A program made the position numbers and the translations under genes. From Opeltia flavorubescens (lineage: Eukaryota; Ascomycota; Lecanoromycetes; Teloschistales; Teloschistaceae): a stretch of DNA of 64,000 nucleotides. Positions 1-64,000 of the stretch are shown piece by piece; position 1 is the first letter of the stretch, and every line of letters starts with the position of its first letter. Location of the stretch: NCBI GenBank assembly GCA_000442125.1, contig KE546978.1:496001-560000 (forward strand). The letters are read 5' to 3'. The notes beneath the pieces are model-generated. The model worked only from the letters and a program-made list of their open reading frames with translations. It ran no database searches and was not told where the DNA came from.

Positions 1-226
1 TGAATTACTAGTATAGCGGGCCCTTTAAAAAGCTTAAACGAGGTTATTTAAATAATTACTACCTAGTATAAAGTAAATATATTTTTAGGTATATAACGAT
101 CCCTTTTACTTTCTATTAAAAAGTAAAAATTAGTTCTCTAATATATTTAAATATATATATTATAAATAGTTCTTTTATAATAATTTACGCTTTTAAATTA
201 GTTTAATTATATTTAATATATTATAA
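1..226 (+). repeat. 5' LTR of Gypsy element 1 (heavily RIP-mutated)
   Basis: Directly repeated at 8889-9114. Shared blocks include the segment around positions 48-75 and the end near 210-226. It begins with TG; the right copy begins TA at the equivalent place. Where the right copy has CTTCTGAATTGGTT this copy has CTTTTAAATTAGTT, so this LTR carries the mutations. The 3' limit is uncertain by a few bases because both flanks are AT-rich. Confidence 0.92.
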
Positions 227-639
227 TTCTAATTTTTTTTTTTTATATTTAAAGGTCCGGATTACTATTAAAAATATTTATTAAAAGAGCTCGCGGTTAT
301 AATAAAAATAAAAATAATAATAATAATATAATTATTAATTTTTAGAATCTAAATATTTAATTAGAAACTATATATATAAATCTAATAGGCGGCTTTTCTA
401 GTATAATTAGTCTAATAATTCTTTAGGATAAGTATATTATAAAACTATCCGATAACGCCGCGGGATTATAATAAAATAGTAATATTCCTTTAATAAAGCT
501 AATACCGAGTTTTAATACTTATTATTATAAAAGTAAAAAGCTAATATATAATATAACTCCGTCTACTTTACTACCTAAATTAAATAATAGTAGCTATAAT
601 AATAGCGATTTTTTAAATACCTCCTTAAACGTATAAATA

Positions 640-1690
640 GAATAGAAAATTAAAGATTTAAAATATAAAATAAAAAGGGTTATTAAATATACTCGTCGCT
701 TTAAAAAAATTAGAATAATTTATTAATAAACTTAAATAACGCTTTAAAAACTTCGTATACTTATTAATATATCTACTCCTATTATTCCGCTTATTAATAC
801 TAAACTTTTTATTATTATAAAACTAAAAAATATTAAACTAGTTTCTTTATTAAATTATCCGCCGAAGGATAGCTTTACTAGTTATTAGATATAAATATTA
901 TAAACGGATATAATATTTAAATTATTATAGGATTCGTTCCTAATAAATAAAATAAAGATCTAGTTTACTATATTATTATTAAAGGGTAACCCTTTAATAT
1001 AATAGATTTAATATATAAAAATAAATAAAATTAATATAAACTAGCTTGATTTTTATAAATAACTATTTAATTTTTTATTAAATAAAAAAAGTCGATTTTT
1101 AAATTCTTTATTAAAGTACTATATATTAGAATAAAATATAATAATATTATAAAAACTTTATAATTAAATAAAAGCGTTTAAAGGTTAGTTACTAGAATTA
1201 TTAAAAAAATAATATATAATAAATTTTATTATAAAATTTAAACGCGATATTTAAATACTAGTATATTAATTTAGATATATATTTAAAAATAAAATAAAAA
1301 ATAAATAAATAGCTTTAATAACTTATATAAAAAGTATTATAAAAGGTACTAATATAGATATCTTCTATAAAAAGCCTTTTTTATTAAACTAAAATAACTA
1401 GGGTAATTAAATTTTAAAAAAGCTTTATAGTAGTTATATAGGGGTTAAATAAAAATATAATAACTATAAACCTTATAGTAGGCCCTTTATAAAATTAAAA
1501 AGTAGTAAAAATATTAATTTAAAAGATTTAAACTAAATAAAGTATTATAATTATTATAAAAAAAGTTATTACTCTACTAATTACCTTTATATAAAAAAAT
1601 TAATAAAAAAAATATCTATTAAAGGTACTAAATCTAGCGCTAATAAAGATTCTAATATAGCTTTAAAAAATAATTAAATTTAGGTAAAAC
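640..1690 (+). pseudogene. Gag fossil of Gypsy element 1, with zinc knuckle
   Basis: This is the position of gag between the 5' LTR and pol. The only clearly recognisable part is a CCHC zinc knuckle at 1543-1587, read in frame from 1543. It translates as YYNYYKKSYYSTNYL, which is a C-x2-C-x4-H-x4-C knuckle in which every Cys (TGT/TGC) and His (CAT) codon has become TAT/TAC and the Gly has become Ser, all RIP-type changes. In the family, Gag forms the virus-like particle and the knuckle binds element RNA. The upstream capsid part (about 640-1500) is too degraded to align by eye, and its start is not determinable. Confidence 0.7.
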
Positions 1691-1799
1691 TTTAATATTT
1701 AAATATTATCTAATTAAAGTAATAAAAGAAATTAAAGTAGTATTTTAATTTTATATAGATAATTAAATTAAAAGGGCTTCTATACTATTAAATATAAGG

Positions 1800-4700
1800 T
1801 TAAATATTAATTATATCTTATAAGTTAAAGCGGTAAAATAAAGCTTTACTTTAATAAATATTAGTTATTTTATATTAAACTAGCTCTAAAATTAATAATA
1901 TTACTACTATAAAACCTATAATCTTAAATAGACCTATATTAATAATTAAAGTATAAAATAAACGATTTCTATTATTTTTTTTTATACTATCGATTTAAAT
2001 AAATATAATATAATTTTAAATATTTTAAAAATCTATAAAGCTAGCCTACTTATTAATATATAGACTATAGAATAATATTTTCCTATTAAAATTAATAAAA
2101 TATAGATAAACTATTTATAAGTTTTTAAATAATCTTTTAAAATATATTTTATTATATATATTTTAATAATATCGGTAGTAAAGAATCTAGTTAATATTAA
2201 TAATATAAAAATTTTATACTAGATTAAAATCTTTAAACCTATATTTTTTATAATAAAATTAAATAAATTACTTTAATTAAAATCTAGTAATTATATTATT
2301 AATTTAATAAAGGGTAAAAAGCTATTATATAAACTAATATATAATCTATTAAATAACGAGTTAAAGAAATTACATTAATATTTTAAAAAAACCTTTAAAA
2401 AAGGCTAGATTTAATACTTAATCTCGCTTATAAAAGCTTTTATNCTATTTATACTAAAAAAGAACGGCGGATTATATTTATATATAAATTATTATAGTTT
2501 AAATACAGTAATAATTAAAAATCGATATCCGCTTTTTTTAATTACTAAAACTTTAAATCGTTTATATAATATAAAAAAATTTATAAAGATAAATATATAT
2601 AATATTTATTATTAGATTAAAATTAAATAAGAAAATAAATAAAAAATAATATTTTATATTAAATATAGATATTTTAAATACTTTATTATATTTTTTAATC
2701 TAGCGAATACCTTTATAATCTTTTAAATATATATTAATAAAGCGTTAGTAGGGATAATTAATATTTTTTATATAATATACCTAAATAATATTCTAATATA
2801 TTTAAATTCCGAAAAGGAATATTAAAAGTATATTTATATAATTCTATACTAATTCTACAAATACTAGTTATTCTTAAATCTAAAGAAATATATATTTAAT
2901 ATAAAATAACTAGAATTTTTAGAATATATTATATTATTTAAAAAAGTAGAAATAAATTTTAAAAAAATAAATATAATCTAAAATTAGCCTATTTTAAAAT
3001 CGTATAAAAATATTTAGGTATTTTTAGACCTAATAAATTTTTATCGGCGATTTATTAAGTATTATTTAAAGATTATAATATTTATAACTAACCTATTAAT
3101 CGATATAAAGAATAATAAAAAACTAAAATTATTAAAATAGAATAATACCGCTTAAAAAGCCTTTAAAAAATTAAAAAAAACTTTTACTATAATACTATTA
3201 CTAAAATATTTCGATCTAATATATAAAATCTAAATCAAAATAAATATTTTAAATTTCGGTATTTCTAATATTATAACTTAATTAAATAATAATAATATTT
3301 ATTATCTAATAGTTTTCTAGTTAAAAAAAATAATAATAATTAAACGGAGCTATAAAACTTATAATTAAAAGTTACTCGCTATAATTAAAGTTTTTAAATA
3401 ATAGCGGTACTATTTAAAAAAAATTTAATATATTATTAAAGTATAGTTAGATTATAATAATCTAAAAAAATTTATATATATTAAGTAATTTAATAGTAAA
3501 TAATAGCGCTAGATTATAAAATTAGTAGCTATTAATTTCGAAATTTTCTATCGAACTAGGAAATCGAATCTAGTAGATCTCCTATTAAAAAGGTTAGATT
3601 ATTAAAAAATTAATTCTAAAATTTTAATAATAATACTTATACTATAATAAAAGCTATTTCTTATTAATAATATATTATTTATACCGGCGGCGGTAAAAAA
3701 AATAAAAGTAGTATATTTATATAAAAAATATAAAAAAAAGTTTAAAAAATTTTTATTAAAAGCTAACGTTTTTAAAAGACTTAATAATAGTTTACCGGTT
3801 TAAAAATCTTATAATATATTAACGCTGATAACGCTTTATAAAAGCTCCGCTAAAAGTTTTTAAAAGAAAAACTTACCTTTTAATAAGGAAGGTATAATAA
3901 ATCCTACTACTAGAATAGCTGGTTATAAATAGCACGTCCTATATTAGATAGTAAAAAATACTACTTCTAATAAAATAGCTTATAATAATAGTTTAATAAA
4001 TATAAAAAAAATAATTTTATAATTTTAATAAGATAACGATTTTATTATTACTAGAAAGTATAATATTAAAAATATTTATAAAAAAAATCCTAAATATATA
4101 AAAGCTAGGTTATAAAGTTTAAAAATAAAAGGCGAGTTATTATTTTATAAATCTTTATATATTCTAAAAGATTCCGCTATTTATATAAAATTTATAATAA
4201 AATATTATAATAACCCTTTAACTAGATATTTTAAAGTAAAACGGATAATAAAACTATTTTATCGCTAGTATTAATAGCTTAATCTAAATAAAGAGGTTAA
4301 GAAATATATATAAATATATAATATTTATTAATATATAAAAATATACTAGTATAAGCCGTATAGTAAACTATAGTTTCTTTTTATTTCTAATAGTCTATAT
4401 TAAAAAATTACTTTAGATTTTATAATGGAATTACTACTATTAAAATACCGTATAAACGTAGTTAATACTATATTAATTATAGTAGACTAATATTTAAAAA
4501 TAATTATATATATTTTTTATATAAAAACTATTAATATAATAGAGTTTATAAACCTATTTTTTAAAATAATAATTTATAAAAGAATCATTTTAAAAAATAT
4601 TATTAGCGATAAAAACTTATTATTTATAAATAAATTCTAGTCTAAAATCTACTACCGCCTAAAAATAAAAAAAAAATTAAATACTATTTTTTATCCGTAA

Positions 4701-5565
4701 ATAAATAGTTAGATAAAGCGCTAAAATTAATTATTAGAATACCACCTTTAAATCTATTTAAATAAGGAGTAATCTAATTAAACGAAAATTCTTCCTATTA
4801 TAGAATTTATATATAATAATAGTATCTATTTTACTACTAATAAAATACCGTTTTTTTTAATAACTAAAATATACCCGGACCTAAAGTTTAATATTATAGA
4901 TAACGTTTTTAAAGAAAAAACTCGTAAAATTAGTATACTAATAGTAAAAAAATATATAAAAAAACTAATAGAATTATATAAAAAGTTAAGCTAGGAATAA
5001 TAAAAGGTATAAAAAAGATAAGTAAAATATTATAATTATTTTTATATAGATATAAAATTTAATCTAAACGATATAATATTCCTATTATTAAAGAACTTAA
5101 AACTAAAAAAGCTATTTAAAAAACTTATTTATTATTATACCGGACCGTATTATATTAAAGAATATATTAGTTCCTAAATATATAAGCTATTATTATCGTT
5201 TAATTCGCGTATTTATAATATTTTCTATATTTTTTTATTAGAGAAATATTAGTAAAAAAAAAAATAAAAAATTCTTTAATACTTACTTCCGGAGCTTATA
5301 AATAATAAATTAGAATAAAAAGTAGAGATAATCTTAAATAAACGTATTAAAGAATCTAAAAATAAGGCGGAATAGTTTTTAATTAGCTAGATAGATTAAC
5401 TAAAAAAATATAATTTATAGCAGCCGAAATTAGACCTAATAAATACCAGGGACCTAATAAAGAAGTTTAATTAAAGTTATAAGGAACCGTCGAAAAAATA
5501 TAAAAGGAAAAGCTAAATATTTTAATTATATTAGCCGCTATTTTTTTTAAAGCTTTTAACGGGCC
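1800..5565 (+). pseudogene. Pol fossil (RT, RNase H, integrase, chromodomain) of Gypsy element 1
   Basis: Reverse transcriptase: codons 2445-2573 read LFILKKNGGLYLYINYYSLN followed by KNRYPLFLITKTLNRL, the Gypsy RT block that includes the 'NRYPLP' motif. The catalytic YLDD box is at 2778-2789, now YLNN (both Asp codons GAT to AAT). RNase H starts near 3160 (AFKKLKKTFT, then KYFDL) and continues to about 3430. The integrase zinc-finger region is at about 4200-4335 (RYFKVKRIIKLFYR with Trp codons as TAG). The integrase core begins near 4405 (ITLDFIMELLLLKYR, then TILIIVD). A chromodomain at about 5310-5440 has VEIILNKRI and a run with three in-frame TAG codons where the aromatic cage Trp residues lie. 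An ambiguous base (N) is at 2444. No protease was resolved. Non-functional. Confidence 0.92.
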
Positions 5566-5822
5566 TTTTATAGGCTTAAATAATATTATTTCTATTTAAA
5601 AATAAATATAAGAAAAAATAACGTAAATAATAAAATTTATATTAAATTTTTAAAAACTAATTAATTTATTTAAAAAGAACTTATTAAATATAAATTAAAA
5701 ATAAATTTAAAATAATAAATAGAATTTATTAAATTAAAATTTAAGCTTATTTAATAAAATAAATATTTATTAATAGTTATATTTTATTTAATTTTTTTAT
5801 ACTATATTTCCGTATATTATTT

Positions 5823-5922
5823 TATAATTTACTATATTCTTTTATTTTATAACTCGCTATATTCTTTTATTCTATAACTCGCTACGCTTTTTTATTCTAT
5901 AATTTACCGCGTTTTTTTATAT
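5823..5922 (+). repeat. 25-bp tandem repeat, four copies
   Basis: Unit starts at 5823, 5848, 5873 and 5898, exactly 25 bp apart. Each begins TATAA and carries the block TATAACTCGCTATATTC or a RIP variant of it. Copies differ mainly by C/T changes. Confidence 0.85.
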
Positions 5923-7382
5923 TAATAAACTTTTAGTTTACCCTTTTATATTAGCCCTATTAACTAATAAAACTTTATTAATAACCTTATTAATAGCTAT
6001 ATAGCGATAAAAAATAGTATTACTCTTAAGAGTCTTCGGTATTTTAGAAGTTTTAGGTATTTTTAGAGTTTTTAAAATTTAAAAGCTTTAAAGCCCTTTT
6101 TATAATATTAAATAAATCTATTCTATTAATAAAATAAATAATTTAAAGGATAAAGATTTTATATTAAAAGCTCCTTTCTTTTTTATTATATATATCCTCC
6201 TCTATACTCCCTTTATTAGTATTTTTATTAGTAGTTTACTACTAGTTTAATATAGAAAAGAATTAGTAATTATAAGGATATTATTAACGTTAAAAATTTA
6301 AAAGAATTAATAATTAAAGCGGTATTATTTAATTAAAAAAATATCGTTTAATTTATTTTTTCCTTTTTAAAAATATTATTTAATTTATTTTTTCTTTTTT
6401 TAAAATATTATAGCCGAAGTTTTTAAAATATTATAGCCGAAACCGTTTTCTATTACTATACTAATCTTTATATATTCTAAACTAATTTAAAAGTAATAGG
6501 GCGGAATATAAACCTATAATTTATAATATTAAAGTAAATTATAGATTTATATCTACCTTTTTCTAAATCGTACCTCTAAATTAGCCGCTCTTCGCTATAC
6601 TTTCTCCGCTCGCCGGCGTAGCTATTACTCTTATTTTTTTATTTAATTTAGAATCGCTCTTAGCTCTAATAGGTTATTTAGCTAAATAAATAATAAAAAA
6701 CAGTTTATAACAGTCGGCGCTTTAATATTTAATTCTAGGGGCTTTAATAAAACCGGGTTTTATAACTATTAAAAAAAGTTAGTAAAAGATAATAGAATTT
6801 AATATAATAAATATAAATATATTATATTTAATAGGCTAGCCGGCCCTTTTATAAAAATAGACTACTTTTAATTAATCTAGCTACTATTTAAAACCCTTTT
6901 TAGATTATTACTAGAAACTAATTATTATTTTAAATCTAAATAAGGTTTTCGCCGGAGCTAAATAGTATAATAGGCTATCGCCTTACGCTATTTAGCTGCT
7001 AACTAGTTTAAAGCGAAATTATTAAAAAAGTCGGCCTTTAAAAATATACGGAGTAATATTAAAAGCTTTAATATAAGTTTAATAATAAATTTAATAAAAA
7101 AATTAATTAATATTAAATTTAAATAAACTATTATTAAAAATTATATATAAAATAATAAAAGCCGTATTAAATTTTATTAATTAAGTTCCTAGTTATTAAA
7201 TACCGTTTTTACTATAAAAAATACTTTATCTAGAGATAATTAATTAAAATCTAATAATAAAGTCTTATTATATTAACTATAGATTAATAGCGAACGAGTT
7301 AAAGATAAAAAACTTAATAATAATTTACTATAATATAATAAAAGTTCGTTCTTATTATTATTAAATATTATAGATTTAGATC

Positions 7383-7410
7383 TTTTTTTTTTTTTTTTTT
7401 TTTTTTTTTT
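7383..7410 (+). repeat. T28 homopolymer
   Basis: Twenty-eight consecutive T. On the minus strand this is a long A run and could be the poly(A) tail of a retroposon whose body lies at higher coordinates. No target duplication could be established. Confidence 0.8.
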
Positions 7411-8888
7411 CTATCTACGTTATTTAAACGGACCTTCTCTCTTTTTAAAAAAATATTTACTATATAAAAATTATTAAAACGAGCGGGATTAAATATATAA
7501 ATTTATTTATAAAATTCCTAATTTTATAAAAACTCCTAAAATCTATTATTAAATTATTTAAAATTTTAGAATAAAGTTTTTCCCGCTAAAAAATCTAAAA
7601 AAAAATCTTTACTTTAATCTATAAATAGACCTTAATTATAAAAAAATAAATTTAAACTTAAATAAAAAAAATAATAAACTTTTATAGATATAAATAATTA
7701 ATAATTTATATATAGTATATTATTCTTTTATTTTAACTCGTATATTTATCGCTTAAAATTACGAATTTTTTAATAAAAATTTTTTTATTTAACGAGATTC
7801 TAGTAGATTTTATATAAAAATTTATTATTATAAGCTAGTAATAAATCGGTTTAATTACTAATTAAATTTACGCTTTAACTATAAATTTAAAGATTTCGAA
7901 TTATTTTTACTAGCTTCTTATTTATAGGGGGTATAGGGTTTTATTTCTAGATAGTATCTAGATATTTTTAAATATATTTAAGATATTTTTATACTATTAG
8001 CTATATAAAGTAAAAAATCTAGATAAAATTAGTATAAAATAACCAATATATTAGTAAACTTATTATTAAATAACTTTAAATATTCTTATAGTTTTAATAG
8101 TATATATAATATAAAAGCCCTATATACTCCTTCTAGTATAATATATATAGAACCTTATTATCGAAAGACGCAGCTTCTAATAGCGTATAGAAGTAATAGC
8201 TATATAGTAAAAACCCTATATCTAGTTAAATTCGTAATTTAAATAATTATTTAAGCTTAAAATTATTATATAAAAATTTTATCTATTAAAAAGTAAATAT
8301 AAAAATAGAAAAAATTTATTATTAATATTTCTAAAGGCTTTACTACTAATGAATTTACTACTACTAAATAAACTACTAGATATTATAATACCTATAATAA
8401 CTAGTAAAAAAAAAAAAAGGAAAGATTTTTATAAAAGCCTATATTTATCTATTAATATAATTACTAGCCCCTTCTATATTATATTAAAGTAAAGTTTATA
8501 TATTAAATAAAAAAAAATTTTTAACCCTTTTAACTATAATAATACTATAATATTTTTTCTATCGTTTTCCTATTAATAAAGGTATATATAACGTTATAAA
8601 CCTTTAATAAACTATTAACGAAATATTAATAATAGAAAAATAATAAAAGTTAACAATTATTTTTATAGTTAATAGTATTATTATAAATAACTCTTTTCCT
8701 TTTTTTTTTATTAGGTTTTAGACGGTTTTTAATAAATATTTATTTATATATTCTAAATAGTTTAAAATACTTCTAAATCTCGATACTAAAGGTAATATTC
8801 TAAAAAAAGAGGTAATTATTACTATTAAGTTATAGGAGTAGTTAGTATTTAAACCCTAGGTAGAAATTATATAATAAAGATAATATAT

Positions 8889-9114
8889 TAAATTACTAGT
8901 ATAATAGGCCTTTTAAAAGATCTAAATAGGGTTATTTAAATAATTACTACCTAGTATAAAATAAATATATTTTTAGGTATATAGCGATCCCCCTTATTTT
9001 CTACTAGAAAACAAGAGTTAGTTCTCTAATATATCTAAATATATACGCTATAAGCAGTTCTTCTATAGTAGTTTACGCTTCTGAATTGGTTTGATTGCAT
9101 CTAATATATTATAA
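8889..9114 (+). repeat. 3' LTR of Gypsy element 1 (partly spared by RIP)
   Basis: Direct repeat of 1-226. The last 110 bp still contain GAAAACAAGAG, AAGCAGTTCTTC and TTGATTGCATC, with several CA and TG dinucleotides, whereas the 5' LTR has lost them all. It starts TA where the 5' LTR has TG. The 3' end is within a few bases of 9114. Confidence 0.92.
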
Positions 9115-12100
9115 TAATATTATTTTAAAAATATTTAAAAATATAGATATTTTTTTAATTTTATAACTTTTAGTTATAAAATTTACTTTTATTAATAATA
9201 TTTTAAACCGAAAATAATATAAATAATAATTTATATTATTTTATATTTTATTATATAAAAAAGTTATAATAATTATTAAATTTTTTAAAGATAAATATAT
9301 TATTATATTTAATAAATAAAATATTTTAATAAATATAATAATTTTTTATTTAAAATAATAATTTTATAATTTTTATTAATAAAAACTAATTAGTATAAAA
9401 ATCAATAATAAATTAAATTTTTTTAATTCTTTTTTATTTTTTTAAAAATTAAATATATATTTAATTGTAAAATTTTTTTTTATTTTTATTTTGCTCTATT
9501 ATAATATAATTATTAAATATTTTTTATTTTTTAATTATAGAATCTTTTATATAGTTAAATATATAGTTTTTTCAATTTTTAAAAATTATTTATTAGAATT
9601 ATTTTTATTTACTATAGTTAACAACTCTTTAATATCTATTATTAATATTTTATAATATTTATTCAATATATTAATAAATATAATTACTAGTTTTATATTT
9701 AAAATCTTTAAATTAATAATTTAAAGAATTTTATTCGTTTATTAAATTAAATAAAAATAAAATTTATAGAATAAAATAAATTAATTTTTAAATCGATAAT
9801 AAAAGAAAATTAAATTTAAATAATAAAAATATTTAATAAAAAAATTCGAATATTATTAATTTTTCTTTAAAATATTTTTATTATAATATTTTTTATAAAA
9901 TTTTAAATCCGATTATATAATATTTTTTTTTTTTAATATAATTATAATAGTTATTTTTTTTATTACCGTTATTAATATCCGGTTAATAAATTATCAAATA
10001 ATAGTAATAAAATATTTAATTTAAATAAAAAAAAATTTTTTTTTAAATATAATTTATTATTAATTAATATATTATAAAAGTTATTTTTTTTAATATCGCG
10101 ATAATATAAATCAAATAACTAATATATTATTAATATTTTTTTAGCTTTATATATAAAAATAGATAAATTTTATTATAGTTTAATTTTAATAGCTATATAT
10201 TTTTAATATTATATATAATCTAGTTCTAATAATTTATATATTTATATAATTAATATTTATAATTTATTAAAACCAAGATTAAAACTAATAAAAATAGCGA
10301 AAAAAAAAATTATTTATTTTTTAACTAGATTTTTTATTTTTATTCGTTTTTAATTAATAATTTATTATTATAAATATTATTTTTATTATTTTTAAATCTA
10401 TTTTATTTATTTTTATAAATATTATTCTTCTAATAATTATCGATTATAAGGATTTTTATTATAATCTAATTTTTTTGCAATATATAAAAGCTAAAAAATT
10501 AATATTATAATTTTTTTTATTTTTATTATTAATTTTAAATTATTTTTTTTATTAAAAAAACTTTAACCTTTATAATTAAATCGCTAAATAGTTTTAAAAA
10601 TTTTTCTAGTAATTATATTTTATTATATAGTTTATACTTTATAGTTTTTATCTAGAAGTATATATTATAAGTATATATATAGTATTTAATATCTTTTACT
10701 TTATTTAATTAAAAGTATTTTTGGTAAATAAATTTTAATATTTTTTTATAGCTAAAATAATACGTTATAAAATTATTATAATTATATTTAAAAGCTTTTT
10801 ATTTAATTATATTAAAAAATAAATACTATTTTCTATTATAATAAAGTAATTTTTAGTTTTAATACTATTTATAATATTTATTAAATTATTCTAGCGCTAT
10901 ATAAACGCTTAATAAATTATTAGACGATTTTTATTTAAAAATACTAATTTTCTAGCTATATTATTAAATTCCTAAAATCCTTTTATAATATAGTAAAAGA
11001 ATAGTAGGGGTATATTATATATATTTTCTAAAACCGCTTTTTTAATAACTTATCGCTTTAATTATAGATTTTTAAAACTATTAAAATTATTTATAAAAAT
11101 CGACTAAGCGTTATTATATATAATAGTATTAGATTTATAGAAAATTTTTAATTTTTTATATATTTTAAAATTATAAGTTTTTATTAATATCTTTTTTTTT
11201 TTTATTTTAAAAAATTTCCTTTTAATTATAAAAAACGGAATTAATATTTTTATATTACTTTTTAAAACGTTTTTATTTTATTTTTTATTAATATTAAAGA
11301 TATCCTTTAATAGTAAAAAGGTATAAACGATATATTATTATCGCGCTCTTTTATATAAATATAGAATAAACGACCCTTTATTAAAAATCTATATTTAAAG
11401 GTATTTTTTAAAAGCTCGCCTTAATTTATTAAAAATATTAGCTTTTATTTTTTTTATTATATAATATATTACTATTACTTTTTAAATATTTTTAATAATA
11501 GTTTTAATATTTTTAAATAACTTTTAAAGATTTTTTTAAATATTTTTAAAATTAATTAATAATATTTTATTATTAAAATAGTTTTTTTTATTATTTTTTA
11601 GCGATTTTTTAATATTATTTAAAATCTTTTATAAACTTTTAGATTTATTTCTATTTTATTTTTTAAAAATTTTAAATAAATAGCGTTAAATTTTTAAAAA
11701 ACCTATAATCGGCTTTATATTTTTTTTAAAATTTTTTTAAAACTTTTTAAAATATAGGATTAAATAGATATACTTTTAATTTAAAATATTAAAAGTAGTA
11801 TAAACTTTAAATATTTTATAGTCGTTTTCTTATAATATTATATTAATAGGGTTTAATTTACCTAGTTTATATTTTAAATCTAGGTCTAATCTAGCTAGCC
11901 GCTTCTATTATCTAGTATTTTTATAACTTAATACCTTTTTTATAAAGAAATTATAAAAATTCGTATAATTAATAGTAATTTCTATTTTATAAAGGGCTTT
12001 TTTAATATAATATCGCTATTATTTATAAATATAAATAATAGCTAATATTTCGGAATTTTTAATATTATAGTTATATTTTATTATCGTTTTTTTATAAAAT

Positions 12101-15100
12101 TAATAGATAATAAAATACTAGTAGATTTATATACTAATACTAAAAAATTATAAAATAATTACTAAAATAATATATTTTAAAATATCGATTTTAATATAAA
12201 TTTAAAATATATAATTAAATTATTATAAAATACACGTTATTATAAAATATTCTTTTAATATTTTAAATATACTAGTTATTTTTTTAATTAAAATAAATCT
12301 AATATTAAATTTTTTTTTATTACCGCCTTTTAATAATAATATTAATTATAGTATTATTCGCGAGAATATTTTAATAAAATATTAGTAAAAGTTTATAAAT
12401 TTAAAAAAATACTATATATCGCGGTATAATTTTAAAAAAAACTAATTTTTTATATATTTAATACGGGATTCTTTTATTATAACGCTATTAAAGCGAATAA
12501 TAAACTTTATAAATCTAATTATATATATATTAAATAAATACTTCTTTAATTTAATATATAATCTATATTATAATAATTTTATAAAAACCTTTTATATATA
12601 TATTAAATATTTAGTTTTATTTTTTAAATAAATAATAAATTATTTATATATATTATAATAAATAGATTTAGAAAATTTTTAAAAATATTATTAATATATA
12701 TTTAAAAAATTATTAGGGTATTTATTAAATTAAATAATATAATATAATATTCGAAATAGCTGTATTAAATATAAAATATTATCTTTTATTTATCGTCTTT
12801 CCGGATTTTAATATAATAATAGGTATTTTAGATATTTAAATAAATAAAAATTATTATTTTATATAATTTATTTAAAACTTTTGATATTAAAGAAAAAAAA
12901 TACCGGTTTTTAATAATAACTCGATTTAGCCCTTAATAGTCGATATAAAAGCGAAAATTATCTTTTTTTTTATAAATATAATCAGAACGATAATTTATAA
13001 TATTAAATAATAAATAAACATTTTTACTAGATTTTTATTAATATAAATTTATAAAACCTTTAATTTAATAATTAAAAAATTATATAAAGGTTTAAATAAT
13101 AAATTACTTATTATTTTAAAAATATAATTATTTATAGAATATTTAAAAAGTTTATTAACTTTTAAAAAATTATAAACCCTTTTTAAATCGGTATATTTTT
13201 TAAATAAAATCGTCTTTTTAGTATTATATAAAATAATTATATTATTTTTATTATATAATTTTATATTAAAAAAGTATAACTATTTAAATTCTTTTATTTT
13301 TAATAGGTATCCTAATTTTTTAACCGGGATTAATTTAATATCTATTTCTATTAGGATAATACTAAAATTACGCTATATTTATTATATATATATCGAATTA
13401 ATATTTAAATTATATTAATATAGTTATAAAAGGCTAAATATAATATTAAAAAATTTAATATTTATTTTAATATATTTATTTATTATTATTTCAAATTTTT
13501 TTTTTAAATTAATAAAGTTAATCGGAAGTTTATATTTTTAAAAATAAATTAAATTTATATTATTTAATATTTTAACGAGCGGTTTAATATCCCGGTTATT
13601 ATATAATTCTAGCTTTTTTATATAGTGTTATAATATAAAATTTAGGTTTATATTATAATTAATAAGTATAATTAATTTAATCTCTTATATTTTTTTAATA
13701 GTTATATTTATAATTAGATAAAATATTTATAGTACTATTTATTATCGATCTAATAATATAAAAATAATATCTATTAGATTTTATCTTTTTTCTTTTTATT
13801 TTTATAAAGGTAATCGGGTTTTTTATAGCTTTTTTTATTATATTTTTAATAAATAATTATTATTAATATATTACTATTTTTATAAAATTCGCGGTGATTA
13901 TTTAAACTATATTTTTAAAAATTATACTAGCCTTTATAACCTCTATAACTAGTTATAATTATTTTCGCGCTAATCGCTAATATAATAATATTAGATAGAT
14001 TTTATTCTTTTTAACTACTTTTATAATTTTTAAAATTTAATACTTTAATATTTATAATACTATAATTAATATATACCCGATATTATAAATAAATTAATTT
14101 AATTTTAATTATTTAATTAATAATCCTTTAATATATTTTTAAAAGGTTAAATATTTTAAATATTTTATCGGCTATACTATTTTAAAGGGCGTTTTTTAGA
14201 ATATTTATCTAAATATAATTTAGTAAAAATTCTTTTATATAATTTTTAGAATCTTTTAAATGTTTAATAAATAAAAAAATATTTTATTTATTATAGTATT
14301 TCGTGTTAAAATATTATAAAATTATTTTGATATCGCGGATAATTTAAAAATTAAGCTAATTTAATAAAAGTTTTAATTATTCCTTTTAGGTTATTTTAAA
14401 CCTAATATTTAAATTTTTTTTTTATTCGATCCTATATATTCGCCGGATAGTAATTAAAATAATTTATACTAAATAAAATTTCTAAAATTTCTATCTTATA
14501 TATAATTAGATAAATTTTAAAAATATATTTATATTTATATTTAAATAATATATATTTTATATAATTTTTACTTTTATATTAAATAAAATTAGAGATTTTT
14601 AATTTTAATTTTTTATTTATTTTTTATTTTTTAATATATTTAAAATCGTTAATTAGAATTTTAAAAGTTTATTATTAATATATAATAATAAATAACTCTA
14701 AGAATTCTAATTTTTTTTTAGCTTTTAATATTTCTAACCTTTTTTATTAATAGGCTAAAGCTCGTTTTATTTTATAAACTCGAATCTTTATATTTAAAAT
14801 ATCGCTAATTAATTTATTTATATTATTATTATATAATATAACTATATTTATTAGCGGTTATAATCTAATTATAAGTATAATATTACTATTATTATCTCGC
14901 GTTATAGTTTTATAATATAATCGAACTGCTTTTTATAAAAAGTAAAGATATTAAAATTTAAAAAGAATATAAGAATAAAGAAACTATATAAAAGTATAAA
15001 TAATAGTCTAGCGTTATATTATCGTATATATAAAGCTATATATAAATAATATATATATATTAATATCTAAAAAGCTATAAACTTCGGCAGGAATTCCTTT

Positions 15101-17493
15101 AATTATATAAGCCCTATTTTCTACTAGTATAATATAGCGATATAACGTTTTAGCCGAAGCTATACAACGGTTCTACGATATTATAATAAGCTAGATTATC
15201 GCTAACCGTAATATTATATTAAAGTTTATAAAAATTATTTTTATAAATTATAAATAAATAGATTTAATATATACTTATTAAATCTAAATATTTTATAATT
15301 TTATTAAAAATATAACTATTTTTTTAATTTTTTTAATTAATTTAAATAGGTTAAATTAATTATTTTAATTTTATTTAAATATTTGTAAATTATAAACTTT
15401 TTATTTATAATATCTATTTAATATTATTTTATAAAATTTTAAAAATTAATTTTATAGGTAAATATATTAAAAAATTATTTTTTTATTTATTATAAAATAA
15501 TTTAAAATAGTATAAAATCCTTATAAAATTTATTTAAAGAGTAAATTCTATAAATTTTCATTTTTAATTAATTTAAATTATTTTTAAACATTAAATTTTT
15601 AAATAAATAGTATTTTTATTATATAATTTCTTTTTTTAAAATATTATTTTATTTAATATATAGCGATAAAATATTATAAATTTATTTTAATAATATTTTT
15701 CTATTTTTTATTATATAAAATTATTTAAAATTTAATTTTCGACTTTAATTTATTTTTAAAAAGTATATAATAAAAAGTATAAAATAGATTAGAATTTTTT
15801 TTAAAATTATATTTTTTAAAAAACTATAAATATAAAAAAAAAATTAATAATAATCTTTTTATTTAATTATTCTTTATCGAGTTATTTTTTATTTTTATAA
15901 TATTTTTTTAATAAATATTTTTTAAAATATTTAAATAATTATATTTTTTTTTAAATTTTTATTTTTTTTAAACTATAAATTTTTTATAATTTTTTTTTAT
16001 TTTAAATTTAAAGTTATAGATTATTATATAAATATAATTTTTAGCTATTATTATTATTTATTTATAACATTATAGCGCTAGAATTATAAATTCCCTTTAT
16101 TTTTTTTAAATTTTCGCTAGATTTTATAAATTCTAGTTAATTTAATAGATAAATAAATTTAAAATTAAATTTTTTAAATTTTTTATATAACTTTTATTAT
16201 AGTTTTTTTATTTAAAAAAAATTATAAAAAAAGATTATAGTTTAAAAAGATATAAAAAATATATTATTTAAACTTTTAAATTGTAATTTTATAATTTATA
16301 TTTTTAATAATATTTTTAAATAATTTTGTAATTATTTAAATTTATTTAAATTAAATATTAATATAATATTTTATAGCTAATAAAAATTAAATTTAATTTA
16401 TATAATATATAAAATATTTTATAATAAATTTATTATATATTTATTATAAACCTATAGAAAAATCTATTAAATATAATTATTAATTTTTCTTTAATTATTG
16501 ATATAAATAAAATATCTATTTTTAAAAAAAATTATATATATTTAAAAATTTCTATTAGTACTTTTATTTAAAAGCGAACTTCGAGATTATTTTCGCTTTT
16601 TAATAATAATATTTTCGGAAATTTAAAATAAAATTTATTATATAATACTAATATCGGATTATTATTTCGATTCAAATAATATTAAAATTACTATAATTAT
16701 TATTAAAACAAAAAATATTAATTTTTTAATATTTTTATATCGACGGATATAAATTTTTCTATTATTATATTTTAATTATATAGTAATAATAATATATTAT
16801 TTTATTAATATAATAATTTATTTTAGTAAAAAATAGTATATTTAATTATTAATATTAAAATTATTTTTAAAATATATATTTAAATCGATATAATCGTAAT
16901 TAAATATTATAAAATAATATTAATTATTTTTTAAATAACCGATCGATATTAAACGAATATTTATCTAATATTTATTAAAAATTTATATAGTATTAAATAG
17001 CTAGTTCCGCGCGTTTAAATTAATTCTAAGCTAGTATAAATCAAAATCTATATATTAGACTTTTTTTTTTTTTTTTTTTAATTATTTATAAATTTTTTTA
17101 TAAATTTAATTTTTTTTTATAATTATTTGTAACTAATCGAACTGTAAATAATAATTTAAAAATTTTATTTAATATAAACTAGTTTAAAATATTTTTAAAT
17201 ATAAACTAATTAAATTTAAACCCGCTTATTAATTTATTTATTATAATAAGTTTATTTATTATTATTTTTCTTTTAAAAATTTCCTCGATAATAATTATAG
17301 CTATTATAATTTCTAATTTTATAAATATTCCGATTTTTAATCCCGTTATAAAACTTATTAAAATAAAAAATAAAATAATTAAATTAAAATATAAATTAGT
17401 TTATATATTATATATTAAAATAAATTAAATTTTTATTTTAATTTAACTTTTAATTTAAAAATATAAAATAAATTAATTAATTTTAATAATTAT
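9115..17493. other. Extremely AT-rich, RIP-degraded stretch; no gene recognised
   Basis: About 8.4 kb made almost only of A and T with scattered CG. It is clearly more AT-rich than the Gypsy element to its left. A + strand reading near 12805-12845 (FPDFNIIIGILDI) vaguely recalls a retroviral-type protease box, and a minus-strand reading near 13560-13690 contains KLELYNNRD, but neither is enough to name a family. A T19 run lies at 17061-17079. Most likely an older, more completely mutated transposon layer. Confidence 0.6.
17061..17079 (+). repeat. T19 homopolymer
   Basis: Nineteen T in a row directly after TATTAGAC. Possible retroposon tail on the minus strand, not proven. Confidence 0.7.
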
Positions 17494-17872
17494 ATATATA
17501 TATATTAAAAAACGTCTTTTATTAATTTTCCGACCGGAAAGAAATATAAATTTTATCGGTTAGTATTAAATAAAGGTAGATATATTTTAGGCTTAATACG
17601 TTTTCGTATTTCGATTATAAAAATAACTAGTTTTTTAATAATTTAATAGGTTTATTAGCTTTATATATAGTAGTAAATATAATAGTTTGACTTAAAATAT
17701 TTAATAAATATATTTTAATAATATAAAAGTTTTTATAATCGGACGAAAATTAGTAGCGCTATAGTATATAAAAGTTTTAGGCGTATTAAACTAGCTGGGA
17801 ACTGGCTTCAAGTTCTACTAGCTACCAGTTACCAGCAGTAAAATCCTATTAGAACGGTGGCCCAGTACTCGT
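17494..17872 (+). repeat. Tandem repeat unit, copy 1 of 2 (about 378 bp)
   Basis: Repeated immediately downstream with a period of 378 bp (ATTAAAAAACG at 17504 and 17882). It starts with a TATATATA run followed by TTAAAAAACGTCTTTT and ends in a less AT-rich, RIP-spared block (AACTAGCTGGGAACTGGC to GGCCCAGTACTCG). The size and internal TATA suggest an LTR or a subterminal unit of a transposon, but no coding region links to it. A short inverted relative lies near 32118-32205. Confidence 0.75.
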
Positions 17873-18260
17873 TATATATATATTAAAAAACGTTTTTTAT
17901 TAGCTTTTCGACCTAAAATAAATATAAATTTTATTAGTTAATATTAAATAATAGTAGATATATTTCGAATCTAGCGCGTTTTCGTATTTTAACCACTAAA
18001 ATAGTTAGATTCTCTACAGTTTAATAATTTTACTAATAATTTATATAGTAATAAATAGAATAGTTTTATTTAAAGCGTTTAATAAACGTATTTTAATAAT
18101 ACTAAAATATTTAGAATCGGATTAAAACTAGTAGCGCTATAGAATTTAAAAGATTTAGCTGTATTAAACTGATTGAAAATTGGCTGCCAGCTCTATTAGT
18201 CAGCCCTATTAACTGCTAGCTACTAGCAGCAAATATCTAATGAAACGATAGCCCGGTATT
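17873..18260 (+). repeat. Tandem repeat unit, copy 2 of 2
   Basis: Second copy of the unit at 17494-17872. Shared landmarks are AATATAAATTTTAT, GCGTTTTCGTATTT, AGTAGCGCTATAG and the ending TAGCCCGGTA (GTGGCCCAGTA in copy 1). The end block again retains CA and TG (GATTGAAAATTGGCTGCC). Confidence 0.75.
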
Positions 18261-21117
18261 TATAGTTTATAATATAATTTAAAAATTCAATAATAAAATA
18301 TACTCGATTTAAAATATAATTAATATATATAAAATATTTAATTATAATATTAAAATAAAATTTAATATATTTATTATAACTGTTATTTAAATTTTTAAAT
18401 AAATATTATAGAATAAAAATAATAAATAAAATATAGAATTATAATATATAAAAACCGGTATATTAATATATTTAAAATAGGCTATTTTATTCAATAGCGA
18501 GAATAATTAAAATATTAACGATAATAATTCAATAAATATAAAGGTATTAAATAACGCGAAAATAACGACTATTAATATATATTATAGGTATATTCGAATC
18601 GAAATAAAATATTAGGTTAATTATAATAGGATTTATTATATAAAAAGTTTAGTTTTAAAAAATAATTAAAGTTATTAATAGTTTAAAATTCGGTTTTTAA
18701 TTTAAATCTTTTAAATATAAAAAAAATTAATATAATTTTTTTAATATATTAAATAATATTATTCTTATAAAAATACGATAAAAAGATATTATATATTAAT
18801 TAATAACAATTTATTATTATAATAGCTAGTATTATATATCGATTAATAGTAAAAAATTTTTATATTAATCCGATTTAATTAATTAAAAATAAAAAATTTA
18901 TTAATTAAAAATCGAATTTTATTTATATTACTAGCAAAATAGCGGTAAATCTGTATATTTTATATATAGGAAATAACAGTTGCTTTTATAATTATATAAT
19001 ATTTTAAATAAATTTTATTAGATTTTATAATAATTATTACTATTAAAGGTTTAAGTTATAGTATTTTTTTTATAAAAATTTCGATTTAAACCGTTTCGTT
19101 ATATTACTAATAAATATTAGTATATTATAAAAATAAAATTTAGAATATAACTATAAAATTCAAATTTATTTAGATATTTTTAATTAATAAAAAATATCTA
19201 AAATATAAATTAAAATAAACGTTAAAAACCGCGATAAAAATAAAAAAATAATAATAAATCGAATTTATTTTAATTAAAATTTCAATTTTAGAATTTAAAT
19301 ATATTTTATAAAAAATCGATTCTAATATTTAAAAATTTATAGAGTATTAAAAAATAGGTAGTAGTAATACTCGTTATAATAGTAATATTTATACTAGCCG
19401 CGATTCCTCTAATAATCTAAAATATTTTTATATCTAGTAGTAAATAATTAAATTAATAGACGTTATATCATTTTTAAAAAAATTAAAATTAGGTAAAGAA
19501 ATTATAAAAAAAGTAAAAGCGAATTTAAAATATTTTAAAAAGTAATTATATTAATATAAATAATTAAAAAAAAAAATTTAAATAATAAAATAACTTATAA
19601 AAAGATAAAATATTTTAAATATAATAAATCGAAATTTATTTTAAATATAAACTCTGAATTAAATTTAGTAAATCTTTTTAAAAAATTTTAATTCGGATTA
19701 AAAATTCTATTAAAATAGAAAGTTATTTTCGATATTATTTTTAATAATATTTATTGATATTAAATTTTAAATTATTTTAATAGTTTATATAAATTTAATA
19801 TTATTTTAATAGGTTTCTTTTTTAATTATAATAATCGTTTTTTTTATAATAATAAATTTAAAATAATAAAAGATAAAATAATAAAATTTATACCGACTAT
19901 TTTATTAATACTTTTATTTATATTAAATTTTAAATAAATCCTTTAAAATTTATAATAAATTATATTAATATACCCGCGATATTTATAACTCGAAATAAAA
20001 CTATATATAATTATTTATATAAAAAAATAGATATAAATTTAAATCGATATAGATTAAAATTTATTTTTATTTTATTATAATATCTATTAATTTATTTTTT
20101 AAATCTATTAATAGAATATAATAAAATAATTATTTTTAATTATAAAAAATACTACTAATAATTTATATTTTAATAATATTATAATTAAAATATATTATTA
20201 ATAAACGGATTCTATTTATTATACTACTTTATAAATAAATATTATAAATTAATATTTTTAAAATATTAACTTTTAATTCTAGTTTTAAAAGCGCTAAATT
20301 TTTAAATTTAAAAGTATTTAGCTAATTTAACGGTATTTTTTTAATTTTAAGTCGGTATCTATTTTAATTATAAAAGTTAAAATTATTATAAATCTTTAAT
20401 TCTTTATATAAATTTTATAATAGGTTATAATTTAAAAAATTGACTATTTTATTATATATTATTAAAATCGTATAATTTTAAAAAAAATTTAGATTATATT
20501 ATAAGTTATAAAATTTATAAATTAGAAAAATTTATTTTTAAAGATTTTAAAAATTTATTATCTAATTAATTTTATTTAAAATTTAAATTATATTATATAA
20601 ATTTTAATTATAGAATATTTTTCTTAATTATTATATAAATCAAGTATCAATAGTTTTATATAAAATTTGTATATTTTAAACTATAAAAAATTATTTAAAA
20701 TAATATTAAAGGGAATAATATTAAATATTTACTTTAATAATAATTTTTTTAAAATTAATAGATATAATTAAAAAAATCTTTATAAAATTGTTATTAAAAA
20801 TTACCCGCTTTTTTTTAAAAAAAAAATTTTTATTATATATATCGCGTAATATAGGGTTAACTGCTATAAAATAATTTTTATATTATATTAGAATTTTATT
20901 TTAAATAATTATTAATATTTTTTAAAATAAATTATTAAATTTTAAATTTCGGCTAATAAAATATAAAAAATTATTTAAAATATTTATAAAAATTTTAAAA
21001 TAAAAATATAATATTTAATTACTAAAGAATAATAATTTAATAATATTAAAAAATAAAATATAAATAATAATTTCGTTATAAATATAAAAATAGTAATATA
21101 GAATTAAACCTTTATTT
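18261..21117. other. Extremely AT-rich, RIP-degraded stretch; no gene recognised
   Basis: Same character as 9115-17493: long A/T runs, scattered CG, almost no CA or TG. I see no readable domain on either strand, no repeat pair and no RNA gene. Confidence 0.6.
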
Positions 21118-21190
21118 CCCTCTACCGACGGTCCACTTCTAGCCCCTAACCCTTTCAGGCCTAGCGCCTCTATACCCCTACGCGCGCGTA
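21118..21190 (+). other. GC-rich RIP-spared island at the left end of the probable LINE
   Basis: About 70 bp with many C residues (CCCTCTACCGACGG, TTTCAGGCCTAGCG, then ACGCGCGCG), followed by a TATATATATATTAAAAAACC stretch. Sharply different from the A/T-only sequence on its left. Interpreted as a retained element terminus or promoter. Confidence 0.6.
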
Positions 21191-24100
21191 TATATATATT
21201 AAAAAACCTACTCGCGATATAAATAAGTTTTTATAAGGCGACTACGCGATTATAACGTTATATATAATCTTTAAAAAGTATAAAAAAAGGTTATAAAAGA
21301 TAATAGTTAATAATTTAAATTTAAATAGATTTAATTTATTATATACTTATTACTATATTAACGATATCTATAACTATAAAAGGCCTATATTAGAGGATAA
21401 TTAGGAATATCGTCTTTATAATTAAAAATACTCGTTATAATTAATAATCTATTATTTATTCTAGTTTATATTTATTTAAAAGTTTAAATAAAATTTATTT
21501 AAATTAAATTATCTATTTTAATAAAAAAAGCTAATTTTATATTTATTTAAATTATACCTAATTTTACTAATATTAAATTTTTTTCCCGAAACTAATAGTT
21601 TAAAAAAATCCCTGTTATATTAATGGTAAACTCTATAATTTTATTTTAAATTAAATAATAAATATACGATTTTATCGCGTTTTAACCTCTTTTTTAGCGA
21701 AATATCCGCCGTAAATTTTAGGGGAAAATAAAAAAATAGAGATAATAGATATATATTTAAATATATAAACTTTACTTTAATATTTCTATTAATTATAGCT
21801 AAATCTATATTTATATCTAAACTAAAAATATTATTTTTAATTTTTACCGATACCGTTTCTATTAATATTATTTTATAGTATAGATTACTATTATAAAACT
21901 CGATATTTATAAGTAATATCTATTAGCCGCTTTATAATATACTTTTTAAATCCTTTTATATAATTAAAATACTTAATTTAAGCATTTTTATAGTAAATTT
22001 CCTTCGTTTTTTTTATATCTTATTTATTAATTTTTTTCCGCTTCGCTCTAATCGCTTTTAATAGCTCGCTCTATTATTAATAATAAGCTTTTTAATTTTT
22101 TAAATTGATAATAGTATAGGCCTATTAAAAGAGCTTTTTAATCTTAAATAATTTATATTTAAAAACGATAATCTAAAGAAAATAATAATTAATTATTGAT
22201 TTTAACAAGGATTAATTATTATATATACGCTATTTACTCGATAAATAGTTTCTTTAAAATATTCTAGTAATCTAGTTAAATTCCTCGATATAATCGATCC
22301 TAATTTTTAAACGGAATTAGTATATTATTAATAAAGATATATACCGATCTTTTTTAGTCCTTAAATAATTAGGGGATATTTATACTATAACTTCGAATAG
22401 GCGGATCTAAAAGTTGAGTAGTATTAAATTAAATATAATTTTTATTAATAATTAAACTTTTAATCTTCGATTTTAATATTAAAATAAAGGTTATATTTCA
22501 ATTAATCCTTATTACTAATAAAGATAAAAAAGGGTAGAAAAACCGTCTAGGCGAGTTTTTACAGGCTAATTATATAATATTCTATACCGCGACTTTAACG
22601 CTAATACCTATTCCTTAAATATATAAGAAAATATAATAGTAATAAATATAATATTTAGTTCTAAAAACTTTTTCTTTTTTATAATTAATTAGCGGATAAA
22701 ATAATATTTAATAGATTAAAATACGATTAAAATAAAATATAATTTTTAAAGAAGGCCTAGCTTAAAAAGTAGATTCCCCTTTAATATAGATATATTAGCT
22801 TTTAAAGCTCGATAAAAATAATAATATTATATAAATTATATTATTTAACCTACCCTTTTTTTATTTTTTTATTTACTATAATATATCGATTTACCTATTT
22901 TAAAAACGCGTTTTATTATTCTAGTAATCGTCGATTTAAAATTAATATAGACTAATTATTAAAAAATTTATTAATTAAATTTTTTGTTTTTTATAAATAT
23001 TTCTCGCTAATTTTTTAATATTTAAAAGGTATTATATTTAAAGATAAAATACTAATAGATTTGCGTATATATTTTCTAGCCCTTATTTTATTAAAGCTCG
23101 ATAATCTATAGATTTTACTATTAAAAAATTATATAATATTAATAACTATCGATTTTATATTAATATAACTTATAAAATTTAAAACTTTAATATTTTACTT
23201 TAAAATTTCTTCGATATTAATATTAATATAATTCTAACTAATATTTAACTCGATTTTAAAAAAGTAGTAGAAATATTAATTATAGATTTTAAAATAATTA
23301 AGGATATATTATATAAAAGCTCTAAAAACGCTTTTATATAGCGAATTTAAATTATTTGTATAAAATATACCGCGATAGAACTAAGAATTTTTATAATTAA
23401 TAATTGTTATTTTAAATAAATTAAATCCTTTAAAGTATTTTTAACGAAATATAATTTTAAAAATAACGAAATCGAGTATTTAGATAAAAAAATACCTAAA
23501 TATATAGTATTTTAAATTTAATAAAACTATAATATTCCGGATTTAAATACGCGAAATCTATACTAGCGAACCTTATTCAATAAGACCTTTTTATATATAT
23601 ATATAAAATACGAGCGGCGATTAATTATCTATATAGTATTATTTATATAAAAAGGTCGGATCTTTTTTAAAAAAAATAAGATTATATATATAGCGGAAAT
23701 CTATTATTATTATCTAATATTTTAAAATTTTTAAAATTATTATAATAGCGAAAAGTATATTAATTATTTTAAAGAAATTCGATAAAAATAATAATTCTAA
23801 TAACAAAACTTTAGGTAAAAGCGGGTTATATTTAATTTAATACTTATTTAATAGATTAAAATCTATTAAAAGATTTTATAAATTTAATAAAGATTAAAAA
23901 ATACTATCCTCGTTTAAAGCGAATCTAAAAGATATAAATAAAATCCGGTTATAAAAAGAAAAGAATCTACGGATTATAATATAAACTATTTATATTATCA
24001 CGTTTTTATATTTCCTCTAATTTAATAAGGTTCTATATATTAAAATTTAATATATTCGCGTTTTAAAAGATAAAAATATAATTAAAATTTTATTTTTCTT

Positions 24101-24199
24101 TTAAAAGATTTACTAGTTTAATAGTAAATTAAATAATTTTTATCGCGGAAAACTATAATAATAATTATTTAATTAGAGATTAAACCTTTTATTTTTTAT

Positions 24200-26990
24200 T
24201 TTAATCGAAATTCTCTTTATTTTAATACTATTTATCTTCTTCTTTAATAAATTCGCGTATTTAGAATTATAGAAGGCTTTTTTTTTTAGTTATTTAATAT
24301 TTATAATTAGCTAAAAAGGCCGATAAAAGTAATAATAAAATTTATCGATAATATAATAATATCTTATTATTTTTAATATAGATTATCTAAAATTCCGGCA
24401 TTTTTTTTTTAATGTTTTAAAAATAATCTAATTAATATTAAAGTCGAGCCTAATTTTTATAGAATATATTCTTTTTATAAAAAAGGGATTTAATATTTTT
24501 TAAATATTTTTTAATAGCTTATTCGAAAATTATATAATTAAAATAGATAGAGTTTAAATTTTAATAATTTAACGATTATTTAATACTTATTTAGCTAGAT
24601 TAATAATCCTATATAATAAAAGGAGGATTTTATAAATCTAAAAACTTAATTTAGATTTTAGTATAAATATTATACAAAATTATATAAATATATATAAAAA
24701 ATAAGTAATTTATTTAGAAAAAAAATATTAAATAGTTACCTTTATACTTTAATCGCTTAATAGAAATATTTAAAATTTTATTATAAAAAAAATAAGTAAT
24801 TATTATTTCTAAAGAGCTTTATTTAGAATATTTATAAGAAAAATAATTAGTATTTATTCATCGAAGCGCTTTAATAAAATCTCGCTAATAAATATTAAAA
24901 TAAGCGATAGTTTTATTAATAAAACTTTTATATAACGATAAAATTATATAAACTTAATTAATTAAAAAACTTTAAAATAATATCGCTAATTTAAAATAGA
25001 ATTAATAATATTATAATTAATTTAACTTTAATATAACGAAAAGTTCGCTAGGCTCTAACTAATTTATATCCTAAATAAAGATACTATAGATAAATAATTA
25101 AATAGACGATATTATTATTTATTTACTACTTAAAAAAGTAATAGAATAGAAAGTATTTTATTTATTCTAATACCTTTAAATTATCTCGCCGATTTATATC
25201 CTTATAAGCGATATTTTTACTAATTTTAGACGTTATACGCGAGAAAATTTTTTTTAAAAAAAAATTATATTATTTATAGTAATAATAAGCTATTTAATAC
25301 TCGCTTCTATTACCGATTCTAGAGAATATTATTGTAAAAGTTAAAATAGTAAAAAATACTCGATAAACCCTATAATTAAAAGTTTAATCCTCGTTAAAAA
25401 TAATAATTTAAAAAAATTACTTTTTTATAAATTTATAATCGATTTATCTATAAATCTTTAAAATTAATAAAAATAAAATTAATATTTATAAATTCTCCGC
25501 GGTATAGCTCTTAATTTTATTAGTTTTATTTTTAGCTATACGCGCGCGATAATACTAGAATTTTATTAAATTAAAGTCCTAATTTAAAAGGATTAGTATA
25601 CGAAAATATAAAAAAATTAATTATCTAGTTATAAAAGCGCGAAAAAATCGATTATTTAGCTTACTTCTAAAGAAAAATTTAAAAATTCTAAAAATAATCG
25701 TATTTTAGCNCCTAAAAGTTTTATAATAAGCCGATAGTCTTTAATAAAAGTAAGTATATAATATTAAATCAGCAATAGAATTAATATATAATATCTTTAT
25801 TATTTTATATAAAAATTTCCTCGTTTATTAAATATTACTTGAAAATTATAATTTAAATGATTAATAAAATTAGATTTCTAATTATAAATACGCGATAATA
25901 AGTACCTATATAAATTTAAATATTTAGTATCGATTATTCTAGTATATAAAATTATAATTATTATATTTTATATACTTTATATTTATATCTATAAAATAAA
26001 AAATTAAATTTATTTAAGTTTATAAGTTTCTACTCCTTTTCTAGTATAAACTAACTTAATATTATCGCTAATTCTAGCTAAAATAGGCGATAAATAGTAA
26101 AATTACCTTTTAACCTTTTATATAACTATAATATCGTAAGGATTTATTTTTAATATATTAAAAACGTGCTTTAATTATCGTTAAAAATAAAAATCCTAAT
26201 AATAATACGCGATAATTATTAAAATTTCTTTTCTTTACTAAGATTTTTACCCGTAAACTTCGTATTAATTCTTTAATATATTTTATACGCTATTTTAAAA
26301 CGTTTACTATAATCCTTTTAAATATTAAATTTTATATTTTTAATAGTAATATTATAATATAGATTCTAAATCTAATTAGCGATAAATATAAGGATATTTA
26401 TTTTTAAACTGTTTTATTCTCGCTTATATACTAGCGGAACGTTATATATTAAAGTAAAGATTTTATAATAGCTATTATAAATATTAAGGATTAGTAACTA
26501 AATATATAATAAATTTAATTATTTAATATTATTAGACGCGATAAAAAAAATTTAAAAAACTTCTATAAAATTATCGCGTTTAAGTAAAATAATTTATAGT
26601 TTTATCGCTAATATAAAAGTAAGATTTCTTTATCGCGTATTATAGTATAAATTATTATTATATATAAACTTCTAGTAAAGAAATCCGCGAAAAAAAAAAT
26701 AGAATGAATTAAAATAAATAAATTACTTATATAAAAAGTAAAAGCGAATATAAAGGCTATAAATAAGCTATAATAGACTTATTGGAATATAATTAATAAC
26801 CAGAAAGGCGGATTTAAAAAGTTTATAGTTTATAAATATATATAAACTTTATAATAACTTTAATAATAAAAAGTCACGAATATATTAAAAGAAAAGTAGA
26901 TAGGCGAAAAAATTAATAATTATATACGGTTGCACTAGTGCGTTTCTAGTAAGCGTATACGCTACTATTATTATCCTCGCTTAAGACCGT
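24200..26990 (+). pseudogene. LINE-type reverse transcriptase fossil (tentative)
   Basis: The frame around 24391-24417 reads NSGIFFLMF, like the 'G-x-F-P-x-x-F' block of LINE reverse transcriptases, preceded by a hydrophobic helix. About 150 nt further on is FENYII, resembling the LE-K-I-I that follows the 'YRPISLL' block. At 25102-25113 the frame reads I-D-D-I followed by hydrophobic residues, matching the catalytic xxDD box at about the right distance. Just before the 3' boundary, 26935-26998 reads C-x-many-RYYYYPRLRP, which may be the remains of the C-terminal Cys/His knuckle and 'CPRL'-like segment. Each match alone is weak; their order and spacing support the call. An ambiguous base is at 25710. 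Confidence 0.38.
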
Positions 26991-27000
26991 CGGCCTACAC

Positions 27001-27666
27001 GAAGAATTTAATATAAAAAAATTTTATTTATATTAGCTAGCTTTTAAAAAATAATTATTTTTTATTAATAAACTTAAAAATAATACAATTATAAATTATT
27101 TATTATTTATTATTTAACTTCGGCTGGTTTTTTTTTAATAGCTACTATTATTTATTAGTATTATAATTTAATTCTACTATTATTAAAGGAATTTTAATAA
27201 TTTAATTTTAATTATATTTATAAAATTATAACCGAAACTATTCTAAAATTTTATTTTAATTTATAAAAAAGTATTATATTTAATATAGTCTATAGTTCTG
27301 TTTAAAATATTTAAAGTTTTTTAATATTTTTATATATTTTATATCGAATTAAAATTTTAAATTATTATAAATAAATTTTTAAAACTATTTTTAAAATTAT
27401 TATAAATAATTTAATATACTATAAATATATACTATAATAAAAAGATTATATAATTATTTCTTTTCTATAAATATAAATAATTTTTTAAAATAATAATTCT
27501 ATTTCAAATTGTTAAATATTAAACCGCGGGTAAAATATATTATTTAAAAAATATTATATATAACTCTTTTATATATTTAAAAATAAATTAAAAATTTTCT
27601 ATTAAAAGTTTTTAAAAATAACTATAAAAACTAATACTATTTTTTTAAAATAGAATTATAATAATA
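27001..27666. other. AT-rich spacer, no gene recognised
   Basis: RIP-degraded A/T-rich DNA between the probable LINE and the 888-bp inverted-repeat element. No readable domain or repeat was found. Confidence 0.5.
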
Positions 27667-28554
27667 CCTTATGGGCCCGTCGATAATTTGAGATACCTTC
27701 TTAAGATAGTATTAAAATAGGCTAGAGAAAGTAAAGAGGTATTAATCGAGTAAATACTAGGTATTTACCTAGTATTTCCTCGGTAGATACTTTCTCTAGA
27801 ATGTATCAGGTGTTAGGTGTCAGATGCTAAAATATTTTTTTATTAAAAAGGGTTAAAATAAAATTTTTATTTTTAGTTCAATAAAAAAGGCGCTAGTTTT
27901 ATAGTTTACGTTATTAAACTAAATATAAGAAAAACAGCTGCTCTATTAGCCTATTATATAAAAAAAATTAATCTAGTTTAAAACTCTCTCTAGAAAGTAT
28001 TAAGTGTCAGGTGTTAGGTTTTAAATGTTTTTTAGGTGTTTTTAAGGAGTTAAATGCTAGGATTTAGGTACTTAAAAGTACTTAAAAAATTTTTAGAAAA
28101 TTTCTAAGGTAAAATAATATTACGTAATATAAATAAGCTAAAATAGTTTAAATATTATAAAATTAGCGTATAGTCTAGAATAAATAGCTTATATAATCNC
28201 GACCTAAANTTATATACCTATTATAGTTAGCCTAGAAAATAGCTTTAAAAAAATTTTANACGAGTTNAAATTAGATAGTTTCCTTATAAAAAACGAATTT
28301 AAATCGATCTATCGATATATCTATATAAAATAGTATTACGTCATAAAATCTACTATAAAATACTATTTTTTTTCTATTTTTAGTACCTGACACCTGACAC
28401 CTGAGAAGGTTTAATACGAAAAGTGGGTTTTAAGCCCCTACTAAGTAGGTGTCGAGAAGGTGTCAAACGGTGCCAGCACCTACTATAGTAGGTGTTCACA
28501 CTTTCTCTAGTCCTTCTCTAGCGAGTGTCTCAACTCATCGATGTGGCCATAAGG
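27667..28554. mobile_element. 888-bp non-autonomous DNA transposon with 30-bp TIRs, TA flanks
   Basis: The ends are inverted repeats. The left end starts CCTTATGGGCCCGTCGATAA and the right end, read on the minus strand, starts CCTTATGGCCACATCGATGA; 24 of 30 positions match. TA directly abuts both ends (27665-27666 and 28555-28556), the target preference of Tc1/mariner-type elements. Inside are RIP-spared repeats based on AGGTGTCAGGTGT (about 27807-27831, 28004-28030) and their inverse ACCTGACACCTGACACCTG (28385-28403), a TATTACGTAATA palindrome near 28111, and four ambiguous bases (28199, 28209, 28259, 28267). No transposase was found. The end regions keep CA and TG while the middle does not. 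Confidence 0.75.
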
Positions 28555-31500
28555 TATATATAATTAATTTAAAATCTTTTTTTATTAAAACTTTGAATAA
28601 TTTCTCGCTTATATATAATATTTTAAATCCTAATATAGGATATAATAGCTATTTTTATTTTCAATATTATATTTTCTATTTATTAAATAAATATATTATC
28701 TAGATTTCTATTTAAAAATATAATTTAATATATTTTTTTAAGATAAAAATAAAATTTTTAAATTAATAATTATTTTTAATAATTTTAATAGTTAAAAATT
28801 TTTTAATATATTTATAATAAATCGATAACTTTATTATTTAAATATTATATTATTTTATTATTTATAATTTTTTTTGGATTATTATAATAATTCTATAATT
28901 ATAATTTTTATAAATATATTTATAAAAATATTAATCTATTTTCAAAACGGAATAAACTTTAATATTATTATAATAATTATACTAATTATAAAACTATAAA
29001 TTATAAAATATATTCTATCAATTATTAAAAATAAAAGGATTTTTTTTTATATCTAGATATAACTATTATTAAATCGCCGGTAATTAAAACAACTATTACT
29101 AAAAAAATTAATTTTTTTTTAAAATAATTTAAAAAACTTTTTTAAATAGTTTTTAAACTATTATTAAAAGATTTAATTATATAAAAAATATCGGGATATA
29201 TATTATTATATAATCTATATATTAGAGATTTCTATATAGTTTTAATTAGAAAAATATTTAGATTGAATTCGAATAGTAATAATTAAATAATAATTATTAA
29301 ATTAATAATATTGATATTTTAAAATACTTTTTAATTATTAATAAAAATTAATAAATATATATAAAGAAGCTTTTATTTTTAATATTTAATTATTTATACC
29401 CGCTTTAAAAACTTTTTAAAAATACCGACTTTAATTTTTTTAATAATATACTTTTCTAGATATTAAAAATCTTTATAATAATATTTAAACAATTAATAGT
29501 TTATTAATTTAATTTTAATATTTTAATAACTTTAGGCTATTATAAGTTAATAATTATTATTAAAAATAGAGAAAATCGATTATAATACTATATAATAGCG
29601 TATAAATCTATTATTATTATATTAATAAAACGATTACTATATATATATATAATAAATAAAATTATTTAATATTTAAAATTTAAACGGTTATTTATAGAAT
29701 TTAAATTATTTATTATTAAATAATCTTTAATTTTTTAATATAATTTAACCGGAGTATTATTTTGATTTTAGGAAATAAAATTAAATATATATTAATTATT
29801 ATTTATATATATATTATAAATATATAATTATAAAAGCTTTATATTATAAAAAATTAAATTGAATTTTATAATATATTAATATAAATAAAACTGATAATAA
29901 TTATACTAGTAAATATAATACCTACTATTTTATTTACTAATAAAATAATTTTAATCGAATTCTAGTTTATTTTTTATAAAAAAAAAGATATAATATAATA
30001 ATATATAAATAAAATAATCCGAATTAAATTTTGAAAAATTGTATTTATTAAAATTTTAATTTTTTTTTAAAATAGATAAATATTTCAGAAATAATTTTTA
30101 AAATATTTATAAAAAATTAATATTTAAATCTTATTATTACCCTAAATTAATAGATTTTCGTAATATTTATCGGCTTTTTTTTTGAAAATTAGTTGTATTT
30201 ATATATTAATTAGTAATAAAAATAACTTCAAATTTATATTATTTCTTTTTAAAAAAAACAATATCTCGAGTTATCTAGTAGTAATTAATATAAGAATTAA
30301 TTTTTTAAAATCTATAATTGAAATTCTATAAGATTCTTTAATTTAAATAGCTACTAAAATATATTTTATAGTGATTTTTAATACGGATATTAGTAGTTTT
30401 ATTAGAATTTAAAAAGAAATATTATATAAAAAAAAAATTTTTTATTAATAAATTTAAAAGGTCTTTAAATATAATATATTTTATTATATATAATAAAAGA
30501 TTACAGTTTATAGCTAAAACTATAATAATAATCGATTTAATATTTAATTAAAATAAAAACAAAAATAAAAATAAAAATATTAATATAATATTATTATAAT
30601 ATTAAATATTCCTCTAAAATATTTTATTATAGAATATTTATTTAACAAAAATTTTATTTAAAAGATTAGAGCGTTTTTATAAAGAAATTTATTTATTTAA
30701 TCAGCTAACTTTTTTTATAATAAAGCTTATATTTAATAATAGAAGGCGATATATTTAAAATATATTTTTTAGGCTAATATTCCGCGTAGTAAGAAAAGTA
30801 GATAAAATATATTTATACTTTAATACAATTTAATATATTATAAAAGCCGATATAATAGAAAATTATTGTATATAATTCCAATATATATTTAATTAGTATA
30901 AATAGTAATTTATTTTTTTAATAGCTTTATTAGCTATAATAAAACCTAGTTAAATAATATAATAGATCCGGTTAATTAAATAATTTTTAAAATAATTCCT
31001 TTTTTTATTAAATTTAAATTAAACTTTAAAATAATAAATTAAAAATCGTTAAAAGAATTAAATAACGCTAATAATCGATTTAAAAATAAATTAAAATTTA
31101 TTTTAAATAGAATAAAACTTTTAAAAATATCATTATAAAAAAAATTAATTTTAAAATTTAAATCGAAATTATTATTAATAATAGATTTAAATTAAAATTA
31201 AAATTAAAAATTTTATTTATAAAAGAAAAAAAAGGTTATAAATTATAACTTTTAGTTATTTTTATTAAAAATTATTCTTTATATATCTAGTAGAACTTTT
31301 ATAATAAAAAAAAATTATTATTTCTAGATTTTAATTAATATTTTTAAATAATAAAGGTATATAATATATTAAATATTTAATTTAAAAATATAGTAGTAGA
31401 ATTATCTATAATTATTTATAAAATAGAATTTATTAATATAATACTTATATATTATAAAAACAATCGCAATAAAAATTAAAAAAATAAAATTATTTTAAAA

Positions 31501-32117
31501 ATAAAATTTTACTTTAATTTAATTAAAAATTTATATTAAAAATTTATAAAAGCGACAATTTAAATTAATAATTTAATTACTACTAATAGAAATAGAAATC
31601 GAAACTATTTTTTTTTAATAAATATTATATATAATATAATATCTGTTTAAATTTTAAACCGGTAAAAGTTTTTAAGATTAAAATAATATTTAAAATATTT
31701 GTATTAGTTATAATATTATATTAATACTATTAATATAGTAAAATCTTGTAAAAATAATAAAATTTGTAAAAAAAAAAGATTTTTAAAAAATTAGAAAATA
31801 TTTAAATAGTAATAGTAATATTATAAAAATATATTATAAATTTACAATAAAAAAAATAAAAAGATTTAAGTCGATTTAAAATATAAAAATTATTAAAATA
31901 AAAAATTTATTAAAAAGATTTTATAGTAATACTAATAATTTTATTAATATTAGATTTTATATTAATAAATATATTTAAATCCACTCGATTTATTTTATAA
32001 TTTAAATGAGTTATTTTTTAATTATATATTCGCGAATAGTAATAATTTAAAATTATATAAAATCTAATAATTTTAATAATCGAAATCTTTTAAATTATAC
32101 TAACTAGATTAAAATCT
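28555..32117. other. Extremely AT-rich, RIP-degraded stretch; no gene recognised
   Basis: About 3.6 kb of nearly pure A/T with scattered CG. No domain, terminal repeat or RNA gene could be recognised on either strand. Confidence 0.55.
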
Positions 32118-32205
32118 ATAAATATTCGATATTAATTGATAAAATTTATATTTATTTCTGGTCAGGAAATTAATAAAGGACGTTTTCTAATATATATATA
32201 ATAGG
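32118..32205 (-). repeat. Inverted, truncated copy of the 378-bp repeat start
   Basis: On the minus strand this reads TATATATATATTAGAAAACG, then TCCTTTATTAATTTCCTGACC, GAAATAAATATAAATTTTAT and CAATTAATAT. This matches the first about 70 bp of the unit at 17494 (TTAAAAAACGTCTTTT, AATTTTCCGACCGG, AATATAAATTTTATCGG). Similarity fades after that. With the copies at 17.5-18.3 kb it forms inverted ends 14 kb apart, possibly the terminal repeats of one large disrupted element. Confidence 0.6.
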
Positions 32206-35200
32206 CTTATTAATACTATTATTTTAATAATAGTAAATATAGTTAAATCTTTTATTTTTATAATAAAAAAAGCTTTTATTTTATTATAAATTTTAGTAGA
32301 TAATATTTATAAAATTACTAAAAAAATATCTATTAATAATTATTTTTTTAATTATTTTTTTAATTATTTATTTAAAACTTTTACTAATAATTTATTTTTT
32401 AATATAATAATAAATAGTTTTAATTAAAAGTATAATATATTATAAATAAATTTATATAAATTATAATTATTAAAATTAATATATTAATATAAATTTTTTA
32501 ATTTATATATAAATTTCTAGTAATAATTTTTTAAATAATTACTAGATTTTATATAATTTACTTTTTCTTTATTTTTAAATATATTTTTTGTTTTAACTTT
32601 TATTTTTTTTTATATATTTATCTTTAATTTTATTCATTTGAAAATTTCTAATATATTTTTTTATACTATTTGAATTATTAATTAGTTTTTAAAAATCTTT
32701 TAAAAAATATAATATAAATCTAATAAATTAAATATTAGAATTTATTTTTAATTATATATTTATTAAATATTTATTTTATTTTTTATTTTTTTTTATTTTT
32801 TATTAAAATAGATTAAAACTAAGAATTTCTATTATAAAAGTACTATAGTTTAAATAAATTAAAATAAAATATAAAACAAAATTTTTATTATATTTAAATA
32901 ATTTAAAAAAATTAATTTATTTATTAATTTTTTTTAAAATTTTAAAAGACTTTAATTATTTATAATTTAATTTTTTTAAAACTTTAAAATACGGATATTA
33001 ATATTTTATAATAGTATTTTATTATTTTTTTAAAGATTCGCAGCTTTATAATAAATATTATAGTATTTTATTTATTATTTAAAAATTTTCTTATAGAATT
33101 TAATTAAATATTTTCTTAAATTTTTTAATTAATTTATTTTTTTAGATATTAAAGATATTTTTTTTTTAAAATTATATATTTAAATTTAATTTTTAAAATA
33201 GTAATATATTTTTTAAATAATCTATTTAGCGGTTTATTAATATTTATATTAATATTAATATTATAGATAAACTTCGATAAAAATAATATTTTTAATTAAT
33301 TTTTTTATTTATATTTATAATAGATTTATAAAGAATATTTTAAAATTCAATTTTAATATTTTATTTTACTATTAATTGAAAAATAAAATATAATATTAAA
33401 TTTTTTTTTAAAATTTAAATTATAATAAAAAGTATTTTAAAATTTATTTATAAAAAATAACTTTTTATTATTAATAATTTTCCTTATAATTTTATAATAT
33501 TTAATAAATTCGCGTTATAATAATCTTAGAAATCTTTTTGAATAAATATCTTTAATAGTAGAAATATAAATTTTATTTTTAGTTAATTTATTTATTAATA
33601 TTAAAATTGAATCGTAGATTTTTTTTATATAAAGGTTAATTATAAATAATAAATTAGTAATAAAATTTATTTTTATTATAGAAAATAGTTTTATATCTTA
33701 TAATAGAATTTGTTTTAATTAATTGTAAAGTTAATAATAATAAATTTATACTTTTTAATAGTTAGAATTTATTTTATAATAATTTTCTATTTTTTAAATT
33801 ATATTTAACTAATAATATTTTATATAAACCGAATTTTTTATTTTTTTTTAATAAAATAACCCGTTTTAAAATTATTATAATTTATATAAAGTATTTGTTC
33901 TTTAATTACCGGATTATTGGATATATAAACCGCTAGATTTTTTTAAAATAATTTATTTTCTTTAATCTTTTATTTTAAAAGCTTTTTTTAATTAATAATA
34001 AATTTTTAATACTAATTTTTTTTATAATAAAAGCGTTTTTTTATTAAAATTTAATAAGCTTTTTTATTAAAATTTAATAAGCTATTTTATTAATAATAAT
34101 TAAATATTTAAAAAAAAGTTTTTTAATATTATTATTTATTAAATTAAAAGCCGGAAGTTTATAAAATTTAAAAATTTAAAAATTTTTATAAATTTTTTTT
34201 TATTTTTATAAAAAATAAAAATATATATAATAGTTATAATATTTAATTATACTATTAAAATTATTATAAATTTAATTATTATAATAATTTGAATCTTTTT
34301 TTATAAATTAAACTAATAGTTTTTATTATAAAATTTATTTTATAAAATAAATAAAAAGTTACTATAATTATTTTTATTATTATTGGATTTTATAATATTA
34401 AACTTTTTAAATAATATCAACTAGAGTAAATAAATTCTTTTAATATTTGATATAGAAATTAAAAATAATTAGTCTTTTTATTTATTATATTTATTTTATA
34501 AAAAGTTTTTTTATAATTATAAAATATTTAAAATTATTATAATCTATTATTATCTAAATTATTTTTTTAATTTTTTATAGATAATATCGCTAATTTTTAA
34601 AATCTAGTATTATAATATAAAGCTTTTTATTATATGTATTTTAATAGAGTTTTTTATATTTAAATTTATAAATGAAAAATACTGTTATATATTAATATAA
34701 ATTTTCTTTTAATTTTTAAATACTATTTTTCCTTATTCTATCCTTTAATAAATCTATTTTTATATAAATTTTTGTATTTATATTACAATACTATAAAATA
34801 AAGCTTAAAATAAAAAGTTTTTTTAATTATTTAAAAATCTTTTATATTTTTTAAATTAAATAAATTTAAATTTAGTTTTTTTTTATATCTTATATTAGTT
34901 TAGTTAAAGAAGCAGTTATTTATAAAAAATCTTCTATAAATTATTTATAAAATTCTACGAATTTTAAAAATACTAGAATAATCTTTATATTTTCTAATAC
35001 TAACTATTTCTTTATAATTTTAATTTTTAAAAATTTTATTTAAATATTTTATTAATTTATAATAAAATTTAAAAATATAATTTTAATAAAATTAAAAATT
35101 TATTTTAATAGTTTTATATATAAATAAAACTCTAATAGAACTTTAATAATTATATAAATATATTTTTAAATTATATTTTTAATTTAAAATAGATTAGTAT

Positions 35201-36366
35201 ATTATATATATATATTATATAGAATATATTTAAATAAAATCGCGATATTAAATTAATATAGAATTAAAATATAATAGATATTTTTATAAAATTAAATAAT
35301 ATAATATAATATTTAATTTATTTATAACGATTTTAAAATATAATTTTTTAATTATTTTTTTGTTTAAATTAAATATAATAATAAATATTATTTATATCGA
35401 TTTTAGTAAAATATTTTATATATATAAATTTATTTAAAGTTTTTAATAAGAAAAATAAAAGATATTTTATTTTAATAATAATTTTATTCAAATTCTTATA
35501 ATTATATAATTATAAACTATTATTTATCTTTTTAATAAATAATATTAATATTTTAATTAAATTATTTAAAGGTTTTATCTAGCTTTTAATTTATATATTA
35601 GCGAGGTAATTTCGAATTACTAATAATTTACCTAGTAATATATTATAGATTAGGCCTATTTTTAGCTCTTTATCTAGCTTTAAATTTATAGAATACTCTA
35701 TTTTATTATATATATTTAAACTATTAATAAAATTCTTTAAAAAAAACTCTATTAAACTCTATAAAACCGGCGGAGTTTTAGAATTTTTAATTTATATTAT
35801 ACCGTATCTAGATATTCTTAAAATAGCTATTATTACTTCTAAATTAAATATTAATTAGTAAAAATATACGATTTATATACTATTTTTATTTATTTATTAT
35901 TAGTATCGCTAGTTTAATAAATTCTTTTATAGTATAAATATCGATTTAGTTTAATACTTTTTTATAAATAGTAAAAGTATTTTTATAAATCCATTTTTAA
36001 TTTTATTAATAAATATTAAAATTTTTTTTATTAATTAAAACTAGTTTAAGGTTGTATTATATTAAAATAAACCTACTATATAATAACTATTTTTTTAATT
36101 TTATTTTACCCTATAAATATTTTTTTGATTTCTACTTAATAAATAAAAGTTATAAATTAAAATTCGACGGTTATTTACTATTTCAATTTATTTTAAAGCT
36201 ATTCAATTTTTAAATAAAAAAAAGTCTTTAATAAATATTTATAAAATTAAATTTTTTTTATATTAGAAATAATTAAATAATAAGCTATTTAAAAATTTAT
36301 AAAAGTATTAATATATAAAAAAACTATTATAATAGATATTTACTATTTAATTATAAATAATTTTAA
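32206..36366. other. Extremely AT-rich, RIP-degraded stretch; no gene recognised
   Basis: Same A/T-only character as 28555-32117. It contains a short 23-bp direct repeat (34036-34082). No protein family could be read on either strand. It ends at the target duplication of Gypsy element 2. Confidence 0.55.
34036..34082 (+). repeat. 23-bp tandem repeat, two copies
   Basis: ATTAAAATTTAATAAGC at 34043 recurs at 34066, with matching T-rich spacers. The core TTAAAATTTTAA-like half is nearly palindromic. Confidence 0.6.
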
Positions 36367-36371
36367 TATAA
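36367..36371. repeat. Candidate 5-bp target-site duplication (left) of Gypsy element 2
   Basis: TATAA directly left of the LTR start; TATAA also follows the right LTR at 43543-43547. Being A/T-only in an AT-rich context, the match is supportive rather than conclusive. Confidence 0.5.
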
Positions 36372-36577
36372 TATTATATAGTAGATATAGGGTTATAGTA
36401 TTGTATTAAAGATAAAAAAACTATTTATTTATAGAATCTGTAACTAAATAAATATAGGCGCTAAAAGGCGCTAAACCTAATTAGGTAAATATATTTAAAA
36501 AGGCTTCTTCGAGCTACGGTAGCTATTTAGCTCTATTTATTTTATCGGCCATCTATTTATATAGTATAGCCGTAATA
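36372..36577 (-). repeat. 3' LTR of Gypsy element 2
   Basis: Direct copy of 43338-43542. Diagnostic shared segments are AATATAGGCGCTAAAAGGCG, TTATTTATAGAATCTGTAA and CTTCGAGCTA. It begins TA where the other copy has TG. Being downstream of a minus-strand pol, it is the 3' LTR. The right edge is uncertain by about 3 bp. Confidence 0.9.
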
Positions 36578-38550
36578 GATATCGGTAATAAATAAAGCTA
36601 TTAGCTTTTAATAGTAGGTTTTTCCTCGTTTATAAACGGCTTTTAAGTTTATTTTTATTTTTTAATATTAGTACTAGTATTATTAGCGGCTTTATTATAG
36701 TCTAGAGCTAGTTTCCGGTTAATACGGCGCTTATACTCTTCTACTAGTATTATAATATTATCTAAACGGTATTTAGATATCTACTAGTCGTTTTTAAACC
36801 TATAATTAACCTAATAAATAAGGTATTAAATAGAAAAATTTCTACTTTTATAGATACAACGCTTATAAAAAATTTATTCGATTTTAAATTTTTTATTATT
36901 ATTAATAATAATTAGAGGTATAGATATATAATAACGATAATAGAGATTATTATTAAGATTAGTAGTAGACTTTAAATACATTAATAATATTATATTATAA
37001 ATCTTTATAGTAGGTAGTAGTTTTAAATAGTAGGCTAATAATTTAAAATATTCGATAATTTTAAAAAAGCCTATTAGCTATTATTTAATCTTATTAAAAC
37101 TAAATTCTAATATATTATAGCTTTAATATAAATAGATTTTTATAAAATCGCTAATCTTAAAATAAACTAGTTAATAGTATATATTATAATATTCTTTTAT
37201 TTTTATTATAGCGAAGGTAATAATATTTTTAATATATATATATATAAACTAGTATTCTTTTATAGTTATAAATATAATAATATTTTATATTATAAATATA
37301 TTTATAAACTCGTTAATTTTTAAAATAATCGAATTATAGCGATAAACTATTCGTATTATAACTAGAAAAATAACTAGTTCTTTAATAAAAGCGTTAGCGG
37401 GAATTTTAAAAACTAGTATATCTTTTAATTAGATAGTTTACTTAGAGTTTAATAGATATAAAAAATCTAATATTTTATAAATTTTAAATTTAAATAATAT
37501 TTAATTAAGTATTTTAATTATAAAGTTATAGTTTATAAAATTATTTAGCGCTATTAATATTAATAAAAAAATAATAAATTACAATTTAAAGTTATCTAAT
37601 ATAATAATAAAATAGTATATAATTATTTTAATAATTTAATAAAACTATTTTAATATACTCTTTTATTATATATACTAGATAATAGAATATTTTAATTATA
37701 CTTTTAATATTTTAAATATCTAGTATTATAATTAATCAATAAATTTTCTATTATAATTCAAAATTATTATTTATAATACGCCTTAATTTAACTTTACTAG
37801 CTAATTTAATAATTATTCAACTTATTATTTACTATTTTAAATAATTTTTCTAAATATATAAATAACTACTTTAATAAATTTATTTATTATTAATATATAA
37901 TAATTATACCTTTTATACGGTTATAATAGGTTAAAATCAACTTAATAATAAATATATAAAACGATTTTATTAGGTTAAATACTAGTTATAAAATTTTATA
38001 TAAGCGGTAATAAAGTATTCAATTAATTTAGTACTATAAATAATAGTAAATAAATTTATATAGTTTTATTAATATATTATATATATAAAAGCCTTCTATT
38101 AAACGTTTATACGTATATATTTAACTAGAATAGCCTATTTTACTATATATTAACTAGAATATTTTTTTTTATATCCGTAGGTTTTACTAAATATAGGCTT
38201 TATTTATTATTATTAAAGTAAAGTAGCCTATTAATAATATAATATAATAATTTAGTAGTCTTATTATTTAATTTTTCATTAATTTTAATAGATATTTTAA
38301 TTTTAACCTAGCGATTTTTTTAGCGTATTTATCGACTAATTATTAGCGGAATTAAATTAATATTTCTATTAGGTTTATTGAAAAAGAATATATTATAAAA
38401 ATATTTATATTTAATAATTTATCTATTTTTAAAGAATATTTATAATTAATAAACTTTAATAATATATTTAAAATAATATTTATAATTTTAAATATATAAT
38501 AAATATTAAATTTAAAATATTAAAAATATTAAAAAATTTATATTAAATAA
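36578..38550 (-). pseudogene. 3' part of element 2 pol (expected integrase), not resolved
   Basis: By position between RNase H and the 3' LTR this should encode the integrase of element 2, which inserts the cDNA into the host genome. The sequence shows the same moderate AT content and RIP pattern as the rest of the element. A minus-strand reading near 37435-37460 (ILDFLYLLNSK) could be the start of the integrase core, but the metal-binding and D,D,E residues were not located. The call rests mainly on position. Confidence 0.4.
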
Positions 38551-38559
38551 AGGTTAAAT

Positions 38560-39470
38560 TTTTTTATAGATATTATATCTAGGCTTATCTAGTATTAAAT
38601 ACTAATTATTATAAAATAGTCCGTATAAATAATAATAATATATTTAATTACTTCTATTATATAATAAATCTTTTTAATTATTTAAATAATATTTATAACG
38701 TTTAACTTTATAAATTAATAGCGTATTTTAATATCTAATAATAAACGGTTAAAAAATAGAATTAATCGCTTAAATTTTTATTTAAATTTTTCGCCTATTT
38801 TATAAATAGTTTTATTTAAATTATAATAAATATAAATTATCAAACTAAATTTTTTATTAATATTTAAATCGATATATAATACTAAACTTTTATTAAAATA
38901 AACTAAAATTAATAGTAATAAAAAAAGCTTTTATAAATAATAAAATATATTAAATTCTTTAAATATAAATATTATTAGTAGATTTTAAGTAGTAGCTTTT
39001 TTATAAATATTACCTTTAATAGTAATATCGCGATTTTTATACATTTTATACTTTTAAAGTAGTTTAATAATTATTATATAATTATTAATATATTATTAAA
39101 AGTAGTTTATTAAGCTAAAATATTTTTTTAATGATTAGAATATAATTGTATATATAGAAATAAAAGTTTTAAAATCGCTTCTAGTTTATTTTTCGCTATA
39201 AAAAACTTGAAAAGATTAACCTTTTAATTTAATAGATATATAAAAGTATAGCTAATAAATAAATTTATAAATAATAAATATAGGTTTATAGTATCAAATA
39301 TACTAAAAATTTAAATAAAATATTCCGCGTATTCTACTATTAAAAAGGAGAAATAATAGAAGCTTTATAAAAAAAGCGAAATAGGTATAAAATCCTATTT
39401 ATTATCTATTATATATAAGTTAGTAAGTTATAATAACCTATTACCGGTATTTTAAATATTTTTTCTCTTT
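38560..39470 (-). pseudogene. Pol fossil (RT and RNase H) of Gypsy element 2
   Basis: Read on the minus strand. Near 39450-39410: IPVIGYYNLLTYI followed by two stops (RIP-altered Gln and Arg codons) and INRIL, matching the 'PVMGYKNSPAYVQRQIDRIL' RT block. Near 39300-39230: IFDTINLYLLFINLFISYTF. Near 39225-39160: KVNLFKFFIAKNKLEAILKL, the segment linking RT to RNase H. RNase H at about 38880-38700: LYIDLNINKKFSLIIYIYY, then RLLLDIKIRYWF-like residues. At about 38670-38600: KIYYIIEVIKYIIIIYTDYF. The chain is collinear over 900 nt with one apparent indel near the catalytic YxDD box, which I could not place. Non-functional. Confidence 0.9.
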
Positions 39471-42400
39471 AATATAAGACTATTATTAGGCGGTGGCAGT
39501 ACTATTAATTGATTTATTATTAATAGAAAAAGCTTATAAAATCTATTATAAAAAGAACTTTAATATTATAAATTTATATTAAAAATTTTATTTATAATAG
39601 AACTAGATAAATATTTAATATAATAGTTTTATTAAATTTCTAAATATTAATAATAATATAGCCTTTAAAACTTTAATTAGTTTTTTTTTATATTATAAAA
39701 TAAAGAAACGAAAATAAAATAGCTATAATAGTTTATATTATCTAACTTTACTCGTAAAATTTATTAAAAGCTTTATTAATAACTTTTTTATTATAAATAT
39801 TAACGGGGTATATATAAATTTACCCGGGTTTATAGATTTACTTCTAGTTTTCTACTAGTAGAATATTTATATATTCTAGCTCTAATATATTAATTATAGT
39901 ACCGGTATTTTATTATAAACGCGGGTAATATTTAATCGGGGTAGTTAAAGCGGTTTATTTAGTTTATATTCTAAAAATTATAAATTTTATAAAATATACT
40001 TTTTCCGTTTAGTAGTTAGTATTAATAGATAGTATAATAACGGTATTTAAAACTATAATAGTTATTATAACAGCTATTATATAGCGCTAAAAGTTTTTTA
40101 AAAACTATTTAAACTTTTATTTTAGCGTTTTAATAACTAGTTTATAACTTTTTAAACTAATTTAATAGTATTTATAAGCTTGATATTTTTAAATAGTACC
40201 TAGTTAAATTTTTATAGCTAGTTAAATAAAAAAAAATTATTTTAAATATAAATTTATTTAAATATAGAGTCTATTATATATATATAGTTTATAAAACCAT
40301 CTAATATTTTTAGTTTATATATAAAGTTATAATTTTCTAAAAGGTTTAATAAATTTTAGTATAGGTTTTTAACTTTACCGATTTTATTAATATATAGCGG
40401 TATTATAATATATTAAATATTATAGATTATAATATTTATTTTAAGACTTTTAATATTAATAGCGATTAGTACTATAATATTATAATAGGAACTAATAATT
40501 ATTTTATTAATAGATAAATATATATTAATATTTTTAAGCTTTATAATATCGATATTAATAAGTATATTAATATTTAAATTATTTATTAGATAAAACTCGT
40601 ATATAATAATAATAAACTTTATAGCCTTTTTATTAAATAAAAAGATTCTAATAATTATAAATTTAGTAATATTATATTATTTTTTACTAATACCTTTAAT
40701 ATTTATAAGAACTGGTATTTTTTAAATTATAGTATATAATAGCTATTTTAATAAAAGTTTTCGGTTAATTAAGCTTATTAGATAATCTATATTCTAATAG
40801 AAGCTATAATTTTTTATATTATATTATAGGCGAATATCTACAATTATATAATAGTACTTTTAAAAAGTAAAAACTACTATTAATATATCTTTTACAGTTA
40901 AACGAATAAATTAAAATATTTATAACGGTAGATATTTAATAATTTCTAGTTTAAAAACCTCTAGCGTATTTTTAAATAATTTAATTAATTTTAAAAAAGT
41001 CTATATTAATACTTTTAGAATATTTAGTTTAATAGTTAGTTTAATTATAATAGTTATAACTAGAAATAGTTTTTTACTATAACTAAAATATAGATAATAA
41101 TATAGGGCGTTATTTAATTTATAAATCTTATTATATTTATTATATTAGTATATTCTTATTAGTTTGGAATTAAATAATATATATTTCATTATAATAAAAT
41201 AAAATTCTATTTTATTTTTATACTAATTAGGATTTTCTATAATAGTATATAAAGTTTTATTAGGTTTTTTATCTACTATATATTTAGTTTTAATAAAGTC
41301 TAGTAATTAGTAAAAGATATTCTTATAATTTTAGTATTATTTTATTCTATTATTAAAAACCTGCTAGTTAAAAGCTTCCTATTAAAAGTAGGCTCGTTAA
41401 TTATTCGACTAGCGGCTTTTATAAAGATTTCGGTTATTATTATATTATTAATAGCTATAGCTTTATTAATTTCTAGTTTAATTTTATTATAGTAGAATAT
41501 TAACTTTAAATAGAAACTATTAATAATTATTTCAAATAGTATATTGATTATATTATATATTAAACTCGCTCTTAATTAATAGAATTTATAGGACTATAAG
41601 AAAATTCCAGTATTAGTAATTAGTAGGGAATATATTCAGTTAATTTTTTACGTATAGTTTAAATATATAGATAAATATTCTAATATATAAAAAGGTTTAT
41701 TTTATAGTAGCTAGTATACTATTACTCCTTTATATTATTTATTTTTATTTTTTTATAAAAAATTTAGTTTTAGTATTTTACGGTTTTTATTATAATTATA
41801 GATATTAAATTAATTATTCTTTTTATTTTATAAAAATTTATAAAAGGTTTTAATAGTAATTACTACGGTTTTATTTAAAATTAATATTTATAATTAAACG
41901 TTAAAGTATTGAATACTAATTATTATTTAGATATTTTTAATAAACGTTATCTTTATATTTTTTATTTTAATAATAATATTTTTAAAATATTTTAAAGGGT
42001 TTTTTTAGGCCTATATATTATTAAAAGTATAGCGTATTTATTTTAGCTGCGCTAGCGTAGTAGATAATAGCTCGCCGAAGCGAATTTTAATAAATATATA
42101 CTATAATTTAATATCTGCGCCTAATTATATAGATTTATAGGTAGCTTTTTTAATTATATTAGTATATTATATAACTACTTCGCTCTATAATTAAAAATCT
42201 AGATTATAATATACTAATAATACGTTTATTATTTTATATTTTATATTTACTCGCTATATAAAAGCGTATATATTATAATAAATATTATATAATTTTAGGG
42301 ATTCTATAAGCTTTTTATCGCTATCTAGTTAGAATAAACCAATATTATAAGCCCTTTATTACAATTTAATAACCGCTGGTATAGTTACTAAATATAATAG

Positions 42401-43337
42401 TATAGTAACTAGTTTATTTTAAAAGTTTTATATAAAAATTTCTAATAGTTAAGCTAGACGGGCGTCTATAAATAGTTACCTATTTAAAAAAGCTTACTAC
42501 TATTAAAGTAGATAACTATTACCTATAGATCTACCCTACTATTATTATTATAGTAGGATTTATATTATATCTAGCGATACTATAATACTCTCTTCTAATT
42601 CCATTTAATAAAATAGGCTGAATTTAATATTAAAAATATATATTTATTATTTAAATATATTAATAAATTCGATAATATTTATAAATTTATCGAGCTATTA
42701 TAAATTTTCTAGCGAGTTTAAAAAAAAAATATAGGTTTAAACTATTTTAGATAAAATTTATTACTAGTTTTTAAATATAAATTTAAAAACCTTCGTTTTT
42801 AAAAATTATAATAGCGTTATTCTAAAAATCGTTTATTATTTTAATAAAAATATATAAATATTCGCTTTAAGCGGTAAAATCAATAATAATAGAAACTATA
42901 TTAATTTAAATTATAGAGCTACCAGAAGATTTTTATATTAAAAAACAATATAGATTTAAAATTTTTTTATAAATATAGTTAGTATAGATTTTAAAGATTA
43001 TTATATATATTTATTTCTATTTTAAAAATTATTTAATATATTTTTAGAATATTTTAATTTAGAAAGTAATTATAATAAAAGCTGGTATAATAATAAGATT
43101 AGTTAGGTCCTTTAAATTATTATAGAAAATATCTAGAATTTTATTAAAAGAATTAAAAACTAGAATATATTATAATTAACTCTATTAACTAAATATTAGT
43201 ATAAAAGCGGTAGTTTAGTAGATAAAAAAGCGTTAGATTTACTTAAAGAATCTAATATTATATAATAACTAATAATATATATATACGGAAGTTAATAGTA
43301 TTATATTTTATATAAATTACCTTTAATTACGACTATT
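39471..43337 (-). pseudogene. 5' part of element 2 (gag and pol N-terminus), not resolved
   Basis: Lies between the 5' LTR (43338-43542) and the RT block, so on the minus strand it should hold gag, protease and the start of RT. I could not align specific residues by eye. A less mutated patch is at 39480-39500 (AGGCGGTGGCAG), and a few CG-rich patches occur at about 42050-42080 and 42440-42480. Confidence 0.45.
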
Positions 43338-43542
43338 TGTTATATAGTAGGTATAAGGTAACAGTATTATATTAAAGGTAAAGAACGATTTATTTATAGA
43401 ATCTGTAATTAAATAAATATAGGCGCTAAAAGGCGCTAAACTTAACTAGGTAAATATATTTAAAAGGGCTCCTTCGAGCTATAATAGCTATTTAGCCCTA
43501 TCTACTCTATTAACCTTCTGCCTATACGGTAAAGCCGCAATA
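43338..43542 (-). repeat. 5' LTR of Gypsy element 2
   Basis: Starts TGTTATATAGTAGG and ends GCCGCAATA on the + strand. It retains a few CA and TG (GGTAACAGTATT, GCCGCAATA) that are TA in the left LTR. Followed by TATAA, the candidate target duplication. Confidence 0.9.
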
Positions 43543-43547
43543 TATAA

Positions 43548-44055
43548 TAGCGGTATATATTAGAATTTTTTTTTTATCTTTTTTTTTTCTTTTATTATAT
43601 TTTTTCTATTTTTTTATAAATTTAAAATAAATAAAAATATTTATTTTATATTTTTTAGCTCTATAGATTTAATATTTTATTTTAGGCGCTATTTTTTTTT
43701 ATTTTTTCGAGTAATTAATTAGATTTTAATTACTATTTTTACTATAATCTAAATTTTTTTTTTATATAAATTTTTCCTTTAACTATTTTATTTAAAAAAT
43801 TAAATATTTTTATTAAATATTTTCTATCTTAATTTAAATATAAAATGTATTTTTTATAACTATTATTTTTATATAATATATTATATTAAAAGGGTTTACT
43901 AGATTTTCAATTTTTTAGAATTTTATAACGCTTTATTATTAATTTATTTATCTATTTTAATTTATAGGCTAAAAACTTTTATAAATTTCTTTATTAAATA
44001 ATTTTATTATTATATTACTATTAAAAATATTTATTAAATATAAATATTAATTATA
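43548..44055. other. AT-rich spacer between element 2 and the hAT-like element
   Basis: About 500 bp of RIP-degraded DNA with T-rich runs (43565-43595). No gene or repeat recognised. Probably the substrate into which both neighbours inserted. Confidence 0.5.
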
Positions 44056-44063
44056 ATTCTAGC
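44056..44063. repeat. 8-bp target-site duplication, left (ATTCTAGC)
   Basis: ATTCTAGC immediately precedes the left terminal inverted repeat, and the identical octamer follows the right one at 58379-58386. Eight bp is the duplication length made by hAT transposases. Confidence 0.88.
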
Positions 44064-44282
44064 TAGACTGGTTAGATCGGGTCGGGTCGGGTCGGGTCGA
44101 ACCCGGGTTTTTAGCTTAGCAGTCGGTTTTAAATCGGGTTATTAGCGAGTTAGGTCGAATCTAGATTAGGTTACTAGCGAGTTAGGTCGGTTCTAAATCC
44201 TAATTCTTAGACTAAAAGTCGGGTTAGGTAATAAAATTTAAACTAATAATTTAACCTAATAATCTAACCTAACCCGACTTTT
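44064..44282. repeat. Left terminus of the hAT-like element: TIR, GGGTC repeats, hairpin
   Basis: TIR at 44064-44080, merging with about five GGGTC units (44076-44099). Then two copies of TAGCGAGTTAGGTCG 32 bp apart (44143, 44175), and a perfect 16-bp inverted repeat, AAAAGTCGGGTTAGGT at 44214-44229 and its complement at 44267-44282, enclosing a 37-nt loop. Such subterminal repeats are typical transposase-binding regions (inference). Confidence 0.8.
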
Positions 44283-46300
44283 TTATAGGTTATATTAATA
44301 AAAGTTTAAGCTTTAAAATTTAAATAAATCTTTTACTCTATTATTATTTTTAAATTATATTATTTTTAATTTTAATTTAATTATATCTACTAATAAATAA
44401 AGCTTTTATAGAAGAAGTTAAATAGTTTAAACTTTAGATAAATTTTATTACTAATATTAAAAAGAAATATATTTATTTCCTTTTTTTATAATTATAATAA
44501 ATATATAATATTATTAAATAATAATAAACTTTAAATATCTAAGCTCTCTATTTAATTTAAATATATATTATATTTAATTAATAATAATATTAAGCTAATT
44601 TATAAAATTAAAGATAAATTATATATTTTTATTTTTAATAATTACGCGTTTTATATATATTATAATAAATTAGATATCTATTATATATTAGAATTATAGT
44701 ATTAATAATATATAAAAGTAATATATTTACTTTTAAAAAATATTATTATATAAACTTCCGTAGCTTTATATAATATATTTAATATATTTAATTAAATATA
44801 ATTAATTATAAAATTTTTATAGTTATTAACCTTATAACTTTATATATTAAAAAGTAATTTTTATATTAAATAATTAAACGGTACTTTTAAAAGTAATAAT
44901 TTAATAGTTTTTTAATATTAATAAATTTTTTATAAAACGACGGTATCTGGTTGAAAATAATATTATTATAAATATTAATTTATTTCGTTATATAAATAAA
45001 ATATTATTATTCTATATTATTTTATTAATTTCTTTTTAACTAACTTCTCCGCTATAATAGATTCCTTTTTTATAACCGATTTTTATACTATAAGTAACTA
45101 CTCTTTTATTATATTTTTTATTCTATATATCCCTTTCCTTTTAAATATCTATAATTTAAAATAGTTTAAAGCGGTTTTTTTTTTTAATATATTAATTTTA
45201 TTAATTAAAAATATTTTTATTATTAAATAAACCTATATTTAATAAATTTTTACGGTTTAAAACCTGATTATTATTATATAATATATAGTTTAAAATATTT
45301 TTAAAAATATAATTACCTTTATATAAATATAAAAAGGATAAATTTTTATTATTTAATAAGTAATTATTTTTTTATAAATTTAGATAGACTAGTAAATTAT
45401 TATTTTTAGTTATATATATTTTATTATTTAAATCTATTTAAAGTTAATAAATAATAATATTTTAAATATATTACTATAATATATTACTAGTATATTTTTT
45501 TTATATTTTAATATCTAATAATTATATAAACGCGTTTTCTATTATTACTAATAAAAATACGCGGTAATTTAATTAGTAAATAAAGTAAAGGAGTAATTAG
45601 TAAAAATAAATATAATAAATATAGAACGTATAAATACTCTAATTAATTAAAAGTATGTTAAAGCTATTAAATAATATAATTCTATAATATATAAAATAAA
45701 AAAAGTATTAGAATTAATTAATTAATTAAAGTAGAATTTTATAACTAAACTTTAACTTTTAAAAAATAATTTTAAATTATATTTAAAGTTTTTATTTTAA
45801 TATTAAATTATATATATTATTATATATAAAATTTTACTTTATTATACTTAACTATTTTCTATTATATATTATTATATCTCGCTCTATTAATTTATTATTA
45901 ATATATAATATATAGCGATTTAATAATATACTATTAAAAGAAAAGAAATCGTATATATAAATAAATATAAACTTTTAAACCTAATTTAAAGTCGTATAAA
46001 AGTTTAAAAAAACTATTACTTATTAAATAGCCGATAAAAAAAAAGAAAATATTTAAATAGAATCGCCGGGTTTAAAAAAATAATTTTTAGATTATAAATA
46101 ACTTATATAATAATATATTAAAATAATATAATTTATATTTTTATTAATTACTTTTAAGCGTTATATTATAAAATAAAATAGCGTAAGTTATAAAATTAAA
46201 AAAAAATAGTTCGAGTAAAAAAAATAGTATTATTAATTAAAAAGAGGTTTATTATAATAATACTAATTTTACTAATAATATAATCTAATAATATAATAAA
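44283..46300. other. Interior of the hAT-like element, no gene recognised
   Basis: About 2 kb of RIP-degraded, A/T-rich DNA. No domain, repeat pair or RNA gene was found by reading either strand. Confidence 0.5.
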
Positions 46301-46329
46301 TATAGCCGCTAATTTTAAATAATATAAAA

Positions 46330-46740
46330 TATTTAAAATAGTAGAAGACGCGTTAGTAATAGTATTAAAATATATAACGCCGACGGTCTAGTATATTATA
46401 TAGCGCGTTATCTATAAGACGGGGCTTAATAAATTAAAGCTTACTAGTATTTAAAATTCGAAAAAAAAATAAAATAAATTTATAAAAAAGTTTAGAACCG
46501 CTATAAATATAAAAGGTAAAAAAATTCTTTTATTATATACTAGCGATAATAACGGAATAATTAAAAAAGTCGACAAGGAAATAAAAAAAATTATTAGAAG
46601 GTATACTATATAAGGAGATGCGGAGCCTTTAAAAAGCGATTTATATAGCGAAGATAATAGTAAGTAAAATAGCTTAAAAATTTAGAATATATTACTTTTA
46701 AATATTATTCTAGTATTTTTATTATTTAGTTTTTAGCTTT
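46330..46740 (+). pseudogene. Degraded reading frame of unknown function
   Basis: A stretch with unusually high G content for the region. The frame at 46516-46683 reads GKKILLLYTSDNNGIIKKVD, then KEIKKIIRRY, a TAA, GDAEPLKSDLYSEDNS. The acidic and charged composition looks like real protein rather than noise. I do not recognise a family. In RIP-degraded DNA an open frame is weak evidence, because TGA is rare and every frame fills with TAA and TAG. It could be the C-terminal part of an element-encoded protein. Confidence 0.3.
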
Positions 46741-47830
46741 ATAAATTATTACTATTAAATAATCTAAAAGCTTTTAAAGTCTAAATAAGCTTTATAAATA
46801 TTATAGTCTTTTTTTATAAAAAGAGATTAACGGGGTTTAAAAAAAAACTCGATTTATTATAAATTTAAAGGCTTTAAATAACCTTTAGTTCTTTTTTAAT
46901 AATAAAATATAAAAGTAAAATAAAGCGATTAAATTTCTTTAACTATAAAAAACGCGCGATTTAAATTTTCTTTTTTATCTAAATTAAGAACCCGTCTAGT
47001 ATTACTTATCCGATATCTTATTAAAATTAAAATCTACTTATTTAAATAATATATTAAAATTTATTATAATTTTAAAAATAAATTTTATATTTTTCCTTTA
47101 AATAATTATCTATTTTTTATAAATTACTACTAGTTAAATATCTAAAAAAACTTTAATATCTTAACTTTAATAATATATAGAAATAATATATTTATTATAG
47201 AATAAATTATATATATATACTTTAGCGGCCTTTTATAATATAATTAATATTATAGATTAAATCCGTTTACTTTTATTTAAATAATCCGCTATTAGTTTTT
47301 ATATTAATTACGTAAACGGAATTTTAAAAATAATAAAATCAGTCGATTTCTAATAGCGAATAATTTTATAAAATACCGTTTTCTCTAGTTTAATTAAACG
47401 CTTTATTTAAATACTATTAAATATATTATACTCGAATATATTACCTAGATATATTACTTTAATAACCTTATTTATATTATAACTACCTAGTATACTATTT
47501 CCTCTATATATAGCTTTTTTAATAGCTATTTTAACGGATTAATATTAAAATTATTAATAATATACTAATAAAGTATATTATCTTTAGTAGTTAGTACTAT
47601 ATTCTATATATATTAAATTATAAAAATAATAAGCGTTAAAGTAATCGTCGAAAATAGAACGATTTTATAAATAATAACTTATTTAAGGTTTTATAAATAG
47701 CCTAACCTATATTAAATTAGTTTATAGCGGAGTTATTTTTTATTTTATAAATAGTATCGATCTACTTTAAATATTTATTACTTAGGCGCTAGTATAATTT
47801 TATTATAATTACTAGTTATTATATTAGAAA
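46741..47830. other. RIP-degraded interior of the hAT-like element, nothing recognised
   Basis: Moderately AT-rich sequence with many CG and CT but almost no CA. Nothing could be assigned on either strand. Confidence 0.45.
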
Positions 47831-48660
47831 CGAGTGAGCTATAGTTAAAAAACGAGCTATAGTTAAAAAAGTTAATTAAATATATAAGAGAATAGTATAA
47901 AGTTAGGTATAATATCTATAAAAGATTTTTACTTAACGCTTAAATACGATATAATACCGTAGCGTAATTATATAGTATTAACTAGTAGAAATTATTAGTA
48001 AACCCGGAGGCGTTAGAAGAGGATAAACGATAAAAAGTAAATAAAAATTATAAATACCAAGGACTTTATAATAATATATCTAGATAATATAGACTTTTTA
48101 TATATTTATAATTTTTTAATTATATACCTTAAGTTAACTTTACGGATAAAAGTAAGCACGGAATATAAAAGTCGATAGTAGATATTCGACCTTATAAATA
48201 TAAGTTCTATAGCTCTACTATAGTAAATACTATATATATTAATTATTTTTATATAGATTAAATAGTTAATTATAGATTTAATTACCTAATAAATTCTATA
48301 ATATATAAAAAGTAACGACTTAATACTCGGTTCGGACGAAATTTACTATTAATAAAAAAATAAAATAAAAGAATTATATTATAGCGGGGATAATATTAAA
48401 ATAGTTATCTTAAACCACTTTACTATTATTTATAATAAGAGGTTAGTTATAATTAATAATAAAATAAATAAAATATACTTTTATATAAAAGATAATTATT
48501 TAAATATATAATTTACTATAAAAATTCTTTATATTAAAAGCTTCGAAAGTAGTAATAAATAGAATATACTACTAGATAATATTACTATAGTTTTATTATC
48601 TTTTTATATTATCTATAAAAACTATTTATATTTATTAAAAGGATTTTAATTTTTACTTTT
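47830..48660 (+). pseudogene. Degraded reading frame of unknown function
   Basis: The first readable block at about 47995-48030 gives NPEALEEDKR followed by a probable Trp stop, then KVNKNYKYQG. After an apparent frame change, about 48290-48510 reads KSNDLILGSDEIYY, KELYYSGDNIKIVILNHFTI and INNKINKIYFYIKD, with TAA/TAG at plausible Gln or Trp positions. The blocks are too structured to be random AT sequence, but I recognise no family. It lies about 500 bp upstream of the CenH3-like domain on the same strand, so it could belong to the same transposon gene or to a neighbour. Confidence 0.35.
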
Positions 48661-49157
48661 TTATTATATATTTACGGTTTTTAATCTATAAAGGCTTTAT
48701 AAATAATAAAATTATAATATATAATTAAAAAATTTTAGATAGTAAATTTAATATCTTTAGAGTTATTATATATAAAATTTATTATATAAATAAAGTTTTA
48801 AATAATTACGGTTTTAATATATAAAGTTAAAATATTATAATTATTTATTATTTTTTAACTTCAATACTACTCCTATTAATTTTTTATTATATTATTTTTA
48901 TATAGAGTATTTATTATTAAAAAGTATACTATATAATATATAATATATTATTATTTAAATTATAATACTAATTAAAGATAATATATTAAAATTATATATT
49001 TTAATAAACGGAGCGTTTATAGATTTTAATACTTTAAAAGTACTCTAGCTATAAAAAAAAATCTTTTTCTAGCGCGAAATTTAGTTAAAATAATATTATT
49101 AAAATAAGTATAATAATTAATTAAGTTTATTATATTAAACTAATATTTTATTAATTT

Positions 49158-49450
49158 AAATATCGCTTTTATTTTAAATTAAGTATAATCGCCCTTTAAA
49201 AAATCTATAAATTATAATATATAATAAAGTTTTTTATTTTTAAAATAATCTTCGTACGATTTATTAAAAAGATTATTCTAGATTATTATCCTAATATAGG
49301 GCTTTATATCTAGTTATAGGCTTTATATATATTTTAAAAAGCGATAGAGGCCTATATTATCACTTTCTTTAATAGTAAATATATTACTACTTTATATTAT
49401 TAAGACGAAGTTACTAATTACTAGTAAATATCGGGTTTACGGCTATTTAT
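49158..49450 (+). pseudogene. CenH3-like histone H3 fold domain, RIP-killed
   Basis: One frame, contiguous from 49158, aligns to histone H3 from the end of the N-terminal tail through the core fold. Tail end: KYRFYFKLSIIAL, for the H3 'PGTVAL' segment. Alpha-N: ten codons later KFFIFKIIFVRFIKKI, matching 'LLIRKLPFQRLVREI' without gaps. Alpha-2: I, stop, L, stop, ALYIF, stop, KAIEAYIITFF. The stops at 49215, 49311, 49317 and 49335 are TAA/TAG, and several sit where H3 proteins have conserved Gln. Two features point to centromeric H3 (CenH3/CENP-A) rather than canonical H3: the loop between the KKI and alpha-2 is two residues longer, and alpha-2 reads Q-x-Q-A-L rather than Q-S-S-A-L. CenH3 replaces H3 in centromeric nucleosomes. 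The region after alpha-2 (TTLYY, stop, DEVT) fits with one inserted residue. No start was found. Confidence 0.75.
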
Positions 49451-51800
49451 ATTAAGCGTATTACTATTTAAAAGAAAGATACGGAATTTATTTTTTCGCT
49501 TATATATAATCTAAATTATTTTAATAAGTAGTTATTTAAATATTAATTATTATAGGGTTAGCTAGAAGTTTAATAAAGGTTAACGAGACTAAAAATACGG
49601 CTTTTATAACTAGATAAATAATAATATATTATTTTTTTATATTACCTTTTTATATAATATATAATAGTTATATATTACGCGAATAGGTATAATATTAAAA
49701 AATCGCTTAATTAATTACTTCTAATATAATACCTTTTAAAAATATAATTTAAGGATATTTTTTTTATTTAATAGTATATATCTAGGTTTAAAATATTTTA
49801 AAAATATCGTCGACTAAATTATTTTTATTTTTATTACTAACTTCTTTTTTTAAGCTCGTTTCTAGTTATTTAATTATTTAGTTATTTAATTATATATTTT
49901 TAGTAAAAAAATAAAGTAAATAGCTCTTTATATATAATTAAACTATTATTATTCGCTTTATTATTAGTAAAACTATATAAAAGCTTAACCTAATTTTTAT
50001 AGTAATCGACTGCTTTTTTAAATCGGTTTTTAAATACTAGACTAGAAAATAATCCTATTAATAATAACTTTAATAATTAGGTTCTAAAAAAGATATAAAA
50101 TTAAAATTAGAAAAAAATATCTATTTAAATATTAAGTATACTATTTACGTTTCTATATTTATTATAATTACCTTATAGGTTCCGTACTTAAATCTCTATT
50201 ATAAAATTATAGTCTTTTTTTTTAATTTTAGCTTATAAAATATTCTTAAAGTTTAAAACTAGTAAATAATTAATAAAATTAAAATTTATATTATTAAAGT
50301 ATATTATTATAAACTATACGCTTAATTCTATTTTTATTTATAATAATATTAGAAGTTTAAATTATATTTATTATATTACTAAACCTTTTTTTTAATAGCT
50401 TTAAAAGCCGCGGTCTTTTTTAATTTACTATTCGCTTTTAATTATATAATAGAATTATCGTTTAAAATAGTAAATAGGCGGTAAAATATATTAATTTATT
50501 CTTTTAACCGCTATTATTAATAGTCTTTAATCCTTTTAAAAACTATATTAACTTAAAATTTTAAAAAATAAAATTTAGTAGAGATAGAGTAAATTTATTA
50601 TAGAAGATTAGTAATATTCGATTTTACCTTAACTCTTTATAAATTAGTATACCTATAAAGCTTTAAATAAGGTTATATAATTTTTATTAGAAATAATAAC
50701 CTTAATAATATCTTTTATCTAATTTTAATAGAGTTATTAAATTAAGCTATTATTTAATTATATTAGATTTAACGTCGACGTTTATTATAAACCGTAAATT
50801 ATATAATATTTAATACTTTTAATATTAAGTTCTTTTTTATCGCTATATTATAAATATAATAGCCTAATATAAAGTAATACTTAAAGTTAAAGGAGCCGAA
50901 AATTATAAATTTATAAAAAATCCGGATTTATTAATCGAATTAATATAAATTAATAGCGATAATAATAGAATAATAAATAGCGAGTATAATAATATAATTA
51001 GATAATATAAATATAAACTATATTAATTCTTAATTAATATATATTTTTAAAAATTAGTTACGCGAGAAAATAGGCTATAAAAATTAAAGATTAATAGATA
51101 AACCCTTTATTATTTTTTTAACTATTATCCTTTTTATATATTAAAATCTTTTAAACCCGTATTAATTATTTAATAATAATTATAAAAACCCGGCTAATAA
51201 TATTTAAAAATATTAGTTAGCTAAAATTAATCTAATAATAATATAAATAAATAATATACTTTAAGCTTATAATATAATTCTATTCTAATATTAATATAAA
51301 ATTCGATTTAATCGATAAAGAAGAAGGTTAATAAAAATATTATACCTATTATACCTTTAATTATATAATAAATCTTTTTTTATACAGGCGTAAATAATAG
51401 AAAAATAGATAATATATTTAATAATTAGAAAATAGAAATAAAAAGAATAGTATATATTAAAAAAATTATAAAAATAAAAGTACCTAGTCCTTTAATAATT
51501 AATAAAGGATTTTTAATTATTATTAAAGATGGTTTAATAAAAAAATTATATTTATAAACGGCTATAAACGATTTAAATATTATATTAATAGTATTTTAAA
51601 GTTAAAAATTTTAAAAAAGCGATAAATAATAGTAGGTATTAAAATATATTTATAATAACTAGAAATATTAATATTAGATTATACTATTTAATTATATAGT
51701 TTAAAATCGTTAATTAAATTAATTAAAAATTATATTTATTAAAATAATAAATATCGATATTTAAATTAACCCTTTAATAGATAATATATAAAAATAATAT
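49451..51800. other. RIP-degraded interior of the hAT-like element, nothing recognised
   Basis: The frame of the histone-like domain stays free of TGA for about 270 nt more, which may be a C-terminal extension, but this means little in RIP-degraded DNA. Other stretches (for example 50880-51000) read as charged sequence without a recognisable family. Confidence 0.45.
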
Positions 51801-51829
51801 ATTATTTATATCTATTATATCTATAGAAT

Positions 51830-52180
51830 TATTTTTTTTTATATTATTCTTCTTTTTTTTATTATTTTTTTTTTACTAGTTTTCTCTTTTTTACTAGTCT
51901 CCTTTTCTTTACTAGTCTCTTTACTACTTATTTCCTCTTAACTTTTATTTTTTCTATAAAAATTATCTTTTTTAATAGATATTATATTATCCTCTTTTAT
52001 ATAAGTTTTTAAAACCTTACCCGTTTTTTTATTAACTTTTTTTAATAACCCTTTTAGATTTTACCTATAATAGAGCGATTTAATTTTTTTATTAATAGTA
52101 TTTATAGAACTTTTAACTATATTTTTAAATACTTTTAATTTATTTATAGGATTTTCCGAGCTTATTTTTTAAAGTTCCGC
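51830..52180 (-). pseudogene. Lys/Glu-rich repeat protein fossil, unknown function
   Basis: Read on the minus strand: a frame giving LKGLLKKVNKKTGKVLKTYI, then KEDNIISIKKDNFYRKNKS, one stop, EEISSKETSKEKETSKKEK and TSKKK. The K-E-T-S-K units correspond to an 18-bp tandem repeat in DNA (TTTACTAGTCTCC core, about 51865-51935). The low-complexity charged tail suggests a nuclear or nucleic-acid-binding protein, but no domain is recognisable. The repeat itself is clear; that it was translated is inference. Confidence 0.4.
51865..51935 (+). repeat. 18-bp tandem repeat (TTTACTAGTCTCC core)
   Basis: Three to four copies of a T/C-rich unit containing ACTAGT, spaced about 18 bp apart. Encodes the KETSK motif on the minus strand. 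Confidence 0.65.
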
Positions 52181-53100
52181 GGTACTAATATAATAGATAA
52201 TTTATTAAGTGATAATATTAATAATAGGGGTTATATATTTTAAAACTTTAAGTAAATTTAATCGTCTAGATATAAATTAAATAAGTATTAAATTTAAAAA
52301 AAATAATTATTATATATTATATTTTTTATATATATTACCTTCTCGAAGGTTTTTTTAAAGGTAATTATAATAATATCTATCTCTTTATTTCTTTTTATTA
52401 ATATTTTAACCCTTAACTTTTATTTAAATAATAATACTAGGTAATAATTAATAAAGTTAGTAGTTATATTATCTAGATATATTATTATATTTATTATTTA
52501 TTATTTTTTTATCTTCTACTTCTATTTAAATTAATATTTCTAGTACTTTTTTATCTATAAACTACTTCTATTTATTTATTTATTTTAATTTTTTAAACCT
52601 TTTAAATATTATTATACAGTCGGCTTTTTACTATATATAAAGTTTAGTTTTATTTTTACTTTATTTTAACTCTCGCCTTTTACTAGCTACGGTTTTCGGG
52701 TTAATAAAATACAGTTTTAGTTTTATAAAAGAGATTATTATAATAAAAGAGATTAAATAAAACCTTTTATATAGTAGTAAAAATTTAATTAAAATAATAA
52801 GTTCAATTAATAAAATAAATCTATCCGTAGAATATTAATCTAGCTAGTTTTATAAAATTAAAAGCCTTTAATACTAAAGCGTTTACTCTAATAATTAAAG
52901 CTAAAAATATATTAAATACGCGATTAGTTCCTAAATATTTAGTAAATAATTTTATTACTAGATATTTTAAATAAATTCTATTAACTATTATTATAATTAA
53001 TATAAATAATATAATATATAATTTATAAATTATAAAGTTTAAATTTTATTTTTATATAAAAAACTATTATATTATATTAATTTAGTAAATTTTATTAATA
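52181..53100. other. RIP-degraded interior of the hAT-like element, nothing recognised
   Basis: A/T-rich with some CG. No domain, RNA gene or repeat found. Confidence 0.45.
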
Positions 53101-53101
53101 T

Positions 53102-53189
53102 CTCCTATTCTTCTATAATTTAGTAGTTATAATTTTCGGATATTTCTATTATATCCTAGAGGTCCTAGGTTTAAATCCTAATAGGAGTC
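53102..53189 (+). tRNA. Degraded tRNA-like sequence (tRNA fossil or tRNA-derived element)
   Basis: A B-box/T-loop GGTTTAAATCC (53168-53178) lies within a 5-bp CTAGG/CCTAA stem, the second arm altered by one RIP-type change. A D-loop-like TTTAGTAGTTA (53119-53129; consensus AGTGGTTA) precedes it. A perfect 6-bp stem, GGATAT with ATATCC, encloses a 7-nt loop TTCTATT (53138-53156), a good anticodon arm with U33 and anticodon CTA as it now reads. Acceptor-like arms TCTTCTA and TAGGAGT pair at six of seven positions. The D-to-anticodon spacing is several bases too long, so it is either a mutated tRNA gene, one with odd structure, or a SINE head. The original identity cannot be assigned. Confidence 0.45.
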
Positions 53190-56100
53190 TAGTATATTTA
53201 TCCTTAAAATCTGATAGCGAAAATAAAGTATAATTTTTTAAAATATTTTAATTTTAGCCGAAATTATTTAAAAGAAGTTTAATATTAGAATTATAATATA
53301 TAAAAAAAATAAATTAGTTTTTATTAAAACTATAGTCTTAAATAGTTAAATAATATATATTAATAATATATTTATAACTTTTATATTCTTTTTAAGTAAT
53401 ATATTATAGTAATATATATTAAATATACTAGTTAAAAGGATATAATTATTAAAGTTTTTATTATATTATCTTTATATTTATACTCTAAATACGTTAATTT
53501 TAACGGGGTAGTATAATATATAAATTATTAAAACTCGGCCGCTAATATTATCTCGCTCTTTAATATTTAAATAGTTATTAATAAATAAATAAACTAGAAG
53601 TTTAATCTAGCCTAATTTATTTAAAATATTTAATATATTTATTTTATCTTTTTATTAAATAAAATCTAACTCTATATCTTTTAAAACGGCCTTATAAATA
53701 TTCGCGTAATATATAATACGCTTTATAATTAGAGTTATAATCCCGGTTACTTAAATTTATAAAAAATTAGAATTATTTAATCTAGCAATTTTATATTACT
53801 TATTTAGTCTATCTACTAATAATAGAAAAATTTTAATACCTATTTAATAAAATTATTTAAAGTTTTAATTACTCTTTTTATACGATCGGTAAAAGGATTA
53901 ATAGATAATATTTAAAAGAAATTAATAGTTTATACTACTACTAATTATAATATAAAAGTAGCGTTTATATTATAATTTTTTATAGCTACTTTTTACTATA
54001 ATAAACTTTTATAAATAAACGCTAAAAATCTATTTAATATAGCGAGTAATTATATTACTTAAATATATTATTATATATTTTTTAAATAATCCTACTCTCT
54101 TTAATTTAAAACCAAGCTAATTTTTCTAATAAATACAGCTTTATAGAGTTCTTCTATTAATTTATAATTTTAAAATTAGCGATAATATAAAACTCGGTTT
54201 AATAATTAGTTATAATTTATATATAAAGGTCTATATAATTATTATACTACTAGTTACTTTATAAGCGGGAGTATATTAATTATAAAATTATATATAGATT
54301 TTTAAACTCTAGATTTATATTTTCTAAAATTAAAGAATAATAGAATAGCGGTATTATAAAAGGCTATATATATTAAATAAATTATTAGTAGAGCTTAAAT
54401 TAATACCACTAAAATTAAATTCTAGAATAGTTTAAACTACCTATAAAACCGTATATAAAATTTATAATTTATTACTTCTTTTTAATTTAGTTACTTCTAT
54501 AATTATTATTTATAGTAGCTAATAATAACGCCTATTATAAAAAGTAATATATAAGATCTAAATACCTTATAAATTTAATATATTAATAATACTTTAGTAA
54601 TCTAACCTTTAAATTCCCTTTTTAAAAGCTTTAAACCGTTAGATATAAAAAAGATAATATAGAAAAATAATATATTAAAGTATAAAATACTAATATTTTA
54701 TTAAATAAAACGCTAAGTTAAACTAGAACGCGTAGCTTTAAAAAAGATTTATTAATACTAGAAATCTATAAAAAATTTAATACTTAAAATACTATTTAGT
54801 TATTTTACTTAAAAATTTATACTAGAAATATAACCTTTTAAAGAAAAAATAGTAATTAAAATCTAAACCTCGGCTTTACTAGCGCTTTAAGAGAATACCG
54901 AAGTTTATATAATATTAATATTTAAATATAAGTATATTATTTATATATATTATTAGTAATATAAAGCTAAAAATAAATAGTTATTAATCTAATAATTATC
55001 TATATTAAACGGGTTATAATATAGTAAAAGGATATAACGTTTATTTTATACTTAGTAAAACAGATTAAATAGCTATTTTAATTAAAGAAAAAAAAATAAA
55101 AAAAAAAAAAAAAATATAGAATCTATATTTTAAAATTTAAAAAATAATATTATATTATTTCTTTATAAAACCTTTTAAAAGGATATAAAAAAATTAATTA
55201 CTATAACCTATTAACTAGCGTATTTTAGTAATAATATCTCCTAGTTTAATATTATAAAAAAGATCTTTATATAATTTATTTATCTTCTTTTATTAATAAA
55301 ATAAATCCTATAATTTACTAATCGCCTCTTCTAATCCTAGATCTATAATATAATTATTATATTTAATTATTATAATCTACTTTACGTATAATAGACTTAG
55401 TTAAACCCGGTTCTATTAATAAATTCTTTTTATAAAATTAAATACCCGCTCGATTCTTATAAAAAATATTAAATAAAAAAAAATATCTCGAGTTATCTTA
55501 ATCTAAGCTAACTTAAGAAAATTAGAAGTATTATCTCTCTAAAATTATTAGTCTAGCGTATATTTAGTAATATCTATACTAAAATATCGCTCCGTTTTTA
55601 TACGGTTCCTTTAGATACGTATAAATAATTAAAGAATACTAGCTAAAACTAGTATAGGTAGCTATATAAAATTAGTAGAATATAGATATATTACCTATAT
55701 ATATTATCTATTAAACCTTTATAGGTTAATTATTTTATATTAGAATATTAAAAGAGTTATTATAATTTTTATTAAAATACTCTAGAAATTCCTTTTAATA
55801 ATAATTTATAAAACCCCGTTAGCCGGGTTTAAATACTTTTTTAATATTTTAATTATAATATAAATTTAATTTTACTATCGGATTTAAAATATTTACTAAA
55901 TTATATATTAATCCGCCTTTTCTTTTTATATATAAATAATACTTTTTAAGTTTTTAGATTATTATCTAGTAGGCTTCTATTATAGTAGCTTTTATAGAAT
56001 AGTATAATATTTTAAAAGCTTCCTTAACTATTTTAAAATAGTTATATATTTTAATAAAAACGCGGAATGTTAAATAAATATTTATATTAATAATCCGTAA

Positions 56101-56643
56101 AATAGTAAATATAAAATTATAAAAAGAACGAAGTATAATATTAAAAAGTAAAAAGGATTACTAATTATTAATATTAAGATAAATTTTATTAAACCTATTA
56201 TCCGAACCCCTTTACTTATTAATATAGGTAGTAAAAACTTTATATAATTAATATACTTAACGGATTATTAAATATATCGAGTTCTATTAAATATAAATAT
56301 TTTAAAGTAGATTTTTTAATCTATAATTTAGATTTTTTTCTAATTAAAGTTCTTTAAAACGTAATTTACGCTAAAAAAATATATTTATATAAACGGTAAG
56401 CGCGTAAATCTAAACTACTATTAATAACTTAACTTTTTTTAATATATTACTTTATTATATTACCTTTTTAACTACGCTTAATAACCCTATACTAAAATTA
56501 CTAAAATATTTATCTTTTAAATCCTAGTTTAAAGTATTATTTATTATTTAAAATCTAATCGCTATAATAAAATTTTAGACTATAAAATTAATAATATAGG
56601 TTAAATATAGTAAAAAGTTTTTAATTTTTTCCTATTTTTAATT
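53190..56643. other. RIP-degraded interior of the hAT-like element; unrecognised minus-strand frames
   Basis: On the minus strand, about 54160-54030 reads IKLYLLEKLAWF, stop, IKESRII, stop, KIYNNIFK, and about 53905-53860 reads INPFTDRIKRVIKTLNNFIK. These look like protein remnants and could be transposase, but I cannot match them to a family. A-rich runs occur at 55088-55114. No LTR pair was found inside. Confidence 0.4.
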
Positions 56644-56651
56644 AAGTCGGG
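56644..56651. repeat. 8-bp target-site duplication, left (AAGTCGGG)
   Basis: AAGTCGGG directly left of the miniature element; identical octamer at 56823-56830. Confidence 0.82.
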
Positions 56652-56822
56652 CCGACTGGTCGATTTCTCGGGTTATAGGGTCAAAATCGTAACCCGGAAC
56701 CGACTTTCTAGCTGTATTAGGCTAGTCTGGCGCTAACGCTAACGGCTTTTAGTAATTTGCTAGCTATTTTAGGTTAGATTTTTCTGGGCGAATCCTTGGC
56801 GGGTACCCGACTGACCACTCTA
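56652..56822. mobile_element. 171-bp miniature hAT element, not RIP-mutated
   Basis: Bounded by a perfect 8-bp duplication (AAGTCGGG). Ends are CCGACTGGTCGATT on the left and, on the minus strand, TAGAGTGGTCAGTCGGG on the right; both share the ACTGGTC/AGTGGTC core with the ends of the 14.3-kb element around it. The sequence keeps many TG and CA dinucleotides (CTGTATT, TAGTCTGGCG, TTTCTGGGCG, CCTTGGCGGG), in stark contrast to its surroundings. It has no coding capacity and must be moved by a hAT transposase in trans. It either inserted after the last RIP cycle or is too short to be recognised by RIP. Confidence 0.8.
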
Positions 56823-56830
56823 AAGTCGGG

Positions 56831-58160
56831 AAAGTTTATCTTTTAGTTCTACCTTTAAAATACTATTAAAACTTATATTATTAGTAATAATATTAAAAAG
56901 TTTTCGCCTAATATTATAGTAATTAAAAAGAGTTAATATTTTATTATATTATATTTTACTAGAATAATTAATATTTAATAATACGAATTTAAGTAACTAT
57001 TTTTAGAATTAATATTAGTTATTAATCTAATATACTAGTACTCTTAGGTATAAAATTTTTTAAAAACTAGATTAAGTATCTATTATAAAAGAAATTTAAT
57101 TTATATTATATAATTTATTATAGATCTTCTTATAAATACTAATATAATTCTTTTTAATTTAATTAGTTAAAATTATTTAACTAGCGAGCTATATATTAAA
57201 ATAGAGTATTTAAAAAAAATTTTAGAAAATAGGATTATCGATAGTTTATAAAGGGAGGTCGAGCTATATAAAGGTTTTATATAACTAGCAGTTTTAAGTC
57301 TTTTAATCGAAATCCCCGCTATTATCTATATAACTTTTCTTCTAGGATAATATATTAATAATATATTATTTTTAAATATTACTTAGTATATTTATACGTT
57401 TAAAACTCGTTTTAATATTTAACTAGGAATATAATTATTTATATCTTTAATAAGAAGTAGAAATTAAATACTTATTTATAGTTAAAGTAGTCGACGAGTT
57501 AAAAATAATAAAATAATTAAAATTTTTAAAATAATTTTTATAAATAACTATAGATTTATTATTAAAAACCGAAGTAGTTTACTTAAATTTAAACTAGAAT
57601 TTCGAATAATTTTTACTTAAATTTTTTTTTTTTTATATCTATAAAAAATATACTAATTTATTAAAAGTATCTTTAATTTAAATTATTATAGGAATAGTTA
57701 ATTACTAAATTTTAAAGGCTTTATAAATACTACTACTCTATTAAATATATTCGCCCTTAGCCTAAAAAATTAAAATTAGGTATTAGAATTAAATTTCTTC
57801 TATTTTTATCTAAATTTACTCTCGTTTCTCCTAAAATAAATATATTAGCGTAGTAAATATACTAGTATCTTAATTTAGAAACTAACTCGTAGATTAATTT
57901 ATATAAATATTATTAATTAGCGAATTTAATATTAATTTTTTACTAGGTTTATTTATATCGTTCCTTTTATAAAAGGGACCCGGTTAATTTTATAGTAATA
58001 GATTAATAGTATTATTATTAGATATAGTTTTATTTTAATATAGTAGTAATATAATAAAGTAATATAATAAGGTAATATAAAAGTAATAGTTATAGTTATT
58101 AATACGATTTTAACTATAATAAAGAAAACTAGTATTATAAGACTTATATTATAGGTTATA
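56831..58160. other. RIP-degraded interior of the hAT-like element, nothing recognised
   Basis: A/T-rich DNA with some CG. Near 58037-58085 are short direct repeats of GTAATATAATAA. No domain recognised. Confidence 0.45.
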
Positions 58161-58378
58161 TTATTAAATTTAAATAAGTTTTTAACGGGTTAATTAGGTT
58201 TAATTTAATTTAAAACTAATTTATTAAAAATCTGACTTAATTAAAACTCGACCCGTTAAAAATCTAACCCGATTAGAATCTAACCCGATTTAAATCGGGT
58301 TCTATAAATTTTTAACCCGACTCGGGTCGGTTTCGGGTCCAGATTTTATCTAGAAAACCCGGCCGACTGACCAGTCTA
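58161..58378. repeat. Right terminus of the hAT-like element: TIR and AACCCGA subterminal repeats
   Basis: TIR CCGACTGACCAGTCTA at 58363-58378. Inside it are repeated AATCTAACCCGATT units (about 58261-58291), a perfect 20-bp palindrome AACCCGATTTAAATCGGGTT at 58282-58301, and ACCCGACTCGGGTCGG. These mirror the GGGTCGGG and AAATCGGGTT motifs at the left end. Confidence 0.8.
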
Positions 58379-58386
58379 ATTCTAGC
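58379..58386. repeat. 8-bp target-site duplication, right (ATTCTAGC)
   Basis: Identical to 44056-44063 and directly abuts the right TIR, showing that the two ends belong to one insertion event. Confidence 0.88.
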
Positions 58387-60835
58387 TATTTTATAGATTT
58401 TAGTTAGTTTTTTATTTATATATTCCGGATTATTAGATTATTAAATATATTTTTATAATATTTAGTTAAATCGTTTTAAATAAACAATTTATTTTTAGTA
58501 TTTAATAGTTTAATATAATTATCTTATTAAACTTTCAATTTATTATTAATTTTAGAAGTTATTTAATAAATTTTTTTTTTAATAAAAATTTTTTTTATAA
58601 AATATTAATATATTTTTTATAATAAAAAAACTATAATATTATATTTTTTATATTTAATATATAGCTATTTATTAAATACTTTCGACCTATTAGTTTTTTT
58701 TTAATATTAAAAAAGACCGATAAAAATTATTATTATATTATTTTCAATAACCCGCGTTAGTTTTTAGTTTAATAATTTATAAATAAATTTTTAATAACTC
58801 GTTTTTTAATTTTAATTTCTAGATACGAAATTAAATTTATAGTATTTATACTTTAGTTTTTTTCTTTAATAGAATTAATTTACTAAAAGCTTTATTTATT
58901 TAATTATCTACTATTTTAATATTTTTCTCGCCGGATAAAAATTCGTTTACTAGATTATTTTTATTATTTTCGCCGAGATATTTAAGCGAATTATTATTTA
59001 TTATTATTAAATTTTTACGGTACCAGCGTATATAGTTTAAAAAGCAAATATATAAATTAAAAATAATAGTTTCTTTATAATATTCGTTTGATAACCAGTT
59101 CTATATAAAAAACCTATAGATATAATCTACGTATCTATTTAATAGCGAGTCTTTTCCTTTTTTTTTATATACGATATTTTATATATTATTTATCTTAATA
59201 GCTTAAATTTATATACTCCTTAAATTAATTTTTTTAACCCCGTGATATTATATCGCATTTATTTATTTAACTAGTACTTATTCTATAAAAATAAAGAATT
59301 ATAATCCTTTTAAAAAAGCTTTTAGTTATTTTTTAAATATTTATAATAAATTTAAAAAGATTTTTAATAAAATCGAAACCTTTAATCTAATTTAATTATT
59401 CGAAAATCTTATTTCTAATAGTTATAATAATATAATTATCTTTTATTATTTATAATAATTTATTAATTTTCGGGAGTAAACTATAATTAAAGTTTTTAAA
59501 TTTATTTATATTGGGTATAAATACGCCGAATTTTTAACTGCTATTCAGGCCGATTTTTTATATTTATATACTAAATACTACTAAACTATTATATAACTAA
59601 TAGCTATATAAAACGGATTACTTAAAAGATAAACATTTAAAGTTACTACCGCTATTATTATATAAAAAATATCTAAATAACCCGACCTCGAAATCTTTAA
59701 AGGGGATTATATTAAATTTTATAATTAGTATTAATAGATAAACGCTAAACTTTAAACTAACTAGAACTATTAGAAAATAGAATATAATCGAGTAGAATAT
59801 ATCTATTTATATACCGCTAGTATTACTAGCTCGATTATTCTATTTTATACTTAAAACCCCGAGTCTAATAATATTAAAAGTATTAAAAAATAAATAAAGC
59901 TAGCTTTCGGCGATTTAAATTATAAAATTATTATTTAAATCAAGCTAAAATATTTATAATAAAATAATAATATTTATTTAAAATATTAAGCTTTTTTTAT
60001 AAAGTTTATATTCATTATCAAATATAATAAAAATTCTAAATATTATCGCTTAATTTATAGTTTAAACCGCGAATTAAATAGCTATTTAATAATTTTATCT
60101 CCTTTTATTAGTTATTAAACTAAATAAAAATTTATTTTTAAAATTGAAAACTAATATACTAGTTACTAGTATTTAAATCTATAATATAATAAAACTTGCA
60201 ATAATTAGCGTTCTAATAGTAATAATTAAGAATTAATTTTTATTTTTATTATCGCTATTACTATTATTACTAAAGCTGTTATTAAAACCGTTATTATTAT
60301 TAATTATAAGGGAAACGCTATAAATATATTAATACTTATTACTAATAAAAAATTTAAAGTTAATAAAAAATAATAATATTTTATTTTTAAACTTTATATA
60401 TATTATAAATAGTAATTTATTAATACCTTTTAGACCTAATTGGCCGCCTAAAATAGTTATTATATATAATATAACTAGCCTTTTCTTTCAAATATAAAAT
60501 TTATAATAAAATTAGAAAATATTTAATTTTTAGATTAAATCGCTTCTAAAAAATTTTAAAGAATTTTTTTTTATAAATTATTTATATAACTAATAATAAG
60601 TTTAGAAAATCCGAAATTAAAAAACCTTTAATATACATAATAGAATACTATATAAATAATTGTTTATTTTTTATTTATATAATAATTAATTATAAAAGCT
60701 TTATTACTAGTTTTATCAATTCAATTTATACGCGTAATAATTATTTTTATTTTTATTATTTGAAATATAATAAAATTTTTCGCCTCGCTAATAATAACTT
60801 TATTTTTTATATTAAATATTATTATTCTATTTTAT
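58387..60835. other. Very AT-rich, RIP-degraded stretch; no gene recognised
   Basis: Continuation of the A/T-only substrate. At about 59500-60430 base composition is slightly less extreme, and a + strand reading near 59620-59720 (DYLKDKHLKLLPLLLYKKYL, then NNPTSKSLKGII) recalls Gag capsid segments of LTR elements, but I cannot confirm it. No terminal repeats were found. Confidence 0.5.
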
Positions 60836-61520
60836 TGAAATTATATATATAGAACACTGCTTAATTAATTAACCAGTAGGCTCTACCTACTTTATATATA
60901 GATAAATCTGGTGGTTGGGGATACTTATATACTAGTCTAACTCGATTAAATAAATAAAACTCTGCTAAAACTTTATAAAAGTACCCGTTTTAATATACTT
61001 AGCGGTATACTGCTTGTATACTTTTAATACTCTTATATAAGTACTATATTACTAACGCTTTAGCGAAAAATTAAAAGGAAAAATAGATATATATATAGTT
61101 ACGTTAATCGAAAGGAAATAAAAGAAACTAGATAAAAAGATAGGAATATAAAGCTCCTATAGGCTTTTTAGTCCGTTATTTTAGTAATTTTAATAGGCTC
61201 TTTAGCGCTAAATAATTCAGTATAGAATTGTTAATATAAAGCTCCTATAGTATTAAACCCCTTATAGCAGCGGCGTGCTTTTATATAGTATTAATACTGA
61301 TTTGCTTTATATAAAATATATATATTCGTTTTACCTATTATAGATTTATTTTACCGACTTTAAAAGGAATTAATTACTGAATATATTTTACCGATTTCTT
61401 TTATCGTTTACGAGAGGGGAATTTCGTATAATATATTTATAGTAATAAAATATATCTTAGTAATATAATATACTCCGGTAATATAATATACTTCTAGTAA
61501 TTAATATATCCTTTTTATAC
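60836..61520 (-). repeat. Probable 3' LTR / terminal region of the Copia element
   Basis: Retains normal dinucleotides (GAACACTGC, CTGGTGGTTGGGG, ACTGCTTGTATAC), unlike the coding part. It contains a direct repeat AATATAAAGCTCCTATAG (about 61147 and 61234) and a 19-bp tandem repeat (61441-61514). The partner LTR is outside the window, so exact ends cannot be set. Confidence 0.5.
61441..61514 (+). repeat. 19-bp tandem repeat, four copies
   Basis: Units start at 61441, 61459, 61478 and 61497: AGTAATAAAATATATCTT, AGTAATATAATATACTCCG, GTAATATAATATACTTCTA and GTAATTAATATATCCTTT. Confidence 0.75.
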
Positions 61521-62180
61521 TTTCGTATATATATTAAAAATAAAATTTTACTATAAGTTTAGATTCGCGAATTCTAGATAAAAATAGGCCTATAGGATAT
61601 ATAGGAATAAAGCCTTTTAATATTTTATAATAATTTTATACGTTAGTAGCTAAATAAATAGCGGCGAGCCTATAACGGTAGCTATAGACGGTATATATCT
61701 AATTTAATAATAATGATTTATAGCTTTAGAATACCTAAGTATCCTATATAAATATAGCGTTAATCGGATAAGAATTGGTAATATTATTAAAGAAAATATT
61801 CGTGGTATTATAATAGATTACGCCCGTAGATTACGCCTAAAAATATATTAAAACCGTATATAGCGCGTTTATAGCGGATAATTCCTAGTACTTAATAGTA
61901 AAAATAAGCTTATTCTACGGGTAGATTATTAAAACTCTTATAGTCTAAAATAGAAGATTATAGCGAGTTCCGATAATAATAATAAAAAAAGCGAGTTAAA
62001 GGTTTATTTTATAGTATATATATAATTATTTAAATTTTATCTTTAGCGGTATTAGCGGTATATAGCTTTTTAGTTATTAAAAATCTAGTATATTATAAAA
62101 GTATTTAAAAGCTGGCCTATTAAAAACTTTAATAAATCTATTAATAATTTATTTATCTATAAGTATAAAAGCTAGATCTA
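61521..62180. other. Region between Copia RNase H and the probable 3' LTR
   Basis: Moderately AT-rich with several CG (for example GCGGCGAGCC near 61660). No reading frame recognised. Expected to hold the 3' untranslated region of the element. Confidence 0.5.
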
Positions 62181-62189
62181 TTATTTTTT

Positions 62190-64000
62190 CGTTTAGCTAT
62201 TCGCGTAAAAACTTAACCTTAATATTTATATATTTAGTATATTTATAAAATCAAAAATTTTTAATTAAAGTAATAATTCTTTAATTATTACTATAGAGAA
62301 TTATTATTACTAGTTTTAAATTTAGGTTATTCGTACTATTAATAGATAATTAGTTAAATAGATTTTATAGTTAAATTATTTTTTTAATCGTTTAGGTTTA
62401 GCTTTTATATTCCGCTTTATAAATAGATAGTATTATTATATTTTATCGTTTAGATAACCAGCTTATAACGCTACTATAAATATAGAAGATATAATTAGAT
62501 ATAAAACGCCTTATATTATAATCACCCGCCTAATTTAAATCCGTCTAGCCTTTTAGCTATTTTAAGCCCTTAATATATACTAAAACTAAATTTTTAGTAT
62601 TTTATAGATATAAAAAGATCCGTTAAATAATAATAAAATATAATTATATTAAATTCGATATAAAGCGGCTAACTATTAAAACCATATAAATAATATTAAA
62701 CCGAGTTTTTAGTATAGCGTATATTAGCGAGTTTACTATATTTTAATATTAGCGCTTTAGTTTTATTAAATATTTATATTATAGGTCGGTAGAGGGAATT
62801 AAATAATAGCCGGTTATTATTAATATATAAACTAGTTTATATTATACTATTCTATAATCGCTAAATATATATTTAATATAAGCTATTTAATTAAAATAAA
62901 AAGTATTAGTTTTATAGTTTCTGGTAACTTTTATATTAAAATAGTAGTTAATAAAATCTAGATTTAATATTTAAAAAGTATTATTACACTATTTTTTAAT
63001 AAAATTAATCTCTAAGTAATAATTAAAAATAAAAATATTATCTATATATATACTAATAATTTTACGCTTATTATAAAATATACTATAATTAGATAATAGA
63101 GGTTAAAAATTAATTATTTTAAAAAAATAAGTAGAATATTTATAATAAGTTTAAAAGCTTTATTTAAATTTATATAAAGCTTTATTTAATTTATAAATAA
63201 AGCTAGAATTATTAAAATTATAAAAGTATTCTATATATATAACTTCCTTATTTTTATTATATAGAAAAGCCGTTTTTATATTTATTTAATTAGCTTTAAA
63301 ATCTAGAGTAACTATTATAATAAAGATTGTTTTATAATTTATTAGCTTTACTACTAATATAAAGGTTTTATTATAATTAATATTAGACTATTATAGAAAG
63401 CCGCGGACTATCTATTATATTTTATATATTATAATACTACCGTATATATTACATTTAATTTTAAAAACCTAGTAGTTAAAAAAAATAGATTATATAAATA
63501 AAAGTAATTATTTAGTATATATTATTTATATATTATTATATTTTAAAAACTACAGCTCTTTTTTTATTACCTGTTCCTATTATTTAGTATAGAGCCTAGC
63601 TATAGTTTCTCTATATATCTTAGAATTAAAAGGATTATTTTTAGAGCCCGTTTTATTAAATAAAATAGATAGAAATATAATTAAATCTAGTAATCTAAAA
63701 AGTAATTAAAGGAGGTATAGTTATAAATAACTTTTAAAAGTATTAGTTAAAATATTAATAGAATAGCTTTAAATTAAACTAGTTATTTTTATTTAAAGCC
63801 GTTTACTATAGTATACCTAAATTATTAATAATAATAAAAGTAAAAATTCTAATAATAAGTCTAATATAAACTATAATAATATTAATAGTAAAAATATTAA
63901 TTAATTATATACCGCGGATTTCTAATCCGTAAATAATACCTATCTAGAAAATAACCCTCTAGTATTTATATATATGGGCCGCTTTTAATATTTAAAAACT
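62190..64000 (-). pseudogene. Copia pol fossil (RT and RNase H), 5' end beyond window
   Basis: On the minus strand, RT at about 63290-63220 reads INIKTAFLYNKNKEVIYIE, matching 'MDVKTAFLYG...EEVYVEQP'. About 63195-63150 reads KLNKALYKFK, stop, S, the 'LNKALYGLKQSPR' block. About 63060-63030 reads IYIDNIFIF, the YVDD catalytic box with its second Asp changed to Asn. RNase H at 62472-62435 reads ISWLSKR, stop, N; then ILSIYKAEYKS for 'ALSTTEAEY', and ILYSNN, stop, RIITLIKNF, then YKYTKYINIKVKFLRE at about 62245-62195. Stops match Gln and Trp positions. Upstream integrase is outside the window. Dead element. Confidence 0.92.

What the first reader, a model, noticed from the sequence alone, without database searches (positions are those of the whole stretch)
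49158..49450. Fossil CenH3/CENP-A-like histone domain inside a hAT-like transposon
A single 98-codon frame aligns almost without gaps to the histone H3 fold, from the 'PGTVAL' segment to alpha-2, with RIP-made stops at conserved Gln positions. Two CenH3 hallmarks are visible: loop 1 is two residues longer than in canonical H3, and alpha-2 reads Q-x-Q-A-L. The domain sits within a 14.3-kb element defined by TIRs and an 8-bp duplication. A transposon carrying a centromere-type histone would be remarkable: it could be captured cargo, a targeting device towards centromeric chromatin, or a duplicated host gene destroyed by RIP. I know of no described hAT element with such cargo, but I could not search.
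Basis: partly seen in the sequence, partly recalled or inferred. Interest (0 to 1): 0.9.

Follow-up and report, generated by a model that had tools for sequence, protein, structure and literature searches.

The report
Dead fungal transposon with four histones
A mutation-riddled fungal jumping gene carries four different relatives of the DNA-packaging protein histone H3; elements of this kind were already known from other fungi, but this one has more such genes, and they look like long-kept genes of the element rather than a recent grab.

Summary
The segment is one of four histone-H3-family loci (two per strand) in a 14.3-kb RIP-killed element (44064-58378) with inverted ends and 8-bp target duplications. 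Unrepaired read-throughs (4 loci x 3 of 11 copies), joined across one inferred intron, match solved H3 chains at E = 7e-18; 12 of 12 match Pfam Histone at E <= 1. A hAT dimerisation domain lies on the minus strand near 55.4 kb (2 of 6 copies match PF05699, best E 0.0062). About 24 copies exist. The proteins are H3-like, not clearly CenH3: tests disagree, but the RIP-proof comparison puts all four nearer host H3. hAT elements with H3-like genes are already published (Pyrenophora 2013; Pseudocercospora, Cercospora, Sphaerulina 2019). New here: four diverged genes per element; a 53-54-nt interruption at one shared place, absent from host H3 and CenH3; and differences concentrated at third codon positions (72, 43, 173 of 447 at positions 1, 2, 3). 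These favour long residence under protein-level selection over recent capture. What the proteins did is inference.

The parts
44064..58378 (.). RIP-saturated hAT-type transposon, 14,315 bp in the window copy; inverted ends read TAGACTGGT inward
   Evidence: shared block in 10 fetched copies, ends and duplications; GC 16.5%; CpA+TpG 43 in the element
44056..44063 (.). left copy of the 8-bp target duplication ATTCTAGC
58379..58386 (.). right copy of the 8-bp target duplication ATTCTAGC
44731..44971 (-). H3-like locus A, exon 1 (loop 1 about 10 residues longer than host H3)
   Evidence: present in 10 of 11 copies
44678..44730 (-). locus A inferred intron, 53 nt
44591..44677 (-). locus A exon 2 (alpha-3 part)
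   Evidence: H3 17.6, CenH3 15.9
47196..47400 (-). H3-like locus B, exon 1 (loop 1 +1)
   Evidence: seen in 11 of 11 copies, with masked bases in one
47142..47195 (-). locus B inferred intron, 54 nt
47070..47141 (-). locus B exon 2
   Evidence: H3 16.5
49170..49374 (+).
   Evidence: 11 of 11 copies, by selection
49375..49427 (+). locus C inferred intron, 53 nt
49428..49490 (+). locus C exon 2
   Evidence: H3 17.5
54711..54927 (+). H3-like locus D, exon 1 (loop 1 +5)
   Evidence: 8 of 11 copies
54928..54980 (+). locus D inferred intron, 53 nt; no copy keeps GT at the start
54981..55058 (+). locus D exon 2
   Evidence: H3 17.3
55331..55589 (-). hAT C-terminal dimerisation domain (transposase end)
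   Evidence: RIP-aware score 19.5 and 20.5 with two recalled consensus strings; shuffle maxima 17.0 of 150 and 14.6 of 100; 2 of 6 copies match PF05699, best E 0.0062

Best explanation
The segment is an exon of one of four histone-H3-like genes resident in a large hAT DNA transposon of a filamentous fungus; the copies examined are all ruined by RIP. Shown: hAT-type ends with 8-bp target duplications, a hAT dimerisation domain, four diverged H3-family loci (A to D) at fixed places, a shared 53-54-nt interruption with a frame change in three of the four, and differences between the four concentrated at third codon positions. Inferred: the genes were spliced and translated before RIP, arose by duplication inside the hAT lineage from one H3-like ancestor, and were kept by selection because the element used them. 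The mechanism I think most likely (about 0.35, inference only): the variants paired with host H4 and entered nucleosomes on the element or its target, lacking the usual regulatory H3 tail, and so blunted silencing of the element or biased it towards heterochromatin. They are now inert.
For: Four peaks score 32.4-41.4 against host H3 and CenH3; shuffles reach at most 17.0 and 19.7 of 150 each, reversed targets 12.0 and 12.9; H2A and H4 pieces 11.7 and 11.3. Exon-2 peaks 16.5-17.6 at all four loci, next best 8.9, shuffle maximum 11.7 of 100. Unrepaired spliced read-throughs: 12 of 12 match Pfam Histone, PDB H3 at 7e-18; at the four loci the 17 non-histone frames of 24 give 1.0 bit or less. Interruption of 53, 54, 53, 53 nt at one place; host H3 and CenH3 exons run through it. 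R/Y differences 72, 43, 173 of 447 at codon positions 1, 2, 3 over six pairs, shifted controls 0.45-0.60. A to D form one side of a split against host H3 plus CenH3 in 83% of 500 bootstraps. No host H3 tail found: best 10.2, shuffle mean 11.1, maximum 15.2 of 100.
Against: The interruption lacks clean splice signals throughout: no D copy (0 of 8) keeps GT at the start, none of 11 B copies shows the branch motifs I looked for, and the ends read TAA rather than TAG in 19 of 40 copy-loci. Its first 30 nt are unusually conserved, which an ordinary intron would not need. The selection signal could have been inherited from host or foreign genes before capture; pairs are not independent, and the alignment was made at protein level. 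The split rests on six sequences and 73 codons. No intact relative or transcript was seen: two protein-collection searches found none. The hAT catalytic core was not found and the dimerisation segment had no PDB match. Nothing tests what the proteins did.
Confidence: 0.6

Rival explanations
1. Passive cargo: a host or foreign H3-type gene or transcript was captured by a hAT element, duplicated inside it, amplified and killed by RIP, with no role for the element. This is how Dhillon 2019 reads the Pseudocercospora case.
For: Published reading for similar elements. All copies examined here are dead. Third-position differences could be inherited from genes that diverged under selection before capture.
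Against: Four diverged loci share one interruption that host H3 and CenH3 lack and group together (83% of 500 bootstraps), which points to divergence within one lineage. No H3 tail was found. The host H3 protein is not the near-identical source expected for recent capture.
Confidence: 0.3
2. CenH3 targeting device: the element carries true centromeric histones that steer it to, or feed on, centromeric chromatin.
For: Longer loop 1 in all four loci. Unspliced RIP-aware scores prefer host CenH3 in A, C and D (39.7 against 32.4, 39.1 against 34.2, 41.4 against 33.9), spliced scores slightly in C and D (49.2 against 48.6, 52.4 against 49.2), and a plain profile in A (44.5 against 38.4). 16 of 25 copies lie within 50 kb of a repeat that mostly forms one cluster per contig, against 10 of 40 for a dispersed repeat.
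Against: The host CenH3 target is longer, which helps it in local scores. R/Y distances are nearer host H3 in 4 of 4, though CenH3 evolves faster, which also pushes this way. Log-likelihood at differing sites is -2.3, -1.6, -0.6 and -4.9. Plain profiles prefer H3 in B, C and D. The 60 of 176 PDB matches shown carry H3-type names, none CENP-A. Two contigs have copies 662 and 697 kb apart, both repeat lists were capped, and no centromere map exists here.
Confidence: 0.08
3. Chance: low-complexity AT-rich sequence mimics a histone frame.
For: Pfam scans of long unrepaired frames found nothing, in the window copy and in one other copy.
Against: E 7e-18 and 12 of 12 Pfam matches for short spliced read-throughs; shuffle, reversed-target and other-frame controls. 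The long-frame scans also missed these same histones, so their silence says little.
Confidence: 0.01

Closest known systems
RIP-inactivated hAT elements with H3-like sequences in Pseudocercospora fijiensis and five other Mycosphaerellaceae (Dhillon et al. 2019, PMC6710886; abstract, parts 1-3 of 7 of the text, part 1 of 2 of the Discussion, and passages seen)
   Same: hAT element with inverted ends and 8-bp target duplication, H3-like sequences inside, RIP, location in AT-rich blocks, different lengths of the H3-like copies within one element (a 16-residue insertion in the second)
   Different: About 9.5 kb with one or two H3-like sequences; here 14.3 kb with four. They report intronless capture of host H3 and the words CenH3, CENP and centromer do not occur in the main text; here a shared interruption and diverged H3-like paralogues. 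Sequence relation untested.
hAT element with H3L gene in Pyrenophora tritici-repentis (Manning et al. 2013, PMC3538342; abstract and passages seen)
   Same: hAT transposase plus an H3-like gene that matches neither H3 nor CenH3 completely
   Different: 5.6 kb (and a 2.3-kb form), one H3L gene, copies largely intact and with ESTs; here four loci and all examined copies ruined. Sequence relation untested.
Host canonical H3 (L009) and host CenH3 (L010, minus strand)
   Same: Histone-fold core alignable over about 73 codons outside loop 1
   Different: Host exons lack the interruption; the H3 tail was not found in the element
Histones encoded by DNA viruses (review PMC9145170, seen only as a search listing)
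   Same: Histones carried by a parasitic genome
   Different: Viruses, not a DNA transposon; not compared here

Membership tests
hAT transposon superfamily | 8-bp target site duplication | tested here: met
   7 of 11 copies with both ends; 6 exact, 1 with one mismatch
hAT transposon superfamily | short terminal inverted repeats | tested here: met
   TAGACTGGT on both ends of the window copy, RIP variants in other copies
hAT transposon superfamily | transposase with C-terminal dimerisation domain | tested here: met
   2 of 6 copies match PF05699 at E <= 10, best 0.0062; RIP-aware 19.5 and 20.5 above all shuffles. Against: no PDB match, genome-wide family search missed the element
hAT transposon superfamily | catalytic RNase-H-like core | not tested
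   no reference sequence usable in the RIP-aware scan; long-frame Pfam scans are insensitive here
Histone H3 family (H3 fold) | alpha-1, alpha-2 and alpha-3 with the KRVTI segment | tested here: met
   12 of 12 Pfam Histone at E <= 1, best 3e-9; PDB H3 7e-18; exon-2 scores 16.5-17.6
Canonical histone H3 | conserved N-terminal tail | tested here: not met
   host tail scores 10.2, below the shuffle mean of 11.1; only part of the tail was used as target
CenH3 / CENP-A | loop 1 longer than H3 | tested here: met
   about +10, +1, +2, +5 residues; host CenH3 is +4
CenH3 / CENP-A | core sequence closer to CenH3 than to H3 | tested here: inconclusive
   for: unspliced scores in A, C, D, spliced in C, D, profile in A. 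Against: R/Y distances in 4 of 4, differing-site likelihood in 4 of 4, profile in B, C, D
CenH3 / CENP-A | deposition at centromeres | not testable with these tools
   no expression or ChIP; clustering of copies is only suggestive
Fungal hAT with H3-like gene (Manning 2013, Dhillon 2019) | H3-like gene between the inverted ends of a hAT element, in multiple copies | tested here: met
Fungal hAT with H3-like gene (Manning 2013, Dhillon 2019) | sequence homology to those published elements | not testable with these tools

The most novel reading that the evidence does not exclude
A lineage of fungal hAT transposons encodes its own small family of H3 variants, spliced, without the usual H3 tail and with different loop-1 lengths, diversified and kept by selection, and uses variant nucleosomes as a regular part of its life cycle (against silencing, or to choose sites). 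The H3 captures reported in other fungi would then be members of this lineage rather than separate accidents, and the 16-residue insertion reported in P. fijiensis might be an unrecognised intron of the kind seen here.
Probability: 0.33. Interest if true: 0.78.

Novelty: new variant of a known kind. Interest (0 to 1): 0.5.

Why it matters
Transposon-borne histones would be a direct way for a mobile element to change the chromatin that silences it. The published fungal cases were discussed as capture of a housekeeping gene. Four diverged, apparently selected genes in one element, with an interruption of their own, make the alternative (a resident, useful gene family) testable by sequence comparison and by expressing one intact relative.

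Tried and rejected
CenH3 reading: tested, mixed, not established. Chance: rejected. Pfam scans of long six-frame read-throughs of the window copy and of most of one further copy listed nothing, but they also missed the proven histones, so they are no evidence about other genes. Genome search for PF05699: one sub-threshold hit elsewhere, none in the element. Profile of the hAT segment against PDB: nothing. A first search for the element's ends in the window alone, using generic rules, did not list the true ends. Papers: 8 of 10 searches used; their listings show no transposon said to carry CenH3, and two papers on H3-carrying hAT elements. The organism was not identified.

The RIP-aware score sums over possible ancestral codons and writes none out; the R/Y strings hold only purine or pyrimidine.

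Full report
What is there. The window is C14:496001-560000 of a 34.4-Mb genome in 23 contigs; its 1-kb bins have 8-25% GC. BLAST of the window against them shows a shared block from 44064 to about 58378. Its ends read TAGACTGGT inward in the window copy. The flanks are duplicated by 8 bp in 7 of 11 copies, 6 exactly and 1 with one C/T mismatch; in the other four at least one end was not found. Against the window copy, transitions are 12.5-13.4% and transversions 0.3-2.2%, and CpA plus TpG total 43 in the element: a RIP-saturated family.

Histone identity. I scored frames with a model that sums over the ancestral codons that C-to-T and G-to-A change could have started from. 150 shuffles of each target reach at most 17.0 and 19.7; H2A and H4 pieces reach 11.7 and 11.3. 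With the window copy alone over the whole 64 kb the same four are the top four hits for both targets: 23.7-28.3 for H3 with the next at 14.4, and 28.4-33.0 for CenH3 with the next at 16.0. The alpha-3 part of each lies in a second peak about 50 nt further on, in another frame for A, C and D and in the same frame for B: 16.5-17.6 for H3, next best 8.9, shuffle maximum 11.7 of 100. Joining across that gap lifts scores to 44-52. Plain HMMER on unrepaired spliced read-throughs with X at stops (4 loci x 3 of 11 copies) agrees: 12 of 12 match Pfam Histone at E <= 1, best 3e-9, and their profile hits H3 chains in the PDB at 7e-18; the 60 of 176 matches shown carry H3-type names. At the four loci the four exon-1 frames give 22-30 bits, three further exon-2 frames 9-12, and the other 17 of 24 frames 1.0 or less.

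H3 or CenH3. Loop 1 is longer than host H3 in all four (about +10, +1, +2, +5), a CenH3-like trait. Scores disagree. Unspliced RIP-aware scores prefer CenH3 in A, C and D and H3 in B; the CenH3 target is longer. Spliced totals for H3 and CenH3 are A 48.0 and 47.7, B 49.6 and 44.3, C 48.6 and 49.2, D 49.2 and 52.4. The log-likelihood at sites where the host proteins differ is -2.3, -1.6, -0.6 and -4.9, slightly towards H3. Per-locus profiles prefer host H3 in B, C and D and host CenH3 in A. In R/Y coding, which RIP cannot alter, differences to host H3 and host CenH3 at positions 1+2 are A 16 and 23, B 24 and 33, C 18 and 21, D 24 and 33 of 146; the four stand against H3 plus CenH3 in 83% of 500 bootstraps. 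Faster evolution of CenH3 would push the same way. The host H3 tail was not found. I call them H3-like, which is also how Manning 2013 describes the Pyrenophora protein.

Gene structure and selection. The gap is 53, 54, 53 and 53 nt in A to D at the same place (the Asp codon of FEDTNL), and the open host H3 and CenH3 exons run through that place. I read it as an intron. For: GTAAAT starts it in 5 of 10 A copies, 5 of 11 B and 5 of 11 C, and nearly all the rest read ATAAAT, its RIP form; the joint gives a histone of exact length. Against: no D copy keeps GT (0 of 8; ATAAGT in 3, ATAAAT in 4, ATTAAT in 1), the end reads TAG in 21 and TAA in 19 of 40 copy-loci, and the branch motifs I looked for are absent in 11 of 11 B copies. 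A puzzle remains: nucleotides 7-30 of the gap differ in R/Y at only 13 of 144 comparisons over six pairs, the last 20 nt at 43 of 120. In the exons R/Y differences over six pairs are 72, 43 and 173 of 447 at positions 1, 2 and 3, loop 1 left out; codon-shifted controls are 0.45-0.60. So proteins were constrained while third positions drifted far. The pairs are not independent, the alignment was made at protein level, and the constraint may predate capture.

The transposon. A hAT dimerisation domain sits on the minus strand at 55.6-55.3 kb. Two recalled consensus strings score 19.5 and 20.5 against shuffle maxima of 17.0 of 150 and 14.6 of 100, and 2 of 6 unrepaired copies match PF05699, best E 0.0062. 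A PDB search with that segment found nothing and the genome-wide family search missed it. The catalytic core was not located. The histone loci are fixed parts: A in 10, B in 11, C in 11 (by selection) and D in 8 of 11 copies. Independent genome searches list 25 of 54 rows for D at 83% or more over 150 bases or more, and 27 of 81 for B at 81% or more over 100 bases or more, some rows being pieces of one copy.

Where the copies lie. 16 of 25 places lie within 50 kb of a member of another repeat taken from 37.5 kb, which mostly forms one cluster per contig, against 10 of 40 for a dispersed repeat from 1.5 kb. On two contigs, though, copies lie 662 and 697 kb apart. Both repeat lists were capped at 40. 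This fits accumulation in a main AT-rich block per chromosome, possibly the centromere, but survival alone could produce it and no centromere map exists here.

Known or new. Manning 2013 (PMC3538342; abstract and passages) describes a 5.6-kb hAT with one H3-like gene in Pyrenophora tritici-repentis. Dhillon 2019 (PMC6710886; abstract, parts 1-3 of 7, Discussion part 1 of 2, passages) describes about 9.5-kb RIP-killed hAT elements with one or two H3-like sequences in P. fijiensis, and similar events in five other Mycosphaerellaceae, read as intronless transcript capture. A 2026 paper repeats the capture reading in a sentence (PMC13041039, passages). Our element is a new variant of a known kind: larger, with four diverged genes, a shared interruption and a signature of protein-level constraint. 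Those points favour a resident gene family over a recent capture. From there to what the proteins did is inference; my preferred mechanism, variant nucleosomes that help the element against silencing or in choosing sites, has about one chance in three.

Noticed in passing
56652-56822: A 171-bp, less AT-rich piece flanked by the 8-bp repeat AAGTCGGG (56644-56651 and 56823-56830), with ends CCGACTGGTC and GACCACTCTA; absent from 7 of 7 other copies that cover the place. It looks like a small non-autonomous hAT-type insertion into the dead element.
   Followed up: partly
44678-44730, 47142-47195, 49375-49427, 54928-54980: The first 30 nt of the inferred introns are nearly invariant in purine/pyrimidine across the four paralogues while the rest has drifted; unexplained.
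   Followed up: partly
36358-43544: A neighbouring repeat of about 7 kb, with at least 40 places scored of 330 candidates for its 37500-37900 part, mostly one cluster per contig. Its kind was not determined.
   Followed up: partly
9001-17000 and 31001-35000: Stretches with mostly 8-13% GC, lower than most of the window.
   Followed up: no
L010 (C12:505540-505938, minus strand): Host CenH3 gene with an interruption between SRLV and REI and a loop 1 four residues longer than host H3; host H3 is in L009 (C9:547619).
   Followed up: partly
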